64,000 bases of DNA. Origin: an uncultured Planctomycetia bacterium. GTDB lineage: Bacteria > Planctomycetota > Phycisphaerae > FEN-1346 > JAACEH01. The stretch lies in the NCBI GenBank assembly GCA_903929765.1, contig CAIYVX010000055.1, positions 1-64,000 of the forward strand. The letters are read 5' to 3'. Below are positions 1-64,000 of the stretch, piece after piece. Within the stretch, counting starts at the first letter, position 1; every line of letters begins with the position of its first letter. The notes below the pieces were generated by a model. It was not told the DNA's origin. It saw only the letters and a program-made list of their open reading frames with translations, and searched no databases. The position numbers and the translations under genes are program-made.

Positions 1-7
1 ACAACAC

Positions 8-27
8 GGGCGACACATGTGTCGCCC
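8..27. repeat. Perfect 20-bp palindrome, dispersed hairpin family E
   Basis: GGGCGACACATGTGTCGCCC is its own reverse complement and is flanked by CAC and CTACG. The two arms meet with no loop, so a hairpin would need to open a few central pairs. Only this copy is in the window. It sits just before a family A repeat, upstream of the first gene. Confidence 0.7.
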
Positions 28-47
28 CTACGAACGGCAAAAGAAGC

Positions 48-102
48 AACAACACCCTCACCCTACCCTCTCCCCTCAAGGGAGAGGGGTGAAGAAGAAA
101 CA
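48..102. repeat. Family A palindromic repeat, copy 1 of 5
   Basis: This 55-bp stretch is identical to positions 2345-2399. Its core is a CCCTCTCCCCT arm facing AGGGGAGAG-type bases, with a CCCTCACCC lead. Looser copies with an internal GGCC stem occur at 49480, 60515 and 62476. It lies just upstream of the ferredoxin start chosen here. The frame is open through it, so it could also encode an N-terminal extension. Confidence 0.9.
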
Positions 103-129
103 ACCACGGTGGAGCGGAGGTGGTATCCG

Positions 130-486
130 GTGATTGATTACTCGCGGTGCGTGGGGTGCAAACAGTGCCACGATTTCTGCCTGTTCGGAGTTTATGAGGT
201 GGACGCAGCGGGGCGGGTGAGCGTGGCGCAGCCGGATAATTGCAAGCCGGGGTGTCCGGCGTGTGCGCGGGTTTGCCCGGCGTCGGCGATTATTTTTCCG
301 GAATGTTCGGATGATGAGGCGATTGCGGGGGGCGAGGGGACGGTGGCGAGTTCCCAGAAGCATGGCCACGCAAGCGTGGACCATGCCACCCTCATTCATG
401 GCCCGTCTGCGCCGGACCATGCCACCCAGCCGCCAGATGATTTGGATGATCTGCTTGATTCGCTGGATGCTTTGGACAAGTCCTGA
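130..486 (+). CDS. Two-cluster [4Fe-4S] ferredoxin
   Basis: A 118-residue cytoplasmic electron carrier. Cluster one has the classic CxxCxxCxxxC spacing (CVGCKQCHDFC); cluster two is a CxxxCxxCxxxCP variant (CKPGCPACARVCP). The GTG at 130 is chosen because GGAGG lies nine bases upstream and the protein then begins MIDYSRCVGC, a usual ferredoxin opening. The reading frame is open back to position 1 through two repeats, so a longer or upstream-fused form cannot be excluded. The C-terminal 40 residues include a translated family B hairpin (HGHASVDHATL) and an acidic tail, with no ferredoxin homology that I recognise. It sits 9 bases before the radical SAM gene and is the obvious candidate electron donor for that enzyme (inference). 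Confidence 0.75.
   Translation: MIDYSRCVGCKQCHDFCLFGVYEVDAAGRVSVAQPDNCKPGCPACARVCPASAIIFPECSDDEAIAGGEGTVASSQKHGHASVDHATLIHGPSAPDHATQPPDDLDDLLDSLDALDKS
361..425. repeat. Family B hairpin repeat inside the ferredoxin gene
   Basis: The arm CATGGCCACGC faces GCGTGGACCATGCCACC, followed by a second GGACCATGCCACCC half. The same core recurs at 2974-3049, 8909-8934, 12326-12355 and, more loosely, 61393-61417. It is translated in frame near the 3' end of the ferredoxin gene. Confidence 0.8.
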
Positions 487-495
487 GAGAGATTG

Positions 496-2010
496 ATGAA
501 CCGAGGTTACAGAATTGTTCTGACGGTGGACCGCACGCTGATGGCGGCGTATACGTTGCTGCTGGACGGGATGGGGGCGGCGTCGCAGACGACGTTCACG
601 CCGGGGGCGATTATGACGGGGATCCTGGCCCGGCCGGTGGCGTATGACGGGGCGGGACGGGCGGCGGTGGCGCCGCTGGGCCTCAGGCGGATTGAGGCGG
701 CGCTGTTGCGGGCGGGGTATGGGGCGGAGGAGGTGGCGATTGTGCCGCCGGAGGCGTTGGAGCGGGCGATCGGTCCGGAAACAAAAGTGATCGGCGTGAG
801 TTCGGGCGATCCGCTCGGACTGGGGATGAACAGCACGACGATGACGGGGATTTTCGGCGGGCGGCCGCACACGAGTTCGCAATTTCAAAAGCTGATGGGG
901 AAGTTGCGGCGGATCACGGCCGGGGCGGGATCGGCGGCTCAGCTCATTGTGGGCGGGCCGGGGGCGTGGCAACTGGTGGGGGATGAGGCGGCCTGTCGGC
1001 GGCTGGGGATTGATCATGTCATAGCGGGTTATTGCGAAGAAAATGTGGGGGAGATTTTCCGGCGAATGGCGGCGGGGGAAGAGATGCCGCTGGTGCTGGA
1101 GGGGCGCGGGCCGGCGGCGGCGGAGGTGCCGCCGGTGGTCGGGGCGACGGTGATGGGCATGGTGGAGGCGAGCCGGGGGTGCGGGTGGGGCTGCCAATTC
1201 TGCACGCTGTCGCGCGAGCCGATGGGCCATCTGCCGGTCGAGACGATTCTGGCCGACGTGGAGACGAATCTGCGGGCGGGGGTGCGGAACATTTCGCTGG
1301 GGAGCGAGGATATTTTCCGGTACGGAGCGGGGCCGGGCGAGCGGGTGGCGCCGGGGCGGCTGATTGATTTGCTGCGGCGCGTGCGGGGGCTGGACGGCGT
1401 GCGGACGCTGGCGATTGACCATGCGAACGTGGCGTCGGTGGCCCAGTTTTCGGACGCGGAGTTGGCCGAAGTGCAGCGATTGGTTTCGGGTGGCGCTGCG
1501 GGCGCGTTGGTCTGGATGAACCTCGGCGTCGAGACGGCTTCAGGGCGGCTGCTGGCGGCCAATGGCGGCGCGGTAAAGATGAAACCGTTCGCGCCGGAGG
1601 AGTGGGGCGAGGTCTGCCTGACGCAGGTGCGACGGCTTTGCCGGCACGGATTTCTGCCGATGGCCAGCCTGGTGATCGGGCTGCCGGGCGAGACGGCGGA
1701 GGATACCGAGAAGACATTGCGCTGGGTGGAAAGTTTGAGCGACGAGCGGGTCAGCGTGGTGCCGGTGTTTCATACGGCGGTGACGGCGAAGGGCGGGCGG
1801 ATTGCGGCAGGCGAGGTGACGCGGCGGCAATGGGAGGTGTTCGACCGGGCGCTGGGGCTGACGTTCCGGTGGATGCCGGGATTATATTGGCAGCATCACG
1901 GCGCGGCGGGGGTGGCGATGTGGCGGCGCGTGCTGATGCAGGTGTTCGGGCGATTTTATGCGCCATGCTGGAAGTTTCTGGTGCGGCGACGAAGGCGCAA
2001 GGCACGATGA
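496..2010 (+). CDS. Radical SAM enzyme, B12-binding-type architecture
   Basis: About 504 residues. The [4Fe-4S]/AdoMet motif CxxxCxxC is Cys229, Cys233 and Cys236 (CGWGCQFC, after SRG). About 220 residues precede it and look like the Rossmann B12-binding-type domain found upstream of many such enzymes; no DxHxxG cobalamin-ligand motif is visible, so cobalamin use is inference. After the motif come a GVRNISLGSED strand and a VIGLPGET loop typical of the TIM-barrel. ATG 496 is preferred over the adjoining TTG 493; GAGAG lies just upstream. The stop overlaps the cyclase start by four bases (ATGA), so the two are probably translationally coupled. In this setting it probably modifies a polyprenyl or cyclised product, as other radical SAM enzymes do in hopanoid pathways (inference). 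Substrate unknown. Confidence 0.8.
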   Translation: MNRGYRIVLTVDRTLMAAYTLLLDGMGAASQTTFTPGAIMTGILARPVAYDGAGRAAVAPLGLRRIEAALLRAGYGAEEVAIVPPEALERAIGPETKVIGVSSGDPLGLGMNSTTMTGIFGGRPHTSSQFQKLMGKLRRITAGAGSAAQLIVGGPGAWQLVGDEAACRRLGIDHVIAGYCEENVGEIFRRMAAGEEMPLVLEGRGPAAAEVPPVVGATVMGMVEASRGCGWGCQFCTLSREPMGHLPVETILADVETNLRAGVRNISLGSEDIFRYGAGPGERVAPGRLIDLLRRVRGLDGVRTLAIDHANVASVAQFSDAELAEVQRLVSGGAAGALVWMNLGVETASGRLLAANGGAVKMKPFAPEEWGEVCLTQVRRLCRHGFLPMASLVIGLPGETAEDTEKTLRWVESLSDERVSVVPVFHTAVTAKGGRIAAGEVTRRQWEVFDRALGLTFRWMPGLYWQHHGAAGVAMWRRVLMQVFGRFYAPCWKFLVRRRRRKAR

Positions 2011-3950
2011 TCGAGGCGGCGGACAAGGCGAGAATCGAGTCGGCTTACCGGCAGTTGCGCGAGCGGCTGCTGGCGGCGCGGCGGCCGGAGGGGTATTGGC
2101 TGGGCGAGTTGTCGAGTTCGGCGCTGGCGACGGCGACGGCGGTCAGCGCCTTGGCCACGGCGGGGCGGGCGGAGAATGCGGCGCTGGTGGAGCGTGGCGT
2201 GGCGTGGCTGGCGGCGCATCAGAACGAGGACGGCGGTTGGGGCGACACGACGGACAGTCCGAGCAACCTGGCGGCGACGATGCTGGTGCGGGCGGCGCTG
2301 GAGATAGTCGGGGCGGGCGAGAACAGAACAAAGATAACAACAGAAACAACACCCTCACCCTACCCTCTCCCCTCAAGGGAGAGGGGTGAAGAAGAAACAG
2401 AAGATCGGGCGGAGGCGTGGTTGACGGCACGGGCGGGGGCGACGGCGGGGGAGCGGGCGGCGGCGCTGGCGGCGTGGTATGGCGAGGATCGGACGTTCGC
2501 GGTGCCGATTCTGATGAACTGCGCGTTGGCGGGGCTGGTGGAATGGCGGGATATTCAGCGGCTGCCGTTCGAGTTGGCGCGGTTCTCGCACCGCTGGTTG
2601 CGAATTCTGCGAATTCACGTGGTGAGCTACGCCCTGCCGGCGCTGGTGGCCATCGGGCAGTTGCTTCATACCCGTCACCCGACGCGAAATCCTTTACTGA
2701 AACTATTGCGCGACCGGTCGATTGAGCCGACGCTCGAGCGGCTGGCGGCGATTCAGCCGGCGACGGGCGGGTTTATCGAGGCGGTGCCGCTGACGAGCTT
2801 TGTGGTGATGAGTCTGGCGGCGGCGGGGCGGGCGGAGCATGAGGTGGCGCGGCGGGGTGTGGAGTTTCTTCGCGGAGCGGCGCGGGAGGATGGCAGTTGG
2901 CCGGTGGATAGTAATCTGTCGATGTGGGTGACGACGCAGGCGGTGGCGGCACTTGGGGCGGAATCACTTTCGGGTGGCGTGGTCCACGCTTGCGTGGCCA
3001 CGATGGACGCCGAGAGTCATGGTCACGCTTCGCGTGAACCATGCCACCCACCGTCTGGAGAGGGGTTTAAAGAAACGGTGGCATGGATTCTGGCCGGGCA
3101 ACATCGGGCGGATCATGTTTATACCGGGGCGGCGCCGGGAGGGTGGGCGTGGACGCATTTGGCGGGCGGCGTGCCGGACGCGGATGATACGGCGGGGGCA
3201 TTATTGGCACTGGCTACGGTTTGGGATATTCGCACGGTCGGACAAGCCGACCGTGGCACAGGTAACGGCGAAAACTGGACGGAGGCGGCGCGGGCGGGCG
3301 TGCGGTGGTTGCTGGGGTTGCAGAATGATGATGGCGGGTGGCCGGCGTTTTGTCGCGGCTGGGGGAAGCTGCCGTTTGACCGCAGCGCGGCCGATCTGAC
3401 GGCTCATGCGGCGCGGGCTCTGGCAGCGTGGGGTCCGCGAATCGGGGGGCGAGAAATCCCGCTGGCGGTGGAACGGGCGCTGGGATATCTTACGAAGGTT
3501 CAGGAGCCGGACGGTTCGTGGCTGCCGCTGTGGTTCGGGAATCAGGCGGCGCCGGGGCAGCGCAATCCGGTGATCGGGACGGGCCGGGTGCTGGCGGCCT
3601 ATCGTGATCTGATTCACACGGATGATCCAGCGGCGGAGCGCGGCGTTGGGTATCTGCTGGCGGCGCAGAACGGCGACGGCGGCTGGGGCGGGGCGAAGGG
3701 GATTTCTTCGACCATGGAGGAAACGGCGATTGCGGTGGAAGGCCTGAGCGGGTGGCTGGAGCGGGCGGAGGTGGAGAAAGCGTGCCTTCGGGGATCGCTC
3801 TGGCTGGTGGAACAGGCGGCGGGCGGGGCGATTGACAGGCCGTCGCCGCTGGGGTTATACTTCACGACATTGTGGTATGGTGAGCGATTGTATCCGTTGA
3901 TCTGGACGGTGGCGGCGCTCGGGCGGATGGTGGAGCGTGGAGGGAGTTGA
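2007..3950 (+). CDS. Squalene-hopene-cyclase-like class II terpene cyclase
   Basis: 647 residues, within the usual range for the family. The protonating motif DxDD is present as D391-A-D393-D394 (VPDADDTAG). Several QW-type repeats are readable (NEDGGWGDT, REDGSWPVDS, NDDGGWPAF, PDGSWLPLWF, NGDGGWGG). The fold is the double alpha-barrel of squalene-hopene cyclases, normally a monotopic membrane enzyme. No squalene synthase gene lies nearby, whereas a polyprenyl synthetase follows, so the substrate may be a linear or partly cyclised polyprenyl rather than squalene (inference). ATG 2007 overlaps the preceding stop. The gene carries three different palindromic repeats in frame, at about residues 113-131, 323-348 and 409-418, which a canonical cyclase lacks. 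All leave the frame open, and the DxDD and QW motifs survive. Confidence 0.85.
   Translation: MIEAADKARIESAYRQLRERLLAARRPEGYWLGELSSSALATATAVSALATAGRAENAALVERGVAWLAAHQNEDGGWGDTTDSPSNLAATMLVRAALEIVGAGENRTKITTETTPSPYPLPSRERGEEETEDRAEAWLTARAGATAGERAAALAAWYGEDRTFAVPILMNCALAGLVEWRDIQRLPFELARFSHRWLRILRIHVVSYALPALVAIGQLLHTRHPTRNPLLKLLRDRSIEPTLERLAAIQPATGGFIEAVPLTSFVVMSLAAAGRAEHEVARRGVEFLRGAAREDGSWPVDSNLSMWVTTQAVAALGAESLSGGVVHACVATMDAESHGHASREPCHPPSGEGFKETVAWILAGQHRADHVYTGAAPGGWAWTHLAGGVPDADDTAGALLALATVWDIRTVGQADRGTGNGENWTEAARAGVRWLLGLQNDDGGWPAFCRGWGKLPFDRSAADLTAHAARALAAWGPRIGGREIPLAVERALGYLTKVQEPDGSWLPLWFGNQAAPGQRNPVIGTGRVLAAYRDLIHTDDPAAERGVGYLLAAQNGDGGWGGAKGISSTMEETAIAVEGLSGWLERAEVEKACLRGSLWLVEQAAGGAIDRPSPLGLYFTTLWYGERLYPLIWTVAALGRMVERGGS
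2345..2399. repeat. Family A repeat, copy 2, inserted in frame in the cyclase gene
   Basis: Identical over 55 bp to 48-102. It is translated as part of a PSPYPLPSRERGE string, flanked by AC-rich bases, and interrupts the region between the first QW motif and the next helix of the cyclase. Confidence 0.9.
2974..3049. repeat. Family B repeat, double copy, in frame in the cyclase gene
   Basis: GTGGCGTGGTCCACGC and CGTGGCCACG arms are followed by a second hairpin (GGTCACGC / GCGTGAACC) ending in ATGCCACCC. Translated as part of a GGVVHACVATM...HGHASREP segment unlike the surrounding cyclase sequence. Confidence 0.8.
3232..3259. repeat. Family H hairpin, in frame in the cyclase gene
   Basis: CACGGTCGG and CCGACCGTG form a 9-bp stem around a short ACAAG loop. 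Translated as RTVGQADRGT, about 15 residues after the DxDD motif. Only one copy was seen in this window. Confidence 0.65.
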
Positions 3951-3960
3951 GAACCAAAAG

Positions 3961-4004
3961 CACACTTTGCCCGGCAAACGGCCGCCGGGACAAAGTGTGG
4001 CACC
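3961..4004. repeat. Family C hairpin, copy 1
   Basis: CACACTTTG and CAAAGTGTG outer arms enclose CCCGGC / GCCGGG inner arms, followed by GCACCC. Related copies are at 11476-11520 and 46901-46948. It fills most of the 74-base gap between the cyclase and the DUF116 fusion gene. Confidence 0.85.
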
Positions 4005-4024
4005 CTCATTTGAAAGTTTGTTGA

Positions 4025-5755
4025 ATGAGTGAAATCGTCGTGCCAACTTCGGCAGCAAACTCCGGCCATGAGGGCGTGCTGGCGGTGCCGCAAGAGGCGG
4101 CGGTGCGGACCGCGGTTCGGCGCGAGGCGGCGGCGGTGGCGGGGATGACTTGCCGGTGCCGGGCGCTGGACGGCGAGCGGCTGGGGGCGCTGGCGACGCA
4201 ATTGCTGGCGCGGCTAGGGCTAGCGCCGGAAAACTTGGGTTTCGCCATGGTGTCGGTGGCGACGGAATACTGGCGGGCGTCGTTTGCGGCGGTGCCTTAC
4301 AACCGTCGTGTACTCCTGTTGCCGCACTGCCTGCGGAAAAAGGCGGCGTGTCGCGGGGTTTATTCGGCAGCGGGGTTGGAGTGTGCTTCGTGCGGGGCGT
4401 GCGCGATTTGCGAATTGCGGCGCGAGGCGGAGGAGCTGGGCTATCAGGTGATCATTTCCGAGGGGACTCCGGCGGTGGTTCGGGCGTTGACGGAAGGGCT
4501 GGGCGACGCGGTGCTGGGGGTGGCCTGCCTGGATTCGCTGGAAAAATGTTTTCGCCGCGTGTCGGCCGTCGGTTTGCCCTATGTCAGCGTGCCGCTCTTG
4601 CGGAACGGATGTGTGGAAACGGCGGCGGAGACGGAGGTGATTCGGGAACTGCTGCGGGCGCGCGGCGAGGGCGGGCCGGCGGCGGCGGAGCCGGGATACG
4701 GGTGGCTGTTGCGGGCGGCGCGGGGCTTGTTCGAGACGGGAGAGTTGCGGCGCTTGCTGGGCGACGAGCTGACGGGCGGCGGGTCGGTGGGGGAGTTGCT
4801 GCCGCAGACGGAGGAAATGGCGCTGGAGTGGCTGGCCCGGGCGGGGAAGAGGTTCCGGCCGTTCATTACGCTGGCGGCCTACGCGGCGGGGGCGAAAAAA
4901 GATAACGCGGCCACGGCGATTCCCGACGCGGTGAAGCGCGTGGCGGTGGCGATGGAAATATTTCACAAGGCCTCGCTGGCCCACGACGATGTCGAGGATG
5001 ACGACGATCTGCGCTACGGGCAGCCGACGCTGCATGCAGCGCACGGCATACCGTCGGCGATTAATGCCGGGGACTATCTGGTGGGTCTGGGCTATCGGCT
5101 GGTGATGGCGCAGAAGGAGGCCCTCGGCGCCGACTGCGCCGCCGATGTTGCTGCGGCCCTGGCCGACGCTCATGTGAAACTTTGTCGCGGGCAGGGGGCG
5201 GAACTGCTGCTGACGGGAGCGCGGGTGGGCGAGGCGCGGGCGGCGGACGTGTTGGCGATTTACGCACTGAAGACGGCGCCGGCGTTTGCGGCGGCGATGG
5301 TGGCGGGGATGCGGGTGGCGGGGCCGGCGGGGGCGGACGGCGAGCGGGTCGCGGCGTTCTGTCGGCACCTGGGCGTGGGCTATCAGATTCTGGACGACCT
5401 GGACGATTTGGGGACCGGGGCGGGTGAGGACGAGCGGGCGCTGGGTCAGGATTTTCTGCGCGAGCGTCCGACGATTCTGCGGGTCTTCGCGGCGGAAGCC
5501 GGGGCGGGGGACGAGTTGGCGCGTCTGGCGGGGGAATCGGCGGAACGGTCGCGGCCGGAGTTGGTTAAAGAGGTTAGAGCGGTTTACGAGCGCACGGGGG
5601 CGATCGAGAAAGGCCGGCGGCTGGTAGCAAAGTGTCGCCGCCGGGCGGTCGAGACGGCGGGCGAGATGGACAATGCGGCCATCGGGCAACTGATGTTGTT
5701 CCTGGTTGATATGGTTCTGGAAAACGGCGAGGCCGATGCAGGTAAGGATAATTAG
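4025..5755 (+). CDS. DUF116-polyprenyl synthetase fusion protein
   Basis: 576 residues. Residues about 30-215 match DUF116, a cysteine-rich domain (LPHCLR..., CASCGACAIC, GVACLDSLEKC) probably carrying a metal or Fe-S centre. Residues about 260-570 are a trans-isoprenyl diphosphate synthase with both Mg-binding motifs: DDVED at 321-325 and DDLDD at 457-461. The second half would condense IPP with allylic diphosphates; product length cannot be read reliably. DUF116 proteins are often encoded near radical SAM enzymes (family knowledge), and here one is fused to the prenyl synthase and sits in the same cluster as radical SAM and cyclase genes, which supports a joint pathway. ATG 4025 has no clear Shine-Dalgarno. 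The cyclase gene ends 74 bases upstream. Confidence 0.85.
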   Translation: MSEIVVPTSAANSGHEGVLAVPQEAAVRTAVRREAAAVAGMTCRCRALDGERLGALATQLLARLGLAPENLGFAMVSVATEYWRASFAAVPYNRRVLLLPHCLRKKAACRGVYSAAGLECASCGACAICELRREAEELGYQVIISEGTPAVVRALTEGLGDAVLGVACLDSLEKCFRRVSAVGLPYVSVPLLRNGCVETAAETEVIRELLRARGEGGPAAAEPGYGWLLRAARGLFETGELRRLLGDELTGGGSVGELLPQTEEMALEWLARAGKRFRPFITLAAYAAGAKKDNAATAIPDAVKRVAVAMEIFHKASLAHDDVEDDDDLRYGQPTLHAAHGIPSAINAGDYLVGLGYRLVMAQKEALGADCAADVAAALADAHVKLCRGQGAELLLTGARVGEARAADVLAIYALKTAPAFAAAMVAGMRVAGPAGADGERVAAFCRHLGVGYQILDDLDDLGTGAGEDERALGQDFLRERPTILRVFAAEAGAGDELARLAGESAERSRPELVKEVRAVYERTGAIEKGRRLVAKCRRRAVETAGEMDNAAIGQLMLFLVDMVLENGEADAGKDN

Positions 5756-5768
5756 ATTGCTAAGTCTG

Positions 5769-7541
5769 ATGACACGAGCGATGGCGGTGGCGTCTCTGGC
5801 GGCGATTCTGGGGTGCGTGGTTCCGGCGGGATGCGCCTACGGCGGCGACTGGCCGCAGTGGGGCGGCACGGATGCGCGGAACATGGCGGCGAACGCCAAA
5901 GGCTTGCCGGACTGGTTTGATTGCGGGAAAGAGACGGGGTCTGGCGACGTCGCTCTGGCAACGGCGAAAAACGTAAAATGGGCGGTCAAACTGGGGCCGA
6001 CGACGTGTGGTAGCCCGGTGGTCAGTGGCGGAAAAGTATTCATTGGCACCACCGCCAAGAACGGCGCCGGAGTTCTTTTTTGCTTTGATGAACAGACCGG
6101 TCGCCCGTTGGGGATATACACCTGTATCTGCCCGAAGCAGGATAAAAATGTTGTGCGGTGCAACGAAGCCTGGGGCGTGGCTTCCACGCCGACGATTGAG
6201 GGTGATCGCCTCTACTTCGTCAGTCCTTATCAGGAAGTGCTTTGTCTGGACCTGAAAGTTTGGCCCGGTCAGGAGCGGGGCGGGTCCACGGACAAGAGCG
6301 CCCCGGGGGCGGCGGAGAAAAGCCTGGTTTGGCGGTATGATTTGGCCAAAGAGTTGCACGCGGTTCAGGATCATGTGTCCAGTTGTTCTGTTTTGATTTA
6401 TGGAGATTTTCTCTATGTTTGCACCGGTAATGGGCGCTGGCGATGTACTGATGAGAACCCGCATCGGCCCTATTTTCCGCTGATGCCGAGCCTGGTGGTG
6501 TTAAACAAAAAAACCGGTCAATTGGTGGCGCGCGATGACGAGCAGATTGGCGCCCGTCTGTGGCGCGGGCAATGGTCGTCACCTTCGCTGGGCCTGGCGG
6601 GCAAGAAGGAGCAGATATATTTCGGCGCCGGTGATGGAGTCTGTTATGCCTTTGAACCAGTGGACGCACAAGCTGCCGTGCTGCCGGAGCGCTGGGTGGA
6701 AACGACGCAACGCGACCCCATTGTCCAATTCTTTGACTTCCGGGCTTCTCAGCCGGGCGGGCCACGTTCGGATGCCGGCGCCACCACGGATCAGCCCGTG
6801 CCGCAAATTCCGGCCGCCAATGTTTTAGTGGAAAAACGCTATTCGGTGGGCAAAGTTCCGATTTGTTCGCCCCTCAGCGCCATGCCCACGGCGAAGGTGC
6901 CGGATGTGCCGCTCCTCAAGAAGATCTGGTGGTGTGACTGTATTCCAGATGAATACAAGAAGACGCCATTTGACGGGCAGGGTTCAAAGGGCGACGGGTC
7001 GGGTCGGCCGTGTGAGATTACGGCGACGCCGGTTTTTTATCACAACCGGGTCTACATGGCCATTGGCGCCGATCCGAACCACGGCGGGCCAAACAGCAAA
7101 GGATGCTTGCTCTGCATTGATGCGACCAGGACGGGCGATGTGACCAAGACCGGCGTAATCTGGAAATATAAGGATATCATCGAAAGCATTTCGACGGTGG
7201 CGATTGGCGAGGGATTAGTTTATGCCTTTGACGAGGCCAGTCGCCTGTACTGTCTGGACGACGAGACCGGACAGTGCTATTGGACGTACCAAGTCATGAA
7301 AGGCACGGGGTATCATTCGCCTATGCTGGCGGATGGCAAGTTGTTTGTGGGCGGCAGCATCCTGGCGGCGGGTAAGGAATTGAAAGTGCTTAGCTCCGGC
7401 CTGCCGGCCCCGCAATACAGCACGCCTTGTGTCGCCAATGGCGTGCTGTTCACCGTGCTGGAAAAGCGGTTATGGGCCATTTGTGATAAAGGTGACAAAA
7501 AACCCTCCGCGGAGATGTCTGCGGAGAAGGCGGAGAAATAA
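5769..7541 (+). CDS. Secreted PQQ-type beta-propeller protein
   Basis: 590 residues. An N-terminal signal sequence (MTRAMAVASLAAILG) leads to the DWPQWGG opening seen in planctomycete PQQ-repeat proteins; blades end in motifs such as DEQTGRPLG, NKKTGQLVA and DDETGQCYW. It should be periplasmic or surface-exposed. I see no quinoprotein dehydrogenase catalytic residues, so binding of real PQQ is not claimed. ATG 5769 is chosen over the in-frame ATG 5736, which overlaps the previous gene's 3' end, because the leader from 5769 matches that of the next gene almost codon for codon (M-x-RAMAVAxLAAIL). An ILGC stretch could be a weak lipobox. Probably co-transcribed with its neighbours; function unknown. 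Confidence 0.8.
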   Translation: MTRAMAVASLAAILGCVVPAGCAYGGDWPQWGGTDARNMAANAKGLPDWFDCGKETGSGDVALATAKNVKWAVKLGPTTCGSPVVSGGKVFIGTTAKNGAGVLFCFDEQTGRPLGIYTCICPKQDKNVVRCNEAWGVASTPTIEGDRLYFVSPYQEVLCLDLKVWPGQERGGSTDKSAPGAAEKSLVWRYDLAKELHAVQDHVSSCSVLIYGDFLYVCTGNGRWRCTDENPHRPYFPLMPSLVVLNKKTGQLVARDDEQIGARLWRGQWSSPSLGLAGKKEQIYFGAGDGVCYAFEPVDAQAAVLPERWVETTQRDPIVQFFDFRASQPGGPRSDAGATTDQPVPQIPAANVLVEKRYSVGKVPICSPLSAMPTAKVPDVPLLKKIWWCDCIPDEYKKTPFDGQGSKGDGSGRPCEITATPVFYHNRVYMAIGADPNHGGPNSKGCLLCIDATRTGDVTKTGVIWKYKDIIESISTVAIGEGLVYAFDEASRLYCLDDETGQCYWTYQVMKGTGYHSPMLADGKLFVGGSILAAGKELKVLSSGLPAPQYSTPCVANGVLFTVLEKRLWAICDKGDKKPSAEMSAEKAEK

Positions 7542-7574
7542 AAACGCAACGATCCTAACCGAGGAGGAAGTCTG

Positions 7575-8882
7575 ATGAAACGAGCAATGGCGGTGGCGGC
7601 ACTGGCGGCGATTCTGGCGTGCTTGGCGCCGGCGATTTCGGCTTATGGCGACGACTGGCCGCAGTTCCGCGGGCCCAACCGCGACGGCAAGTCGGCGGAA
7701 ACGGGGTTGCTGAAAAGTTGGCCGGAGGGCGGGCCGAAGTTGCTCTGGACGGCCAAGGGCTGCGGCGAAGGCTACGGCAGCCCGGTTATTGTGGGGTCGG
7801 CGATCTATATCATCGGCGATGTGAACGGGGAGGCCATGCTGACCAACCTTGACACCGAGGGCCAGCACAAGGGCCAGGTCGCCTTCGGCCAGGCCAATAC
7901 CAAAGACCCGAACCACTTCAACGGCGGTCGCAGCACGCCGACGTTCTGCGGCAGCGCGGCCGACACCAGCGCTACGATCTACGTCGGCGGCGCTTTGGGC
8001 GAGGTGGCGTGCTTCGACGCCAAGACGTTTCACAAGCAGTGGGTCGTGAACATCAAGGAGAAGTTTCACGGGGCCATGCCGCACTGGGAGTACGCCGAGT
8101 CGCCGCTGGTGGACGGGGAGAAGGTGATCTGCACGCCGGGCGGGCCGGATGCGAGCATCGTGGCCCTGGACCGCAAGACGGGCAAGACGGTCTGGACGAG
8201 CAAGGGGCTTAGCGATCCGGCGGGGTATGCGTCGTGCGTGAAGATGACGGTGGACAAGGTGCCGATGATCCTGGCCATGACGGCCAAGGAGTTGGTGGGC
8301 GTGAGCGCGAAGACGGGCCAGGTGCTGTGGCACTGGGACCGGCCGGCGAACGGAATCGCCAATGCGCCGTCACCGGTCTTTTTGGGCAACCGCGTGTTCG
8401 AGGCCACGGGGTACAGGACGGGCGGCGGCGCGGTCGATCTGAAGGTTACCGACAATGGCGTCACGGCCACCCCGGCCTGGGACAGCAAGGACATGATCTG
8501 CCATCACGGCGGGTACGTTTTAGTGGACGGTTTTATCTATGGCAATAATGATGCCGCGGGTTGGTCGTGCCTGGATTTCAAGACCGGGGAGATGAAATGG
8601 AAGGATCTGGGCGTGGGCAAGGGCAGCGTCATTTATGCCGACGGGATGCTTTATACTGTGAGCGAAAACGCGAAGGCCCGCGAGATCGGATTGGTCCAAG
8701 CTTCGCCCGAGGGGCTGAAGCTGGTCAGCAAATTTGCGTTGCCGGAGGGCGGGCAAGGCGCGGTATGGGCTCATCCGGCCATTGCCAACGGGCGGCTCTA
8801 TATCCGCCATGGCGACGTGCTCTTCTGCTATGATATCAAGGGCGCGGGCGGCGAGAAGCCCGTGGAGAAGCCCGCAAAGTAA
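7575..8882 (+). CDS. Secreted PQQ-type beta-propeller protein (paralogue)
   Basis: 435 residues. Signal peptide MKRAMAVAALAAILA ending near AISA, then DWPQFRGPNRDG, the hallmark start of this family. Repeated blade motifs (VALDRKTGKTVW, GVSAKTGQVLW, CLDFKTGEMKW) indicate a BamB-like propeller exported by Sec. A good GAGGAGG ribosome site lies 8-14 bases before ATG 7575. The start and leader duplicate those of the gene upstream, suggesting a tandem duplication of at least the 5' end. It is followed by a strong terminator-like hairpin at 8909. Its role may be scaffolding or extracytoplasmic redox; nothing in the sequence decides. Confidence 0.85.
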   Translation: MKRAMAVAALAAILACLAPAISAYGDDWPQFRGPNRDGKSAETGLLKSWPEGGPKLLWTAKGCGEGYGSPVIVGSAIYIIGDVNGEAMLTNLDTEGQHKGQVAFGQANTKDPNHFNGGRSTPTFCGSAADTSATIYVGGALGEVACFDAKTFHKQWVVNIKEKFHGAMPHWEYAESPLVDGEKVICTPGGPDASIVALDRKTGKTVWTSKGLSDPAGYASCVKMTVDKVPMILAMTAKELVGVSAKTGQVLWHWDRPANGIANAPSPVFLGNRVFEATGYRTGGGAVDLKVTDNGVTATPAWDSKDMICHHGGYVLVDGFIYGNNDAAGWSCLDFKTGEMKWKDLGVGKGSVIYADGMLYTVSENAKAREIGLVQASPEGLKLVSKFALPEGGQGAVWAHPAIANGRLYIRHGDVLFCYDIKGAGGEKPVEKPAK

Positions 8883-8908
8883 GGCGGGTCCAAGTAAACG
8901 GCAGATCG

Positions 8909-8940
8909 ACATGGCCACGTTCGCGTGGCCATGTTTGTTT
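8909..8940 (+). terminator. UUCG-loop hairpin terminator (family B repeat)
   Basis: ACATGGCCACG and CGTGGCCATGT form a perfect 11-bp stem closed by a TTCG tetraloop, followed by TTGTTT. It lies 26 bases after the stop of the propeller gene. Its sequence also belongs to the dispersed family B repeat, so a mobile hairpin may have been adopted as the terminator. Confidence 0.75.
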
Positions 8941-9023
8941 CGGGGGAAGTGAGAAACGGTGGGTGACATGGCTTGGCGAAGACAGGCCATGAATCTCCCG
9001 TGCCCAATTAGAGGTAGGCGGTC

Positions 9024-9977
9024 ATGTTCGACAGCGAATATCTGGCGGCGATGGAGATGATTCTGGCCTCGGGCGTGGCCCGGCTGCCGGAGCGGTTTCG
9101 CGCGGCCCAGGGCGATTATCTGCTCGGTCTCCAGAGGAGCGACGGCGGGTTTCCCGGTCCGGCGGGCGGTGCGGCGGACCTTTACTATACGCGGTTTGCT
9201 CTTCAGGGCTTGCAGGTACTCGATGCTGCTGGGGCGGAGGGCGTGTGGCAGCGCGCTGCGGATTATTTGCGCGGGCTGCCTTCGCCGTCGGGAGTGGTAG
9301 ATGCGCTTTCGTTTCTTCATGCGGCGGCGATAGTGAAATCGTGCGGCGACGTGGCGGAGGCGGAAATTTTGACGGAGGCGCGAGCCGGAGAAATCCGAGC
9401 GCTGCTTTCGGATTGCCGCGCGGCCGATGGTGGATTCGCTGCAACGGCGGACGTGGCGGCGCGGTCGGGCGAGGGCGGAACGTATCATACTTTTCTGGCG
9501 GCGCTCTGCTACAATCTGCTGGGCGAGGCGATGCCGGAGGAGCGTCGGGCGGTGGAACTGGTGCTGGCCCGGCGGACGGCCGACGGCGGGTTCGCGGAGT
9601 CGGCCGAGGCAAGAGTCGGGCAGACGAATCCGACGGCGGCGGCGGTCGGACTGCTGACGCTGGCTGGGGCGCTGGACGAGGGCGTGGCGGAGGGCGTCGG
9701 GCGGTTTGTGGCCTCGATGCAGTCGGCCGACGGCGGGCTGCGGGCGCACGCCGGGGCGGCGACGAGCGACCTGCTCTCGACCTTTACGGGTCTCTACACC
9801 GTGGCCATGCTCGATGTCGTTCGCAGCGTGCGGCTGGCCGACCTGGGACGGTTCGTGCGGAGCCTGTCAGCGTCGGGCGGCGGATTTCGCGGGGCGCCGG
9901 CGGCGACGCAAACGGATGTAGAATATACGTTCTATGGTCTGGCGACGCTGGGGCTACTGGCCCTGGCGGTGAATTGA
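9024..9977 (+). CDS. Small alpha-toroid protein, prenyltransferase-beta-like
   Basis: 317 residues built of alpha-alpha repeats with the PFTB/QW-like signature DGGF or DGG(L/F) (RSDGGFPG, TADGGFAES, SADGGLRA). The length matches one toroid, like protein prenyltransferase beta subunits, rather than the double barrel of cyclases. There is no DxDD motif. The Zn ligands of eukaryotic prenyltransferases are not evident. Similar proteins are frequent in planctomycetes, with unknown function. ATG 9024 follows GAGGTAGG. It stands alone between the terminator at 8909 and an ABC transporter gene 25 bases downstream. Its nearness to a true DxDD cyclase suggests a role with isoprenoids, but this is inference. 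Confidence 0.75.
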   Translation: MFDSEYLAAMEMILASGVARLPERFRAAQGDYLLGLQRSDGGFPGPAGGAADLYYTRFALQGLQVLDAAGAEGVWQRAADYLRGLPSPSGVVDALSFLHAAAIVKSCGDVAEAEILTEARAGEIRALLSDCRAADGGFAATADVAARSGEGGTYHTFLAALCYNLLGEAMPEERRAVELVLARRTADGGFAESAEARVGQTNPTAAAVGLLTLAGALDEGVAEGVGRFVASMQSADGGLRAHAGAATSDLLSTFTGLYTVAMLDVVRSVRLADLGRFVRSLSASGGGFRGAPAATQTDVEYTFYGLATLGLLALAVN

Positions 9978-10002
9978 ACGAACTTTCTTCAGGAATCCAA
10001 CC

Positions 10003-10686
10003 ATGTCCGATCAGCCGGCGAAAAGACTGGTTCTCGACGGCGTGCGTAAGGCCTATGCGACGGACGCGGGGCCGAACGAAGTGCTGCGCGGCGTGTCGCT
10101 GGAGGTCCGGCCGGGCGAGACGGTGGCCATCGTCGGCGTGTCGGGGTCGGGCAAGAGCACGCTGCTGAACATCATCGGCTCGCTCGACCGGGCGACGGCG
10201 GGGCGGGTGACGCTGGGCGAAATGGACGTGACGGCGCTGGAGGGCGCCGCCCTGGCGGACTATCGCCGGCGGCAGGTCGGCTTCGTGTTTCAGGATCATC
10301 ACCTGTTGCCGCAATGCACGGTGCTGGAGAATGTTTTGCTGCCTACGCTGCCGATGGCGGCAGCAGGGCGGGCGGGGCCGGCGGAGGCGGAGGAGTTGCT
10401 GCGGCGCGTGGGCTTTGCGGGACGCGAGAACGATTTTCCGCAGCACCTCTCAGGCGGGGAGCGGCAGCGCGTGGCTATTGCCCGGGCGCTGGTGAACGGG
10501 CCGCCGCTGGTGCTCTGCGACGAGCCGACGGGGAATCTGGATCGGCGGACCGGCGAGGCGGTGGCGGATTTGTTCGTCGAACTGGCCGGGCAGCGGCAGG
10601 TGATGATGCTGGTGGTGACGCATAACCTCGATTTGGCGGGGCGGTTCTCGCGGCGGCTGGAATTGCGCGACGGTATGCTGGCGTAA
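10003..10686 (+). CDS. ABC transporter ATP-binding protein, LolD/MacB type
   Basis: 227 residues with every core ABC motif: Walker A GVSGSGKST, Q-loop VFQDHHLLPQ, signature LSGGERQR, Walker B LVLCDEPTGNLD and switch His in VVTHNLD. The DEPTGNLD form and the length place it in the LolD/MacB/YbbA group, which powers extraction of lipids or lipoproteins rather than solute pumping. The permease partner follows after 6 bases. No separate LolC/E pair is present. Confidence 0.9.
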   Translation: MSDQPAKRLVLDGVRKAYATDAGPNEVLRGVSLEVRPGETVAIVGVSGSGKSTLLNIIGSLDRATAGRVTLGEMDVTALEGAALADYRRRQVGFVFQDHHLLPQCTVLENVLLPTLPMAAAGRAGPAEAEELLRRVGFAGRENDFPQHLSGGERQRVAIARALVNGPPLVLCDEPTGNLDRRTGEAVADLFVELAGQRQVMMLVVTHNLDLAGRFSRRLELRDGMLA

Positions 10687-10692
10687 AACTAT

Positions 10693-13600
10693 ATGAACTT
10701 TTGGCGGCTCATTTTCCGCAACCTTGTTTACTACCGGCGGGCGAACGTCGCGGTGGTGCTGGGCGCGGCCGTGGGCGTGGCGGTGATCACCGGCTCGCTG
10801 GCGGTGGGCGATTCGGTGACGGGGAGCTTGCGCGACCTGGCCGTGGCGCGGCTCGGCCGGACGGCGTTTGCTCTGACCACCGGCAACTTCTTTCGCGAAA
10901 GCCTGGCGGCCGATCTTGCCCGGCCGGATGAGTTTCCGAAGGCGCGTCCCGTTCCCGCGGTGATGTTGGAAGCGACCGCCAGCGATGCAGAATCCGAAAC
11001 TCGTGTGCCACAGGTCACGCTGTTCGGTGTGGACCGCCGGTTCGGCGCGATCACAGACCCCGCCGACGCCTTCGGTCTCCCCTTCACAGCCGCCGCCCTC
11101 AGACCGGCCACCCGCGCCGCTGCTGTCAGCCGTAGCCTGGCCGACGATCTGAATCTTCGTCCCGGCAGTTTGCTGCTGGTGACTTTTGTGCGGCCGGGGT
11201 TGGCGGCGCCGGACAGTCTGTTTGGACGGCGGAAGCGAACAGAAGTGCTTCAGACCGTGCGTCTTAACGTGGCCCGCGTTCTGCCCGAAGCGGGGGCGGG
11301 GCAATTCAGCTTGAAGGGCGACCGGCCGAGGCCGCGGAATGTTTTTGTGTCGCTGGAGTGGTTGCAGGAGCAGATCAAACGGTCGGGGCTGGCGAACGTT
11401 TTATTCGTGCCGGGCGTAGGTGATCGCGTTGATGCGCGCGGCTCCAAGGTGGGCGACGCGGAACATGACAAAGAACACACTTTGGCCCCGGCAATGCCGG
11501 GGCTTCAAAGTGTGGCACCCGGACTTGAGCGGTTGAATGCGGCGCTGGCCCGAACGGCGACCATTGACGATTATGGGTTGCGGTTGTTGGTTGGGAAAGA
11601 GGCGGCGCTGGAGAGCCGGGAGATGGTGCTGTCGCCGGAGGTGGTCGCGGCTGCGGAGGCGGCGGCTGGGCAGGCCGGTCTGCGGTACTCAGAGACCTCT
11701 ATTTATCTGGCCAATAACATTACGCGCCTGGACGGCGACATACGCGGTCCGACGGTACCATATTCGGTGGTGGCGGCGGGGGATTTTGCATCGCCGTTTG
11801 CACCGCTGGTTTCATTGAGCGGGTCGATGCTTCCGGCGCTGGAGGGCGACGGGGTAGTGCTGAACCAGTGGACCGCCGATCAGCTTGGCGCGGCCGTGGG
11901 CGACACGGTGACGATGAGTTTTTATCGGGTGGCAGCGGACGGGTCGTGGGCGACATTCTCGAAGCTGTTCACGGTGCGCGGGATTGCGGCGATGACCGGC
12001 GCGGCGGTGGATCGGACGCTGGTGCCGCAGTTCGAGGGGCTGACGGACGCGCCGAAAATCAGCGACTGGCGGCCGCCGTTTCCGATTGACCTGACGCGGA
12101 TTCGCGACGTGGACGAGGCTTACTGGAAAGAGTATGGGCCGGCACCGAAGGCGTTTATTTCGGCGGCGGCCATGCGGGACATCTGGGCGGGCGGCCAAGA
12201 CGGCCGGCCGGCGGAAACGGGTTGGGTGACTTCGGTGCGGCTGGCGGCGGCGAATGGGGGAGCCACGACTGAAACAGACTTGGCCAGCTTCACGCGAAGT
12301 TTAACCATGATTCTCGGCGGAGGTCGTGGCCGCGCAAGCGTGGGCCACGCCACCCTTGCTTTTATTCCGGTGCGGCAGGCGGCGCTGGCCGGGGCGGCGG
12401 CCGCGACGGATTATGGGTCGCTCTTGCTGGGCTTGAGTTCGTTCCTGGTGCTGGCGGCGGCACTGCTGGTGGCGCTGCTGGTGCGGTTGTCGGTCGAAAC
12501 GCGGGCCAGGCAGGTGGGCTTGTTGCTGGCCGTGGGGTTCACGCGGGGTGCGGCGGCGCGGCTATTGCTGGGCGAGACGATGGTGCTGATTATCGTGGCT
12601 GTGGCGGCGGGCGTGCCACTGGGCGTGGTTTATGCCCGGGGGATTCTGTGGGCATTGGCCACGATGTGGACCGGGGCGGTCGGATCGTTTCCCTTGACGC
12701 TGCACGTCGAGCCGGCGTCGCTGGCGATTGGCGGCGCGGCGGGGTTCGCGGTCGCGGCCCTGGCGGCGGTCTGGGCGGTCCGAGTGCTGCGGCGCGGCGA
12801 GGTGCTGACGCTGCTGGGCGGGTGGCGGGCGCTGGGCCTGTCGGCGTGGCGACCGCGAGCGCGGGTGGCAGGAACTATCGCAATTATTTCTCTGGCGGGA
12901 GCGGCGACGGTGCTGGTGCTGGCGGGCTTCGGGCACCGGGTCGAGGCGACGACGGCGTTTTTCATTAGCGGCAGTTTGCTCTTGGTGGCGGGATTGGCGT
13001 GGACGTGGGTGGGGCTGCGGCGGGCGGCGCGTCAACCGGCCGGAGTGGCTCTGACGATTCCGCGGTTGGCCCGGCGCTACGCGGCGCGGCAGCCGGTGCG
13101 GAGTTTGTTGACCGTGGGCCTGCTGGCGGCGGCGACCTTTATTATTGTCACGGTGGCGGCGAACCGGCAGGGATCGTCGGAGGCCGACCTGGCGCGGAAG
13201 GATTCCGGGGCCGGGGGATTTGCGCTGGTGGGCGACGCGCCGCTCGGGCTTCCGGCGGACCCCGGCACGGCGGCGGGCCGGCGCGAGTTGGGCTTCGATC
13301 CGGCGGACGAGGCGCGGCTGGCGGGAGTGAAGATTTATTCGCTGCCGGTGCAGGCGGGCGATGATGCGAGTTGCCTGAACATGCAGCGGCCGCTGGTGCC
13401 GCGCGTGGTCGGGCTGCCGGAGTTGCTGATCGGGCGCGGGGGATTTTCGTTCGCGGAATTTCAGCCCTTGCCGCCGGGCATGACGAATCCCTGGGAACTG
13501 CTGAACCAGGAACTTCCCGGCGGCGAGGTGCCGGCCATCGGCGACGAGGCCAGCGTCCGGTGGATTCTCCACAGTGGCCTGGGCGGGACGATAACGGTTC

Positions 13601-14247
13601 CCGGTCCGCGAGGCGACGTACACTTGCGGATCGTCGGCCTCCTGCGCGGCAGCATCTGGCAGAGCGAACTTCTGGTGGCCCAGCCGCAACTTGAGCGGCG
13701 TTTCGGGACCAAGGGGTATCGGCGATTCCTGATCGAAGGGCCACAACAAGAGCGGCGAGGGGGTTCTGCGGCGCGGGCGGCGATTCTGCGGTACGAACTG
13801 GGCGACTTCGGCTTTGACTTGCGGACGACGGGCGCGGTGCTGGCCGGGTTTGAGGGCGTGCAGAACGCCTACCTGTCGAGCTTCGAGACGCTGGGCGGGC
13901 TGGGGCTGGCGCTCGGGGCGTTCGGGCTGGTGACGGTGCTGCTGCGGAACGTGGCGGAGCGGCGGAGCGAACTGGCGTTGCTGCTGGCCTTGGGATTTGG
14001 TCGCGGGCAGGTGGTGCGGCTGGTGGTGGCGGAGAACGCGATGTTGACGGCGCTGGGTCTGGGCATCGGTCTGGTGGCGGGTCTGATGGCGGCGGGGCCG
14101 CACCTGGTGCAGGCCGGTGCAGCGGTGGCCTGGGCGCCGCTGGCGGCGAGCCTGGCGGCGGTGCTGGTGATCGGCCTGGGGGCGAGCATGGTGGCGGCGC
14201 GGCAGGCGGTGGGCGATGAACTGATTACGGCTATCCGGGCGGAATAA
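10693..14247 (+). CDS. Large FtsX-family ABC permease
   Basis: 1184 residues, much longer than LolE or MacB. One membrane segment lies near the N terminus (VVLGAAVGVAVITG), a long extracytoplasmic MacB-PCD-like domain follows, then a group of helices around residues 575-760 (typical FtsX segments such as RQVGLLLAVGFTRGAA), a second periplasmic domain, and a final helix group with RRSELALLLALGFGRGQV. This duplicated FtsX layout resembles YbbP. With the ATPase upstream it should act as a mechanotransmission ABC system at the inner membrane, perhaps moving lipoproteins or isoprenoid lipids (inference). Two repeats are translated in frame, family C at residues about 262-276 and family B at about 545-554, both in predicted periplasmic loops. 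Confidence 0.85.
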   Translation: MNFWRLIFRNLVYYRRANVAVVLGAAVGVAVITGSLAVGDSVTGSLRDLAVARLGRTAFALTTGNFFRESLAADLARPDEFPKARPVPAVMLEATASDAESETRVPQVTLFGVDRRFGAITDPADAFGLPFTAAALRPATRAAAVSRSLADDLNLRPGSLLLVTFVRPGLAAPDSLFGRRKRTEVLQTVRLNVARVLPEAGAGQFSLKGDRPRPRNVFVSLEWLQEQIKRSGLANVLFVPGVGDRVDARGSKVGDAEHDKEHTLAPAMPGLQSVAPGLERLNAALARTATIDDYGLRLLVGKEAALESREMVLSPEVVAAAEAAAGQAGLRYSETSIYLANNITRLDGDIRGPTVPYSVVAAGDFASPFAPLVSLSGSMLPALEGDGVVLNQWTADQLGAAVGDTVTMSFYRVAADGSWATFSKLFTVRGIAAMTGAAVDRTLVPQFEGLTDAPKISDWRPPFPIDLTRIRDVDEAYWKEYGPAPKAFISAAAMRDIWAGGQDGRPAETGWVTSVRLAAANGGATTETDLASFTRSLTMILGGGRGRASVGHATLAFIPVRQAALAGAAAATDYGSLLLGLSSFLVLAAALLVALLVRLSVETRARQVGLLLAVGFTRGAAARLLLGETMVLIIVAVAAGVPLGVVYARGILWALATMWTGAVGSFPLTLHVEPASLAIGGAAGFAVAALAAVWAVRVLRRGEVLTLLGGWRALGLSAWRPRARVAGTIAIISLAGAATVLVLAGFGHRVEATTAFFISGSLLLVAGLAWTWVGLRRAARQPAGVALTIPRLARRYAARQPVRSLLTVGLLAAATFIIVTVAANRQGSSEADLARKDSGAGGFALVGDAPLGLPADPGTAAGRRELGFDPADEARLAGVKIYSLPVQAGDDASCLNMQRPLVPRVVGLPELLIGRGGFSFAEFQPLPPGMTNPWELLNQELPGGEVPAIGDEASVRWILHSGLGGTITVPGPRGDVHLRIVGLLRGSIWQSELLVAQPQLERRFGTKGYRRFLIEGPQQERRGGSAARAAILRYELGDFGFDLRTTGAVLAGFEGVQNAYLSSFETLGGLGLALGAFGLVTVLLRNVAERRSELALLLALGFGRGQVVRLVVAENAMLTALGLGIGLVAGLMAAGPHLVQAGAAVAWAPLAASLAAVLVIGLGASMVAARQAVGDELITAIRAE
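11476..11520. repeat. Family C hairpin, copy 2, in frame in the permease gene
   Basis: CACACTTTG / CAAAGTGTG outer arms around CCCCGGC / GCCGGGG inner arms, ending GGCACCC. Translated as EHTLAPAMPGLQSVAPG within the first periplasmic domain of the FtsX permease. Confidence 0.85.
12326..12355. repeat. Family B hairpin, in frame in the permease gene
   Basis: CGTGGCCGCGC and GCGTGGGCCACG arms end in CCACCC. Translated as part of GRGRASVGHATLA shortly before the first FtsX helix group. Confidence 0.8.
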
Positions 14248-14256
14248 AAACGACTC

Positions 14257-15456
14257 ATGAAAGACTATCGCAAACTTATTTCTGTGGCGGTGGTGGTTCT
14301 TCTGATCGCGGTCGGATTCGGCGCGGTGTGGCTGGTGCATTGGTGGCGGCAGCCGCTGCGGCCGGAGAAGATTACCGCGGCGGAGTTGTTCCGGCCGGCG
14401 GGACCGGTGCCGTGGGCGATGTTTCGCGGCAGCTTGGCGGGGACCGGGGAGGCGGCGTCGCCGCTGCCGGCGGAACTGAAGTGGCTCTGGACCTGGGAGG
14501 CCGGCGGCCGCGTTGAATCCACGGCGGCCGTGGTCGGCGACAGTGCGTACCTGGGTACGCGGGACAAACGGCTGGTGGCCCTGGATCTGGCGACCGGAAC
14601 TCAGCGCTGGAGTTATGCGACGCGGGGCGCCGTCTCGGCGTCGCCCTGCGTCGAGGGCGGGCGGGTGTTCGTCGGCGACGAAATGGGCTTTTTTCATGCG
14701 GTGGACGCCGGGAACGGACGGATGATCTGGACGTTCGAGACGGGCGGGCCGATTCATTCGTCCCCGGTTGCCGCCGAAGGGGCGATCCTGTTCGGCGCGG
14801 ACGATTACAAGCTCTATTGTCTCGACGCGGCGACGGGAAAAAAGCGGTGGGAACTGGAGACCGGCAATTTTGTTTACTGTTCGCCGTCGGTGGCGGATGG
14901 GGTGGTGACGATTGCTGGTTGCGACGGGGCGTTACGGGCGGTGGATTTGTTGACCGGCGGTGAATTGTTTCAGGTGGAACAATTGTCGTACACCGGGGCG
15001 ACACCGGCTCGCGTCGGGGGGCGGGCCTTTGTGGCGACGCTGGCGGGGGATGCGTTCTGCATCGACATGAAAAGCAGGGCGATGGTCTGGACGTACCGGC
15101 CGGAGGAGGTCGAGGGGGAGCAGATCGGATACCAGAACTCGGCGGCGGTTTCGCTCGGGCGGGTGATCGTGGCGGGGATCGACGGTTATGTGCGGTCGGT
15201 GGATGCGGCCACGGGGAAGGAGCAATGGCACTTCCGGGCGCGCGGGGGAATGAGATCGTCGCCGGTGATTGTGGGCGAGCGGGTGTTCGTGGGGTCGGAC
15301 GAGGGCACCGTCTACGGCCTGGACCTGGCGAGCGGGGCGGAGGTTTGGAAATACAAGTGCGGGGGGACGATTTCGGCGTCGCCGGCGGTGGGCGAAGGGC
15401 GACTGGTCATCGGCAGCGAGGACGGGGCGGTTTATTGCTTTGGCGGGAAGCGTTGA
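14257..15456 (+). CDS. Membrane-anchored PQQ-type beta-propeller
   Basis: 399 residues. One N-terminal membrane anchor (LISVAVVVLLIAVGFGAVWL) is followed by a propeller with very regular blades: ALDLATGTQRW, AVDAGNGRMIW, CLDAATGKKRW, SVDAATGKEQW, GLDLASGAEVW. The opening WAMFRGSLAGTGE is a divergent form of the usual WPQFRGP. Topology would place the propeller in the periplasm. The gene starts 9 bases after the permease stop, so it is probably in the same operon. BamB is the best-known homologous fold, but no BAM partner is nearby and the specific role is unknown. Confidence 0.8.
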   Translation: MKDYRKLISVAVVVLLIAVGFGAVWLVHWWRQPLRPEKITAAELFRPAGPVPWAMFRGSLAGTGEAASPLPAELKWLWTWEAGGRVESTAAVVGDSAYLGTRDKRLVALDLATGTQRWSYATRGAVSASPCVEGGRVFVGDEMGFFHAVDAGNGRMIWTFETGGPIHSSPVAAEGAILFGADDYKLYCLDAATGKKRWELETGNFVYCSPSVADGVVTIAGCDGALRAVDLLTGGELFQVEQLSYTGATPARVGGRAFVATLAGDAFCIDMKSRAMVWTYRPEEVEGEQIGYQNSAAVSLGRVIVAGIDGYVRSVDAATGKEQWHFRARGGMRSSPVIVGERVFVGSDEGTVYGLDLASGAEVWKYKCGGTISASPAVGEGRLVIGSEDGAVYCFGGKR

Positions 15457-15489
15457 AGACGGGAGCCGGCGGAATACGGCATTATTTTC

Positions 15490-15517
15490 CGCGTGGCTGC
15501 AAGCAGCCACCCTATGT
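15490..15517. repeat. Family F hairpin, copy 1
   Basis: GTGGCTG and CAGCCAC arms with a CAAG loop, followed by CCTATGT; in reverse it reads as the GTAGGGTGGCTGCTTGCAGC form seen at 51379. It lies between two propeller genes. Confidence 0.8.
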
Positions 15518-15581
15518 GGCGGGAAAGACGCGGGAATTTCTGAAGGCGCGGTATATAATCGAGTATTCGAGGATTTGGCGT

Positions 15582-17051
15582 TTGAGGATCAACCGGTTAG
15601 CTTTCGTAGTTCCGCTGGTTGCGGCGGTGGTTGGCGTTTGGGCTTTCGTCTCATGGTACGGCGAGGCCCAGAGCGTGACGGCGCGCGTGCGCGAACCCGG
15701 CCAGGACGACCGTGCGCCGGCGGAGCTGAGCGGCTCGGCGGCGCGGCCGGAACGCGGGTTGACCATCGGCTCGGGTGTGCCGGCAAAGCTGGCGGGGTCG
15801 TGGCCGCAGTTTCGCGGTCCGGGCCGCGACGGCGTGGCGGCGGCTGGAGAGCGGGTGGCGCGGACCTGGCCGAGCGGCGGGCCGGAGGTACTCTGGCGGA
15901 CGCCGGTGGGCGAGGGCCATGCGGGACCGGTGATCAGCCGCGGCCGGGTTTACCTGGTGGATTACGATCGCGACCAGAAAGAAGACGCGATTCGGTGCCT
16001 GTCGCTGGCCGACGGCGGGGAAATCTGGCGGTACGGCTACGCGGTGTCAGTTAAGCGCAATCACGGCATGTCGCGGACGGCGCCGGCGGTGGAGGGGAAG
16101 TTCGTGGTGGCCCTGGGGCCGAAGTGCCAGGTGCATTGCCTGAACGCCGAGACGGGCGAACTGATTTGGAAGAAGGATCTGGTCCGGGAGTTCGGGACGA
16201 CCGTGCCGCCGTGGTACGCGGGGCAATGTCCGCTGATCGACCAGGGCCGGGTGATCCTGGCGCCGAGCGGCGGCGAGGCGCTGCTCGTGGCGGTGGATCT
16301 GGCCAGCGGGCAGGTGGTCTGGAAGACGCCGAATCCCGATGGCTGGAAGATGACGCATTCGTCGATCATGGCGGTGGAGGTCGGCGGCGTGCGGCAATAT
16401 GTTTATTGCGGGAGCCGGGGCGTGATTGCGGTGGCGGCCGACGACGGGCGGACGCTCTGGACCTGGCCGGAGTGGAAGATCAGCATTGCGGCGGTGCCGA
16501 CGCCGGTGGTGGTGCCGGGAGATCGGTTGTTTTTCACGGGCGGTTACGAAGCCGGCAGCGAGATGGTGCAATTGGTTCCAGACGGCGGCGAAATCAAGGT
16601 CAAGGAAACGTTTCGCCTCAAGCCGGCGGTTTTTGCCTGTGAGCAGCAGACGCCGATCCTGTACCAGGAGCACATATATGGAGTGGCGTATAACGGGCAA
16701 CTGACCTGCATCGACCTGGCGGGCCAACGGCTCTGGTCGAGCGGGGCGAAGGCGAAGTTCGGGCTGGGACCGCTGGTGATGGCCGACGGGGTGATCTATT
16801 GCCTGGCGGACGAGACGGGCGAACTGGTCATGGCCGAGGCGTCGCCGGCGGGATACCACGAGTTGGGCCGCAAGAATCTGCTCGACGGGCGCGATTCGTG
16901 GGCGCCGATGGCCGTGGCGGACGGACGGTTGATTTTGCGGGAAGGCAACCACGAGATCGAAGGCGGCAAAGACGTGACGGAGATGATTTGCGTGCGAATC
17001 GGGCCGGAGCTTGGCGCGGCGGCGAAGGAAACGGCGGAGGCGGGAAAGTGA
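15582..17051 (+). CDS. Membrane-anchored PQQ-type beta-propeller
   Basis: 489 residues from TTG 15582, which is followed directly by the anchor RLAFVVPLVAAVVGVWAF; GAGGA lies 8-12 bases before. The reading frame is open further upstream, but that part crosses a hairpin repeat and the previous gene and is not protein-like. After the anchor comes SWPQFRGPGRDGVA, then blades such as CLNAETGELIWK, AVDLASGQVVWK and AVAADDGRTLW. A TATAAT hexamer at 15553-15558 might mark a promoter, but no good -35 is seen. The stop overlaps the next start by four bases, beginning the long chain of coupled genes. Start choice is the least certain part. Confidence 0.75.
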   Translation: MRINRLAFVVPLVAAVVGVWAFVSWYGEAQSVTARVREPGQDDRAPAELSGSAARPERGLTIGSGVPAKLAGSWPQFRGPGRDGVAAAGERVARTWPSGGPEVLWRTPVGEGHAGPVISRGRVYLVDYDRDQKEDAIRCLSLADGGEIWRYGYAVSVKRNHGMSRTAPAVEGKFVVALGPKCQVHCLNAETGELIWKKDLVREFGTTVPPWYAGQCPLIDQGRVILAPSGGEALLVAVDLASGQVVWKTPNPDGWKMTHSSIMAVEVGGVRQYVYCGSRGVIAVAADDGRTLWTWPEWKISIAAVPTPVVVPGDRLFFTGGYEAGSEMVQLVPDGGEIKVKETFRLKPAVFACEQQTPILYQEHIYGVAYNGQLTCIDLAGQRLWSSGAKAKFGLGPLVMADGVIYCLADETGELVMAEASPAGYHELGRKNLLDGRDSWAPMAVADGRLILREGNHEIEGGKDVTEMICVRIGPELGAAAKETAEAGK

Positions 17052-17995
17052 ATTTGCGTGCGGCGGGCCTGATTATTCTCTTGGTGGCGGTCGGTGCGGC
17101 CGGTTGTTCCCACGAGCGGCCGGCGCCGGCGGCGCAGGGCAGGTCGGCGGCGAAGGCGCGGACTCCGCTCGGGTACCGGATTGCGCGGATCGTCGAACCG
17201 AAGGTCGAGAAGCTTTGCGGCATCGCGGTGGATGAGCGGGGCGGGATATATCTGGCCGGGCGGCCGGGCGTGGTGATCTTCGACGCGGCCTGGCAGCGTC
17301 AGGGCGAACTGCGGACGCCGCAGCCGGCCGCGGCGGTGGCCCTGGGCGAGGACGGGAAGATTTTCGTTGCCGAACGGCAGAAGATTCACGTGTTTGAGCG
17401 CAACGGGCGCGAGGCGGCGGCGTGGGGCACGCCCGGGGCGGGGAGCGGGCAGTTGAGTTATGTGACGGCGGTGGCGGCGAGCGGGACGGACGTCTGGGTG
17501 GCGGACGCAGGGAATCGCGTGGTGCATCGGTTCGCGGCGACGGGCGATTTTATCGATGATTTCGGCGGCCGCGATCCGGTCACGGGCGCGCCGGGGATCG
17601 TTTGTCCCAGCCCGTTCCTGGGCTGCGCGGTGGCGGCCGATGGGACGCTGTGGGTGGGCAATCCTGGCAAGTGGCGCGTGGAAAATTATGATCTGAACGG
17701 GAAGATGGTCGAGGTCTGGGGTCGCAATGGCTTGTCGGCCGAAACGTTCGCGGGCTGCTGCAATCCGGTGACGCTGGCCGTGACGGCGGAGGGGAACTTC
17801 ATCACGGCCGAGAAGGGCCTGGCGCGGGTGAAACTGCTGGACCGGACGGGTAAGCTTCTGGCGGTAATGCCGGGCGACGAATTTTCGATTCAGAGCAGCG
17901 GGATGACGGTTGCGGCGGACAAGGCGGGACGGATTTACGTGGCCGATCCGGCGAGTGATAAGGTGGTGATTTTTGAATTGGAGCGGAAGCAGTGA
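17048..17995 (+). CDS. NHL-repeat lipoprotein
   Basis: 315 residues from GTG 17048, which overlaps the preceding stop (GTGA). The N terminus is a lipoprotein signal, with Cys about residue 19 after VGAAG and then a Ser/Pro/Ala linker. The body is an NHL-type beta-propeller: GIAVDERGGIYLAG, AVALGEDGKIFVAE, VAASGTDVWVADAGNR, CAVAADGTLWVGN and MTVAADKAGRIYVADP mark the blades. It should be tethered to the outer face of the inner membrane or to the outer membrane. NHL propellers usually mediate protein or ligand contacts. Encoded between a PQQ-type propeller and Tat ferredoxins, it may be the docking part of the redox assembly (inference). Confidence 0.8.
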   Translation: MNLRAAGLIILLVAVGAAGCSHERPAPAAQGRSAAKARTPLGYRIARIVEPKVEKLCGIAVDERGGIYLAGRPGVVIFDAAWQRQGELRTPQPAAAVALGEDGKIFVAERQKIHVFERNGREAAAWGTPGAGSGQLSYVTAVAASGTDVWVADAGNRVVHRFAATGDFIDDFGGRDPVTGAPGIVCPSPFLGCAVAADGTLWVGNPGKWRVENYDLNGKMVEVWGRNGLSAETFAGCCNPVTLAVTAEGNFITAEKGLARVKLLDRTGKLLAVMPGDEFSIQSSGMTVAADKAGRIYVADPASDKVVIFELERKQ

Positions 17996-18294
17996 AAGCG
18001 GCCGGTAATCAATCAATAAATCGCCGTGAGGTTTTCGGTCGCCTCGGGCGCTGGGTCGGGCTGCTGGCGCTGGGGGCGGTGGTGGCGCGGCTGACTTTTG
18101 GGCGGCGCGGCGGCGGAACAAGCGGTGGGGTACGGCGGTCGTTTTCGAGTCGGTGCGGCGAGTGTTCGGCGATCAACGTCTGCCTGTTGCCGGAGGCGGA
18201 GGCGGCGCGGGTTCAGGGGGTCGGTCTGGTCGGAGCGGCGCGCGGTTCGCCGGGGGCGGGACCGGTCCGGCCGCTCTGCCGGGCGGCGGGATGA
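17992..18294 (+). CDS. Small Tat-exported protein with four cysteines
   Basis: 100 residues; GTG 17992 overlaps the preceding stop. The N terminus carries a twin-arginine motif (NRREVFGRLG) and a hydrophobic stretch (VGLLALGAVVA), so export of a folded, cofactor-bearing protein is likely. The mature part has CGECSAINVC and one more Cys near the end, enough to bind a single metal or Fe-S centre, but no standard ferredoxin spacing is complete. I do not recognise the family. Position immediately before a NapG-like Tat ferredoxin, with four-base overlaps on both sides, supports a real gene whose product works with it. Confidence 0.6.
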   Translation: MKAAGNQSINRREVFGRLGRWVGLLALGAVVARLTFGRRGGGTSGGVRRSFSSRCGECSAINVCLLPEAEAARVQGVGLVGAARGSPGAGPVRPLCRAAG

Positions 18295-18902
18295 GAATGG
18301 ATATGGAAACGGATAAGAATCGTCAACCGTTCAATCGCCGGCAGTTTCTCAAGGCGGCGCTGCAAGGCGCGGCGGCCGTGTCGGTCGGCGGGCTGGTGGC
18401 GGCAGCGGCATCGCGGTCGGCCGGCGCGGGGCAGATCTGGCAGATCAACCCGTTCAAGTGCATTCAGTGCGGCAACTGCCGGGTGAACTGCGTGCTGAAG
18501 GAATCGGCGGTGAAGGCGGTACACGATTTTACAATGTGCGGCTATTGCGACCTGTGCACCGGGTTTTTCCATCCGGAGCCGAACGACCTGAATACCGGGG
18601 CCGAGAACCAGCTTTGCCCGTCGGGGGCCCTGGTGCGGAAGTACACGCAGGAGGATCCGTATTTCGAGTACACCATCGACGAGACGATTTGCACCGGCTG
18701 CGGGAAGTGCGTCAAGGGCTGCACGAGTTTCGGCAACGGTTCGCTCTACCTCCAGGTGCGGCACGACCGCTGCAAACATTGCAATGAATGTCTGATTGCG
18801 GCGCGTTGTCCGGCGGGGGCGTTCATTCGGGTTCCGGCCGACAAGCCTTATGTGGTGAAACATTTGGGCGAGGGGGCGATCGTCGGGGAGGAGGCCAGAT
18901 GA
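18291..18902 (+). CDS. Tat-exported polyferredoxin, NapG-like
   Basis: 203 residues from ATG 18291, inside the preceding stop (ATGA). A Tat signal (NRRQFLKAAL then a hydrophobic run) precedes four [4Fe-4S] sites: CIQCGNCRVNC, CGYCDLC with a later Cys, CTGCGKCVKGC and CKHCNECLIAARCP. This matches the NapG/DmsB type of periplasmic electron-transfer subunit. In nitrate reductase systems NapG works with membrane-bound NapH to pass electrons from quinol to a periplasmic enzyme; here the next gene is NapH-like, but no terminal reductase is encoded in the window. Adjoining beta-propeller genes are the only periplasmic partners visible. Confidence 0.85.
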   Translation: MRMDMETDKNRQPFNRRQFLKAALQGAAAVSVGGLVAAAASRSAGAGQIWQINPFKCIQCGNCRVNCVLKESAVKAVHDFTMCGYCDLCTGFFHPEPNDLNTGAENQLCPSGALVRKYTQEDPYFEYTIDETICTGCGKCVKGCTSFGNGSLYLQVRHDRCKHCNECLIAARCPAGAFIRVPADKPYVVKHLGEGAIVGEEAR

Positions 18903-19762
18903 AGTTCGCGGGCCGCCTCCGATTCTTTGCGACGATGGTTCTTGCCGCCGCGGCGATTGCGGTCGCGGCCGGGGCGGCGCTGGGTGTGGAGCGGTTTCCG
19001 CCGCCGGACTTCGATACGCACAAATTGCCGGCGATGGTGCAGCCGTTGCCGCCGGGCGACGTGCGGGATTATGTCCACGTCGGACTGCTGGCAGCGGGGC
19101 TGATTATCGCGACGTGGCTGGTCTTGGTGCGGCGGTCGCGGCGCGGCGTGGCGATTCTGTCGGTGGCGTCACTGGCCTATTTCGGTTTCTATATTGGAGG
19201 CTGTATCTGTCCCATCGGATCGATTCAGAACGTGGCGGCGGGCCTGGCGGATTCGAGTTATGTGCTGCCGTGGACGGTGATCGCGGTGTTCGCGCTGCCG
19301 GTGGTGTTTGCGCTGCTGGTGGGGCGGGTGTTTTGCAGCAGTGTTTGTCCGCTGGGGGCGATTCAGGATTTGGTGCTGCTGCGGCAGGTGCGCGTGCCGA
19401 CCTGGCTGCAATATCCGCTGGGGCTGCTGCCGTATGTTTATCTCGGGGCGGGAATTTTATTTGCGACGCTCGGCGGGCAGTTCATCATTTGTGAATACGA
19501 TCCATTTGTCTCGTTTTTCCGGCAGGGCGGGCGACCGGGGATTATTTATTTCGGGGCGGGGCTGCTCCTGCTGGGGATGTTCGTCGGGCGGCCATATTGC
19601 CGGTTTCTTTGTCCATACGGAGCCTTGCTGGGCCTATGTTCCCGCGTGGCCCGGTGGCGGGTGAGCGTGACGCCGGACGAGTGCGTCAACTGCCGGCTGT
19701 GCGAGAGTGCCTGTCCTTACGGCTCGATCCGGCCTTCGACCGAGGAAGGGGAGCCGGCGTGA
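18899..19762 (+). CDS. Polytopic membrane ferredoxin, NapH/CcoG/NosR-like
   Basis: 287 residues; ATG 18899 overlaps the previous stop. About five to six hydrophobic helices carry the CxxxCP motifs typical of NapH, CcoG and NosR (CSSVCPLGAI, CRFLCPYGAL, and a related CICPIGSI), and a C-terminal [4Fe-4S] site (CVNCRLCESACP). In NapH these features couple quinol oxidation to electron transfer across the membrane. A short N-terminal signal-like helix and a periplasmic loop (ERFPPPDFDTHKLP) precede the first CxxxCP region. It is the natural membrane partner of the Tat ferredoxin upstream. The direction of electron flow cannot be read from the sequence. Confidence 0.85.
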   Translation: MKFAGRLRFFATMVLAAAAIAVAAGAALGVERFPPPDFDTHKLPAMVQPLPPGDVRDYVHVGLLAAGLIIATWLVLVRRSRRGVAILSVASLAYFGFYIGGCICPIGSIQNVAAGLADSSYVLPWTVIAVFALPVVFALLVGRVFCSSVCPLGAIQDLVLLRQVRVPTWLQYPLGLLPYVYLGAGILFATLGGQFIICEYDPFVSFFRQGGRPGIIYFGAGLLLLGMFVGRPYCRFLCPYGALLGLCSRVARWRVSVTPDECVNCRLCESACPYGSIRPSTEEGEPA

Positions 19763-20193
19763 AAATTCTGCGACGGCTGATCATCCTCCTATTGCCGGCG
19801 GTGCTGGCGGCGCTCGGATATTTCGCCGGGCCGGCCATGTCGCGGATGAACGCGACGGTGGCCCTGGCCGACCAGGTTCTAACGGACACAGGTTCCGGTG
19901 ATGAGGAGCGGTCGAACGAACTCCAGGCTTTTTACGCGAAGAGCCAATCGCCGGACGACCTGGTAGCCGAGGCCCGGCGAATCGAAGAACGGTTTCGCGT
20001 CGGCGCGGCGATCTTCGGATTCTGGTGCGGGCTGGTGGCGGCGCTGCAGGTTGCGGCGGCGGGACGGGTGCGGCGGCGGAGGGTTTACGAAATTGATCAC
20101 GGGACGTGCGTGGCGTGCGGGCGGTGCTTTATGAGTTGTCCGAAGGAGCGGTCGAGATTGAAGAATCTCGATCTGGCGCGCGGGGCGAAATGA
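19759..20193 (+). CDS. Small membrane protein with one ferredoxin site
   Basis: 144 residues; GTG 19759 overlaps the previous stop. An N-terminal membrane helix (LIILLLPAVLAALGYFAG), a polar stretch that may be periplasmic, and a second helix (AAIFGFWCGLVAALQVA) lead to a basic turn and a C-terminal CVACGRCFMSCPKE. With two helices the cluster would face the cytoplasm, a suitable entry point between the soluble NADH module and the membrane ferredoxin (inference from topology). Only one [4Fe-4S] site is present and the protein ends 15-20 residues after it, so it is shorter than two-cluster ferredoxins. No named family recognised. Confidence 0.7.
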   Translation: MKILRRLIILLLPAVLAALGYFAGPAMSRMNATVALADQVLTDTGSGDEERSNELQAFYAKSQSPDDLVAEARRIEERFRVGAAIFGFWCGLVAALQVAAAGRVRRRRVYEIDHGTCVACGRCFMSCPKERSRLKNLDLARGAK

Positions 20194-22019
20194 CGGATCA
20201 AGCGGGCACAACTTCTTCTGCTCCTGAACAAGGCCGTGCGGCGACCTGGCGGTTTGCGGCGCTGTCGCTGGCGGTGGTGGCGGCGGTCTTTTCGACGGCG
20301 GTCGGCGGGGTGATGGTCTGGGTGCACGTCAACGACGCGGACAATGTCTGGACGAATGCAGCGCCGATGGCGAGGCTGGAAAGCCAACTCGCCGAGCGGC
20401 CGGTCGATGCGGCGCTGAAGGAGAAGATTCGGCAGCAGGATCAGGAGTCGCGTGCGGAGTTTTTCCGGCGGCAGAAGGAACTCCAGATGGGCGGATGGCT
20501 GCTGCTGGCGGGGCTGGCGATTTTCCTGGCGGCGGCCAAGTGCTATGCGGCGCTGCGACCGAAGACGGTCGAAGTGCCGACGTGCGCGGCACCGACGCGA
20601 GCCGAGTGGTTGCAGCGGGCCAGGCGTGAGGCGTGGGCCGTGACGGCGGGCGGGGCGGCGCTGGCGGTCGGTCTGGGCGGTGTGGTGATTTTGGGGCATG
20701 AGCGTCTGCCGGGTGTGCCACAAGTGGCGGTTTTGGAGGAAGTGGCGGCGCTGCCCGTGGCGGAGACGTGGCCGATGTTCCGGGGGCCGACGGCCAGGGG
20801 AATTGTGACGCCGGGCGATTGGCCGCAGAGCTGGGACACGAAGACGGGCGAGAACGTACTCTGGAAATGCGCGATTCCGGGCGAGGGGAACAGTTCGCCG
20901 GTGGTCTGGGGCGAACGGGTTTTTATGACCAGCGCGGACGCGGAGCATCGCTGGCTGCACTGCGTTGATGCCAGCGCGGGGAAGGTGTTGTGGTCGAGCG
21001 AGGAGAAGTCGCCGCCGGGGGCGCCGGGGCCGGACCAGGTCAAGCCGCCGCTCGATGACACGGGCTATGCGGCTCCGACGGCGGCAACCGACGGGACCCG
21101 CGTCTACGTCACTTACGCCAACGCGGACGTGGCGGCCTTCGACTTCGCGGGCAAACAACTTTGGGTTATCAACCTGGGCGTGCCGCAGAGCAGTTACGGT
21201 CTGGCCTCGTCGCCGATCATTTATAAGAATTTGTTGATTCTTCAGCATGACCAGGGCGGCGAGGCCGAGGACCGGCTGTCGTCGATCGTGGCCCTGGACG
21301 TCCGGACCGGGCGGATCGTCTGGCAAACGCCGCGCCCGGTGCCGGGGTCGTGGAGTTCTCCGATACTGATGCGGCCCGATCAGGCGAATGAACGGCTGGA
21401 ACTGGTTGCCTGCGGCACGCCGTGGGTCATGGCCTATGATCCCGCGTCGGGCCGGGAATTGTGGCGGGCCAAGTGCTTCAGCGGCGACGTGGCCCCGAGT
21501 CCGGTGGCGGCGGGCGGCGTGGTCGTGGCCGGTGTGGCGGATTTGTCGGATGGCAGCAAATCGAGGCTTCTGGCGATTCGCGCCGGCGGCGCGGGCGACG
21601 TGACCGCGACTAACATTCTCTGGTCCACCGATGATAACGTTCCAAAGATCGCCAGCCCGGTGGCTGATGGGGAGCGCGGCCTGGCGGTAGGCGGTGATAG
21701 TCACGGCGTGGCCTGTTACAACACGCATACCGGCAAGGTTTTGTGGGCGCACGATTTCGAGAACGCCGCCTACACGCCGTCGCCCGTTTTGGCCGACGAC
21801 ATGGTGTACCTGCCGGTGGAGGACGGGCGGACGTTCGTCTTCCGCCTGGTCGACAAATTTGAGTTGCTGCACATCTGCAAGATCGAGGAGCAGATCGTAA
21901 CCTCTCCGGCCTTCGCCGGAGGACGGATTTATATTCGCGGGAAGAATAGTTTGTATTGTATCGGGCGGCGCAGCGGGAGCGCGGCTACGGCTTCGCCGGC
22001 GACGGAGGGGAAAAAATGA
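20190..22019 (+). CDS. Multi-helix membrane protein with PQQ-type propeller
   Basis: 609 residues; ATG 20190 overlaps the previous stop. Three N-terminal membrane helices (about residues 20-45, 98-115 and 150-168) are unusual for this propeller type. A charged coil (ALKEKIRQQDQESRAEFFRRQ) lies between the first two. The propeller begins at WPMFRGPTARG and continues with blades such as CVDASAGKVLW, ALDVRTGRIVW and YNTHTGKVLW; it ends about 15 residues before the stop. The three-helix anchor and its position between ferredoxin and NADH-module genes suggest an integral part of the membrane complex rather than a free chaperone. Actual PQQ or haem binding is not evident. Confidence 0.8.
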   Translation: MTDQAGTTSSAPEQGRAATWRFAALSLAVVAAVFSTAVGGVMVWVHVNDADNVWTNAAPMARLESQLAERPVDAALKEKIRQQDQESRAEFFRRQKELQMGGWLLLAGLAIFLAAAKCYAALRPKTVEVPTCAAPTRAEWLQRARREAWAVTAGGAALAVGLGGVVILGHERLPGVPQVAVLEEVAALPVAETWPMFRGPTARGIVTPGDWPQSWDTKTGENVLWKCAIPGEGNSSPVVWGERVFMTSADAEHRWLHCVDASAGKVLWSSEEKSPPGAPGPDQVKPPLDDTGYAAPTAATDGTRVYVTYANADVAAFDFAGKQLWVINLGVPQSSYGLASSPIIYKNLLILQHDQGGEAEDRLSSIVALDVRTGRIVWQTPRPVPGSWSSPILMRPDQANERLELVACGTPWVMAYDPASGRELWRAKCFSGDVAPSPVAAGGVVVAGVADLSDGSKSRLLAIRAGGAGDVTATNILWSTDDNVPKIASPVADGERGLAVGGDSHGVACYNTHTGKVLWAHDFENAAYTPSPVLADDMVYLPVEDGRTFVFRLVDKFELLHICKIEEQIVTSPAFAGGRIYIRGKNSLYCIGRRSGSAATASPATEGKK

Positions 22020-24403
22020 GCCGGACCGTCTCAACCTCGCCGGCGACCATCGACCTGACTGCGGTTGAGCGGATGGTCCGCGCCGCCGGGACGGGCCGGG
22101 ACGCCGTGATCCCGATTCTCCAGGCGATTCAGGCTGAGTACCGCTACCTGCCCGAGGCGGCGCTGCGGCGCGTCTGCGAACTGACGGAGATTACGCCGGC
22201 CCAGATCAGCGGCGTGGCGACGTTCTACAACCAGTTCCGCCACGCGCCGGTGGGCGAACACATCATCCGCGTCTGCCACGGCACGGCCTGCCATGTGGCG
22301 GGGGTGCCGCTGGTGACGGACGCTTTGCGCCGGCACCTGGGACTGAAGACGGAAGCTGAGGACACGGACCGGGAGGGCCGGTTTACGGTCGAAAAGGTGC
22401 CGTGTCTGGGCTGCTGCACGCTGGCCCCGGTGCTACAGATTGACGACGTGACTTATGGCCATCTGACGCCACAATCGGTGCCGGAGGTGCTGGAAGATTT
22501 TCTACGCCGGACAAAAGCCACGGCATCCCTGGGCAATGCTGTGGGCTTTAAAGGCCCGGAGTTGGGGGAGATCCGCATCGGCCTGGGTTCGTGTTGCCAG
22601 GCCCAGGGGAGCGCGAGTGTCCGCGAGGCGATCAGTGCGACGCTGGCCGAGTCGGGGGCGGCGGTGGTGGTGAAGCGCGTGGGCTGCGTGGGCATGTGCC
22701 ATCAGACGCCGCTGGTTGAAGTCCGCCCGGCGGGTGGCGAGCCGCAGATGTTCGCCAAGGTCAAGGCGGCGGACGCGCGGGAGATCGTGCTGTCGCAATT
22801 CCGGCCGCGCGGGATCGTGCGGCGGATCGGCTATGAAGTTCGGAGTTTCATTGAGAGTTTTACGGGCGAGGAGTCCGGGCGGGAACGGGCGGCGAGCCTG
22901 GCGATTAATGCCCGCGAAGATCCGGTCTGTGCGTTCCTGGGTCCGCAGCAGCACGTGGCGACGGAGTACGGCGGACAGATTGATCCGACGAATCTGGATG
23001 AATATCTGCGGCACGACGGGTTCAAGGCCCTGGAGCGCTGCCTGGGGGAATGGGATGAGGAAAAAATCATCGCGGAGATGCACACGGCGGGACTGCGTGG
23101 CCGGGGCGGGGCGGGATTCCCGACGGGCGTGAAGTGGGCCACGGTGCGGGTGGCGGCGGGTGAGCGGAAGTTCGCCATCTGCAACGGCGACGAGGGCGAC
23201 CCCGGGGCGTTTATGGACCGGATGATTCTGGAGTCGTTCCCGTATCGCGTGATCGAGGGGTTGGCGATTGCGGCCCGGGCGGTCGGTGCGCACGAGGCGG
23301 TGTTCTACATTCGCGAGGAGTACCCGCTGGCGACGGAGCGGATCGCCGAGGCGATAGCGAAATGTGAGGAGCGCGGGATTCTGGGGCCGCACATCTTAGG
23401 GCATGACTTTTCGCTCCGCGTGACGCTGAAAAAGGGGGCCGGGGCGTTTGTCTGCGGCGAGGAGACGGCCCTGGTGGCTTCGGTGGAAGGCCGGCGTGGG
23501 ATGCCGCGGCTGCGCCCGCCGTACCCGGCCGAGCTGGGGCTGTGGGGGCAGCCGACGCTCGTGAATAATGTCGAGACGTATGCCTGCGTGCCGTGGATCA
23601 TCCGTCACGGCGGGGCGGCGTTTGCGGCCATGGGGACGCCGACGAGTCGGGGGACGAAAGTTTTCGCCCTGGCCGGCCGAGTGAAGCGCGGCGGGTTGAT
23701 CGAAGTGCCGATGGGCGTGACGCTGCGGCGCATCGTCGAGGAGATCGGTGGCGGGACCAAGAGCGGGCGGCCGTTCAAGGCGGTGCAGGTCGGCGGGCCG
23801 TCGGGCGGGTGCATTCCGGCGTCGCTGGCGGACACGCCGGTGGACTACGAGGAGCTGGCCCGGGCCGGATCGATCATGGGGTCGGGCGGGCTGGTGGTGC
23901 TGGACGAGGGCGACTGCATGGTGGACATCGCCCGGTATTTTTTGAGTTTCACGCAGGACCAGTCGTGCGGGAAGTGTACGTTTTGCCGGATCGGGACGAA
24001 ACGGATGCTGGAGATTCTGGAGCGGCTGTGCGCGGGGCAGGGGCGGGCGGCGGACCTGGCGGCCCTGGAGAATCTGGCGGACCGGGTGCGGCGGACGAGC
24101 CTGTGCGGACTGGGTCGGACGGCGCCGAATCCGGTGCTTTCGACGCTGCGCCATTTTCGGGCGGAGTATGAGGCGCACCTGGCGGGGCGCTGTCCGGCGA
24201 AGCGGTGCCCGGCGCTGATTAGATATCGAATTAACGATAAGTGCATCGGATGCACACGCTGCGCCCAGCGCTGCCCGGTGGAGGCCATCGCCCCGCGGCC
24301 CTACGAGCAGCACGAGGTGGACGCGGCCAAGTGCGTGCGGTGCGGGACGTGCAAGGCGGTTTGTCCGGTGGACGCGGTGGAGGTGGAGACGGGCCATGGT
24401 TAA
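22016..24403 (+). CDS. NuoE-NuoF fusion, NADH-oxidising flavin/Fe-S subunit
   Basis: 795 residues; ATG 22016 overlaps the previous stop. Domains in order: a NuoE-like thioredoxin-fold [2Fe-2S] domain (CHGTAC and CLGCC), a second short thioredoxin-like [2Fe-2S] domain (GSCCQ and CVGMC), a NuoF core with FMN/NADH motifs RGRGGAGFPTG, GDEGDPGAFMD and GAGAFVCGEE, the [4Fe-4S] site CGKCTFC plus the Cys of LCGLG, and a C-terminal two-cluster ferredoxin (CIGCTRCAQRCP, CVRCGTCKAVCP). This layout is that of HydB, formate dehydrogenase beta and Stn/Bfu-type electron-bifurcating flavoproteins. It should be a soluble cytoplasmic NADH-reacting unit. Partner genes on both sides suggest delivery to, or supply from, the membrane ferredoxins. 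Confidence 0.88.
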   Translation: MSRTVSTSPATIDLTAVERMVRAAGTGRDAVIPILQAIQAEYRYLPEAALRRVCELTEITPAQISGVATFYNQFRHAPVGEHIIRVCHGTACHVAGVPLVTDALRRHLGLKTEAEDTDREGRFTVEKVPCLGCCTLAPVLQIDDVTYGHLTPQSVPEVLEDFLRRTKATASLGNAVGFKGPELGEIRIGLGSCCQAQGSASVREAISATLAESGAAVVVKRVGCVGMCHQTPLVEVRPAGGEPQMFAKVKAADAREIVLSQFRPRGIVRRIGYEVRSFIESFTGEESGRERAASLAINAREDPVCAFLGPQQHVATEYGGQIDPTNLDEYLRHDGFKALERCLGEWDEEKIIAEMHTAGLRGRGGAGFPTGVKWATVRVAAGERKFAICNGDEGDPGAFMDRMILESFPYRVIEGLAIAARAVGAHEAVFYIREEYPLATERIAEAIAKCEERGILGPHILGHDFSLRVTLKKGAGAFVCGEETALVASVEGRRGMPRLRPPYPAELGLWGQPTLVNNVETYACVPWIIRHGGAAFAAMGTPTSRGTKVFALAGRVKRGGLIEVPMGVTLRRIVEEIGGGTKSGRPFKAVQVGGPSGGCIPASLADTPVDYEELARAGSIMGSGGLVVLDEGDCMVDIARYFLSFTQDQSCGKCTFCRIGTKRMLEILERLCAGQGRAADLAALENLADRVRRTSLCGLGRTAPNPVLSTLRHFRAEYEAHLAGRCPAKRCPALIRYRINDKCIGCTRCAQRCPVEAIAPRPYEQHEVDAAKCVRCGTCKAVCPVDAVEVETGHG

Positions 24404-26021
24404 GCTGACCATCGACAATCGGCCGGTGGAAGCGGCGGCGGGGACGACCATCCTAGCGGCGGCGGCCCAGGTCGGCATCCGGATTCCGACGCTCTGCCAT
24501 CTGGCGGCCCGGGAGCCGGAGACGTCGTGCTACGTCTGCGTCGTGCAGATCGAGGGGCGGCGCGAGTTAAGCCCGGCCTGTGCGACGCGGGTGACGGCCG
24601 GCATGGTGGTCGAGACGCAGACGGAGGACGTGCGGCGGGCGCGGCAAACGGCGCTGGAGTTGCTGCTTTCGGATCATGCGGGCGATTGCGTAGGACCGTG
24701 TACGCTGGGTTGTCCGGCGCATCTGGAAATTGCGGATTTTATCGCGGCCCTGCGCGGCGGCGACGGGCGGAGTGCGGCAGGGCTGGTGGTGCGCGGGTTG
24801 GCTCTGCCGGCGACGCTGGGTCACATCTGTCCTGGTTTTTGCGAAGGCGCCTGCCGGCGGAAAGCCCTCGACGAGGCGGTGGCGATTCGGGAGTTGCATC
24901 GCTATGTGGCGGAGACGGACCTGGAGTTGACGGCGCCGTACGATCCTCCCTGCGCGGCGGCGACAGGCAGGCGGGCCGCGGTGGTGGGGGCGGGGCCGGC
25001 GGGGTTGGCGGCGGCGCTGCATCTGCGGCAACTTGGCCACGAGTGTACGGTTTTCGAGGCGCAGAAGGAGTTGGGCGGGGCGCTGCGGACGGGCTTGCCG
25101 GAGTGGCGATTGCCGCGAAAAATTCTCGACGGCGAGATCGAGCGGCTGCGGCGGCTGGGCGTGAAGTTTCAGACCGGCGAGAAGCTGGGCGAAAATCTTT
25201 CGCTGGATCGGCTGCGGGCGGAATATGGAGCGGTGCTGCTGGCGCTGGGGACGCAGAAGGCGGGCGGGCCGGCTGATCCGCGGGCGGAGCATGTGGCGGG
25301 GTCGGGTGCGGCGCTGGATTTGGCGCTGGTGAAATCCCTGGGCCTTGAAACCGGGCCGCGCGGGGTCAAGGTTGAGCGCGAGGCGATGGCGACGAATCTA
25401 CCGGGAGTTTTTGCGGCGGGGAATCTGGTGAGCGGCGCGCAGTATGCGGTTCATGCCGTTGCGGGCGGACGGCGGGCGGCGGTGGCGATGGACGCGCACT
25501 TGCGTGGTCAGGCGTTGGGCCATCGGCCGCACGAAGTTCACTCGCTCCTGGGGCATCTTAAGGAAAGCGAAGTGGCGCGGCTGCGGGCGTTTGCCGATCC
25601 GGCGCAGCGGGAAGCGGCGGAAGATCTGACGGCGGCGCAGGCGGCGGTCGAGGCGCGGAGGTGTCTTGATTGCGATTGCCGCAAGCGTGATAATTGCTGT
25701 CTGCGGAAGTTAGGTGAGGAATACGGGGCCGCGGCGGCGCGATATCGCGGCGAGCGGCGCGAGTTCGAGCGCGACGCGACGCATCCGGAGGTGATTTACG
25801 AGGCGGGCAAGTGCATTCAGTGCGGCATCTGTCTGCGTCTGGCCGAGGAGGTGCGCGAGCCGCTGGGCTTGACGTTCATCGGTCGCGGATTCCGGGTTCG
25901 AGTGGCCGGGCCATTTGCGGCACATTTAGCCGATGCGCTGCACGAGGCGGCGCGGCGTGCGGCGGAGTCTTGTCCGACGGGGGCGCTGGCTTTGCGGCGC
26001 GGCGCACGGGATGGAACATAA
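24396..26021 (+). CDS. [2Fe-2S]-GltD-like FAD protein lacking second Rossmann motif
   Basis: 541 residues, overlapping the preceding gene by 8 bases. Residues 1-80 form a plant-type [2Fe-2S] domain (Cys34, 45, 48, 62). A GltD-type helical Fe-S segment follows (CVGPCTLGCP, CPGFCEGACRR), then one FAD-binding motif VVGAGPAGLAAAL and the closing GVFAAGNLVSGA strand, where the usual Asp is Asn. C-terminal cysteines (CLDCDC, CIQCGIC, CPTGAL) give further clusters. StnC/NfnB/GltD homologues have a second GxGxxG domain for NAD(P)H; here the chain passes straight from the first domain to the closing strand, so NAD(P)H binding is probably lost. The protein may be an FAD relay for the NADH module rather than a transhydrogenase (inference). 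Confidence 0.8.
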   Translation: MVKLTIDNRPVEAAAGTTILAAAAQVGIRIPTLCHLAAREPETSCYVCVVQIEGRRELSPACATRVTAGMVVETQTEDVRRARQTALELLLSDHAGDCVGPCTLGCPAHLEIADFIAALRGGDGRSAAGLVVRGLALPATLGHICPGFCEGACRRKALDEAVAIRELHRYVAETDLELTAPYDPPCAAATGRRAAVVGAGPAGLAAALHLRQLGHECTVFEAQKELGGALRTGLPEWRLPRKILDGEIERLRRLGVKFQTGEKLGENLSLDRLRAEYGAVLLALGTQKAGGPADPRAEHVAGSGAALDLALVKSLGLETGPRGVKVEREAMATNLPGVFAAGNLVSGAQYAVHAVAGGRRAAVAMDAHLRGQALGHRPHEVHSLLGHLKESEVARLRAFADPAQREAAEDLTAAQAAVEARRCLDCDCRKRDNCCLRKLGEEYGAAAARYRGERREFERDATHPEVIYEAGKCIQCGICLRLAEEVREPLGLTFIGRGFRVRVAGPFAAHLADALHEAARRAAESCPTGALALRRGARDGT

Positions 26022-26030
26022 AGGGCGGCG

Positions 26031-27335
26031 ATGAAAATCATTTACCTGGCGGCGGGGGCGGGCGGGTTCTATTGCGGGGCTTGTGCCCGCGACGTGGCGC
26101 TGGCTCGCGGGTTGATCCGTCGGGGCCATGATTGCCTGATGCTGCCGCTCTACACGCCGTTGGAGACGGACGGCCCGGACCCGAGCGCGGGGCGGGTTTT
26201 CTACGGCGGCCTGGCGGCCTATCTCGAACAGAAATCAGGATTTTTTCGCCGGCGCTGGCCGCTGGTGGACCGGCTGCTCGATCAGCCGTGGCTGCTGCGG
26301 GCCGTGGCCCGGCGGGCGATCGACACTCGGCCGGAGGATCTCGGGGAGATGACCGTTTCGGTGCTGCGCGGGGCCGAGGGGCGGCAGGCGAAGGAACTCC
26401 AGCGGTTGCTGGAATTCCTCGACAGCCAGGGCCGGCCGGACGTGGTGAACCTGAGCAACGCGATGTTGTCAGCGGTGGCGGGGCCGATCAAGGAACGGTT
26501 CAAAGTTCCGGTGGTCTCGACGCTCCAGGGCGAGGAGGATTTCGTCAATCGGCTGCCCGAGCCGCATCGCGCGGAAGCCTGGCGGCTGCTGCGGCGCCAC
26601 GCCGAGAAGATTGACCTGTTCATCGCTCCGAGCGAATCTTATGCCGACGAGGCGGCGGTGATGCTGGGTGTGCCGCGCGCGCGGCTGCGGGCGGTTCGGC
26701 CGGGGGTTGATACGGCGGTCTATCGCCCGGCGGCGGAGGGGTCGGGTTCGACAGGCTCACCGCGGCCGGGGCGGCGGATCGGTTGCGTGTCACGGTGTTC
26801 GCCGAACAAGGGGACAGATTTGCTGTGCGAGGCGTTTGCGGCGCTCGAGGCGCGGCAACCGGGCCGGACGACGCTGGCTCTGGCGGGGCAGGTGGGGACG
26901 GCGGACCGGGCGTGGTACGAAGCGTTGCGGGATGGTCTGGCCCGGCGCGGATTGGCCGAGCGGGTGGAGTTTTGCGGCGAGTTGGAACTGGCGGAAAAAG
27001 TTGCGTTCCTTCAGGGCCTCGACGTGTTCGCGCAGCCGAGCCGATTTGCGGAGCGGCGCGGGATGGCGGCGCTGGAGGCGCTGGCCTGTGGCGTGCCGAT
27101 TGTCGTGCCGCGTTCGGGGATTTTTCCGGAAATGGTTGAACTGACCGGCGGCGGGGTGGTGGTCGAACCGGAGAACGCGGTGGCGCTGGCCGAGGCGTTG
27201 GGGCGGGTTTTGGACGATCCGGCCGAGAGGGAGCGGATGTCCAGGGCGGCGCGGGCGGGGGTTGAGAAATACTTTTCGGCAGATATTATGACCGAGGCGA
27301 CGGTGGCGGTTTATCGCGAAATAGTTCTGTCGTAG
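26031..27335 (+). CDS. GT4-type glycosyltransferase
   Basis: 434 residues with a GT-B fold. The N-terminal domain begins MKIIYLAAGAGGFYCG; the C-terminal domain has CVSRCSPNKGTDLL, the R/K-region, and the sugar-nucleotide motif EALACGVPIVVPRSG preceded by FAERRGMAALEAL (ExxxxxxxE). It should transfer a sugar from a nucleotide donor to a lipid, glycan or protein acceptor at the cytoplasmic membrane face. It starts 9 bases after the FAD protein gene and may be the last member of that operon. A short SGSTGSPRPG linker encoded around 26750-26770 resembles a translated repeat remnant between the domains. Confidence 0.85.
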   Translation: MKIIYLAAGAGGFYCGACARDVALARGLIRRGHDCLMLPLYTPLETDGPDPSAGRVFYGGLAAYLEQKSGFFRRRWPLVDRLLDQPWLLRAVARRAIDTRPEDLGEMTVSVLRGAEGRQAKELQRLLEFLDSQGRPDVVNLSNAMLSAVAGPIKERFKVPVVSTLQGEEDFVNRLPEPHRAEAWRLLRRHAEKIDLFIAPSESYADEAAVMLGVPRARLRAVRPGVDTAVYRPAAEGSGSTGSPRPGRRIGCVSRCSPNKGTDLLCEAFAALEARQPGRTTLALAGQVGTADRAWYEALRDGLARRGLAERVEFCGELELAEKVAFLQGLDVFAQPSRFAERRGMAALEALACGVPIVVPRSGIFPEMVELTGGGVVVEPENAVALAEALGRVLDDPAERERMSRAARAGVEKYFSADIMTEATVAVYREIVLS

Positions 27336-27352
27336 CACCTCAAAGGATTGTC

Positions 27353-29188
27353 ATGGCGATTCAGCGGCGAAAAGAGAGTTTGAAATCGGAGGCGGCTGCG
27401 GGCGGGTCGGCAGCGCTGCGGTGGGCCACGGTGCTCGCGGTTGCCGTGGCGCTGCTGGTGCTGAAGGTGGTGTTGGCCGAGAGTATCACGGGACCGTGGT
27501 TTGAGCCGGATGAAACGACCTATGCCCTTCAGGGCTACCATGTGGCGCACGGCGAACTGTCGTGGCACCATCCGTTTCGCGGCATGGGCAATCCGGGCTA
27601 TGGGTATTTTCTGGCCGGGCCGTGGCTGGCGGCCGGGGAGAGCACGCCGGCGTTTCTCCGGACGGCGCTGGCGGCGAATGCGGCGCTGGCGGCGCTGGGG
27701 GCGATCCTGGGCTATCTGGTGCTGCGGCGCTGGTTCGGCCACTGGCCGTCGTTGGCGGGGATGGCGGCGATGGCGCTCTACGCGCCGGTATTTATTTATG
27801 GCTTTGCGATGCTGAGCGAGAATCTGTTTTTTCCGCTCGGCCTCTTGGCGATTCTGGCGGCGCAGCGGGCGTCGGCCACGGGCCGGTGGTACTGGTGGCT
27901 GGCGCTGGCGGTGGTCACGGTTCTGGCGACGGCCGTGCGCCTCATGGGGGCGGCGGCGATGGGGGCGGCGCTCGTGGCGGCGGTCTGGGTGCTAGTGCGG
28001 GAGCGGCGCTGGCGGAACGTGATGCCACCGGCTATTGTTCTGTTAGTATTTATTGTTGTATATATGGCGGGCAATCGCCTGGTCGGCTATAGCATGAACT
28101 GGACCGAGATCTGTACTCTCGTCAGCGACCTGTGGCAGAATCCGTCGCGTCTGTGGGGCTTTGCGGGGGCGTTCGGGTTTGGCGCGGCCTATGTCGTGCT
28201 GGCCTCGGCGGCGCTGCCGCTGGCGGCGCTGGTTTACTCGCTCTACTCGCTTCGTGATCTGCGGCGGACGCTCGACCCGGCGCTGGTTTTCGTGGCGTTG
28301 ACGTGCCTGTTGACGTTGCTGGGTTTTTCGCTGGTGATCGGCGTTTCGTTCAGCGAGAACGTCGATTCGCGGCTCTACGGCCGCTATCTCGACGTGGTGG
28401 CCATGCTGGTGATCGGCTGCGGCCTGGCCCGGCTCGCATCGGGCGACTTGTGGCAGCGGCGGACGGTGGTGATCATGGTGATTGCCGGCGGGCTGCTGGC
28501 GGCGGCCCTGGTGACGCTGCGGACAGAGAACGCGGGCTACTCGCAGACCTTCGGGGCGTACTATTTTCTCCAGCACCCAATGGATTCTTTGGTGAACGAC
28601 TCATCGGTGTTTCTGCAATTGGTTGGAAAAGTGGCATCGTGGCATGGCGGCCTGATGTGGCGGATGGGCCTGATGGGCGTGCTGGCGGCAGTGCTGGTGA
28701 TTGCGGCGTTGCTGCGGCGCTGGCCCGTGGCGGCGGTGCTGGTGGTCGTGGCGGCGCTGGCGGGCAACACCTGGGCGGCCTACGGCGAATTGGCCGACTT
28801 CCGCCAGGGTTTCGAGTTTTATCACGACTTCGGGCGAGCGGTCTCGCCGATCCTGCTGGACCATTTCCGAGCCTATCCGGATCAGCCGCGACTGGTTTAC
28901 GTGGACAAGTTGCCGCTCACGGATGATGTCGGGGCGACGAATCTGACGCGGATGTTCGGCATTTGCGGCATGGAGTTGTGGACGCCCAGCGTGACGGCGT
29001 ACGAAGTGACGACGGAGCGGCGCTTTCCGCCGCAGGCGCTGGTTTACAGCCTCCAGCCGCTGGAGAAGCAGGGGCAGATCCTGGGCCAAAGATTCACGGA
29101 GGTTTACTGCCACGAGGGCACGGTACTCCGTCTTTACGTTACGGCGCCGCCGGCGGCGAAGGAAACCGAAGGCTTGATTTCCCACTAG
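27353..29188 (+). CDS. Polytopic membrane glycosyltransferase, GT39/PMT-like
   Basis: 611 residues with about ten to twelve hydrophobic helices. After the first helix comes FEPDETTYA at about residues 50-58, corresponding to the acidic catalytic loop of GT39/ArnT/PMT enzymes, which use polyprenyl-phosphate sugars at the periplasmic face. The C-terminal 100 residues form a soluble domain (ending in a YVTAPPAAKE tail). ATG 27353 follows AAGGATTGTC. It lies 17 bases after a GT4 gene, so the two probably act in the same glycan or lipid pathway, and the polyprenyl synthetase further upstream could feed the carrier (weak inference). The 3' end overlaps the tRNA-Arg promoter. Confidence 0.75.
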   Translation: MAIQRRKESLKSEAAAGGSAALRWATVLAVAVALLVLKVVLAESITGPWFEPDETTYALQGYHVAHGELSWHHPFRGMGNPGYGYFLAGPWLAAGESTPAFLRTALAANAALAALGAILGYLVLRRWFGHWPSLAGMAAMALYAPVFIYGFAMLSENLFFPLGLLAILAAQRASATGRWYWWLALAVVTVLATAVRLMGAAAMGAALVAAVWVLVRERRWRNVMPPAIVLLVFIVVYMAGNRLVGYSMNWTEICTLVSDLWQNPSRLWGFAGAFGFGAAYVVLASAALPLAALVYSLYSLRDLRRTLDPALVFVALTCLLTLLGFSLVIGVSFSENVDSRLYGRYLDVVAMLVIGCGLARLASGDLWQRRTVVIMVIAGGLLAAALVTLRTENAGYSQTFGAYYFLQHPMDSLVNDSSVFLQLVGKVASWHGGLMWRMGLMGVLAAVLVIAALLRRWPVAAVLVVVAALAGNTWAAYGELADFRQGFEFYHDFGRAVSPILLDHFRAYPDQPRLVYVDKLPLTDDVGATNLTRMFGICGMELWTPSVTAYEVTTERRFPPQALVYSLQPLEKQGQILGQRFTEVYCHEGTVLRLYVTAPPAAKETEGLISH

Positions 29189-29201
29189 AAATGGGTACGA
29201 T
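29174..29201 (+). promoter_or_regulatory. Sigma-70-type promoter of tRNA-Arg
   Basis: TTGATT at 29174-29179, a 16-base spacer and TACGAT at 29196-29201, with the start expected near 29208, about 10 bases before the tRNA. The -35 element lies inside the end of the preceding gene. Confidence 0.6.
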
Positions 29202-29217
29202 GATACGGTACGAGTGC

Positions 29218-29294
<77 letters not shown>

Positions 29295-29303
29295 TAAGAC
29301 ATA

Positions 29304-29345
29304 AGACGCCCATGGTCAGTCAATGACCGTGGGCGTCTTTGTTGT
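29304..29345 (+). terminator. Rho-independent terminator after tRNA-Arg
   Basis: AGACGCCCATGGTCA and TGACCGTGGGCGTCT form a 15-bp stem with one T-G pair and a 5-base loop, followed by TTGTTGT. It begins 10 bases after the tRNA and separates it from the convergent gene ending at 29427. Confidence 0.9.
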
Positions 29346-29426
29346 GCTGTAGTAACGACTTGCGCACGTTTACCGCGCCGCGGCACGGGTAGCTCTGCCC
29401 CCTCAAAGCCAATCGTTAACAGTAGA

Positions 29427-32354
29427 TTATCTGCCAGGTGCTCGGCCGGTGAGATCTTTGTAGGCCTGGGCGGCCGTTGGAGCCACTTCGTGATCGGGAA
29501 AGCGCTGGACGATGGTCAGGAAGAGCTTGGCGGCCTCGTTCTTGCCGCCGGTATCGCGATTGTGGTTCCCATCGGCCAGGAGGACGTTGGGCATCCAGAG
29601 AAGTTCGTTGTAGTTGGCCTTCAGGAGGCCCACGGCTCGCTGGAAGGCCACTTGGTCGCGAGCGCAGAGCGCCACGGCGGCATTGGTCAGTCGCTCATCA
29701 TTCTGGTAATGGTTGGGCCAGAGCGGGTAGACTTCGAACCACATGGCGTTGTCCACGCGCTGGCCCAGACCGCCGTAGCCGGAGTCGAGGTCGTTGACCA
29801 TCAGGTAGAGGCGCCGTTGTTCGGGTGTGGGTTGCACGGTGGGCGTGGGCAGATTCTTCGACTTGTAGGGCAGGCCGTACTTGAGGGTCGAAGAGGTTTT
29901 GACGCCGCCGGCCTGGACGGCCTTGGCAATGGACGCCTTGACGCGGTCGATAAACACCTGGGGGCTGTTGAGGAGGAGCGTGCTGGAAATCATGTCGTCA
30001 ATATGATGGGCATAGAGTATGTTCGACCAGCCTCCGCTCATCTCGGCCGCCACGCGATCGACGGGGGCATAGCCGACGGTTCCAAGGAAGAGACTGCGAG
30101 ACCACCGGGACACGAAGATAGTGCCCGTGGTCCCGATTTCGTACTTCGGATGACGTTTGGCGATCTCGTCGAACTTCTGCAGGGCTAAGTCCTGATTCTT
30201 ATAGCGCGCCCAGATACCAGCCACGCTGATGCGGATGCGGTCCGCCTCGTCCCAGCCGTTGTACCTGGCGGCGAGGTTCTCCAGCAACTTGACCTCGGCG
30301 TCGGGCTTGGGTTCCTTTTTCTGCTGCTCAGCGACGGTGATCCAGCAAAAGACCTCACCCGTCAAAGACCGGTAGAGCGGATCAGCGGCCTTGTCGCCGA
30401 GAATCGTGAGCATTTCGTCGGCGGCTTCTTGCCACTTCTCCTGGGCGGCAAAACGGCGCGACATAAACGCCCGCAGGTCGGCCCCGGGCACGCCGTCGCC
30501 GACCGACTTCGCCGCCGCGACGAGGAAGGTCCGGGTTTCGTCGAGTTTGTTCTGAACAGCCAGAGCATTGGCCGCGCCGAAAACGTAATCCCGCCACGAG
30601 GGCGAGAATCGGAACCGCCGTACGAGTTTGTCGTAGGCGGCAAAGGCGTCGGCGGTTCTGGACACCCCGGCATAGGCGGCGCCGGCGGTGGTCAGACTGG
30701 TCTCGGCCGCGGAATGATAGGGCGCCTTGTCGGCCAGCAGGACGTAGAGTTCCGCGGCCAAGTCAACCTTGCCGGCTTTCTTCAGGGCCTCGGCCAACTC
30801 CAGCACCGCCGCAGCGCCATGCGGGCTGGAGGGAAACTCGGCGAAAAGCTTATCGATCCGCCGCCGCGCCGCTTCAACATTGCTCTCCTTGGCGTAGGAA
30901 ACGTATTCATCAAACACGGCTTTGGCCTTTGCGGTCGGCGAATCGTTGGTGGGCTGACCGAGGGCTTTGCGGGCCGCGTCGGCTTCGAGCGACGCCGGAT
31001 ACGCGGCGATGACCGCTTCCCGCACGCCCTTGACCGCCTCCGGCCGATTCGCCTTTTCAAACCGCTCGGCCAGCGGCAGAATCGCCTCGGCCACCCCGGC
31101 GTGATTCTTATACGTCTGGGTGATCTTGAGGCTTGCCGCCTGGGCCTCGTCGAGACGGTTGGCTGTCAACAGGTTCGCTACGCTGTCGAGCGCCGCCGCC
31201 AGCGCGACCGGCGATTCGGGAAAGGCCGTCGCCAACGCTTCATTGGCGGCATTTGCTCCATCGACGTTGCTGCTCTTGAGGCAGAGATTGCGCTTCTGTT
31301 CCAGGAGCGCCCGCGTCGCCGTTGGAAGGTTCGGCTGCGACAACAGCACATCGACCCGTTCCTGGGCCGCCTTGAAGTTGCCGGCCTGGCTTTCGTAATC
31401 CGCCAGCGTCTGGGTGTGGCGCGGTAGAACGAAGATGGCAAAGGTCTCCATGGCGCGGTGGAGGGCGTCGGCGGCTTCGGTGAATTTATTTTGCCGGGCC
31501 AGGAGGTCGGGACAGACGTCGAGCGCGCAATAGGCCGCATATTCCGACTTGGGCCGGTCCTTGATCATGGCTTCGGCTTTGGTCCTGGCCTCATCATAGG
31601 CCTCGGCCAGCGTCAGGTAGCGCAGTTCCAGCATCTTGAGACAGGGCCAGGCGGGCACCGTGGCAGGCACGTTTTTTGCCGTCGTGGCCCAGACTTTGGC
31701 TTCGCCCGCGTAGTCTTTCCGACTGCCCGCGCCGCGCTGAAGTACGTCAATCAGACCGCCGAGATTACGGTCGTCGGTCTCGGACAACGCCTGGCACCAC
31801 AGGGCGTCGGCGTCGGGGTTGCGTTTGAGTGCAATCAGGGCCAGACCGAGCGACTGGACGGCGTACTCGAAATTAGTATGTGCCTGGTCCCAGTATTTGT
31901 CGAGGTAGTCCTCCAGAACCACCCGCTGTTCCTCCGGCGGTGCCGGATGGGTGTAGTCGATGGCCCGGGCGACATAGGCCCAAGCCACCCCCTCCATACA
32001 CTGGCTCGTGGGGTAATTCTTCTTCATGACCGCAGCCAGAGCGTCGGCCTTGTCCTTCTGCCCCGCGGCCAGATAGCTGCCGATGGCGCCGGCCATGGCC
32101 TTGGGCACCAGGTCGCTGGACGGGTACTGTCGGACCAACGCCTCGAACATGGCGGCGGCCTCGGCCGTACGCCGGGTCTGGCTCAACGACTCCGCGTCGG
32201 AATACATCTTGTGCGCCTTATCGGCACGGGTCAGCGGCGCCGGCGGCGGCTGGGCGGGTTGAGCAGTTGTCGGCGGTTTCTGGGCCACGGCCGTCGCCGC
32301 CAGAAATCCCATGAGCAGCGCCACGCCCAGCAGTGTCGTAAAAAACGTTCTCAT
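29427..32354 (-). CDS. Secreted TPR-like repeat protein
   Basis: 975 residues. The N-terminal signal (TTLLGVALLMGFLAATAVAQ) is followed by a proline-rich linker and then helical repeats of the TPR/Sel1 kind throughout (for example AEAAAMFEALVRQYPSSDLVPKA and similar units with AxxxFxxxxxxYPxS). It should be periplasmic or outer-membrane associated and mediate protein contacts; no catalytic motif is visible. The start ATG lies in the four-base overlap with the upstream DUF4159 gene (same strand), so the pair is translationally coupled and probably functions together. The last 150 residues (LYLMVNDLDSGYGGLG) look like a separate domain that I cannot name. Confidence 0.75.
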   Translation of the reverse strand: MRTFFTTLLGVALLMGFLAATAVAQKPPTTAQPAQPPPAPLTRADKAHKMYSDAESLSQTRRTAEAAAMFEALVRQYPSSDLVPKAMAGAIGSYLAAGQKDKADALAAVMKKNYPTSQCMEGVAWAYVARAIDYTHPAPPEEQRVVLEDYLDKYWDQAHTNFEYAVQSLGLALIALKRNPDADALWCQALSETDDRNLGGLIDVLQRGAGSRKDYAGEAKVWATTAKNVPATVPAWPCLKMLELRYLTLAEAYDEARTKAEAMIKDRPKSEYAAYCALDVCPDLLARQNKFTEAADALHRAMETFAIFVLPRHTQTLADYESQAGNFKAAQERVDVLLSQPNLPTATRALLEQKRNLCLKSSNVDGANAANEALATAFPESPVALAAALDSVANLLTANRLDEAQAASLKITQTYKNHAGVAEAILPLAERFEKANRPEAVKGVREAVIAAYPASLEADAARKALGQPTNDSPTAKAKAVFDEYVSYAKESNVEAARRRIDKLFAEFPSSPHGAAAVLELAEALKKAGKVDLAAELYVLLADKAPYHSAAETSLTTAGAAYAGVSRTADAFAAYDKLVRRFRFSPSWRDYVFGAANALAVQNKLDETRTFLVAAAKSVGDGVPGADLRAFMSRRFAAQEKWQEAADEMLTILGDKAADPLYRSLTGEVFCWITVAEQQKKEPKPDAEVKLLENLAARYNGWDEADRIRISVAGIWARYKNQDLALQKFDEIAKRHPKYEIGTTGTIFVSRWSRSLFLGTVGYAPVDRVAAEMSGGWSNILYAHHIDDMISSTLLLNSPQVFIDRVKASIAKAVQAGGVKTSSTLKYGLPYKSKNLPTPTVQPTPEQRRLYLMVNDLDSGYGGLGQRVDNAMWFEVYPLWPNHYQNDERLTNAAVALCARDQVAFQRAVGLLKANYNELLWMPNVLLADGNHNRDTGGKNEAAKLFLTIVQRFPDHEVAPTAAQAYKDLTGRAPGR

Positions 32355-34810
32355 GACTTTGGTTTCTCCGAACCACGTTCCGCCTGTTCGAGTGCGTAGA
32401 GGTAGATATTAGCGGCCATGCTCAGCGCGGTTTCGGAAGCATAGCCCTTGCAGTGCCAGATCGGGGTGCCGAGCAACGGCAAAAACGTGTCGTACGGGCT
32501 GACGATGACCGCCCAGCGCTCGCCGAGGCGGGAGCCGATCAGTTTGATCTTGTTCACCCCGTCCTCTCGCAAGGTCTGGCGAAACTTGGGATTGGTCAGC
32601 GGTTCCCCACGCTCCCGGTAAACCAGGCCGGTGAAGATCGGACTCTCCTCCTCGATCCCCGCCGGCACGGCCTCGGGCACGATCATCTGGGCCAGCGCTC
32701 TGGCCCGCTCGCCGGCCTTGGCGTCGCCCATGACCGCGTTGATGACCACCGTGCCACCCTTGCCCGCATAAGCCTTCAGACTGTTGATGAGGGCCTCGGG
32801 GGCGGTAGACTCGCCGCGCACGTTGACCCAGACCACCGGACACTCTCGCGGCTCGATTTCCTCGGCCTTAACCGCCTGCACGGAACTAATCATCACCCGC
32901 CCCTGGCCGGCGAGTTTGTCGCTCAGCCGCTCGATGGCGTAATCCTCGCTCAACCAGTTTTCACCGAGATGCACCAGACCGATCTTCTTCGCCACGTCGG
33001 CTTTCTGCTGCCGCCCGACAAACACCGGCCGCAGCCGGGTTTTCAGCGGTTCGCCGGCGGTGGCATAGAAGAAAATGTTCCTCCCGAGCGTGAACGACTG
33101 CCACGATTTGAGCATGTCCATGTGCTGCCAGGCGGTCGCCTGGTCGTGGGCCAGCAGGATGGCCACGGTTCGCGTGCCGTCGTCCATGGCCCAGACCGGC
33201 CCGACGGCTTTCTGGTCCCGCTCGGCCGCCAGCCCCTGGACGACGGGATGGTCCGGGGACATCTTCGTCCAGACGTAGCTGTGGGCTCCGGCGACTTTTC
33301 CTTCCGGAAAAGCATCCTCCAGCATCGTCTTGAAACTGTCGGCGAACTGCACGCTCGACGTCGTCGCTTCCCCGACAATCAGGCCGCCGCGCAGCACGTA
33401 CTCGCGCATTTTCCCCACCGTCTCGGGCGACAGTTTCAGCGGCTGAATGCCGTTGATGAACAGCACCGGTGAGTCGAGAAATTCGCTGACCGGCCGGTCG
33501 ACGCCGACAATCTGCCAGGACATCCGCTGTTCCAACTGCGTCACCAGGTAGCGCGTCAGATTGGCCATGTCGCGCGGGGCGCAGTCCCAGTCGGTCCCCG
33601 GCCGCTCCAGCTTGTTGAACGTAACCGGCACACGGCCGCGCGTCAGGAACAACAGGTAGAAAGCCGCCTGAACATCGTTGCCATAGGCCCCGCCGTAGCC
33701 CGACTTCGGCGACGCGACCCGGCTGGAGATTTCCGCTACCCCTTCGCGGAACCAATCGTGTTCCCCAATGTATTTCCGTCCGCTGGCCAGACCGATTCGC
33801 TGAATCCCGAAGGCCAGATAACCGTCTTGGGTATACTCCGGCGTCAGCCGCTTGGCGAGCCACTGGAGGCCGAGATCGGCCTTCTCGAACACCGTCGTCT
33901 GCGGACGCGGTTTGCCGGGATCCATCTTCGGGGCATAGACCTCGTCCATCAGGATGTACAGGCTGGCCACCCCGGCCGCCGTCATGGTCATCGTGCTTTC
34001 GACATCCGGCGTGGCCACGGCCGTATAGATCCAGCCATTGTCGGCACACTGCCGGTCCACCCATTGCTTCTCGATCGGCTTCCACGACGCGGCGATGGCC
34101 CGCGTCACGGTCGGCCACTCCGTCGCCACGTTGAAAACCGCACTCGCGCTCGAACTCGCACTCGTACTCGCTCTCGCAGCCGACGTGGCCGTTCGAGAAA
34201 CCGTGGGCTTGCCGCTCGTCGCCGCCGGCGCGATCTTGCGCCCGGCGCCGAAGCCGGCCCAATCGGCTTCCCAAAGCGCCAGCAATCCGTACTGCGAACA
34301 ACTGTTGTCGCCGGTCCGGTTCGGGCCGCCGTAGTCCCACGCGCCGCTTGCCGGCAGATTCCGCGTCAGCCACTGGAGATCCTTGACGATCTGCGTCTCG
34401 TACTCGGCGCGCTGGGCGAAACGATAGGCCTGGGACAGCGCCATAACGCGGACGGAGTAGCAATAGCTGTCGTGCATGTCGGCCGCCATCAGCGCCTTGA
34501 GTGCTTTGTCCATCCGGGGGTCGCCGACCTTGACACCCGCCTCCAGCAGGGCCAGGGTGGCCAGGGCTGTCGTGCCCCCCACCTTGCGATCATAGTGCGA
34601 ACCGATCACGTTTTCCCACGAGCCGTCGTCCCGCTGACGCGTCCAGAGATAGTTGGTCAATCGTTCCATCGCCTTGTCGACGTCTGCGTCGGTGGTGACG
34701 AATTGCAGGTCGAGCGCGCGCGCCTCCCGTGGACCCGCCGCCAGCGCAACAATGGCCAGCGCCAGGACAAGCGCAAAAGTCAAAGGCAACCGTTGGTCTC
34801 TGGTAGGCAT
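32351..34810 (-). CDS. Secreted alpha-toroid-DUF4159 protein
   Basis: 819 residues from the ATG whose complement is at 34808-34810. AGGAGG lies 12 bases upstream and a signal peptide (LPLTFALVLALAIVALAAG...ARA) follows directly. The frame is open upstream, but those residues are basic and not protein-like. Residues about 40-430 form a prenyltransferase/cyclase-fold toroid (TRQRDDGSWENV, ASGAWDYGGPN); residues about 440-640 match DUF4159 (LFINGIQPLKLSPETVGKM, a GxxxxF fold related to glutamine-amidotransferase-like and VWA-associated gene sets), and a second similar half follows. A translated hexanucleotide-like repeat (SASSSASAV region) interrupts the toroid. This fusion is common in planctomycetes; function unknown. 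Confidence 0.8.
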   Translation of the reverse strand: MPTRDQRLPLTFALVLALAIVALAAGPREARALDLQFVTTDADVDKAMERLTNYLWTRQRDDGSWENVIGSHYDRKVGGTTALATLALLEAGVKVGDPRMDKALKALMAADMHDSYCYSVRVMALSQAYRFAQRAEYETQIVKDLQWLTRNLPASGAWDYGGPNRTGDNSCSQYGLLALWEADWAGFGAGRKIAPAATSGKPTVSRTATSAARASTSASSSASAVFNVATEWPTVTRAIAASWKPIEKQWVDRQCADNGWIYTAVATPDVESTMTMTAAGVASLYILMDEVYAPKMDPGKPRPQTTVFEKADLGLQWLAKRLTPEYTQDGYLAFGIQRIGLASGRKYIGEHDWFREGVAEISSRVASPKSGYGGAYGNDVQAAFYLLFLTRGRVPVTFNKLERPGTDWDCAPRDMANLTRYLVTQLEQRMSWQIVGVDRPVSEFLDSPVLFINGIQPLKLSPETVGKMREYVLRGGLIVGEATTSSVQFADSFKTMLEDAFPEGKVAGAHSYVWTKMSPDHPVVQGLAAERDQKAVGPVWAMDDGTRTVAILLAHDQATAWQHMDMLKSWQSFTLGRNIFFYATAGEPLKTRLRPVFVGRQQKADVAKKIGLVHLGENWLSEDYAIERLSDKLAGQGRVMISSVQAVKAEEIEPRECPVVWVNVRGESTAPEALINSLKAYAGKGGTVVINAVMGDAKAGERARALAQMIVPEAVPAGIEEESPIFTGLVYRERGEPLTNPKFRQTLREDGVNKIKLIGSRLGERWAVIVSPYDTFLPLLGTPIWHCKGYASETALSMAANIYLYALEQAERGSEKPKS
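34141..34184. repeat. Short tandem repeat of a CTCGNN hexamer
   Basis: About seven degenerate copies of CTCG followed by two variable bases (CTCGCG, CTCGAA, CTCGCA, CTCGTA, CTCGCT). On the coding (minus) strand it gives a Ser/Ala run in the DUF4159 protein. In-frame copy-number change would alter only linker length. Confidence 0.75.
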
Positions 34811-34949
34811 CGTTCGAGCAAACCTCCTCTTTGCGGCGCCATGTCCCGCCGGCATGTGTTCCTGCTGACGCTTCGTCGACAACCTTACGGCCGCCGGCAC
34901 GCGCCTATTTGGCCTCTGCCCAGCACCGTTTCCAGGCTTTCTCGCCGCC

Positions 34950-34978
34950 ATTATGACACATCCCCCCTGGGAGTTCAA
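34950..34978 (-). promoter_or_regulatory. Sigma-70-type promoter of the DUF4159-TPR operon
   Basis: Read on the minus strand: TTGAAC (34978-34973), a 17-base spacer, CATAAT (34955-34950). The transcript would start near 34943, leaving a 5' leader of about 130 bases before the start codon at 34810. The leader shows no clear riboswitch fold to me. Confidence 0.55.
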
Positions 34979-35010
34979 CCCCTCCCTCTGAGTGAAGTGT
35001 CGGAATCACT

Positions 35011-35039
35011 TTGACGTAATTCGCGACGGCTGCTACTAT
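35011..35039 (+). promoter_or_regulatory. Sigma-70-type promoter of the tRNA-Thr-like gene
   Basis: TTGACG at 35011-35016, 17-base spacer, TACTAT at 35034-35039. The expected start is near 35046-35047, at the proposed 5' end of the tRNA-Thr-like gene. Confidence 0.65.
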
Positions 35040-35046
35040 TATGTCC

Positions 35047-35104
35047 GCTGGTCTCCGGTTTTGTAAACCGGTGGTTGTCGGTTCGAGTCCGACCGCCGGC
35101 TCCA
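35047..35104 (+). pseudogene. tRNA-Thr(TGT)-like gene apparently lacking the D arm
   Basis: The 3' half is canonical: anticodon stem CCGGT/ACCGG with loop TTTGTAA (anticodon TGT), T arm GTCGG-TTCGAGT-CCGAC, acceptor strand CGCCGGC, discriminator T and encoded CCA. Immediately 5' of the anticodon stem are only GCTGGTCT bases; GCTGGT can pair with the acceptor 3' strand using two G-T pairs, leaving no room for a D arm. An alternative 5' half starting at 35029 pairs poorly and lacks the GG of a D loop. Either a deletion has removed the D arm, an assembly gap occurred, or this is a remnant. Order Thr-Tyr matches a common bacterial tRNA cluster. Confidence 0.6.
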
Positions 35105-35147
35105 CTCACACTTATAGGTAAGTCTTAACCTGCCGGTCGAAACCGCC

Positions 35148-35176
35148 TTGACGTTTGAGGCCTGGGTTGCTAGAAT
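35148..35176 (+). promoter_or_regulatory. Sigma-70-type promoter of tRNA-Tyr
   Basis: TTGACG at 35148-35153, 17-base spacer, TAGAAT at 35171-35176; expected start near 35183, giving a leader of about 40 bases before the tRNA. The -35 hexamer and spacing are the same as at the tRNA-Thr-like promoter. Confidence 0.65.
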
Positions 35177-35224
35177 CCTGACCGTCGCATCCTGACAAGT
35201 GAAGAAACAGCCGGCTCAACCGGT

Positions 35225-35309
35225 GGGCGGATTCCCGAGCGGTCAAAGGGGACAGACTGTAAATCTGTTGGCTCAGCCTTCGGAGGTTCGAATCCTTCTC
35301 CGCCCACCA
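35225..35309 (+). tRNA. tRNA-Tyr (anticodon GTA)
   Basis: Class II tRNA. Acceptor GGGCGGA pairs with TCCGCCC; anticodon stem ACAGA/TCTGT with loop CTGTAAA gives GTA; a long variable arm (GGCTCAGCC) and T arm GGAGG-TTCGAAT-CCTTC follow. CCA encoded at 35307-35309. Confidence 0.95.
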
Positions 35310-35346
35310 TTTTTTGTCCCTTTAACCGCAGAGGCAAATTTCCGCC

Positions 35347-36867
35347 ATGAAAATCAATGGCGAAGACTATCGGCGGCGCGTGCTGGGCTGCTGGATGGGC
35401 AAGAACATCGGCGGCACTCTCGGCGCGCCGTTCGAGTTTTTCCGGCAGACTAACGACGTCAAATTCTATACCCAGAACCTGGGCGGCGAGCCGCTCCCCA
35501 ACGACGATCTCGATTTGCAACTCCTCTGGCTCATCGCCCTGGAAAATCGCGGCTTGAATCTCACGGCCCACACCCTGGCTGAATACTGGTGCCTCTATGT
35601 GACGCCGCACTGGTCGGAGTACGGCACGGCGAAGGTGAATCTGCGGTCCGGTCTGCCGCCGCCGTGGTCGGGCACTTGCGGCAACGATTGGAAACACAGT
35701 TGCGGCGCGTTCATCCGGTCGGAAATCTGGGCCTGCATCGCGCCGGGTTTGCCGGAAGTGGCGGCGCGGTATGCCGTGGAAGACGCCATTGTCGATCACG
35801 GCGACGGCGAGGGCAGTTGGGGCGAGGTGTTTTTCGCGGCTTTGGAAAGCGCGGCCTTTGTCTGTGACGACATCGAAGCCCTGATCGAAATCGGCCTCTC
35901 CTACATTCCGAGCGAGAGCGCCATGGCCGCCGCGGTGCGCACGGCGGTCGAGGCTCATCGCTCCGGCCAGGGCTGGCGCGAGGCTCGCGACGAAATTCTC
36001 CGGCAGCATCGCGGTTCGACCCTGTTCAACCTGCCGGGGCGGACCAGCCCGGAGGATCGGGCCAAAGGCTTCGATCAGGGCCGGCTCGGATTTGATGCCC
36101 CCTCAAACGTCGCTCTGACGGTGCTGGCCCTGCTCGAAGGCGGCCACGACTTCGGCCGCGTCGTGACGACGGCGGTCAATTGCGGCGAAGACACCGATTG
36201 CACCGCGGCGACGGCCGGGGCCCTCTTCGGTCTGATGCACGGCATCGAGGCGATTCCGCAGAAGTGGATCGAACCGATTGGCCGGCGGATCAAAACGCTT
36301 TGCATCAACCTCGGCGACATCGGCGGCCAGGTGCCGCAAACGGTTGACGAGTTGACCGAGCGGACAGAGCAGATCGCCCACCAGGTGCTGGCGCGGCAGG
36401 AGCGGCTCGACAAGCTCAGCTTCCCCGGCGAGAAAGAAGTGCCGGCAGAGGCCCTGGCCGCGCTGCGGGGCACGGAGTCCGTGCGGAGGGACTTGGCGGC
36501 GAGCATGACCCAGGCCCGCTATCGGTTCGACTATTACACGGTTGACGTCGGTATCGACGGCGGCCCGCGCATCCGCAACGGCGAAGCGAAAACCGTCCGG
36601 CTGACGATCCGCAACAACGGCAACGAACATTCCCATCTGCTGGTCCGGTGGCATGTGCCGGACGGCTGGCGCGTCGAGCCGGCCCACGAGGGCGAAGTGC
36701 TGGTTCTGCCGTCGATTATGTCCGGGCCGACGACCCAGGTCTTCACGGTTCATGCCGGCGAGTTGACGGGCCTGGTGGCCCGATGCCTGGTGGAACTGGC
36801 CATCGACTGCCGGCCGACGGTCATGGCGGTCCCGGTGGTTTTTGCCAACGGCAACTTTGGTTCGTAA
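35347..36867 (+). CDS. ADP-ribosylglycohydrolase family protein with C-terminal domain
   Basis: 506 residues. Residues 1-330 belong to the DraG/ADP-ribosylglycohydrolase fold: CWMGKNIGGTLGAPFE near the N terminus, PNDDLDLQLLWL, and the Mg-binding CGEDTDCTAATAGAL near residue 280. In this fold acidic residues bind two metal ions and hydrolyse ADP-ribose-protein bonds, but many bacterial members have other or unknown substrates. A helical linker and a beta-rich C-terminal domain of about 130 residues (TVRLTIRNNGNEHSHLLVRW) resembling a CARDB/NEW3-type fold are added. No signal peptide, so cytoplasmic. It begins 38 bases after tRNA-Tyr and may share its transcript. The epimerase follows after 31 bases. 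Confidence 0.8.
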   Translation: MKINGEDYRRRVLGCWMGKNIGGTLGAPFEFFRQTNDVKFYTQNLGGEPLPNDDLDLQLLWLIALENRGLNLTAHTLAEYWCLYVTPHWSEYGTAKVNLRSGLPPPWSGTCGNDWKHSCGAFIRSEIWACIAPGLPEVAARYAVEDAIVDHGDGEGSWGEVFFAALESAAFVCDDIEALIEIGLSYIPSESAMAAAVRTAVEAHRSGQGWREARDEILRQHRGSTLFNLPGRTSPEDRAKGFDQGRLGFDAPSNVALTVLALLEGGHDFGRVVTTAVNCGEDTDCTAATAGALFGLMHGIEAIPQKWIEPIGRRIKTLCINLGDIGGQVPQTVDELTERTEQIAHQVLARQERLDKLSFPGEKEVPAEALAALRGTESVRRDLAASMTQARYRFDYYTVDVGIDGGPRIRNGEAKTVRLTIRNNGNEHSHLLVRWHVPDGWRVEPAHEGEVLVLPSIMSGPTTQVFTVHAGELTGLVARCLVELAIDCRPTVMAVPVVFANGNFGS

Positions 36868-36898
36868 TGTTTTCCAAATTATCTCATCGAGGAGCGTC

Positions 36899-37855
36899 AT
36901 GGCAGCAACGTGGCTGATCACCGGCGGCGGCGGATTCATCGGATCGCACCTGGCCCGGGCGGCGCTCGCTCTGGGCCATCGCGTCCGCGTGGTCGATAAT
37001 TTCTCCACCGGGTTCCGAGAAAATCTCGACGAAATCCTCTCCGACATCGAACTGCTCGAAGGCGATATCCGCGACGCGGAAGTTTGCCGCCAGGCCTGCA
37101 CCGGCGTCGAAGTGGTGCTGCACGAGGCCGCGGTGCCCAGCGTGCCGCGCAGCATGAAAGATCCTCAGACGAGCTTCGAGGCCAATGTCGTCGGGACGCA
37201 CAACATGCTTCTGGCGGCGCGGGAGGCCGGGGTGCGGCGGTTCGTCCTGGCCGCCAGTTCCAGCGCCTACGGCGCCAACGAGGAACTGCCCAAACGCGAG
37301 ACGATGCCGGTGCTGCCCCTGAGTCCCTATGCGGCCAGCAAGGCCGTCGGCGAAATCTACGCCTCCGCCTTCTACCGCTCCTTCGGCCTGCAGACCCTCA
37401 GCCTGCGCTATTTCAACGTCTTCGGCCCGCGGCAGGATCCGACCAACCAATATGCCGGGGTCATTGCGGCCTTCGCTTCGCGGATGCTGCGCGGCCAGCG
37501 GCCGGTCATTTACGGCGACGGCTCGCAGTCGCGCGACTTCACCTTCGTCGATAACGTGGTCCAGGCCAACCTGCTCGCGGCCACGGCGGCCGAGACGCAC
37601 GGCGAGGTGGTCAACATCGGCTGCGGCGAGGCCATCGACCTGAACCGCATGGTCCGCGATTTCAACGAAGTGCTGGGGACGCATCTGGAGCCGGTTTACG
37701 AACCGCCCCGGGCCGGCGACGTGAAACACTCTCTGGCCGACATCAGTGCGGCGGCGAAGCTGTTGGGGTACAAACCGGCGGTGCGGTTCGCCGAGGGTTT
37801 GCGGCGCACGATTGCCTGGTATGCCGAGGCCGAAAAATCCGAACGCAAATCTTGA
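36899..37855 (+). CDS. NAD-dependent UDP-sugar 4-epimerase-like protein (extended SDR)
   Basis: 318 residues. The NAD-binding GGGGFIGSHL lies near residue 10; the catalytic set is Ser in ASSSAYG and YxxxK in YAASK; RYFNVFGPRQDP is the substrate-loop motif of the WbpP/Gne group of UDP-GlcNAc or UDP-glucose epimerases. ATG 36899 follows GAGGAG. It should act in the cytoplasm to supply sugar nucleotides for surface glycans. It is convergent with the LABN gene 7 bases downstream. Confidence 0.88.
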   Translation: MAATWLITGGGGFIGSHLARAALALGHRVRVVDNFSTGFRENLDEILSDIELLEGDIRDAEVCRQACTGVEVVLHEAAVPSVPRSMKDPQTSFEANVVGTHNMLLAAREAGVRRFVLAASSSAYGANEELPKRETMPVLPLSPYAASKAVGEIYASAFYRSFGLQTLSLRYFNVFGPRQDPTNQYAGVIAAFASRMLRGQRPVIYGDGSQSRDFTFVDNVVQANLLAATAAETHGEVVNIGCGEAIDLNRMVRDFNEVLGTHLEPVYEPPRAGDVKHSLADISAAAKLLGYKPAVRFAEGLRRTIAWYAEAEKSERKS

Positions 37856-37862
37856 GGGCGAA

Positions 37863-38207
37863 TCACACGGCCGTGCCGTCGTCCGGGTCGACCGCTTTGC
37901 CCTCGGCCAGGGCTTTCTTATGCCGCACGGCGATGATGATGTTGCGGACGTACATGACCAGGCCGCCCGCCTGGCCGCAGACGATGACCCAGTCGGGATG
38001 GCCCTGCTCGCGGCTGGCGGCATAGATCAGAATCATCACTCCGCCGCCGATGCTCAGATACCAAAAGGCCATGGGCACGACGGTCCGTTTGGCCTTTTCG
38101 GTGGCCAGCCATTGCACCAGGAACCGGCAGAAAAAAATCCCCTGGCCGAGAAAGCCGAAGACCAGCCAGAAGTTAAGATCCGGGAGTTGCGGCAGCGCTA
38201 GGGCCAT
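37863..38207 (-). CDS. Stand-alone LABN membrane protein
   Basis: 114 residues from the ATG complemented at 38205-38207; AGGAGG lies 8-13 bases before it. Three hydrophobic helices with FFCRFLVQWLATEKAKRTVVP and FWYLSIGGGVMILIYA match the lipid-A-disaccharide synthase N-terminal (LABN) domain. Single-domain LABN proteins occur widely next to glycosyltransferase genes; their role is unproven, possibly lipid or sugar-carrier handling at the inner membrane. Its frame is open 69 codons upstream, but that stretch lacks coding character. Stop codons of this gene and the epimerase face each other. Confidence 0.85.
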   Translation of the reverse strand: MALALPQLPDLNFWLVFGFLGQGIFFCRFLVQWLATEKAKRTVVPMAFWYLSIGGGVMILIYAASREQGHPDWVIVCGQAGGLVMYVRNIIIAVRHKKALAEGKAVDPDDGTAV

Positions 38208-38373
38208 TGGTGAGCCTCCTGTCGTTAATGTTGTATCTTGGGCCACATCGTAGAAGAAGCCTCGGCTTTGGTCAACCCGGAAGGTGGGCGTCCCGGCCTG
38301 GCCGGCGGCCTTGTGGCCTCTGCCCATCGGCGGCCCTGTCGTTTTTTCTCGCATCATTCTATTTCCGGCGTTA

Positions 38374-38379
38374 TATAAT
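38374..38379 (+). promoter_or_regulatory. Probable -10 element for the small secreted protein gene
   Basis: TATAAT within an AT-rich GTTATATAATG, 55 bases before the start codon. No convincing -35 at 16-18 bases. A small CCGCC/GGCGG hairpin follows in the leader. Confidence 0.4.
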
Positions 38380-38434
38380 GTCCGCCGCGCTTGGCGGGTC
38401 AGACCGGTTTTCACAACACTATAAGGGAGAGGAC

Positions 38435-38992
38435 ATGAAAAGTTTTCTGCGACTGGCGGCTCTGGCGAGCCTGGTGCTTGTGGTTCTGTTCACTGGGGCC
38501 TGGGCCGATGACTCGGCGGTCAGGGCAGAGAGCGGTTCAGCCGCGCCCGCCGTTGCCGTCACAACAGCGACCGCCGCGAACGTCCCGAGCGGCGCTGCGG
38601 CTACCGACGCGAAAACTTTCCAGGAGGAAGCGGCGGCGCAGGTTCTGCCCGCGCGACCGGCGGCCCTGCTGATTCAGACGGCGCTCGACAATGTCAATCG
38701 CCTCGAATTGACCGAAGATCAGGTCAAGGCTCTGACCGTCTTGCTGGCCGTCGCCAAAGAACCGTCGGTGCCGCAATCCGCTGTGCCGGCCGTCGTTTTT
38801 CCGGAAGGCACGCCGCCCGCTGAAGCCATAAGAGTGCCGGCCGATGATCGGGAGAACCACCTTCGCGTCGAGTTGATGAAGATTCTGAAGGGCCTCCAAC
38901 CGAAACGCCTGGCCGGGATCGTCAATAAACTGCCCGCCGCTCCGGCCACGTCGGCGACCGCGCCGCAATCCGCCGCGCCAGCGTCAAAATAA
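38435..38992 (+). CDS. Small secreted protein of unknown function
   Basis: 185 residues from ATG 38435, preceded by GGGAGAGG. A clear Sec signal (LRLAALASLVLVVLFTGAWA) leads into an Ala/Thr/Ser-rich stretch. A helical segment (LLIQTALDNVNRLELTEDQVKALTVLL) is followed by a proline-rich loop, another helix (HLRVELMKILKGLQPKRLAGIV) and an Ala-rich tail. No cysteines or catalytic motif. Probably periplasmic. It may be co-transcribed with the dehydrogenase gene 35 bases downstream. I do not recognise a family. Confidence 0.6.
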   Translation: MKSFLRLAALASLVLVVLFTGAWADDSAVRAESGSAAPAVAVTTATAANVPSGAAATDAKTFQEEAAAQVLPARPAALLIQTALDNVNRLELTEDQVKALTVLLAVAKEPSVPQSAVPAVVFPEGTPPAEAIRVPADDRENHLRVELMKILKGLQPKRLAGIVNKLPAAPATSATAPQSAAPASK

Positions 38993-39027
38993 TTTATCAA
39001 GTAATTCAAACAGAAAGGTAACGGAAC

Positions 39028-40299
39028 ATGCAAATCGTCAAGCCCGGTGGTCATCGGTTGTTCGAGAAGGATCCGCAAACGGCAGCGCTCGTGTCGGAGA
39101 TGCTGCTGGAACTGGAACGCGACGGCCTCGATGCCGTGCGCAAGTTCAGCACCAAACTCGACGCCTGGAATCCGACGAGTTTTGAACTGACCAAAAAACA
39201 AATCGCCGAGGCCACCGCCCAGCTTTCCGAGCAGGCCATCCGCGACACCGATTTCTGCCAGGACAACGTGCGCTGCTTCGCCCAGGCCCAGCTCAAAACC
39301 ATGCTGCCGCTCGAGACGGAAGTTCGCCCCGGCGTTATCCTCGGCCACAAGCACATTCCGGTCAACGCCGCCGGCAGCTACGTTCCCGGCGGGCGCTATC
39401 CGATGTTCGGCTCGGCCCAGATGAGCATCATCCCGGCCAAGGTCGCCGGCGTGAAGTCGGTCGTCGCCTGCACCCCGCCGGTCAAAGGGCAGGGCTTCTA
39501 TCCCGCCACGGTTCACGCCATGGCCCGGGCCGGGGCCGACCGCGTCTTCGTCCTGGGCGGCGTTCAGGCTTTCGCCCTGATGGCTTTCGGCATGGGCGAA
39601 GTCCAACCCGCCGACATCCTCTGCGGCGCCGGCAACAAGTTCGTCGCCGAAGCCAAGCGGCAACTCTTCGGCCGCTGCGGCATCGACCTGCTGGCCGGCC
39701 CGACCGAAATTCTGGTCATCGCCGACGACACCGCCGACCCGGCCCTCGTGGCCTGCGACCTCCTCGGCCAGGCCGAGCACGATCCCAACAGCGGCGTCTG
39801 CCTGATTACGTTGAGCGTTGGGTTCGCCAGGAAGTGCATCGCCGAGGTCGAGAAGCAGTTGGCCGTCCTGCCGACGCGCGAAATCGCCTCGCAGTCCTGG
39901 GGCGCCAACGGCATCGTCTATGCCGCAGATTCGCCCGAAGAGGCCGTCAACCTGAGCGACGACTACGCCCCGGAGCATCTCGAACTCCACGTCAAGGAAC
40001 TCGATTGGTACTTCGAACGCCTGACCAACTACGGCTCGCTCTTCATCGGCGAAGAGACCACCGTGGCCTACGGCGACAAGACCATCGGCACCAACCACAT
40101 CCTGCCCACCAGCCGCTCGGCCCGTTACACCGGCGGCCTCTGGGTCGGCAAGTTCCTCAAGACCTGCACCTACCAGCGGATGACGCCTGCCGCCAGCCGC
40201 CTCGTGGCCGAAGTCACCGAGCGGCAGTGCGACCTCGAGCACATGCTGGCCCACGGCCTCACCGCCCGCGCCCGCATCGAACGCTATAAGAACGCCTGA
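39028..40299 (+). CDS. Histidinol-dehydrogenase-family enzyme, HpsN-like
   Basis: 423 residues. The HisD fold and active-site set are present: Zn ligand region QAEHDP, catalytic Glu-His in APEHLEL, the Asp of YGDKTIGTNH, and a C-terminal DLEHMLAHGL. Two signatures, LGHKHIPVNAAGSYVPGG and ARYTGGLWVGKFLKTCTYQ, fit the 2,3-dihydroxypropanesulfonate dehydrogenase (HpsN) branch better than HisD of histidine biosynthesis as I recall them. It would oxidise an alcohol in two NAD-dependent steps; substrate could be a sulfonated or other polyol, but histidinol is not excluded. AAAGGTAACGGA precedes the ATG. The next gene is convergent. hisF lies 7 kb away, with no other his gene. Confidence 0.78.
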   Translation: MQIVKPGGHRLFEKDPQTAALVSEMLLELERDGLDAVRKFSTKLDAWNPTSFELTKKQIAEATAQLSEQAIRDTDFCQDNVRCFAQAQLKTMLPLETEVRPGVILGHKHIPVNAAGSYVPGGRYPMFGSAQMSIIPAKVAGVKSVVACTPPVKGQGFYPATVHAMARAGADRVFVLGGVQAFALMAFGMGEVQPADILCGAGNKFVAEAKRQLFGRCGIDLLAGPTEILVIADDTADPALVACDLLGQAEHDPNSGVCLITLSVGFARKCIAEVEKQLAVLPTREIASQSWGANGIVYAADSPEEAVNLSDDYAPEHLELHVKELDWYFERLTNYGSLFIGEETTVAYGDKTIGTNHILPTSRSARYTGGLWVGKFLKTCTYQRMTPAASRLVAEVTERQCDLEHMLAHGLTARARIERYKNA

Positions 40300-40308
40300 G
40301 AGAATGTG

Positions 40309-40365
40309 CCACGGCGGGTCTTGCCCGCCGTGCTGAAGCACGTAGGTCGGGCCCTGGCCCGACAT
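40309..40365. terminator. Twin hairpins between convergent genes (repeat family G)
   Basis: CACGGCGGG/CCCGCCGTG and GTCGGGCC/GGCCCGAC hairpins lie in the 96-base gap between two converging genes. They resemble the other dispersed palindromes and could end transcripts from both sides, although no long T run follows. Confidence 0.5.
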
Positions 40366-40395
40366 CTTTGCTGACCGCGGAACAGGTTTTCGCCT

Positions 40396-42312
40396 TCATC
40401 CCAACTGCTCGCCGATCCGTTCCCACTCGGCCCACAACTCTTTCAGGCGAGCGTCCTGCCGCTCATAGTCGCGTCCGAGCCGCTCGACGCGCTCAACGTC
40501 CGCCGCCTGGCCCGCCGCCGAGATTTCTTCCGTCAGTTTCGCCAAGGTCTGCTCCACCGCTTCCACTTCCGCCTCAATCGCCTCATGTTGCGCCTTGAGC
40601 CGCTGTTGCGCGTTGGCCTGGCGGCGCGACTCGCGGTAGTCGGCCCGCCGATCCTCTTTGCTCTCCGCCGGCGCGGCCGCTTCGTCTGATGTCCCATCTC
40701 CCGCCGCCGCGCCGCCCCGGCCGCGCCACTGGAGATACTCCTCCCACCCGCCACGGATCACGTGCAGTCCCTGGCCATCAATGGCCCAGATGTGTGTGGC
40801 TGCGGCTTGGATCAGGTAACGGTCGTGGCTGACCAGGAACACCGTGCCGCCGAACTGTTGCAGGACTTCCTGGATGACGTCGCGCGAAGCAATGTCGAGA
40901 TGATTGGTCGGTTCGTCGAGCAGCAGGACGTTGGCCCGGGCCAGCACCAGCCGGGCCAGGACCACGCGGGTCCGCTGCCCGCCGCTCAGTTGGTCGACCC
41001 GTTTCAGGGCCTCATCGCCACCCAGCAGCAAGCGGCCCAACAGCGAGCGGGCCCGCTCCTCCGGGCAGCGGTGATCGACCGCCATGACCGCCTCGAGCGC
41101 CGTGTTCGACGGGTCCAGTTCGCAGTGGGTTTGCGACAGGTAGCCCAGGCTGACATTGGAACCCCAGCGAATCTGTCCCGCCAGCGGCGGCAACTCGCCG
41201 AGCAGGGTCCGCAGCAACGTGGTTTTGCCGGCCCCGTTGGCCCCGACAATGGCCACCCGCCAACCGCGCTCGATCTCCAGACGTTCGATGCGGACCAGCG
41301 GACGGTCGGCCTGATAACCGGCCGCAAGATCTTCGACCCGCAGCACCAGGTCGCCCGTCCGCGCCGCCTCAGGCAGGGCGACGTTGATGGTCTGCTGGTC
41401 CTCTGGCCGCTCCACGCCTTCGTCTCGCAGAAACCGCGCCAGCCGCGTCCGCCGGCCCTGGGCCTCCTTCGAGCGCTGGCCCGCCAGATGCCGAGCGATG
41501 AACTCCTCCGTCTTGGCCACGTACTCCTGCTGTGCCTCCCAGCGCCGCGACCGTTCCTTGTGCCGCTCTTCGCGCTGCGTCAGGTAATGGCTGTACGCCC
41601 CGTGAAAAATCTCCACCCGGGCGAAGGCCACTTCCCATGTGCTCTCCGTGACCCGGTCCAGGAAATACCGGTCATGCGACACCACCACCAGCGCCCCGCG
41701 AAATGACCGCAGCCAGCCCTCCAGCCACTCCACCGAATCCAGGTCCAGGTGGTTCGTCGGCTCGTCGAGCATCAGCACCTGCGGCTCCCGCAACAGCAAG
41801 GTCGCCAGATGTGCCCGCGTCCGCTGGCCCCCGCTCAACTTCGCCAGCGGCCGGTCCCACGTCGCCCGCTCAAAGCCCAGACCCGTCAGCACCTGCTCGA
41901 TTCGCGTCGTGTAGCCGTGCCCGCCCAGGGCCTCGAACCGCCCCTGGAGTTCGCCGTAACGCTTCAAGATGCTCGTCTCGCCGCCGGCCATGGCCGAGGC
42001 CAACTCGTGCAACTCCTGCTCCAGGCTGCGCACGTCGGCAAAGACCTCCAGCATCGCGTCGTAAATCGTGTCGCCTTCCAACTCCGGCGGCGCCTGTGGC
42101 AAATAGCCGATCCGCAGACCGCGGCTGCGGTGACACCGTCCCGTCGAAGGTTCCAACAGGCCGGCCATGATGCGCAGCAGCGTGGTCTTGCCTTCGCCGT
42201 TGGGGCCGACCAGCCCGACGCGGTCGGCTTCGCTCAGCCGGAACGAAGCCTCGGCAAAGACCCGGTGCTCCCCGAACTGCTGCCCGACGTGTTCGCCAAC
42301 GATAAGAGACAT
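40396..42312 (-). CDS. ABC-F family ATPase (Uup/EttA group)
   Basis: 638 residues with two ABC domains and no membrane part. First site: GPNGEGKTT and LSGGQRTRAHLA, with LMLDEPTNHLD; second site: GANGAGKTT and LSGGQRTRVVLA, with LLLDEPTNHLD. The linker between domains (RREERHKER-like, highly charged) and a C-terminal coiled coil (KAQHEAIEAEVEAVEQTLAKL) are typical of ABC-F proteins, which bind the ribosomal E site and act on stalled or resistant ribosomes. Which subfamily is not clear. GGTGGAG precedes the ATG. The next minus-strand gene upstream is the methyltransferase, 66 bases away. Confidence 0.92.
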   Translation of the reverse strand: MSLIVGEHVGQQFGEHRVFAEASFRLSEADRVGLVGPNGEGKTTLLRIMAGLLEPSTGRCHRSRGLRIGYLPQAPPELEGDTIYDAMLEVFADVRSLEQELHELASAMAGGETSILKRYGELQGRFEALGGHGYTTRIEQVLTGLGFERATWDRPLAKLSGGQRTRAHLATLLLREPQVLMLDEPTNHLDLDSVEWLEGWLRSFRGALVVVSHDRYFLDRVTESTWEVAFARVEIFHGAYSHYLTQREERHKERSRRWEAQQEYVAKTEEFIARHLAGQRSKEAQGRRTRLARFLRDEGVERPEDQQTINVALPEAARTGDLVLRVEDLAAGYQADRPLVRIERLEIERGWRVAIVGANGAGKTTLLRTLLGELPPLAGQIRWGSNVSLGYLSQTHCELDPSNTALEAVMAVDHRCPEERARSLLGRLLLGGDEALKRVDQLSGGQRTRVVLARLVLARANVLLLDEPTNHLDIASRDVIQEVLQQFGGTVFLVSHDRYLIQAAATHIWAIDGQGLHVIRGGWEEYLQWRGRGGAAAGDGTSDEAAAPAESKEDRRADYRESRRQANAQQRLKAQHEAIEAEVEAVEQTLAKLTEEISAAGQAADVERVERLGRDYERQDARLKELWAEWERIGEQLG

Positions 42313-42378
42313 CGAATCAGCTCCACCTTTCGGATTGGAGATAAGGGTGTCACACTTCGTCTGTTCGTTATTCCGGTA

Positions 42379-43053
42379 TCATGCTTCGGCCCGCCGCCGG
42401 GCAATGTAGGTCTGTTCCAGTCCGAGGCACCAGGAGAAGCGCCAGCCCTGGATGGCGGCGCTCAGGGAGGTGAACCGTTCGACCACCTCGAAGCCGGCCC
42501 CGTCGAGGTAGCGGCCCAACTGGCGGTACGACAGCAGATTGGTGTGATGTTCCATGAGGTCGGCCACGCCGAAAATGACGCGCCGCCACGGTGTCCGGTT
42601 CGGCGTGGTGATGTAGAGAATCCCGCCCGGTCGCAGGACCCGCGCCACCTCGGCCAGAATCCCCGGCGTGCCCGGCACGTGTTCCAGCAGGTCGGTGATG
42701 GTCACAACGTCGAAGGACCGGTCCGCAAAGGGCAGGGGCTCCAGAACATTATGTACCTGCAACTGGCTGCCCGGCGCCGTCTTTCGCGCCTCCTCGATGG
42801 CATGCTCCGACACATCCACGCCGAAGGTCTCGAAATCGCCCTCGAACCGTCGCAACAAAAACCCGTAAGCGCAGCCCACGTCGAGCAACCGTCCGCCCGT
42901 GCAATGCCGCCGCACGTCGACAGCATAGCCATCGAAAACGCGGGCCAGGTCGCGGTAGCCGCCGGTCAGCCAATAGAAAAACGATTTCTTGCCGCTGAAA
43001 TAGTTCGCGTCGTAAACTGATTTGTAAGATAGTTGCTTTGGCAGCAGGGTCAT
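42379..43053 (-). CDS. Class I SAM-dependent methyltransferase
   Basis: 224 residues from the ATG complemented at 43051-43053; a longer frame exists but its extra residues are not protein-like. Motif I is LLDVGCAYGFLL, the acidic post-I residue lies in FGVDVSEHAI, and motif IV/post-I strands VVTITDLLEHVPG and LRPGGILYITTPNR fit the UbiG/ubiE-like group. Substrate unknown. On the minus strand TTGCCG, 16 bases and TATAGT (43091-43064) could form a promoter that starts only a few bases before the ATG, so the transcript may be nearly leaderless. Confidence 0.85.
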   Translation of the reverse strand: MTLLPKQLSYKSVYDANYFSGKKSFFYWLTGGYRDLARVFDGYAVDVRRHCTGGRLLDVGCAYGFLLRRFEGDFETFGVDVSEHAIEEARKTAPGSQLQVHNVLEPLPFADRSFDVVTITDLLEHVPGTPGILAEVARVLRPGGILYITTPNRTPWRRVIFGVADLMEHHTNLLSYRQLGRYLDGAGFEVVERFTSLSAAIQGWRFSWCLGLEQTYIARRRAEA

Positions 43054-43198
43054 AAGTACCTTAACTATACCCGCCGAATTCCGGGCGGCAAGCGAATTGT
43101 CAGTTAGGCAGTTAGGTCTCTGCTTGTTTTTGCGTTTGACTTTGGCTCGAATGTTTAGCATTCTTAACGTGAAGGTTAAGTTATTGGAATGATCTATT

Positions 43199-43240
43199 CC
43201 CCGCCAGACACGCCGAAAGGCCTTTGGCGGGGTTTTGTTT
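43199..43240 (+). terminator. Plus-strand terminator-like hairpin with no obvious upstream gene
   Basis: CCCCGCCA and TGGCGGGG form an 8-bp stem with a loop that itself contains GCC/GGC pairing, followed by TTTTGTTTT. The T run follows on the + strand, but neighbouring genes on both sides are on the minus strand. Confidence 0.65.
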
Positions 43241-43245
43241 TCTCA

Positions 43246-44343
43246 CTACTTCCCCGCGCGCGGCCCCTCGTTCGGTCCGGTCGGAACGATCACCTCAAAA
43301 TCGCTCGCCTTGAGCCGCCCCAGATCGTCCAGGCCTTTGATTCGCGGGTCCGGGGCCACGGAAATCCGCCAATCCCCGCCGTTGTCCGCCACGATCATCC
43401 CGTATTTCTTCAGCCCCCTGGCGATGGTCTGGGCGTGCGGCGAGAAACCGGAAATGTCCACCCCGGCCTTCAGCCGGAACCGTTCACCCATGCGCGGCAA
43501 ATTCGGATCGTCGCTGCGGCTGGCCTTGTGCGTCGCCGGATAGACGTAGGCGGCGCGCGAGTGGTGGACCGTGAAGCGAACAGCGTGCCTGACTTCGCCG
43601 CCGGCCACGTCGTCATAGCGAACGGTCAGCGGGAAAATCGGCAACCCGGCCGCATCGCCGCTCGTCCACCCGTCCGGCCGCAGGGCGTTGGTCTTCAGGT
43701 CGAAGGTCGCCTCGTTCGACGCCTGCCAACCCTTGTCGGTCCGCCGCGCCTGCCACCATTCGTAAAGCAACCCGCGCGCTGGGTCGATAACCAGCACATG
43801 GCGGTCGCCCTCTTCGGCTTTGGCCTGTTTGTCGGCGAGTTTTTCCTTGCCGGCGGGACTCCAGCCCTCGATCGGGGTGTTGTCGGGCATAGGATACGGG
43901 CCGGGGTCGGACTCGTTGGGATAGTCCACCAGTTGGACCGGCACGAGTGGCTGGTTCGCCGGAACGATGATGTAACCCATGTCGGAGTTGCAAGCCAGCG
44001 ACTTCCGGTCCTTCATCGTGGCAATCATGGCTTCAGAGTTTTTGGCCACCGGCCGGGTGCTTATATCTTCGTTGAACGGGCTGTCGGCCGGAAAGACCTG
44101 AACGCACTTCAGCACCGCGTCGGCCTCCGGCGTGTAGAAGGGCAGGGGCTTCTCGAATTTCGGCATGGCCTTCAGCTTGGCCAGATATGCCGCCGTCGTC
44201 CCCGCCGGATTATGGCCGGGCACTTTGACGGAGTTGGCGGAGGCTTTCTCCGCTTGGCTCTGCGGCCTCCCGGGCTGGTCAGCGGCAACCACGAACCCTT
44301 CGGCGAGCATCAAAAGAACCACAACGACCAATGTTCTGTCCAT
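43246..44343 (-). CDS. Secreted protein of unknown function
   Basis: 365 residues. An N-terminal signal (TLVVVVLLMLAEGFVVAAD) is followed by a linker and a globular domain with conserved-looking strings PFNEDISTRP, GYIIVPANQP and DPGPYPMPDNTPIEGW, then an HSRAAYVYPATHKAS segment and RFRLKAGVDISGFSP. I recall similar uncharacterised extracellular proteins in soil bacteria but cannot give a function. No catalytic triad is clear. It probably forms an operon with the membrane protein gene encoded 16 bases upstream on the same strand. Confidence 0.65.
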   Translation of the reverse strand: MDRTLVVVVLLMLAEGFVVAADQPGRPQSQAEKASANSVKVPGHNPAGTTAAYLAKLKAMPKFEKPLPFYTPEADAVLKCVQVFPADSPFNEDISTRPVAKNSEAMIATMKDRKSLACNSDMGYIIVPANQPLVPVQLVDYPNESDPGPYPMPDNTPIEGWSPAGKEKLADKQAKAEEGDRHVLVIDPARGLLYEWWQARRTDKGWQASNEATFDLKTNALRPDGWTSGDAAGLPIFPLTVRYDDVAGGEVRHAVRFTVHHSRAAYVYPATHKASRSDDPNLPRMGERFRLKAGVDISGFSPHAQTIARGLKKYGMIVADNGGDWRISVAPDPRIKGLDDLGRLKASDFEVIVPTGPNEGPRAGK

Positions 44344-44359
44344 CTATTCGCCTTTCACG

Positions 44360-45046
44360 TCATTGTCGAAGACCGAAAGGATGGCTGTCCCGGTAGGCAA
44401 AAAAGAGTGCCGTGAAGATGATACCCAACAGCAACAAAATAAATATGAATGCCCTAGCGTAGCTGAAAAACCCTGGCCCGGCGAGCCGCCCCTCCTGCAA
44501 TCCGTCGCCCATAACAGTCTGCATGGCGGAACGCAACCGTTCGAAGGCCGCCTTCCTGAACATTGTTGCGGGCTTCAAAACCAGATACTTTCCATCCGGC
44601 AAGGCCAAGCTCATCTGCATGCGTCGCGAGTCCGCACAACCTCGCACGCAACTGGGAGCCAACATCAAAGCCGGAACCCTGGCCTGTGCCCCGCCACGGC
44701 GGGATACAAAGGCCGTAAACAGCGCACCAACGAGAACCGTCAGAATCAGCGTGTGGCCGGAGCCGAAGGACTCTCTCATGGGTGTCAGTGCTATGGCCCC
44801 GTGCATGACCACCAGCCGTCCTCGCCTCGCCCCGAGCAGCATGGCCCTATTCTCCCGCTCGCCCGGAATGTAGAAAACCTCCAAGTCAGCAAGCGGCGGC
44901 TGCGGTGTAGGCAGTTTGGTAGCCACCGCCGAGGCCAACTCTTTCAGAGTCGCGCCATCGCGCGTCTCTTCGACCGCGTCGGCCAGTGCGGCCAGCGGAT
45001 CATTGCCGATTGGAGCCGTCTTTTCATCGTCAGCGGATTCGGTCAT
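44360..45046 (-). CDS. Membrane protein of unknown function
   Basis: 228 residues from the ATG complemented at 45044-45046, with GGAGG 6 bases before it. An acidic N terminus, a beta-rich cytoplasmic-like domain (LGARRGRLVVMHGAIAL), one helix (TLILTVLVGALFTAFV), another soluble part with KYLVLKPATMFRKAAF, and a second helix near the C terminus (FIFILLLLGIIFTALFFAY). No known domain recognised. It lies directly upstream of the secreted protein gene and divergent from metG. Confidence 0.55.
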   Translation of the reverse strand: MTESADDEKTAPIGNDPLAALADAVEETRDGATLKELASAVATKLPTPQPPLADLEVFYIPGERENRAMLLGARRGRLVVMHGAIALTPMRESFGSGHTLILTVLVGALFTAFVSRRGGAQARVPALMLAPSCVRGCADSRRMQMSLALPDGKYLVLKPATMFRKAAFERLRSAMQTVMGDGLQEGRLAGPGFFSYARAFIFILLLLGIIFTALFFAYRDSHPFGLRQ

Positions 45047-45127
45047 GTCCAGCCTCCATATCACGAGTCTAGCCTTTGAACCACATGAGTTCAAGCCTTT
45101 ATCATCTTCAGAAACCAGCAAAAAACC

Positions 45128-45155
45128 GTGACATTCTCCCGCGCCCGGTTATTAT
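45128..45155 (+). promoter_or_regulatory. Probable metG promoter
   Basis: GTGACA at 45128-45133, 16-base spacer, TATTAT at 45150-45155. The start would fall near 45162; a small CGCCGCC/GGCGG hairpin follows in the 45-base leader. Confidence 0.5.
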
Positions 45156-45206
45156 ATGGATTCGCCGCCGGAGTTGGCGGCATCAGAAAATGAAAAGGGA
45201 TAATCC

Positions 45207-46856
45207 GTGACTCGAAAGCTTCTCGTTACCTCCGCCCTGCCTTACGCCAACGGGCAGATTCACATCGGCCACCTCGTCGAGTACATCCAGACCGACATCT
45301 GGGTCCGCTACCAGAAACTGCGCGGCGTCGATTGCGTCTATTGCTGTGCCGACGACACCCACGGCACGCCGATCATGATCCGCGCCCGCAAGGAAGGCAT
45401 CACGCCCGAGCAACTCATTGCCGCCATGCACGCCGAGCACCTCCGCGACTTCACCGCCTTCGAGGTCGCCTTTGACAACTATTATTCGACCCACTCCGAC
45501 GAGAACCGCGCCTTCGCCGAGTCGATTTACAACGAGTTGCGGGACGGCGGCCACATCGCCGTCCGCGAAGTCGAGCAGGCCTATTGCGAAGAGGACCAGA
45601 TGTGGCTGCCCGACCGCTTCCTGCGCGGCAAGTGCCCCAAGTGCGGCGCTGAGGACCAGTACGGCGACAGTTGCGACGCCTGCGGCAGCACCTACCGCCC
45701 GACCGACCTGATCGCCCCGCGCTGCGCCGTCTGCGGCCTGCCGCCGGTGCGCCGCATGTCCGACCACTATTTCTTCAAGCTGGCCGACTTTGCCGAGCCG
45801 CTCCGGCACTGGGTCCGCTCCGGCCACGTCCATCCGGCCATCGCCAACAAGCTCGAGGAATGGTTCTCCGAGGGCCTGCGCGACTGGGACATCAGCCGCG
45901 ACGGGCCGTACTTCGGTTTCCGCATCCCCGGCACCGAGAACAAATACTTTTACGTCTGGCTCGACGCCCCCATCGGCTACATGGCCAGTTTCAAGAACCT
46001 CTGCGACCGCACCGGCCGCGACTTCGACGCCTACTGGAAATCCGATGCGACCGAGTTGCACCACTTCATCGGCAAGGACATCGTCTATTTCCACGCCCTG
46101 TTCTGGCCGGCCATGCTCATGGGCGCCGGCTTCCGCACGCCGACGCAACTGGCCATTCACGGCTTCCTGACCGTCAACGGCCAGAAAATGAGCAAGTCGC
46201 GCGGCACCTTCATCAACGCCCGGACCTTCGCCAAGCACCTCGACCCGCAGACGCTGCGCTATTATTACGCCTCCAAGCTCGGACCGGGACCGGAGGACAT
46301 CGACCTGGCCATCGACGATTTCATCAACCGCACCAATTCCGAACTGGTCGGCAAGCTGGCCAACCTCGTCAGCCGCGCCGCCCGCATGGTCGGCTCCAAG
46401 CTTGGCGGCCTGACCTGCGAACCCGACCCGCGCGCCGCCGGGATGCTGAAAAATATCCGCACTGCCGCCGACGAAATCGCCGCACACTTTGAATCGCGGA
46501 ACTTCAACCTCGCCGTGCGGCAAATCTGCGTCCTGGCCGACGAGGCCAACAAATACCTCGAAGAAACACAGCCCTGGCAGGCCATTAAGACCGACCCCGA
46601 GGCCGCCCGGGCCCAGCTTTCCGCCGCCCTCGAAGCCGCGCGGCTCCTGGCCGTTTACCTCAAGCCGATCATCCCCGACTTCGTCGCCAAAGTCGAGCGT
46701 TGCCTGGCCGTCGCCCCGCTCTCCTGGGCCAGCCTCGCCGAAACGCCGGGCCCGCGGCAACTCGGCGAATTTGAACGTCTGGCCGACCGCATCGACCCCG
46801 CGGCCGTCGAGGCCATGATTGCCGAAACCGCCGCCGACCAGGCCGCCCACAAGTAA
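45207..46856 (+). CDS. metG: Methionyl-tRNA synthetase
   Basis: 549 residues from GTG 45207 (AAGGGATAATCC upstream). Class I signatures are HIGH as HIGH-like QIHIGHLVEY and KMSKS in NGQKMSKSRG. The zinc-binding insertion is CPKCGAEDQYGDSCDACG plus CAVCG. The anticodon-binding helical domain follows (NTYLEETQPW-like ANKYLEETQPWQAIK). It ends without the C-terminal tRNA-binding/dimer domain seen in the longer E. coli enzyme, so it is the short form. Essential for protein synthesis; charges both initiator and elongator tRNA-Met. Confidence 0.95.
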   Translation: MTRKLLVTSALPYANGQIHIGHLVEYIQTDIWVRYQKLRGVDCVYCCADDTHGTPIMIRARKEGITPEQLIAAMHAEHLRDFTAFEVAFDNYYSTHSDENRAFAESIYNELRDGGHIAVREVEQAYCEEDQMWLPDRFLRGKCPKCGAEDQYGDSCDACGSTYRPTDLIAPRCAVCGLPPVRRMSDHYFFKLADFAEPLRHWVRSGHVHPAIANKLEEWFSEGLRDWDISRDGPYFGFRIPGTENKYFYVWLDAPIGYMASFKNLCDRTGRDFDAYWKSDATELHHFIGKDIVYFHALFWPAMLMGAGFRTPTQLAIHGFLTVNGQKMSKSRGTFINARTFAKHLDPQTLRYYYASKLGPGPEDIDLAIDDFINRTNSELVGKLANLVSRAARMVGSKLGGLTCEPDPRAAGMLKNIRTAADEIAAHFESRNFNLAVRQICVLADEANKYLEETQPWQAIKTDPEAARAQLSAALEAARLLAVYLKPIIPDFVAKVERCLAVAPLSWASLAETPGPRQLGEFERLADRIDPAAVEAMIAETAADQAAHK

Positions 46857-46900
46857 ATTTTCGGACTCGGTGGGTGTGCAGAATGTGGGCCGACGTTCAA

Positions 46901-46948
46901 CACACCTTGCCCGGCGATACGGCGCGCCGGGACAAAGTGTGGCACCCC
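46901..46948. repeat. Family C hairpin, copy 3
   Basis: CACACCTTG / CAAAGTGTG outer arms with CCCGGC / GCCGGG inner arms, followed by GGCACCCC; one mismatch relative to the copy at 3961. Lies in the gap between metG and hisF, and may attenuate metG read-through. Confidence 0.85.
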
Positions 46949-47000
46949 TGAACTGTTTATGACCAACGAAATTTGGTCAGATGCCCGACCGCTGTAATGC

Positions 47001-47028
47001 TTGCAATGACAGTCCCTTAGGTTATAAT
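47001..47028 (+). promoter_or_regulatory. hisF promoter, near-consensus
   Basis: TTGCAA at 47001-47006, 16-base spacer and a perfect TATAAT at 47023-47028. The start would fall near 47035, 28 bases before the ATG; GAGAGTGAAGGT gives the ribosome site. Confidence 0.75.
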
Positions 47029-47062
47029 CAGCCCTTTCGCAGGTGCGAACGAGAGTGAAGGT

Positions 47063-47860
47063 ATGCTGACTCGGCGGATCATTCCTTGTCTGGACATTAT
47101 GAACGGCCGCGTGGTCAAAGGAACCAAATTCCTCGACCTCCGCGACGCCGGCGATCCGGTCCAGGTTGCCCAACGCTACGAGCAGGAACAGGCCGACGAA
47201 CTGGTTTTTCTCGACATCACCGCCAGCCACGAAGAGCGCCCGATCATCCTCGACGTGGTCCGCCGGACCGCCGAGTGCTGTTTCATGCCGCTCACGGTCG
47301 GCGGAGGAATTTGCACCATCGACGACATCCGAGAAATCCTCAAGGCCGGGGCCGACAAGGTCTCCCTCAACTCCGCCGCTGTGCGAAACCCCGAGTTTGT
47401 CCGCCAGGCCGCCAGCCGCTTCGGCTCACAGTGCATCGTCGTGGCCATCGACCCCCGCCGCGTCCAGAAGGACGGTCGCGAGGTCTGGGAAGTCCACATT
47501 AACGGCGGCCGCATCCCGACCGGCCTGGAGGCCGTCGCCTGGGCCCGCCGTGTCGTCGAACTCGGCGCTGGCGAAATCCTCCTTACCTGCATGGACGCCG
47601 ACGGCACCCAAAACGGCTACGATATTCCGATGACCCGCGCCGTGGCCGAGGCCGTGGGCGTGCCGGTCATCGCCAGCGGCGGCTGCGGGTCGCCTGAACA
47701 CATGAGAGAGGTGCTCGTCGACGGCGGCGCCGATGCCGCCCTGGCCGCCGGCATCTTCCACTATCGCCAGTACTCCATCGGCGAGGCAAAAAGTTACCTG
47801 GCCGCCCACGGCGTCCCCGTCCGCGAGGCCGTTACAGTAGCACGGGCATCCTGCCCGTGA
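47063..47860 (+). CDS. hisF: Imidazole glycerol phosphate synthase cyclase subunit
   Basis: 265 residues, a (beta/alpha)8 barrel. The catalytic acids are Asp in PCLDIMNG and Asp in VVAIDPRR; phosphate loops LTVGGGICT and [13 protein letters not shown] are intact. It converts PRFAR and ammonia from HisH to IGP and AICAR. No hisH or other his gene is adjacent. The natural C terminus is probably near AAHGVPVR; the last dozen residues ([11 protein letters not shown]) and the stop codon at 47858-47860 run into a family D palindromic repeat, so the 3' end seems to have been extended by repeat insertion. Confidence 0.93.
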
Positions 47861-47884
47861 GTCCCACGGGCATCTTGCCCGTGG
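47841..47884. repeat. Family D double hairpin, left copy of an inverted pair
   Basis: Two hairpins in a row: CACGGGCA/TGCCCGTG and CCACGGGCA/TGCCCGTGG, separated by AGTC. It provides the hisF stop codon. The copy at 48270-48314 matches it when reverse-complemented, so the two face each other across a small gene. Confidence 0.88.
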
Positions 47885-47930
47885 TTTGTTGTGAATAGTG
47901 AACTTCAAAGTTATTTTTGGAGGATTCCAA

Positions 47931-48257
47931 ATGAGACTTTCTTTTTTGACTTCAATTGCTTTTCAGGTCAACTCTGCAATCAGCAGTGGGGAGAAGATTT
48001 CCCCCGAGGATCTGAAAAAGGCAATCAAAGACGGGAGTTTTTGGGAACTCTTGAATTCTCGTGATATTCTACCCATGGGCGGCATGGAAAATGAAAACGC
48101 AGACGTGAGAGAAGAACTTCTAGCGAAACTGAAGCCCATAGAGATTGCTTTCGATGGCGACGAGCGCCGGAAGTTTGGAGTTGTGATGTCCGACGGCCTC
48201 GGCATTTTGATGGCTTATCTTCTCGAAGCGATACAGCAGTTTTACTGCCAAAAATAA
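47931..48257 (+). CDS. Small protein of unknown function, AT-richer than neighbours
   Basis: 108 residues from ATG 47931, which has a good GGAGG seven bases upstream (47919-47923); an earlier in-frame GTG is less likely. The product (starting MRLSFLTSIAFQVN, ending QQFYCQK) shows helical stretches and a SGEKISPEDLKKAIKDGSFW segment, without signal peptide or recognisable domain. The DNA is visibly richer in A and T and uses different codons (AAA, GAA, TTT, AGA) from the C-ending genes around it. It is enclosed by inverted family D repeats, which together suggests a transferred cassette. Possibly a small regulatory or immunity-like protein, but this is a guess. Confidence 0.6.
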   Translation: MRLSFLTSIAFQVNSAISSGEKISPEDLKKAIKDGSFWELLNSRDILPMGGMENENADVREELLAKLKPIEIAFDGDERRKFGVVMSDGLGILMAYLLEAIQQFYCQK

Positions 48258-48269
48258 GAAACTGCAACA

Positions 48270-48314
48270 GCACGGGCAAGATGCCCGTGCGACTCACGGG
48301 CGAGACGCCCGTGC
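48270..48314. repeat. Family D double hairpin, right copy of an inverted pair
   Basis: GCACGGGCA/TGCCCGTGC followed by CACGGGCG/CGCCCGTG. Its reverse complement aligns with 47841-47884 over both hairpins and the intervening GAGTC, with a handful of differences. Confidence 0.88.
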
Positions 48315-48346
48315 CACTGTACAAAGGCGAAGTCGGAGCGCGTTTC

Positions 48347-49471
48347 ATGATCGAAGTCGAAATCAACGGCGAAATGGTTCTCCTGACCATGGAGCGGCTC
48401 TTCGCCATGGCCACCGAATCCGGTGCCAGCGACCTTCACCTGAAGGACACCTGCCCGCCGCTTTTTCGCGTCGACGGCGACATCGTCCCGCTGGCCAGCC
48501 GTCCTCTGACCGAACACGAAGTCGACGAACTGGCCGAGAGCTTGCTGGACGACCGCCTGACGCGGCAATATGCCGAGCAGGGGACCGTGGACTTCGCCTG
48601 GGCCTCGCCCGGCGGCGACCGCTTCCGCATCAACATTTTCCGCCAGCGCGGCCGCCGCAGCGTCAGTTGCCGCCGCGTCAACCGCTACATTCCCTCTTTC
48701 GCCGAACTCCGGTTGCCCGAGGCCGCGCTCGCCAAGCTCTGCCGCCTGCACCAGGGCCTGATCATCTTTGCCGGCCAGACCGGGTGCGGCAAATCGACTT
48801 CCATCGCCGCCTGCCTCGAATTCATCAACCAGAACCGGGCCTGCCATGTCGTCACCATCGAGGATCCGATCGAGTATCTCTACGAAGACAAGAAGGCCTT
48901 CATCAGCCAGCGTGAGGTCGGCACCGATGTCGAATCCATGGGCGCCGCCCTGAAATTCCTGATGCGCGAAGACCCCGACGTTGTCCTGATCGGCGAGATG
49001 CGCGACATCGACACCTTCGAGGCCGCCATCCGCGCCGCCGAAACCGGACACCTCGTCTTTGCCACACTTCACGCCGCCAACCCGGCCTCCGCCATCGGAC
49101 GCATCCTCGACCTTTATCCCGACCACATGCAGGCCCCCGTGCGGCAGAACCTCGCTTTCAACCTCGCCGCCATTGTTTGCCAGATGCTCGTCCCGACCGG
49201 CGCCCAGGAATTCAAACGCGTCCCGGCGTTCGAGATTCTGGTCGCCACCGGCCTGGCCCGCAAAATGATCCGCGAGGCCGAGGATCAGAAGCTCATTGAA
49301 ATCATCGCCGGCGGCGCGGCCGAGGGCATGATTGACTTCACCCGCAGCTTCGTCGAATTGATCTCCAAGGGCTGGATTTCGCACCAGACCGCCTACGAGT
49401 TCGCGCCCAACGAGGACGCCCTGCGCATGGCCCTCAAGGGCATTGCCGTCAAGCAGGGGATTATCAGGTAG
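48347..49471 (+). CDS. pilT: Type IV pilus retraction ATPase PilT-like
   Basis: 374 residues from ATG 48347 (GGAG eight bases upstream); the open frame upstream runs through the repeat and is not counted. Residue 143-150 is Walker A GQTGCGKS, followed by the Asp box and VTIEDPIEYLY, Walker B VLIGEMRD, and His-box region GHLVFATLHA. Also ASDLHLK near the N terminus, as in PilT. It should be a hexameric cytoplasmic motor that depolymerises type IV pili or powers related secretion. No pilin or PilC gene is in view; the next gene is a degenerate relative, suggesting a dispersed pilus/secretion system. Confidence 0.88.
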   Translation: MIEVEINGEMVLLTMERLFAMATESGASDLHLKDTCPPLFRVDGDIVPLASRPLTEHEVDELAESLLDDRLTRQYAEQGTVDFAWASPGGDRFRINIFRQRGRRSVSCRRVNRYIPSFAELRLPEAALAKLCRLHQGLIIFAGQTGCGKSTSIAACLEFINQNRACHVVTIEDPIEYLYEDKKAFISQREVGTDVESMGAALKFLMREDPDVVLIGEMRDIDTFEAAIRAAETGHLVFATLHAANPASAIGRILDLYPDHMQAPVRQNLAFNLAAIVCQMLVPTGAQEFKRVPAFEILVATGLARKMIREAEDQKLIEIIAGGAAEGMIDFTRSFVELISKGWISHQTAYEFAPNEDALRMALKGIAVKQGIIR

Positions 49472-49479
49472 CTTTTTTA

Positions 49480-49526
49480 CCCCTCTCCCCTGGGAGAGGG
49501 TGGCACGAAGTGCCGGGTGAGGGGTT
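49480..49526. repeat. Family A repeat, copy 3
   Basis: CCCCTCTCCCCTGGGAGAGG, an inner GGCACGAAGTGCC hairpin, then GGGTGAGGGG. Lies 9 bases after the pilT stop. Confidence 0.88.
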
Positions 49527-49603
49527 GAGGCCGGTAACTGTTCCCGGCGGAGACCAGGTAAACTGGAAGAATTTCAGTGAGCATTGCAACACAGGAGAAA
49601 GTC

Positions 49604-51382
49604 GTGACTCAACGTAACCTTCTCACTCGTGCGGCGGCCGGGGCTTTGGCCCTGGCGGCGCCGCTGGTTCTGGCCGCCACCGCCGCCGCCCAGACCGCGC
49701 CCGTCTCGCACCTCTACGACGGACCGCCGGTCTTTGCCGTCTGGAAAGTCGTCGCTCTGTTCATCCTGTTCGCGCTCCTGGCCGCCATTGGCAACTGGAT
49801 TGCCAAGGACGCCCTGATGATTAACCGGCAGACGCAGCTCTGGTACGCCATGTTCGTCGCTGCGGCCGCCCTGGCCGTGTTCCTCGTGCTGGTCGTGCCG
49901 ATCTTCGTCCTCGGCCTGATTCTCGCCCTGGTCCTGGTCATCGGCCCCACGGCCTACTACGCCACCTGGCGCAACGAACGTGTGCCGCCGGAACACAAGG
50001 TCTTCACGCCCGAACACTTGCGGCGCACCGCCATGCGGATTCTCAAGCAGGAGCAATCCGGCGAAATCGCCGCTGACCGCGCCGTCCACGTCGCCGGAGC
50101 CTCGCACCTTAACGAAAATTACAAGCTCCTTTACCTCAAGACCAACGATTTTCCGATTCGCCTCACCCCCTCCGGCGAGGACGAAAAAGCCGCCTTCGCC
50201 GCCGGCGAAAAAGTTATCTTCGAGGCCCTCCGCTCCCGGGCCGAACAGATCACCCTCGTCCCGGCCGGCAACGAGTTTCTGATTCGCTATCGCGTCGACG
50301 ACGCCGTCCGCGACGGCGGCAAGCTCGACAAAAAACTCGGCGACGGCGCCATCACCTTCATCAAACGCCTCGCCCAACTCGAAGTCGCCGAGCGCCGCAA
50401 GCCCCAGACCGGACGCTTCATCGTCCTCCTCAACGAGCAGGGCACCACCGCCGTCGTCCAGACCTCCGGCTCCGTCAAGGGCGAGCACCTCGAAGCCCGC
50501 CTCTACGATCAGGCCATCCTCAAGATGCGCCTCCTCGAAACCGGCATGCGCCAGGAACAGGTCGAACTCTTCCACCGCGCCCTCGATCAGAAGACCGGCG
50601 GCGTCATCCTCATGTCCGGCCCGCCCCGCAGCGGTCGCACCGTCTCCACCTATGCCGCCGTCCGCGAACTCGACCTCTATTCCCGCAACGTCATTGCCGT
50701 CGAAAAGGAAATCGGCATCGACGTCCAGGGCATTAACCAGGTCGAGGTCGATAAAAACTCCGGGGCCACCCTCGCCGAGACCGTCCAGAACGTCCTGCGC
50801 GGTGACCCCGACGTGGTCATGGTCGAGGACGTCCCCGACGCCGATACTGCCCGCATGATCCTCCTCGGCGCCGCCGCCGGCAAGACCATGATCGCCGGCC
50901 TCAGCGCCAACGACGTCACCGAAACCATCCGGAAATTCATGGTCCTGGCCGACGATCCGCAAAGCGTCTCCTCCAGCCTCCTGGCCGTCACCAACCAGCG
51001 GCTGATGCGGACCCTCTGCACCGGCTGCCGCGAGGCCTACCGCCCCAACCCCGAGTTCCTACGCAAGGCCAACCTCGAAAGCGCCAAGGTCGATGTCCTC
51101 TATCGCGAACCCAAGACCCGCCCAGCGAACAAAAAGGGCGAAACGATCGTTTGCCCGCTTTGCAGCAACGAGGGTTACACCGGCCGCACCGCCATCTACG
51201 AAACCATTGTCCTCGACGACCAGGCCCGGCAACTGTTGACCTCCGGCGGCGCCATCACCGAGATGCGCACCGAGCTGCGCAAGGAAGGTCAGGAGTTCCT
51301 CCAGGAAGAAGCCCTCCGCAAGGTCGTCGCCGGTGTCACCAGCGTGTCCGAACTGCTCCGCGTTCTTAAACCTGCTTCGTAG
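49604..51382 (+). CDS. Membrane-anchored PilB/GspE-like protein with altered Walker A
   Basis: 592 residues from GTG 49604, which has AGGAG six bases before it. Unlike soluble PilB/GspE it starts with a signal-like helix and three more hydrophobic segments up to about residue 125 (VWKVVALFILFALLAAIG, LWYAMFVAAAALAVFLVL, VFVLGLILALVLVIG-like). The ATPase fold follows. The P-loop is GPPRSGRT at 339-346: the invariant Lys is Arg345. Walker B is reduced to VVMVEDVPD. The zinc tetracysteine (CTGC, CPLC) and YTGRTAIYE remain. It may bind but not hydrolyse ATP, acting as a partner of the intact PilT-like motor upstream. The stop codon lies in a family F repeat. Confidence 0.8.
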   Translation: MTQRNLLTRAAAGALALAAPLVLAATAAAQTAPVSHLYDGPPVFAVWKVVALFILFALLAAIGNWIAKDALMINRQTQLWYAMFVAAAALAVFLVLVVPIFVLGLILALVLVIGPTAYYATWRNERVPPEHKVFTPEHLRRTAMRILKQEQSGEIAADRAVHVAGASHLNENYKLLYLKTNDFPIRLTPSGEDEKAAFAAGEKVIFEALRSRAEQITLVPAGNEFLIRYRVDDAVRDGGKLDKKLGDGAITFIKRLAQLEVAERRKPQTGRFIVLLNEQGTTAVVQTSGSVKGEHLEARLYDQAILKMRLLETGMRQEQVELFHRALDQKTGGVILMSGPPRSGRTVSTYAAVRELDLYSRNVIAVEKEIGIDVQGINQVEVDKNSGATLAETVQNVLRGDPDVVMVEDVPDADTARMILLGAAAGKTMIAGLSANDVTETIRKFMVLADDPQSVSSSLLAVTNQRLMRTLCTGCREAYRPNPEFLRKANLESAKVDVLYREPKTRPANKKGETIVCPLCSNEGYTGRTAIYETIVLDDQARQLLTSGGAITEMRTELRKEGQEFLQEEALRKVVAGVTSVSELLRVLKPAS

Positions 51383-51403
51383 GGTGGCTGCTTGCAGCCA
51401 CGC
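51379..51403. repeat. Family F hairpin, copy 2, supplying a stop codon
   Basis: GTAGGGTGGCTGC/GCAGCCAC with a TT loop. The TAG at 51380-51382 that ends the PilB-like gene is part of the conserved GTAGGG. Confidence 0.85.
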
Positions 51404-51438
51404 GGCAATAAAACTGTATCGTAGGGAGAATTCTGCCC

Positions 51439-53997
51439 ATGCTTGAAATCTTCGCCATCCTGATCGTAGCCCTGGCGGCGTTCCTGCATTACCGCGCCGG
51501 CATCTGGGGCGCCGTTTTGACGGTCTTTGCCGTCCTGGTCGCCGGGGCCGCCGCCTTCGGCTTCTATCTGCCGGCCAGCGCCGCCATCGGCAGCACCGGC
51601 GTCGGGGCCATACGCTTCTGGGGCGACGCCCTGATGTTTCTGGCCATCTTTCTGGCTTCCTTCACCGTCCTGCGCCTGGTCGCCGAGCAACTTCTCAAAA
51701 ACGTCATGGGCTTTCTCCCGCTCGTCAACTCCATCGGCGGCGCCGCCATCGGCCTCGTGGCCGGGTACCTGGTCGCCGGAATCTTCACCGTCTTCGTCCA
51801 GATGCTCCCGCTGCCGCCGACTGTTTTCGGCTACGAACCCTTCAAACTCGGCTCGACCCAGCGGGTGGGCCACCTGTCTCTGAAGTACGATGAAAACCTG
51901 GTCGGTCTCTATGGCGGGCTGAGCCGCAAAGCGCTCCAGAATGGCGACGCCGCCGGCCTGGCCGCACGCTACCCCGCTCAAGACCTGGCCGCCGCCCCCG
52001 ATCCTTCGCGCGGCGCCACGACCGACGACATTCTCTATCACTATTTCTGCCGCCGCGTCGATTTCGCCCTCCGCAACGCCGACTCGCCGCTCATCTACGG
52101 CGAGGGCGAGCATAAGGGCACCGGCGTTCGCCTCGTGAATCCCAACGGCTCCTTCGGCGCCGGCAACGCCTCGGCCGACATCCGCAACGGCCTCGCGACC
52201 ACCACCAAGGTCAAAAACGCCTGGACCTCGCCGATCCTCGATTGGACCGGACCGGACGGCAAACGTTCCGTCATCACGCCCAGTCAGTTGAAATGGGCCC
52301 AGGCCGACGGTTCCGAGCGCGAGGCCGACCGGGATGAAGTTTTCCTGGTCGTCCAGGTCTCCTTCCGCAGCCAGGTCAAAGACGCCGTTACCACCATTAA
52401 CCTCAACGACTGGTTCCTCGACAGCGTTTTCACCCAGGAATCCGCCCAGAGCCGCTCAAGGCGCGAGCCGCTCGAAATCCACTTCCCCAAGCTTCTGGCT
52501 CGCGCCGAGGCCAAGTCGGTCGCCCCCGGCCAGCCGCCCGTCGTGACCATGACCAGCATCCCCGCCGTCCCGGCCAAGGGCAAGGAACCCGCGGTCTGGT
52601 TCCTTGACAATACCACCGTCCACCTCGACAAACTCTTCTTCGGCGGCAAAGACGAACCGGCCTGGAACCCAAGCCTCGGCCTCAAGCCCGCCGCTAAGGA
52701 CGATAAGCCCAACGCCCTGATCCTCGCCTCCGAGGCCGCCTGGAACTTCGACCCCGAGGTCAAGAGTTCTGCCGACGCCGAGGCCACCCTCGTCTTCCTG
52801 GTCCCCTCGCTCAGCCGGCCGTTCCAGTACGGTCTCAAGTGCTTCCAGAAACCCGCAGTGGTCACTCCCGGCGTTCATCTCGAATCGGGCCTTCTTCCCG
52901 GCGTCAGACAGAAACTCCCCGGCTTCAATATCACCACCCTCGCCGAAGTCGAACGTCACCCCTCGTTGCCCGAACTGGGCCGCAAAGCCAAGCCCGACCA
53001 CGAGTTTATGATCGTCAAAGTTTCGATCAGCCGCAGCGACACCGGCCCGGCCGTCATGAACCAGAAGGATCTGCTCCTGACCTATGAGTCCCCGAAGGAG
53101 AAGAAGGAAAAGGAATATGCCGAGTTCCCCGTTCTGCTCCGCGTGGAATACGTCACCAAAAACGGCAAGACCGAACGCCAGGGCCGATTCAGCAATGCCG
53201 AAATTCAGACCGGCTCGCCCCTGATGCTTCAGGCCCCCAAGGTTGAAACGGCTGTTCCTGCCTCCGCCGTTTCCGCCGCCGGCGCCGCCAAGGCCGAGGG
53301 CAGCGAAGTTGAGGTCTTCTCCGATTGGGAGATCTTCTTCAAGGCCAAAAGCGCCTCCTGCGACCTCACCCTGATCTTTGAAGTCCCGCACGGCAAGCCG
53401 CCCACTCAATACAAGTTCAAGCTGCCTGATGAGTTCCCCTCGGCCGCCCCCGACTGGTATCAGAGAAAGTACCCCAAGCGCGCCGGCGCCAGCGTCAACA
53501 ATCTGGTCCTGAAGAGCTTCGACGTTGTGCCGACGCTCCCGCTCATCTCCGCCAACGGCAAAGTCACTTCCTACACCGTCGGCGAAGAGAGCGGCGCCGA
53601 AATGGCCGTTCTGACCCTTGCCCTGTCCCCCAAAAAGGACGACGACTTAACCTATTACCAACTCAAGGTGAGTGATTTCACGGCCCAACTCAAGATGAAA
53701 AATTTGACCAAGGGCGTCGCCTTATTTGCCTTGCGCCTCCCGAACGAACAGAACTTCCGACTTCGCCTCAGCCTGAAGGACGACGACATCGTGACGCTTC
53801 ACGGTCCGACCGAACTGGCCCTGGCCATCTATGCCGTCAAGGGCTATTCGGAGATTCAACTCCGGGTCACCGGTTTTTCGCCGTTCCCGATCCCCAATCC
53901 AGCCGCTCCAGTGGAACAGGCGCCGGTCTCATCGGCCGCCCCGGTGAAGGTCCCGGTCCCTATTGGTCCTACCGGGAGCCACCGGGTGAGGCACTAG
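51439..53997 (+). CDS. CvpA-like membrane protein with long soluble extension
   Basis: 852 residues. The first 130 residues hold four helices resembling the CvpA (colicin V production) membrane domain, including FWGDALMFLAIFLASFTVL and INSIGGAAIGLVAGYLVAGI-like segments. The remaining 700 residues are hydrophilic and beta-rich, with repeated immunoglobulin-like strings (DNTTVHLDKLFFGGKDEP, ILASEAAWNFDPEVK), and should lie on one side of the membrane. ATG 51439 follows GTAGGGAGAATTCTGCCC. It directly follows the PilB-like gene and may belong to the same membrane system. Function not known; such CvpA-plus-extension proteins are, from memory, frequent in planctomycetes. Confidence 0.7.
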   Translation: MLEIFAILIVALAAFLHYRAGIWGAVLTVFAVLVAGAAAFGFYLPASAAIGSTGVGAIRFWGDALMFLAIFLASFTVLRLVAEQLLKNVMGFLPLVNSIGGAAIGLVAGYLVAGIFTVFVQMLPLPPTVFGYEPFKLGSTQRVGHLSLKYDENLVGLYGGLSRKALQNGDAAGLAARYPAQDLAAAPDPSRGATTDDILYHYFCRRVDFALRNADSPLIYGEGEHKGTGVRLVNPNGSFGAGNASADIRNGLATTTKVKNAWTSPILDWTGPDGKRSVITPSQLKWAQADGSEREADRDEVFLVVQVSFRSQVKDAVTTINLNDWFLDSVFTQESAQSRSRREPLEIHFPKLLARAEAKSVAPGQPPVVTMTSIPAVPAKGKEPAVWFLDNTTVHLDKLFFGGKDEPAWNPSLGLKPAAKDDKPNALILASEAAWNFDPEVKSSADAEATLVFLVPSLSRPFQYGLKCFQKPAVVTPGVHLESGLLPGVRQKLPGFNITTLAEVERHPSLPELGRKAKPDHEFMIVKVSISRSDTGPAVMNQKDLLLTYESPKEKKEKEYAEFPVLLRVEYVTKNGKTERQGRFSNAEIQTGSPLMLQAPKVETAVPASAVSAAGAAKAEGSEVEVFSDWEIFFKAKSASCDLTLIFEVPHGKPPTQYKFKLPDEFPSAAPDWYQRKYPKRAGASVNNLVLKSFDVVPTLPLISANGKVTSYTVGEESGAEMAVLTLALSPKKDDDLTYYQLKVSDFTAQLKMKNLTKGVALFALRLPNEQNFRLRLSLKDDDIVTLHGPTELALAIYAVKGYSEIQLRVTGFSPFPIPNPAAPVEQAPVSSAAPVKVPVPIGPTGSHRVRH

Positions 53998-54067
53998 CTG
54001 CTGATTTCGTCTGGGTCGTCCCAGCCGTATATTTTTTCGTTTTCCTGTTTTCCTTGCGGTCTTGACT

Positions 54068-55771
54068 ATGCGCTCTTTTCTTTCCATCCTCATCGTTTTC
54101 GCCCTGGCGGCCATTGTCGGCTGCGCTTCTGCGCCGCCGGCCGGCCCTGCGCCCTCCCCGCCGAGCATCGACCTGGTGCCCCACCCGCCGCCCCCGGTCT
54201 TCCCGTCCGAGCCGCCGGCCGCGCCGCGCGACACCCCCGATGAAAAACCCCCGTTGCCACCACCGGCTCTATCGGTGGACAGCATGGAATCAATCCTCAT
54301 GCGCCTTGACGCCGCCGCCACCGGCGCCGAGAAGGTGCCCCTGATCCAGGCCCTGGGCGGCACCGGTCGCAAGGAGGCCGTCTCCCCGCTCATTCAACTT
54401 CTCACCGACCAGAACCAGTCCGTCCGCGCTGCCGCCTCCGCCGCGCTGACCGCCCTCGCCGCCGCCGACTTCGGCGATGACCCCGACAAATGGATTCAAT
54501 GGTGGGCCGCTCATCAGAACGAATCGCGCGAACTGTGGCTCACCGACGCTCTTCTCTCGAGGGCCGAGACGCTCAGGAAAGAGCAGGCCGCCCGCATCCT
54601 CGTCACCAAACGCCTCGTCGAACTCGAGGCCCGCAACCTCCAGGCCCTCGCCCCCACGGAGCGCGCCGCCCTGATCCTCAAATTGCTCGACGATCCGCTG
54701 GCCGACCTGCGCCGTCTGGCCGCCGTCGAAGCCCGCCGCCTCTTCCAGGAAACCCGCCAGAGCGAAAAGCCGCCGGCAGACCAGCTTGTCCTGCAAGTCG
54801 CCCTTCTCCCGCGGCTCAAAGACGAAGCTGAAGCCGTCCGATCTGAAGCCGCCGCCGCCCTAGCCGCCGGCGGCAACCGCGACTCCGTACCCGATCTTCT
54901 CCAGCGACTCGCCGAGGATCAGCACCCGGCGGTCTAGGCCGCGCTCATCGACGCCCTGGGCGAATTCCGTGACGCCCGGGCCGTCGCCCCGCTCGTCGGA
55001 TTCCTCTCTTCACCCGACGACGCCCTGGCCATTCGCGCCGCCGGAGCCTTGGGCGCCATCGGCGAGCGCGGCACGCCGACGGCCGATGCCGTCGCTCCGG
55101 TGGTCTTGACGCTCGGACAACTCCTGTCGCGCGACGGGGCCGCGCCGGCTACCGCCGAAGTCCATGAAGCCGCCGCCCGCGCCCTCTCCAAGATCGCCCG
55201 CCCCGAAACCTTGCCGCTGCTCCTTAATTGTCTCGATGATCCGGCTCCGGCCGTCCGTTTCTTCGCCGCCCAGGGGCTCGGAAACATCGGCAATTCCGAC
55301 CCGCGAGCCATCGATGCCCTGGTCAAACGCCTGGCCGACGCCGACAAAGGCGTCCGGGCCGCCGCGGTCGACGCCCTCGGCCGCATCGGCGGCCAGACGG
55401 TCGCCCACGATATTGCCGCCCGCCTCGCCTCCGCCAGCGAGACCGACGCCGACGTTCGCGCCGCCCTGTGGACCGCCCTGGCCGCCCTCGAAAAGCGCAC
55501 CGCCCAGCCGAGCGACATCGTGACGCTCGCCGATTCCTTCCTGGTCGCCGATGCCGCCGGCGCCGCCAGGCTTTACGAAATTGCCGCTGACAAACTCAGG
55601 CCCGAGGAGAAAAGCGAATTCGCCGTCCGGCTTCATGCCAAACTTGCCGACGCCTACGTCCGCGCCGGCCAGCCCGCCAAAGCCGCCGCCGTGCGACAGA
55701 GATTCAAGGAGTTCGAAGACACCACGGTGTCCTCAAGCGGCCAATCCGCCGTCCCGGCCAGTTTGCCGTGA
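54068..55771 (+). pseudogene. HEAT-repeat lipoprotein gene interrupted by an amber codon
   Basis: From ATG 54068: signal and lipobox AIVGC, a proline-rich linker, then HEAT-type helical repeats (VSPLIQLLTDQNQSVRAAAS). A TAG at 54935-54937 stops the frame after HPAV, yet the same frame continues without another stop to 55771 with perfectly regular HEAT units (AALIDALGEFRDARAV, APAVRFFAAQGLGNIGN, KGVRAAAVDALGRIGG). Restoring one codon (CAG or similar) gives one protein of 567 residues. So this is a nonsense mutation, a programmed read-through, or a sequencing error. Fragments 54068-54937 and, from an internal start, 55049-55771 could still be made. The lipoprotein would sit at the envelope as a docking scaffold. 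Confidence 0.75.
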
Positions 55772-55794
55772 AACTGACGCTCGCTTGCCGTTAT

Positions 55795-55818
55795 GTAGGG
55801 TGCGTGCTTGCACGCACC
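55795..55818. repeat. Family F hairpin, copy 3
   Basis: GTAGGGTGCGTGC/GCACGCACC with a TT loop, followed by TAAAATGCCG, a tail also seen after the copy at 62406. Confidence 0.85.
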
Positions 55819-55866
55819 AGTGTAAAATGCCGTTGACGTTGTTGTCTTTAGCTCTGAAAGGGCGTC

Positions 55867-55897
55867 GGGAATGTAGCCGGGGGTAAAACCCCCGGTA
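55867..55897. repeat. Family I hairpin followed by a pyrimidine tract
   Basis: GAATGTAGCC leads into CCGGGGGT-AAAA-CCCCCGG. After 14 bases a T-rich tract (about 55914-55934) follows, so the pair could end upstream transcription. Confidence 0.7.
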
Positions 55898-55979
55898 ACA
55901 GACCAAACGAACTTTCTTCTTCTTTTTCTTTTTGAAAGCTCCGAAGTAGCGGTCGGACGAAAAGCAAGGAGATGGATTA

Positions 55980-56936
55980 GTGGATTTGTACGTCGGTATC
56001 GATCTCGGCGGCACCAACATCAAAACCGGACTCCTGTCCGCCGACTGGAAAATCCTCGAACAGGACTCTTGTCGCACTGAAGTCGAGGGCGGCTTTCAGC
56101 ACGTCATCGAACAGATGGCCGATTCCGTCCGCGCCTTGTGCAAACGCCGCAAGGTCTCCCTGAAGCACGTCTGCGGCGTGGGCATCGGCACGCCCGGCCC
56201 GGTCGATGTCGCTCGCGGCTTGATTGTCGTCGCCCCCAATTTTCCCGGCTGGCGCGACATTCCCATTCGCGACGCCCTGCGCCTGGCCCTCGGCGGCATC
56301 CCCGTCGTCGTCGAGAACGACGCCAACGTCGCCGCCTATGCCGAGTATTGTCTGGGCGCCGGTCGCGGTCTCAAGAGTCTGGTTCTCCTGACCCTCGGCA
56401 CCGGCATCGGCTCCGGCATTGTCCTCAATGGCGAAATGTACCGCGGCGCCACCGACACCGCCGGCGAACTCGGCCACGTCATCGTCCAGGTCGACGGTCG
56501 GCCCTGCGGCTGCGGACGGCGCGGGTGCCTGGAAACCTACTGTTCCGCCACCGGCACCGTCAAACGCTTCCGCGAGGCCCTGGCCGAGGGCAATACCAGC
56601 ATGTTGCTCGAAGCCGGAATGAAAAAAGAGGACATCACCGCCCGCGACATCTTCGAGGCTGCCGCCAAAGGCGACGCCCTGGCCTGGCAGGTCGTCGATC
56701 AGACCGCCCGCTACCTCGCCGTCGGCTGCGACATTGCCGTCAACATCGTCGATCCCGACATCATCGTCTTCACCGGCGGCATGATCGCCGCCGGAGATTT
56801 GCTGCTCAAACCGTTGGAAAAATACGCCAGGGAACTTTTCTTTCCCCGGCCCAAGGAACATACTCGCCTGGCGTTCACCCAGCTTGGTGGCGATGCCGGC
56901 ATATTGGGAGCGGCGCTTTGCGGTCGGAATTCATAA
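55980..56936 (+). CDS. ROK-family sugar kinase (glucokinase-like)
   Basis: 318 residues from GTG 55980 with AAGGAG eight to nine bases upstream. ATP-binding GIDLGGTNIKTGLL opens the protein; the ROK zinc motif GCGRRGCLE lies after GELGHVIVQ, with the catalytic Asp in VENDANVAAYAEY. These are the features of ROK kinases that phosphorylate glucose, N-acetylglucosamine or related hexoses. No helix-turn-helix precedes the kinase, so it is an enzyme rather than a NagC-type repressor. The 3' end overlaps the lepA start. Confidence 0.9.
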   Translation: MDLYVGIDLGGTNIKTGLLSADWKILEQDSCRTEVEGGFQHVIEQMADSVRALCKRRKVSLKHVCGVGIGTPGPVDVARGLIVVAPNFPGWRDIPIRDALRLALGGIPVVVENDANVAAYAEYCLGAGRGLKSLVLLTLGTGIGSGIVLNGEMYRGATDTAGELGHVIVQVDGRPCGCGRRGCLETYCSATGTVKRFREALAEGNTSMLLEAGMKKEDITARDIFEAAAKGDALAWQVVDQTARYLAVGCDIAVNIVDPDIIVFTGGMIAAGDLLLKPLEKYARELFFPRPKEHTRLAFTQLGGDAGILGAALCGRNS

Positions 56937-58717
56937 GAAACTTCTGCATTATTGCCCACATCGACCACGGTAAGAGCACCCTGGCCGATCGCATCCTCGA
57001 AGCCACCGGGGCCATCAGCAAGCGCGAACAGCGCGCCCAGATCCTCGACTCCATGGACCTCGAACGCGAGCGCGGCATCACCATCAAGGCCTCCGCCGTG
57101 ACCATCGACTGGAAACTCGGCGACCGCACCTACATGCTCAACCTGATCGACACGCCCGGCCACGTCGATTTCCACTACGAAGTCAGCCGCGCCCTCACCG
57201 CCTGCGACGGCGCTCTGCTGGTCGTTGACGCCACTCAGGGCGTCGAGGCCCAGACCGTGGCCAACGCCCTCCTGGCCTCGCAGCACAACCTTAAGATGAT
57301 CCCGGTCGTCAACAAGATCGACCTGCCCTCGGCCAAGCCCGAGGACGCCGCCCTCGAGATCGAGTCGGCCCTGGCCATTTCCGCCGACGAAGCCGTCTTC
57401 GTCAGCGCCAAGACCGGCCTCGGCATCGACGAACTTCTTCTGGCCATCGTCGAACGTGTTCCGCCGCCCACCGGCGACCCCGAGGCCCCGCTGCGGGCCT
57501 TGATCTTCGACGCCGAGTACAACGATTATCGCGGCGTCATCGTCTACATCCGCGTTTTCGACGGCCAGCTCCACGTCGGCCAGCACATCCACATGATCGG
57601 CGCCCAGCAGCAGTTCATCGTCCAGGAACTCGGCAAGTTTCGCCCCGCCATGACGCCCCAGAAAACCCTCGGCGCCGGCGAGGTCGGCTATTGCGTCGCC
57701 AACATCAAGACCCTCGACGAGGTCAACATCGGTGACACCATCGCCGACGTCAACCGCATCGACGTGCCCCCGCTGCCGGGCTATCAGCCGCCGCAGCAGA
57801 TGGTCTTCTGCGACATCTACCCCACCGCCTCCACCGACTACACCAAGCTGCGCGAGGCCCTCGACCGGCTCCACCTCAACGACGCCAGCTTCACCTTCCG
57901 CCCCAAGTCGAACGAAGTCCTCGGCTTCGGTTTCGGCTGCGGCTTCCTCGGCCTCCTCCACATGGACATCATCCAGGAACGCCTGGAACGCGAAAGCGAC
58001 GTCGACCTGATCCAGACCGCCCCCAGCACCAGTTACGAAATCGTCCAGGTCGGCTCGAAAGAAGTCACCCGCTACGACTGTCCCAGCGATATGCCCGACA
58101 TGGGCCTCTGGGACGAAATCCGCGAACCGGTCGTCCGGGCCAACATGATTGTTCCCGTCGACGCCATGGGCACGGTCATGAAACTTGCCGAGCAGCGCCG
58201 CGGCACTTATGTCCGCCAGGAGCACCTCAGCCCCGTCCGCCTCGTCCTGGTCTTCAATTTCCCTCTTGCCGAGGTCGTCTACGATTTCTACGATAAGCTC
58301 AAGAGCGCCACGCGCGGCTACGGCACCGTCGATTACGAACTCCTCGGCTTCCAGCCCGCCGACCTCGTCCGCGTCGATATTCTCGTCAACGGCAAGCCGG
58401 CCGACGCCCTGAGTTTCGTCTCGCACCGCTCTAATGCCGAGGATCGCGGCCGGCGCATCCTGGGGCGACTGAAGGCCGAGATTCCGCGGCACCAGTTCCT
58501 CATCCCGCTCCAGGCCGCCATCGGAGCTCGCGTCATCGCCCGCGAGACGATCAGCGCCCTGCGGAAAAACGTCACCGCCAAGTGCTACGGAGGTGACGTG
58601 AGCCGTAAACGCAAGCTCTTGGAGAAACAGAAAAAAGGCAAAAAACGCATGAAGTCCATCGGTAACGTCGAACTGCCCCAGAAGGCCTTTCTGGCGGTCC
58701 TGGAGAGCGAAACGTGA
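56918..58717 (+). CDS. lepA: Elongation factor 4 (LepA)
   Basis: 599 residues from TTG 56918, which lies inside the 3' end of the ROK gene, with GGGAG seven bases upstream. The protein then begins MRSEFIRNFCIIAHIDHGKST, giving the G1 motif AHIDHGKST; G3 is DTPGHVD and G4 NKID. Domain II, domain V and the LepA-specific C-terminal domain (YRKAKCYGGDVSRKRKLL-like CYGGDVSRKRKLLEKQKKGK) are complete. This GTPase back-translocates or reorganises stalled ribosomes. Followed by lepB with a four-base overlap, the classic lepA-lepB order. Confidence 0.95.
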   Translation: MRSEFIRNFCIIAHIDHGKSTLADRILEATGAISKREQRAQILDSMDLERERGITIKASAVTIDWKLGDRTYMLNLIDTPGHVDFHYEVSRALTACDGALLVVDATQGVEAQTVANALLASQHNLKMIPVVNKIDLPSAKPEDAALEIESALAISADEAVFVSAKTGLGIDELLLAIVERVPPPTGDPEAPLRALIFDAEYNDYRGVIVYIRVFDGQLHVGQHIHMIGAQQQFIVQELGKFRPAMTPQKTLGAGEVGYCVANIKTLDEVNIGDTIADVNRIDVPPLPGYQPPQQMVFCDIYPTASTDYTKLREALDRLHLNDASFTFRPKSNEVLGFGFGCGFLGLLHMDIIQERLERESDVDLIQTAPSTSYEIVQVGSKEVTRYDCPSDMPDMGLWDEIREPVVRANMIVPVDAMGTVMKLAEQRRGTYVRQEHLSPVRLVLVFNFPLAEVVYDFYDKLKSATRGYGTVDYELLGFQPADLVRVDILVNGKPADALSFVSHRSNAEDRGRRILGRLKAEIPRHQFLIPLQAAIGARVIARETISALRKNVTAKCYGGDVSRKRKLLEKQKKGKKRMKSIGNVELPQKAFLAVLESET

Positions 58718-60222
58718 AAGACCCGGCCGCCAAGCCCCAGCGCCCCAAGAGCGAACGCGACAGCTTCCTCGAGACCATCGAGTCCTTCGTCGTCGCCTTC
58801 ATCCTGGCCTTTGTCTTCCGCGCCTACGTCGTCGAGGCCTTCGTCATTCCCACCGGCTCCATGGCTCCGCGCCTCAACGGCCAGCACCTCGAATACGTCT
58901 GCCCCAAGTGCGGCTACCATTACAACGTCGGCCTCGACCAGCCGCAGGACAGTCGCAATCCTCCGTTGCTCGACGCCCGGCCCGTCTGCCAGCAGTGTTT
59001 CACGCCGCCACTGCCCAAGGACCGCGAGTCGAAAATTTACTGTGGCGACCGCATCCTGGTCCTCAAGTATTTCTACCACTTCTTCCCGCCCCAGCGCTTC
59101 GACGTTATCGTCTTCAAGTACCCCAAAGATCCCACCGTGAACTACATCAAGCGCCTGATCGGCCTGCCCGGCGAGACCATCGAAATCCACCACGGCGACG
59201 TCTACGTCAATGGCCATATCGCCCGCAAACCCGACCGCGCCCAGGAAGCCCTCTGGATGACCGTCTTCGATAGCAATTTCCCCGACGTGGAGCACCAGGA
59301 TCATCCCCGTTGGCAGGTCGAGGGCGTCGAGCGGACCGAAATGTCCAGTGTCCAGATGCCCTGGACCGTCACGCCGAATTCCGGCCGGCCCGCCTGGCTC
59401 TCTTTCCAGCAGCGCGACGCGGACGGCCGCGAGATTCCGGTCTACGATTTCTATGGCTACGACGCCTGGACCAGTTACGCCCAGGGACCGCGACAGGATG
59501 GCCAGGACGAAGTGACCGATCTTGATTTGCGCACGACCCTCGAAATGAAAGCCCCCGGCACAGTCACGCTGCTGCTGCGAGCCTATGCCGACCAGTTCCG
59601 CGCCGAACTGCCCACCGCCGGCCGCGGCAAGGTTCGCCTGATCCACGAAACCATCGGCCCCGGCGGCGTCGTTCGCCCCGAAACTCCGGTCGAAGGCCCC
59701 GAAAGCGCCATCGCCGTCGGCCAGCCCGTCGATCTCGAACTGGCCAACGTCGATCAGAAGATCATCCTCAAGGTCAACGGCCGCCGCCTCATCGACTTCG
59801 CCGGCAATGGCCGATTCAACGAGGACGACGATTTTGACTACACGCCCGCCGTGCCACGCCGGCAGTGGACCGGCGACCCCAAAGGCTGGACCGACGTCAA
59901 GCTCGGCATCCAGGAGGGCGCGGCCGTGGTCCGCCGCCTCCGCATCAACCGCGACATCTATTACACCCAGTGCTCCGGGGATCCCTCCATTCCAGGTTCC
60001 CCCTTCGCCGTCGAGGGGCGGCCCTACGAAGTCAAGGCCGACGAGTACTTTGCCATGGGCGACAACAGCCCGAGATCCTCCGATGGACGTTACTGGGGCC
60101 CGATCCCGCAGGAAAACCTGGTCGGCAAGGCCTTTTTCGTCTATTGGCCTTCAGCCGGAGCACGCTACGGCATCCCGCTTCGCGCCGTCCCGGATGTCAA
60201 GGGCTTCAGAATGATTCACTGA
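58714..60222 (+). CDS. lepB: Signal peptidase I with zinc ribbon and large insertion
   Basis: 502 residues, nearly twice a typical bacterial enzyme. One membrane helix (SFVVAFILAFVFRAYVVEAFVIP) precedes catalytic Ser49 in IPTGSMAP; catalytic Lys146 lies in YIKRLIGLPGE; box E is GDNSPRSSDGR at 450-460. Between Ser and Lys is a zinc-ribbon-like insertion (CPKCGYHYN and CQQC, about residues 63-92). Between VYVNG near 167 and YFAMGDNS near 445 are about 260 extra residues, beta-rich, resembling a lectin/LamG-like domain (VTLLLRAYADQFRAEL). GTG 58714 overlaps lepA. It cleaves exported preproteins at the membrane; the insertions may give substrate or cell-wall specificity (inference). Confidence 0.9.
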   Translation: MKDPAAKPQRPKSERDSFLETIESFVVAFILAFVFRAYVVEAFVIPTGSMAPRLNGQHLEYVCPKCGYHYNVGLDQPQDSRNPPLLDARPVCQQCFTPPLPKDRESKIYCGDRILVLKYFYHFFPPQRFDVIVFKYPKDPTVNYIKRLIGLPGETIEIHHGDVYVNGHIARKPDRAQEALWMTVFDSNFPDVEHQDHPRWQVEGVERTEMSSVQMPWTVTPNSGRPAWLSFQQRDADGREIPVYDFYGYDAWTSYAQGPRQDGQDEVTDLDLRTTLEMKAPGTVTLLLRAYADQFRAELPTAGRGKVRLIHETIGPGGVVRPETPVEGPESAIAVGQPVDLELANVDQKIILKVNGRRLIDFAGNGRFNEDDDFDYTPAVPRRQWTGDPKGWTDVKLGIQEGAAVVRRLRINRDIYYTQCSGDPSIPGSPFAVEGRPYEVKADEYFAMGDNSPRSSDGRYWGPIPQENLVGKAFFVYWPSAGARYGIPLRAVPDVKGFRMIH

Positions 60223-60286
60223 TTTTCTCCACAATGCTGTATGGTCTTAACGTGTTCGTGAAGTCAAGCAACGGCGCGATAATAAT

Positions 60287-60315
60287 TTGACTGCCGTGAG
60301 ACAACCGGTTAGCAT
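60287..60315 (+). promoter_or_regulatory. Sigma-70-type promoter upstream of lptB
   Basis: TTGACT at 60287-60292, 17-base spacer, TAGCAT at 60310-60315. Transcription would start near 60322, giving an unusually long (about 310-base) leader before lptB, or a separate small RNA. Confidence 0.55.
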
Positions 60316-60514
60316 GGCTGTGGCTTAAGTAGCAGATCAGTTTTGGCGTAATTGCCTTTGGCAAAAGCAGTTACGTTTGTTTGTGGTGCGCATCCGATGA
60401 TCGGCACTGTTTTTGGCGGATGGTCCGTAGTGGGACATGGCCTGTTTTCGCCAAAGCCGTTGAATCAGGCCGTTTCGTCGTTTTTGCACAGGTTATCCAC
60501 AGGTTTTCTTGTTA

Positions 60515-60564
60515 CCCCTCTCCCTTGGGAGAGGGTGGCCGCGCAGCGGCCGGGTGAGGGGTTT
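60515..60564. repeat. Family A repeat, copy 4
   Basis: CCCCTCTCCCTTGGGAGAGG, inner GGCCGCGCAGCGGCC hairpin, then GGGTGAGGGG. Lies 70 bases before the lptB start. Confidence 0.9.
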
Positions 60565-60634
60565 CGCTCTTCACCTTTCGGATCGGTTGGTTGTTGTCGT
60601 TGTTGTTGCCCTGTCTTTGCTCGGAGGTCGAACA

Positions 60635-61369
60635 TTGGAACTCCTGAACGTCACAGGACTGGTCAAGCGTTACAGTGGCCGCAAGGTTGTTGACGACGTC
60701 TCCTTCTCCGTCAATCAGGCCGAAGTCGTCGGCCTCCTGGGCAAGAACGGCGCCGGCAAGACCACCAGTTTCAAGATGACCATGGGCATGATTCCCCGCG
60801 ACGGCGGCGCCATCGTCTTCGAGGGCGAGGATGTCGGCGATCTGCCCATGTACAAACGGGCCCGCCGCGGCATGGGCTACCTCTGCCAGGAACCCAGCAT
60901 CTTCACCCGCCTGTCGGTCGAGGACAACCTCCTGGCCATCCTCGAAACCATGCACCTTTCCCTCTCCGAGCGCAAGGCCATCGCCGACGAACTGATGGGC
61001 GACTTCGGCCTGACCAAGCTCCGCAGGCAACTGGCCCGCACCCTCTCCGGCGGCGAGCGGCGCCGCCTCGAAATCGCCCGGGCCCTGATCACCCGACCCT
61101 CGCTCATTCTCCTCGACGAGCCGTTCACCGGCGTCGACCCCATCGCCATCTTCGACATCCAGGGCTTCATCAAGAACCTCAAGCAGCGCGGCATCGGCGT
61201 CCTCGTCACCGACCACAACGTCCACGCCACCCTCAGCATCGTCGACCGCGCCTACATCATCAACGAAGGCAAAGTCTTCCGCCACGGCACCAGCCAGGAA
61301 CTGATCAACGACCCCGAAGTGCGCCGCATCTATCTCGGCGACACCTTCCGCGGCGACGAATTCGATTAA
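60635..61369 (+). CDS. lptB: LPS export ABC transporter ATP-binding protein LptB-like
   Basis: 244 residues from TTG 60635, chosen because GGAGG lies seven bases upstream and the protein then starts MELLNVTGLVKRYSG. Motifs: Walker A GKNGAGKTT, Q-loop YLCQEPSIFTRLS, signature LSGGERRRLEIARAL, Walker B LILLDEPFTGVDP, and His in VTDHNVHATL. The PSIFRKLS-like loop and DPIAI after the D-loop are the LptB signature. It drives LPS transport to the outer membrane with LptFG, not encoded here. Supports a diderm envelope. Confidence 0.92.
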   Translation: MELLNVTGLVKRYSGRKVVDDVSFSVNQAEVVGLLGKNGAGKTTSFKMTMGMIPRDGGAIVFEGEDVGDLPMYKRARRGMGYLCQEPSIFTRLSVEDNLLAILETMHLSLSERKAIADELMGDFGLTKLRRQLARTLSGGERRRLEIARALITRPSLILLDEPFTGVDPIAIFDIQGFIKNLKQRGIGVLVTDHNVHATLSIVDRAYIINEGKVFRHGTSQELINDPEVRRIYLGDTFRGDEFD

Positions 61370-61392
61370 TGCAGGAGAGGGGAGAAGGGTGG

Positions 61393-61420
61393 CATGGCGG
61401 CGGTGTTTGCCGCCATGTTT
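61393..61420 (+). terminator. Hairpin after lptB (family B-like)
   Basis: CATGGCGGC and GCCGCCATG form a 9-bp stem around GGTGTTT, then TTTCG. Lies 24 bases after the lptB stop and ends the same way (CATGTTT) as the hairpin at 8909; could terminate lptB. Confidence 0.55.
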
Positions 61421-61453
61421 CGCCGGGGGACAATAATTCAGGAGCGCCGCACA

Positions 61454-62386
61454 ATGTCCGATACGCCTTCCGAACCGTCGCGCTGCCCCTGCCGCCGCAA
61501 GGCGATAATTATCCCGCTGATTATCATCGTCATCGGCGGCCTCGCCACCGGCGCCTGGCTGAAGCAGGACGCCTGGGTGCCGCCGCCCGTGACTAACTGG
61601 AACGCCGACCAACTGGCTCGCATTCACGCGCCCGCCGGTGACACGCTCCGCTTCGCCGTCTATGCCGACAACCGCGAACGCAATTACTTTTCTCTTGGCA
61701 AGCCCTTTAACGCCGTCCTCAACGAAATCGCCGCTCGCCAAGACTTGGCCTTCATCATGCACGACGGCGACGCCATCACCCACGGCCACAAGCTCGAATT
61801 CTATCGCATCTTCCAGGCCTGGCGCAGCCATCCCCAAGCCGCGCCCATGCTCATGACCGTCGGCAACCACGAACTCCGCAAAGGCCGCGATGCCAACTAC
61901 ATCTCCATGTTCGGCCCCACCCACTACGCCTTCCGCGTCGGCCGCCACGCCTTCATCAGCATGAACACCGCCTCCCAGGCCGCCTTCAACGATGACGAGG
62001 TCGCCTGGCTCCGCGACCAGCTTGCCGCCGCTCAGGACGCCGAAACTCGCGTCGTCTTCATGCACATCCCGCTCGGCGACGTGAGCAAGACGCAGATTTC
62101 CATCCTTGCCGATCCCCGCATCCACGGCGACACCCGGGTCCGCACCGTCATCGACCTCTTCAAGCAGTACAAGGTCACTCTCGCCATCGCCTCGCATTTC
62201 CACGGCTGGTACGAAGGCGACTGGGACGGCACGCCCTTTGTCGTCACCGGCGGCGCCGGCGTCACCCTGGAACAGGATCCCGACGACCGGACCCGGCCCG
62301 ACCCGGTTCACAGTTTCTACCATTATCTGATCGTCGATTTGCACGACGGCAAGGCTAGCGTCGAAGTCGTCCGCCCGAAACTCTGA
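61454..62386 (+). CDS. Membrane-anchored metallophosphoesterase
   Basis: 310 residues from ATG 61454, with AGGAG ten bases before. One N-terminal helix (KAIIIPLIIIVIGGLATGAW) anchors a periplasmic calcineurin-like domain: YADNRERN (instead of DxH), MHDGDAITHG (GD), VGNHELRKG (GNH), FMHIPLG (H) and SHFHGWYE (GHxH-like). The first motif is altered from DxH, but the other metal ligands are present. Such enzymes hydrolyse phosphate mono- or diesters; substrate unknown. It follows lptB with its own ribosome site and may act on envelope lipids (inference). Confidence 0.8.
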   Translation: MSDTPSEPSRCPCRRKAIIIPLIIIVIGGLATGAWLKQDAWVPPPVTNWNADQLARIHAPAGDTLRFAVYADNRERNYFSLGKPFNAVLNEIAARQDLAFIMHDGDAITHGHKLEFYRIFQAWRSHPQAAPMLMTVGNHELRKGRDANYISMFGPTHYAFRVGRHAFISMNTASQAAFNDDEVAWLRDQLAAAQDAETRVVFMHIPLGDVSKTQISILADPRIHGDTRVRTVIDLFKQYKVTLAIASHFHGWYEGDWDGTPFVVTGGAGVTLEQDPDDRTRPDPVHSFYHYLIVDLHDGKASVEVVRPKL

Positions 62387-62405
62387 TTGCGTGTGTTGTT
62401 GTTAT

Positions 62406-62444
62406 GTAGGGCTGTTGCTTGACAGCCGCCACAATAAAATGCCG
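62406..62444. repeat. Family F hairpin, copy 4
   Basis: GTAGGGCTGTTGC/GACAGCCGCC, imperfect stem, followed by the same TAAAATGCCG tail as the copy at 55795. Confidence 0.75.
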
Positions 62445-62475
62445 TTTTCCGATTGGTGTTGCCTTTGCTGTTTCA

Positions 62476-62524
62476 CCCCTCTCCCTTGGGAGAGGGTGGC
62501 CCTTCAGGGCCGGGTGAGGGGTTT
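62476..62524. repeat. Family A repeat, copy 5, supplying a 3' coding end
   Basis: CCCCTCTCCCTTGGGAGAGG, inner GGCCCTTCAGGGCC hairpin, GGGTGAGGGG. The minus-strand gene ends inside it, with its stop codon complemented at 62504-62506. Confidence 0.9.
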
Positions 62525-64000
62525 CGGCTCTGGACCTTCCACCGCCTTCAACAACACCATTTTCGCCGGTAACCGCTTCGGCCGTTCCCCGGTTTGCACC
62601 GGCACCGTTTCCCACGGCCCCGCCTCGGCCAACTGCCCCGCCCCCTTGACCCGGACCATGACATACCCGCCCGGATGCTCGCCCCGCCACTGCCGCACCT
62701 CGGCCGCCGTCTCCAACTGCGTCAGGTTGCCACCGGCATAAAACGGCATCGCATAATCCCACGGTCCGCGCTGATAGACGCAACATTCCCGCTGAATGCC
62801 CCGTTCCCTGATATACCGCCCGATGGCCGCTTCGTCGCTGACCGTCCACGCCAGCGGCGCCACCATCACGCCCCAAACGGCGATCCAGAGCACCAGCAGC
62901 CCCCCGGCCAGCGTCACCAGAGCCGCCACGCGCCGCCCACCGCCGTAAAGCGCCAGCACCGCCGCCATCAGCACGCCGGCCGCCACCCCCAGGCCCGTCA
63001 CCGGCCACTGCCATTCCGGCACCAGAAGCCCGCCCCAGATTCCCGCCCCGACCGCCGCCGGCACCAGCAGCCAATGCACCGCCAGAATCGCCTTCGCCCC
63101 GCCCGACATCTTTTGCGGCAGATCAAAGATCAGATAGCTCAAACCCAGCCCGGCAAAAATCAGCCACGGCGCCATCATCGGCAGAACGTAATAGTTCATC
63201 TTCGCCCTGCTCAGCGACAAAAGGACAATGCCCACCGTCCCCCACGCCGCCAGCAGCGCCCACTCCAGCCGCCCCAATTGTCGATGCCGAATCGCCCGGT
63301 AAATTCCGATCACCAGCGGCAGCGCCCACGGCAGACAGAAGATTAAACACTTCGGCGGCCAGAAGTAGTACCAGAATGGCTGAGCATTGCCCACCTCGCC
63401 GCCCATTCGCCCGAACGTCTGCTGTCGCCAGACCTCAAAAAAATCTGGATATGACAGATAAGCCGGAACCGCCCACGCCGCCACCACGGCTGCCGCCACC
63501 AGCGGCCCCGCCACCGGCGCCAGACGCCCGATGCGACGCCCCTCCCGGCAAATCACCGCCACCACCACCGCCGTACTCAAGAGCACCAGCGGCGTGATCG
63601 GCCCTTTGGTCAGCACCCCGCACGCCGCCGCCAGCCACATCGTCCAGACCCAGGCCCCGCGCCGTCGCCGGTCCTCCTCCGCCAAAGCCCGCCAGTAACC
63701 CGTCACCGCCAGCGCTGTCCAGAACGTCAACTCCATGTCCAGCAGGCCGCTCCGCCCGAAGTCCAGCACCATGAACGACATCGCCGTCGCCAGCCCCGCC
63801 ACCAGTCCCGCCCGGCCGCCTGCCAGCCGGCTCACCCAGTAAACCACCAGCAGCATCACCCCGAGCGCCGCCAGCACCGACGGCAACCGCACCGTCCACT
63901 CGTTCATCTCGCCCGCCACGCGCGACAGCCCCGCCACCATCCAGAACCCCAGCGGCGGTTTGCGCAGGTCCGGCTGCCCGTCCAGGTACGGCAACAAGCC
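62504..64000 (-). CDS. GT39/ArnT-type membrane glycosyltransferase, 5' end outside the window
   Basis: The visible part is about 497 residues; translation is open to the window edge, so the start lies beyond 64000. PYLDGQPDLRKPPLGFWMVA near the beginning is the ArnT/PMT-type loop after helix 1, followed by about eight hydrophobic helices and a soluble C-terminal domain (ERGIQRECCVYQRGPWDYAMPFY). Such enzymes move a sugar from a polyprenyl phosphate to lipid A or protein at the periplasmic face. The last codons (about PLTRP and the stop) are encoded by a family A repeat, so the original C terminus may have been replaced. Confidence 0.85.
   Translation of the reverse strand, partial: GLLPYLDGQPDLRKPPLGFWMVAGLSRVAGEMNEWTVRLPSVLAALGVMLLVVYWVSRLAGGRAGLVAGLATAMSFMVLDFGRSGLLDMELTFWTALAVTGYWRALAEEDRRRRGAWVWTMWLAAACGVLTKGPITPLVLLSTAVVVAVICREGRRIGRLAPVAGPLVAAAVVAAWAVPAYLSYPDFFEVWRQQTFGRMGGEVGNAQPFWYYFWPPKCLIFCLPWALPLVIGIYRAIRHRQLGRLEWALLAAWGTVGIVLLSLSRAKMNYYVLPMMAPWLIFAGLGLSYLIFDLPQKMSGGAKAILAVHWLLVPAAVGAGIWGGLLVPEWQWPVTGLGVAAGVLMAAVLALYGGGRRVAALVTLAGGLLVLWIAVWGVMVAPLAWTVSDEAAIGRYIRERGIQRECCVYQRGPWDYAMPFYAGGNLTQLETAAEVRQWRGEHPGGYVMVRVKGAGQLAEAGPWETVPVQTGERPKRLPAKMVLLKAVEGPEPKPLTRP

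Follow-up and report, generated by a model that had tools for sequence, protein, structure and literature searches.

Which reaction is served by a gene row that joins NADH-handling flavoprotein domains, NapGH-like Fe-S proteins and propellers? In the window analysed here, 64,000 nt of a contig from an uncultured Planctomycetia bacterium, nine genes (A to I) lie on one strand between 15582 and 26021, each running into the next. A sequence-only reading had proposed that they encode an undescribed complex passing electrons from NADH to the periplasm. In our assessment it is rather likely that the products form a single complex in the inner membrane, belonging to the Bfu (HydABC/StnABC) family and equipped with a new, NapGH-like arm for its third substrate.

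Gene order and neighbourhood

The nine genes were recovered at the same coordinates and with the same overlaps as before (seven of 4 bases, one of 8 bases), and Pfam and NCBIfam calls agree with the domain content listed for them. Among A-I, confidence in the start codon is lowest for A (TTG); a helix predicted at residues 5-30 of its AlphaFold model fits this start. The limits of the cluster, initially drawn at the ends of A and I, had to be widened. By conserved neighbourhood the cluster is larger and includes A0, FtsX, ABC, pq2 and GT (Table 1).

Table 1. Genes of the cluster and its conserved neighbours, with positions in the window.
Gene	Position	Strand	Description
pq2	7575..8882	+	accessory PQQ_2/BamB-like propeller; Pfam PF13360; neighbour recurring across phyla
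ABC	10003..10686	+	ABC transporter ATPase; PF00005; adjoins core in many loci
FtsX	10693..14247	+	FtsX/MacB-like permease; PF02687, PF12704; conserved neighbour
A0	14257..15456	+	membrane-anchored BamB-like propeller; PF13570/PF13360; hydrophobic segment 7-25; conserved neighbour
A	15582..17051	+	anchored BamB-like propeller
B	17048..17995	+	NHL propeller lipoprotein
C	17992..18294	+	small Tat-type protein, four-cysteine motif
D	18291..18902	+	Tat polyferredoxin, NapG-like
E	18899..19762	+	NapH-like membrane Fe-S protein
F	19759..20193	+	C-terminal part of E, here a separate gene
G	20190..22019	+	periplasmic propeller, membrane-anchored, ~3 TM helices
H	22016..24403	+	BfuC-BfuB fusion
I	24396..26021	+	BfuA/StnC-like Fe-S protein
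GT	26031..27335	+	GT4-type glycosyltransferase; PF00534; conserved neighbour

Synteny of the nine families in relatives, suggested earlier as a check, is conserved in several phyla. The set of about a dozen genes is found in many anaerobic bacteria, and its order is kept in ~110 distinct loci of Planctomycetota, Verrucomicrobia, Bacteroidota, Aminicenantes, KSB1 and others. Nearly every locus of sufficient length holds A-B-D-E-G-H-I, the single genes being retained, in loci long enough, in 83/87 (A), 95/99 (B), 103/103 (E), 79/84 (G), 71/77 (H) and 62/68 (I) cases. The 4-base overlaps are not conserved; relatives show gaps between the genes. Of 101 relatives, 36 gave a highly significant match to E. 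Weak NapH paralogues in the same clade (L072, L074, L075) occur without any other core gene.

Core companions in relatives are further propellers (one to three pq2-like genes in many), the glycosyltransferase and the ABC-FtsX pair. Clustering of the neighbouring ORFs of all loci gave no recurrent enzyme besides these, ruling out a terminal reductase encoded alongside and bearing out the initial impression that none is recognisable. The conserved GT and ABC-FtsX genes have no role in the model that we favour.

In L136 and L149 the cluster is interrupted by foreign genes, which would fit two unrelated sets that merely adjoin, one for a Bfu enzyme and one for the periplasmic propellers and NapGH-like proteins; the genes inserted there and in L097 look unrelated. 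However, E is fused to the NuoE/BfuC domain in two genomes (L067, L071), which ties the membrane half and the NADH half together. With the order conserved over many phyla in addition, mere adjacency, already disfavoured, is hardly credible. Synteny and these fusions thus speak for the proposed single NADH-periplasm complex built around a NapH/NapG-like module. The lineage with the E fusions lacks F and G and has kept the NAD(P) domain of I. Elsewhere F is fused to G in one locus (L036) and A to B in another (L060).

The cytoplasmic proteins H and I

H had been taken for a NuoE-NuoF fusion. Both domains are present (PF01512, PF10589 and PF01257 over cut-off, with the FMN/NADH-binding NuoF domain), but an N-terminal [2Fe-2S] domain, a B2 site and C-terminal 2x[4Fe-4S] are found as well. 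The B2 site of BfuB consists of conserved His and Cys ligands that are missing from non-bifurcating homologues (PMC9304861). Ligands were counted over 56 sequences by the criteria of that study. C1 (Cys 87/92/130/134) is complete in 56/56, the ligand cysteines of B1 (C651/654/657/697), B3, B4 and C1 are each found in 55-56 of 56, and both C-terminal clusters in 55/56. Of the B2 ligands, C634, H721, C726 and C731 occur in 55/56 and C672 in 46/56, with spacings of 38, 49, 5 and 5 vs 38, 49, 6 and 5 in NiFe-Bfu (C438/C476/H525/C531/C536). As a control, the B2 site is absent from NuoF of this genome's complex I, while another Bfu paralogue has it. Four further cysteines, C194 and C224 (56/56 each), C193 (46/56) and C228 (43/56), fall where the solved relatives align with low score.

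Among solved structures, H matches 9bov_B, 8oh5_B and 9n5u_B best. Judged from its residues, H has all the ligands of an electron-bifurcating Bfu core; those of the B2 site and of the C-terminal clusters rule out a plain NuoEF. From these ligands we infer bifurcation activity. Since H corresponds to a full Bfu core instead of plain NuoEF, ferredoxin is predicted as its second cytoplasmic partner. H may moreover be one of the 17 BfuB clades listed without function (PMC9304861).

I contains the [2Fe-2S] and FAD parts seen before together with a GltD-type Fe-S part, but it is a BfuA/StnC-like protein devoid of the NAD(P)-binding domain (best solved matches 9bov_A, 9n5u_A and 8oh5_C). This domain of ~140 residues is missing here and in most loci and kept in three; six loci lack the FAD domain of I. 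Because the NAD(P)-binding domain has been lost, and in some lineages the whole FAD domain too, I probably acts as an electron wire. The same loss rules out an NADPH transhydrogenase.

Membrane arm and periplasmic propellers

D combines a Tat signal with 16 conserved cysteines, corresponding to four [4Fe-4S]. In E, cysteines 102, 104, 146, 150, 198, 234 and 238 lie within the membrane or in loops, and a cytoplasmic cluster follows at 262-272. F consists of a TM helix, periplasmic helices, a second TM helix and a cytoplasmic CxxCxxCxxxCP motif. It had been regarded as a separate one-cluster membrane ferredoxin. As E and F are a single protein in most relatives, F is, from its sequence, the detached C-terminus of the NapH-like E, and the count of nine proteins, valid in this genome, becomes eight in most others.

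D reaches 26.3 bits with the NapG model (cut-off 269), E 54.7 bits with the NapH model (cut-off 234) and 52.9 with TIGR02163 (cut-off 213). A search by sequence found no structure of a NapH-like membrane protein in the PDB. Given scores of E so far below the NapH models, electron transfer across the membrane by E is proposed by analogy.

The homology of E to NapH would also suit an NADH (plus ferredoxin):menaquinone oxidoreductase, with a quinone site in E as assumed for NapH and quinol feeding D and the propellers towards periplasmic enzymes. A Bfu enzyme linked to menaquinone, Nuo-Bfu, has been predicted, in Planctomycetes too (PMC9304861), and the own genome has a futalosine-type menaquinone gene set (PF02621 proteins) and one COX1 homologue. 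However, E stays far under the NapH cut-offs, and in 12 of the 36 genomes with the system neither of the two menaquinone pathways tested is present (no PF02621, no MenB above cut-off), nor is COX1; 10 of these 12 are listed as 95-99% complete. This argues against a quinone-dependent reductase; a NapGH-style quinol link is unlikely, and we consider the menaquinone oxidoreductase quite improbable. All 12 of these genomes keep an NqrB/RnfD homologue; in the own genome PF03116 gave no match, i.e. no NQR2/RnfD homologue. Presence of the system is associated with absence of COX1 (12/36 vs 48/65, Fisher p 1e-4, uncorrected for relatedness). None of the cluster genes encodes a proton-pumping membrane subunit of complex I.

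On the periplasmic side, the propeller fold holds for what had been called PQQ-type propellers, but it is BamB-like or NHL, and all PQQ-enzyme subfamily models score far below their curated cut-off. PqqC gave no match in the 101 genomes, nor any signal in the control set. The AlphaFold model of A (pLDDT 88.8) matches BamB and tetrathionate hydrolase in Foldseek, by rank ahead of PQQ dehydrogenases, and that of B (pLDDT 89.2) matches NHL domains. Invariant in A are D127-Y128, H161-G-x-x-R165-T166, Q215-C216-P217, M257-x-H259, C376 and C470, in B the motifs F-x-G-C237-C238-N-P, with vicinal cysteines, and E255-K256-x-x-x-R260-x-K262. A C-like gene with four cysteines, a possible Fe-S cluster, lies between B and D in 69/100 loci by a strict test; C is absent from about a third of loci. 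No catalytic cofactor was recognised on the periplasmic side. A c-type cytochrome route is ruled out, CxxCH not being conserved in any subunit.

Propeller enzymes are often dehydrogenases, and A and B have invariant, pocket-like residues. The same complex might therefore run in reverse: a periplasmic substrate would be oxidised at the propellers, and its electrons would pass via D and E into a bifurcating reduction of NAD+ and ferredoxin. Bfu enzymes can work in either direction, and several of them oxidise their third substrate (PMC9304861). On the other hand, no known dehydrogenase cofactor site is recognised, the top-ranking matches of A are not PQQ dehydrogenases, and a periplasmic donor with a potential low enough for ferredoxin would be needed. 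We hold this direction to be unlikely.

E shares its Pfam family with NapH and MauN. A role in maturation or repair has been proposed for NapH relatives of the MauM/MauN or CcoG type. In the same manner, low-potential electrons could serve to mature an exported cofactor or thiol or keep it reduced, GT and ABC-FtsX belonging to the same export route. The conservation of these neighbours and the invariant Cys237-Cys238 of B agree with it; yet the neighbourhoods hold no conserved gene for a dedicated client, and a complete bifurcation core would be heavy equipment for such a task, so that this role appears very improbable.

Proposed electron path and comparison with known systems

From the gene set, its synteny, the ligand residues, the domain losses and the fusions, all of which are plain in the sequences, we infer one physical complex, its wiring, ferredoxin use, direction and substrate site. 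In the favoured Bfu-type complex, H would form a cytoplasmic bifurcation core with FMN and six clusters that trades electrons with NAD(H) and, judging by its homologues, with ferredoxin. I would pass mid-potential electrons along its Fe-S chain between H and the membrane, and E plus F, with their extra cysteines, would carry them across. D with its four [4Fe-4S], together with C, would hand them on to the anchored propellers A, B and G, whose assembly would be the site converting the third substrate. The earlier path (NADH, FMN, small ferredoxin, NapH-like, NapG-like, propellers) needs amendment: it leaves out I as well as the cysteines of E in the membrane, and F is no separate ferredoxin. 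The favoured direction is reductive: electrons of NADH and reduced ferredoxin would be confurcated, and a periplasmic acceptor would give these anaerobes an electron sink.

It is quite conceivable, though here we lean slightly to doubt, that the system is a bifurcating/confurcating enzyme with its third substrate outside the cytoplasmic membrane, i.e. a haem-free, quinone-independent exporter or importer of electrons with a multi-propeller catalyst in anaerobic polysaccharide degraders of many phyla. If so, it would join the two other membrane-linked Bfu enzymes as a third kind, and be the first whose third substrate is periplasmic and which has no membrane part from complex I or a hydrogenase; it would also be a route for transmembrane electron exchange in fermenting anaerobes that have no recognisable quinone genes. 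It may also supply a function for one unassigned BfuB clade. No published description of the gene set was found in the literature searched, most subscription journals and bioRxiv being outside the search; to this extent the complex is undescribed, as had been supposed. As the carriers include, besides many uncultured lineages, at least two cultured ones, Gaoshiqia sediminis and Perlabentimonas gracilis, its function is approachable by growth and proteomics.

A, A0, G and pq2 share their propeller fold with PQQ dehydrogenases, BamB and tetrathionate hydrolase, but none of them matches a PQQ-enzyme model above its curated cut-off. NapGH, the quinol dehydrogenase of periplasmic nitrate reductase, likewise has a Tat polyferredoxin with four [4Fe-4S] and an adjoining CxxxCP membrane protein with a cytoplasmic ferredoxin tail. 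In contrast, D and E score far below the NapG and NapH cut-offs, the present system has extra CxC and C-x2-D-P-F cysteines and an NADH-side module, no nitrate reductase is present, and the system is retained in genomes without known menaquinone genes.

Rnf also has a NuoF-like flavoprotein on the side of NADH or ferredoxin and an Fe-S route through the membrane, but the cluster contains no Rnf membrane subunit and the own genome has no NQR2/RnfD homologue. Respiratory complex I (NuoEFG) differs by its proton-pumping membrane subunits. The two membrane-bound members predicted for the Bfu family, Nuo-Bfu and Mbh-Bfu (PMC9304861), likewise join a Bfu core to membrane subunits; theirs are those of complex I or energy-converting hydrogenase, none of which is present here. 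NapH and PQQ propellers are not mentioned in that work.

Closest are StnABC/Nfn-Bfu and the bifurcating formate dehydrogenase (9n5u, 8oh5, 9bov). They share the BfuBC ligand set, H aligning end to end with BfuB, and the [2Fe-2S], GltD-type Fe-S and FAD parts of I. Here, however, BfuC is fused to BfuB and BfuA has lost its NAD(P)-binding domain, whereas the FAD subunit of Nfn-Bfu/StnABC has an NADP(H)-binding domain. In place of a formate dehydrogenase or other catalytic unit, the system has a NapGH-like transmembrane arm and periplasmic propellers.

Extent and distribution of the gene cluster

The overlaps proclaimed in the sequence-only reading were reproduced when the junctions were computed, with 4 bases shared at seven of them and 8 bases at one, and the domain content assigned to the nine genes A to I agrees with Pfam and NCBIfam matches. 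The cluster is located on contig 55 of a 3.83 Mb assembly. A set of nine is too small, as an ABC ATPase, an FtsX/MacB permease, the propeller A0, 1-3 extra propellers (pq2) and a GT4 glycosyltransferase are repeatedly found next to the core. These accessory genes precede the core in planctomycetes and partly follow it in Bacteroidota and Aminicenantes; ATPase, permease and glycosyltransferase accompany it in several phyla despite permuted gene order. Apart from two tRNAs no Rfam family was found within the window, which leaves the cluster without a known upstream riboswitch.

Features of the core, its recurrent neighbours and other genes in the window
Feature	Position	Strand	Remark
Squalene-hopene-cyclase-like and prenyl alpha-alpha toroid proteins	1602-3950 and 9024-9977		upstream of cluster; similar pair in Lentisphaerae locus L137
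Polyprenyl synthetase domain fused to DUF116	4025-5755		relatives near core in L051/L150 and L137
pq2 propeller	7575-8882	+	recurrent neighbour of core
ABC ATPase and FtsX-like permease	10003-14247	+	recurrent neighbours of core
ABC ATPase, FtsX/MacB permease and A0 together	10003-15456	+	recurrent neighbours of core
A to I	15582-26021	+	core
GT4 glycosyltransferase	26031-27335	+	recurrent neighbour of core
Two tRNA genes	29218-29291 and 35225-35306		Rfam

Synteny in relatives, proposed earlier as a check, was evaluated in 20-kb neighbourhoods. The NapH-like protein E is matched in 36 of 101 relatives (E value <1e-30), and nearly all E-bearing neighbourhoods retain the order A-B-(C)-D-E/F-G-H-I. 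None of the partner genes accompanies the weak NapH paralogues at other places in the clade (L072, L074, L075). On contigs of sufficient length A occurs in 83/87, B in 95/99, E in 103/103, G in 79/84, H in 71/77 and I in 62/68 loci, fractions which hold for close members since loci were picked by D or E similarity. Named genomes, searched with an alignment of the polyferredoxin D, contain at least 459 stretches related to it. The 80 top-ranking ones are labelled as Planctomycetota, Verrucomicrobia, Lentisphaerae, Kiritimatiellae, Bacteroidota, Aminicenantes, Omnitrophota, KSB1, Firestonebacteria and Sumerlaeota; the isolates Gaoshiqia sediminis A06 and Perlabentimonas gracilis M08_MB are among them, and the gene order is maintained in the named-genome loci of those phyla too. 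D occurs in 37 of 392 species sampled evenly across the phylum.

Several MAG names among the D matches are doubtful; a record titled Actinomycetes (L124) matches a planctomycete contig (G029:C227) in length as well as gene content and is probably misnamed. Gaoshiqia sediminis carries two genes resembling an McrBC-like restriction pair between H and I (L136 16171-19778). In a KSB1 genome (L149 12430-18972) E and G are separated by a TonB-receptor-like gene, G and H by a phosphorylase-like one.

The cytoplasmic module

Membership of the Bfu family is defined through a BfuBC core that contains FMN and six Fe-S clusters, and the His of cluster B2 is reported to be kept in all but 8 of 1558 BfuB and missing from non-bifurcating HydB homologues (Schut et al., PMC9304861). 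Among 56 H proteins the ligands of C1 (87, 92, 130, 134), B1 (651, 654, 657, 697), B2 (634, 672, H721, 726, 731; 672 is Cys in 46), B3 and B4 are conserved. The B2 ligands are spaced by 38, 49, 5 and 5 residues compared to 38, 49, 6 and 5 in the NiFe-Bfu enzyme, and among solved structures H comes nearest to the B subunits of 9bov, 8oh5 and 9n5u. As a control within the same genome, a complex I type NuoF (L005) has no His/Cys stretch while another paralogue (L001) does. Hence the domains of the claimed NuoE-NuoF fusion stand, the plain NuoEF reading does not, and H is predicted to be an electron-bifurcation core.

The genome holds five NuoF homologues, L001-L003 (contigs 108, 97 and 22) among them. 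The match on contig 97 falls in an open frame of 1113 residues that also has a GltD-like stretch and adjoins a HydA/NuoG-like frame.

Residues 1-302 and 316-531 of I, the [2Fe-2S]-FAD protein, align with the A/C subunits in 9bov, 8oh5 and 9n5u, omitting ~140 residues which, judged by the GltD fold, correspond to the NAD(P)-binding domain. The gap is general among 67 I proteins (domain kept in L067, L071 and L104), six of which lack the FAD domain altogether. Because the gap is general and Fe-S ligands are retained at both ends, I most likely acts as an electron conductor without nucleotide binding in most members. This fits StnABC, in which the FAD of the equivalent subunit is considered distinct from the bifurcating flavin (PMC10482914).

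Membrane and periplasmic proteins

E has ~430-450 residues in most relatives, its terminal portion being F of the window. E and F are thus one protein there, and the separate one-cluster ferredoxin claimed earlier is dropped. L036, the nearest relative, encodes F and G as a single protein; L067 and L071 do so for E and the NuoE domain that elsewhere forms the N-terminus of H, and L060 for A and B. Such fusions (E-F, F-G, E-NADH module, A-B) are the strongest sequence-based indication that the proteins form a single complex. L067 and L071 (family f10) constitute a subtype without F or G in which I keeps its NAD(P) domain, possibly an ancestral or NADP-linked form.

Simple hydropathy gives five hydrophobic segments for E, which also has two CxxxCP motifs, a cytoplasmic cluster and additional conserved cysteines (C102, C104, C198). 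D combines a twin-arginine motif with 16 conserved cysteines, sufficient for four [4Fe-4S], and the small Tat protein C with four spaced cysteines occurs in 69 of 100 loci (strict pattern). A, A0, B, G and pq2 carry an N-terminal anchor or lipobox. The predicted structure of A is a BamB-like propeller (pLDDT 88.8) nearest to BamB and tetrathionate hydrolase, that of B an NHL propeller (pLDDT 89.2). Invariant motifs in B (F-x-G-C-C-N-P and E-K-x-x-x-R-x-K) suggest a putative working site, being so strongly conserved.

Proposed electron path and comparison with known systems

Beside the observed residues, gene order, fusions and domain loss we place an inferred scheme for wiring, ferredoxin use, direction and substrate, which most likely connects NADH/ferredoxin, H, I, E/F, D and C and the propellers. 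NADH and ferredoxin would swap electrons at H in the cytoplasm, mid-potential electrons would be relayed by I to the clusters on the cytoplasmic side of E/F, traverse the membrane along Fe-S clusters in E and arrive at D, C and the propeller assembly. A reductive direction is weakly preferred because the hosts are mostly anaerobes without terminal oxidases; the same complex running oxidatively is a serious rival. COX1 is found in 12/36 genomes with the system vs 48/65 without it (Fisher p ~1e-4, relatedness not corrected), and the genome of the window itself has one COX1 homologue and PF02621 proteins but no NqrB/RnfD homologue. PF02621 (futalosine route) and above-cut-off MenB are both absent from thirteen system genomes; COX1 is missing as well from twelve of these, all of which have an NqrB/RnfD homologue. 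The complex therefore seems to be retained where neither known menaquinone pathway exists.

In the excerpted text of Schut et al. (PMC9304861) Mbh-Bfu and Nuo-Bfu are the only membrane-bound Bfu enzymes named, 17 clades are left unassigned and NapH-like or propeller partners are not mentioned, nor does the Hydrogenedentota BfuABC study (PMC11406978) mention PQQ, NapH, propellers or periplasm. A literature search found no published description of the gene set, in line with the undescribed complex claimed at the outset. We therefore regard it as a probable new form of Bfu-type system with a putative periplasmic chemistry, in which a novel arm would join the Bfu core.

Follow-up and report, generated by a model that had tools for sequence, protein, structure and literature searches.

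A D-armless tRNA-Thr(UGU) gene in a planctomycete genome is probably a decayed spare copy

The window, which is the whole stretch of 64,000 nucleotides analysed here from the draft genome of an uncultured planctomycete, contains a tRNA-Thr(UGU)-like gene that lacks a D arm. We consider it probable (about 0.72) that this is a redundant tRNA-Thr(UGU) gene that recently decayed by internal deletion, and not a new kind of bacterial tRNA. A decayed spare copy is the most likely explanation because an intact tRNA-Thr(UGU) gene exists elsewhere in the genome. The gene adjoins the same tRNA-Tyr that accompanies tRNA-Thr(TGT) in related genomes, and it is best read as what would be the native copy of a Thr-Tyr-Gly tRNA cluster after an internal deletion. 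The initial annotation had left a deletion, an assembly collapse and a novel small RNA side by side as explanations; the intact copy and the conserved cluster support the deletion best, and the other two are less well supported.

Structure of the gene

The features of the locus, all on the forward strand, are as follows.
35011..35039, +, sigma-70-like promoter TTGACG-17-TACTAT with TG before the -10 element (sequence; order relatives have cluster promoters of similar spacing)
35047..35104, +, D-armless tRNA-Thr(TGT)-like gene or pseudogene, CCA encoded (sequence, Rfam alignment, chance estimates)
35047..35052, +, 5' acceptor strand GCTGGT, partner GCCGGC at 35095-35100, two G-U pairs (sequence, chance estimates)
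35053..35054, +, 2-nt connector CT standing where positions 8-26 with the D arm would be (sequence, comparison with relatives)
35055..35071, +, anticodon arm CCGGT-TTTGTAA-ACCGG, anticodon TGT (sequence, Rfam alignment)
35077..35093, +, T arm GTCGG-TTCGAGT-CCGAC (sequence, Rfam alignment)
35148..35176, +, separate promoter-like site of tRNA-Tyr, TTGACG-17-TAGAAT (sequence)
35225..35309, +, intact tRNA-Tyr(GTA), conserved downstream neighbour in the Thr-Tyr-Gly cluster (ARAGORN, Rfam; cluster in G001, G003 and G004)

Read directly from the window, the gene also carries a variable region (TGGTT) between the anticodon and T arms, and after the T arm a single C, the 3' acceptor strand, a T as discriminator and the encoded CCA. 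The acceptor and anticodon stems are joined by CU alone, which confirms the absence of the D arm that had been noticed at the outset, and the sequence and the Rfam alignment bear out the description of the anticodon arm, T arm, 3' acceptor strand and CCA as intact. The earlier account of the acceptor stem holds for the 3' strand and needs correction for its partner: the 5' strand is GCTGGT, giving six pairs of which two are G-U, and position 7 would be a C-C opposition.

Models of tRNA expect four arms, and the gene falls outside them. ARAGORN calls only a tRNA-Arg(CCG) at 29218 and the tRNA-Tyr at 35225 in the window, passing over the Thr gene, and when introns are allowed it finds no cloverleaf tRNA-Thr at the locus, so that the full-length alternative fold envisaged by the initial annotation did not emerge. 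The Rfam tRNA model RF00005 aligns end to end with 35047-35101, with a deletion at the D arm, and its score of 23.7 bits is below the gathering score of 29 bits. When forced into three arms, the RNA folds at -20.2 kcal/mol with pair probabilities of 0.68-0.87. A hidden or intron-split D arm was considered and rejected, the surrounding 4 kb containing no D-arm-like 5' half, as was a group I or II intron or other Rfam RNA at the locus, for which there were sub-threshold matches only.

The promoter-like site ends 7 nt before the first G of the gene. The site is real and well placed, as had been claimed, and the further statement that transcription starts exactly at the 5' end of the gene is an inference. 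Against the background of the window, the probability of a site matching 9 of 12 promoter positions 4-20 nt ahead of a randomly chosen point is about 0.003 (0.3%), that of six acceptor pairs with a connector of 0-10 nt about 0.08 (7.8% of places), and that of an exact GCTGG about 0.03 (3.4% of places); on the assumption of independence, promoter and GCTGG have a joint probability of about 1e-4. By itself the acceptor strand exceeds chance only moderately and is not compelling; acceptor strand and promoter together are well beyond chance.

An intact copy and a conserved cluster

An intact cloverleaf tRNA-Thr(TGT) gene lies in the same assembly on contig C41 (G000:C41:8744-8818; Rfam 76.9 bits), providing the redundancy that a deletion pseudogene presupposes. 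The initial annotation had regarded the window gene as essential and called for a search for a second tRNA-Thr(TGT); the search succeeded, and the gene is not essential in that sense. Over the 50 nt that they share, the two copies are 92% identical, and all four differences preserve pairing, one of them as a double change from C-G to T-A in the T stem. Four random changes keep pairing in 20-35% of trials, and this retention is weak evidence. The genome (G000) is a draft of 3.83 Mb in 116 contigs, 96% complete with 1.4% contamination. Nothing points to C41 as a contaminant: its tetranucleotide profile correlates with that of the window (r 0.73) and of the window's 32-48 kb part (r 0.76), a fit that is compatible with common origin and not proof of it, and the C41 phosphoketolase has a counterpart of 75% identity in a genome of the same order.

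The bacterial tRNA-Thr(UGU) cluster has the gene order thrU-tyrU-glyT-thrT-tuf. A cluster of tRNA-Thr(TGT), tRNA-Tyr and tRNA-Gly(TCC) is found in the nearest relative, from the same family (G001), and in two relatives from the same order (G003 and G004), in the last of which tRNA-Thr(GGT) comes next. The Thr gene of each is a normal cloverleaf preceded at 11-18 nt by a promoter of the TTGAAA-~17-TATAxT type. The window gene occupies the position expected of the ancestral copy, adjoining tRNA-Tyr as in all three, and its first five acceptor bases, GCTGG, are identical to those of the G001 and C41 genes. Around the tRNAs, G000 shares with G001 and the other relatives no protein-gene neighbours that might date the duplication, and the G001 orthologue of the ADP-ribosylglycohydrolase downstream in the window has no tRNA beside it; synteny therefore rests on the tRNAs alone.

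The usual place of tRNA-Gly(TCC) after tRNA-Tyr is empty in the window. The only such sequence found in the genome is a 41-nt 5' part that stops where the anticodon arm ends (C33:67178-67218; L082:7179-7219), which is followed by unrelated ORFs, one with an HTH_36 domain, and searches of the assembly yielded no corresponding 3' half. An integrated element may have split this tRNA-Gly gene, or a gap in the assembly may conceal the intact gene.

How the D arm may have been lost

In the proposed course of events, an ancestral tRNA-Thr(UGU) of the Thr-Tyr-Gly cluster would have suffered a net loss of about 17 nt in its 5' half, an ancestor-like GCTGGCGTAGCTCAATGGTAGAGCACCGGT becoming GCTGGTCTCCGGT. 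A possible route is slippage between the two TGG repeats of the ancestor-like sequence together with loss of AGAG. With the C41 paralogue supplying the UGU anticodon, selection on the window copy would be weak or absent. Its own promoter probably still drives its transcription, and the resulting RNA is likely to be unstable or hardly aminoacylated, as would befit a tRNA pseudogene.

Several observations count against decay, namely the pairing-preserving differences (weakly), the intact promoter, CCA and remaining arms, and the fact that the C41 copy and the G001 Thr gene are more alike than either is to the window copy. The intact promoter, CCA and other arms are unlike those of a long-dead gene, which suggests either that the deletion is recent or that some function has been retained.

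Alternative explanations

The main rival, which we regard as unlikely, is an attachment-site scar, whereby an integrase-borne element would have recombined inside the anticodon arm and the 3' part of a tRNA-Thr gene would have remained, the upstream acceptor strand and promoter being due to chance or contributed by the element. Fragments beginning at the anticodon arm do occur in this class, including Thr(TGT) fragments in G026 and G055, that of G026 lying about 33 kb from an intact Thr gene on the same strand; in the nearest relative, 43 kb separate a Cys fragment from an intact tRNA-Cys, and in Bradyrhizobium (L160) a fragment of this sort, with a chance GCTGG upstream, sits beside a tyrosine integrase. 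Such a fragment should adjoin an integrase, however, and no PF00589 match is present on the window's contig (C55) or on C41, while the upstream neighbours of the window gene are ordinary, encoding DUF4159 and TPR proteins. The window gene also possesses both its own promoter and a matching 5' acceptor strand, a combination that is improbable by chance on the joint estimate given above, yet the Bradyrhizobium fragment too has its GCTGG.

It is less likely again that the gene encodes a working D-armless tRNA-Thr(UGU) or tRNA-like small RNA under selection, either charged by ThrRS and translating or acting uncharged as a regulator or decoy. The intact promoter, CCA, discriminator, anticodon loop and T arm speak for this, as do the stability of the forced three-arm fold and the finding that the HisS, EF-Tu and ribosome of E. 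coli, all unmodified, accept an engineered D-armless tRNA-His, which is degraded unless pnp is mutated to relieve decay by PNPase (PMC11551756). Against it, the connector of the window gene is 2 nt as compared with 4-5 nt in the examples discussed in that paper, and the intact C41 copy makes a D-armless tRNA unnecessary. A sequence-specific pattern scan for the D-less Thr layout in 397 genomes of the class, in which the genus is represented by G000 alone, was positive for G000 only, the other ten matches being ordinary Thr tRNAs or non-tRNA sequence; conservation of the kind expected of a functional D-armless tRNA is thus absent from this set. Among the loci listed by a scan of a genome collection, at least two were attachment-like fragments carrying GCTGG, and a scan of viral contigs returned coding-like sequence and a single tRNA 3' fragment. 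G000 encodes one EF-Tu and one full-length ThrRS, with no dedicated or adapted version of either visible for a D-less tRNA, unlike nematode mitochondria, which have a second EF-Tu (PMC4033280); such dedicated factors are not strictly required, however (PMC11551756). Function of the RNA is conceivable on these analogies and not indicated, and its strictest form, a natural D-armless bacterial tRNA-Thr(UGU) that is transcribed from its own promoter, charged and used alongside the normal copy, is very improbable.

An artefact of assembly or strain mixture, with a normal D arm in the living cell, is also very doubtful. The assembly is apparently metagenome-derived and fragmented, but the locus differs from its only similar copy, that on C41; a collapse of the two would not give the sequence of the locus, and the rest of the assembly offers no source for the junction.

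Relation to known tRNAs

The closest known relation of the window copy is bacterial thrU-type tRNA-Thr(UGU), which it matches in anticodon arm, T arm, CCA, promoter spacing and tRNA-Tyr neighbour, differing in the reduction of positions 8-26, including the D arm, to 2 nt and in an acceptor stem of six pairs. With D-armless metazoan mitochondrial tRNA-Ser (PMC9427863, PMC4013460) it has in common a three-arm layout without a D arm, whereas it is bacterial and chromosomal, of Thr type, shorter in its connector and duplicated by an intact cloverleaf; the two are not homologous as a type. The engineered mini HisT, a D-armless tRNA-His in E. coli, is likewise bacterial and otherwise intact, but it is man-made, 62 nt long, with a longer connector and demonstrated activity (PMC11551756). 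Integrase attachment-site fragments share the tRNA identity from anticodon arm to CCA, to which the window gene adds a promoter and a matching 5' acceptor strand on a contig without an integrase.

As a decayed spare gene the locus has little import, except that annotation tools silently drop such genes. Were the RNA stable and charged, it would parallel the engineered D-armless tRNA in nature and, going by PMC11551756, be the first natural bacterial D-armless tRNA, at odds with the statement in that paper that all known bacterial tRNAs are cloverleafs.

Other tRNA fragments

In the nearest relative, an intact tRNA-Cys (L239, C105:135300-136100) and a 3' fragment starting from the anticodon loop (L238, C105:92000-92800) lie 43 kb apart on the same strand, which looks like an element integrated in tRNA-Cys. 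The window's genome itself contains, at G000:C45:30470-30530 (L048), the 3' part of a tRNA with a long variable arm (Leu- or Ser-like) that has no 5' half and ends in CTTA instead of CCA, possibly an attachment-site fragment. ARAGORN calls tRNA-Thr(TGT) at two loci whose 5' half is without normal D-arm sequence (L059 in G040 and L069 in G008), and in each genome another Thr(TGT)-like match lies on the same strand at a distance of 33-41 kb; both calls are therefore probably attachment-site fragments miscalled as tRNAs. The Bradyrhizobium fragment (L160, near position 786), a D-less Thr(TGT) 3' part with a chance GCTGG as 5' strand that adjoins a tyrosine integrase, shows that attachment sites can mimic D-armless tRNA genes.
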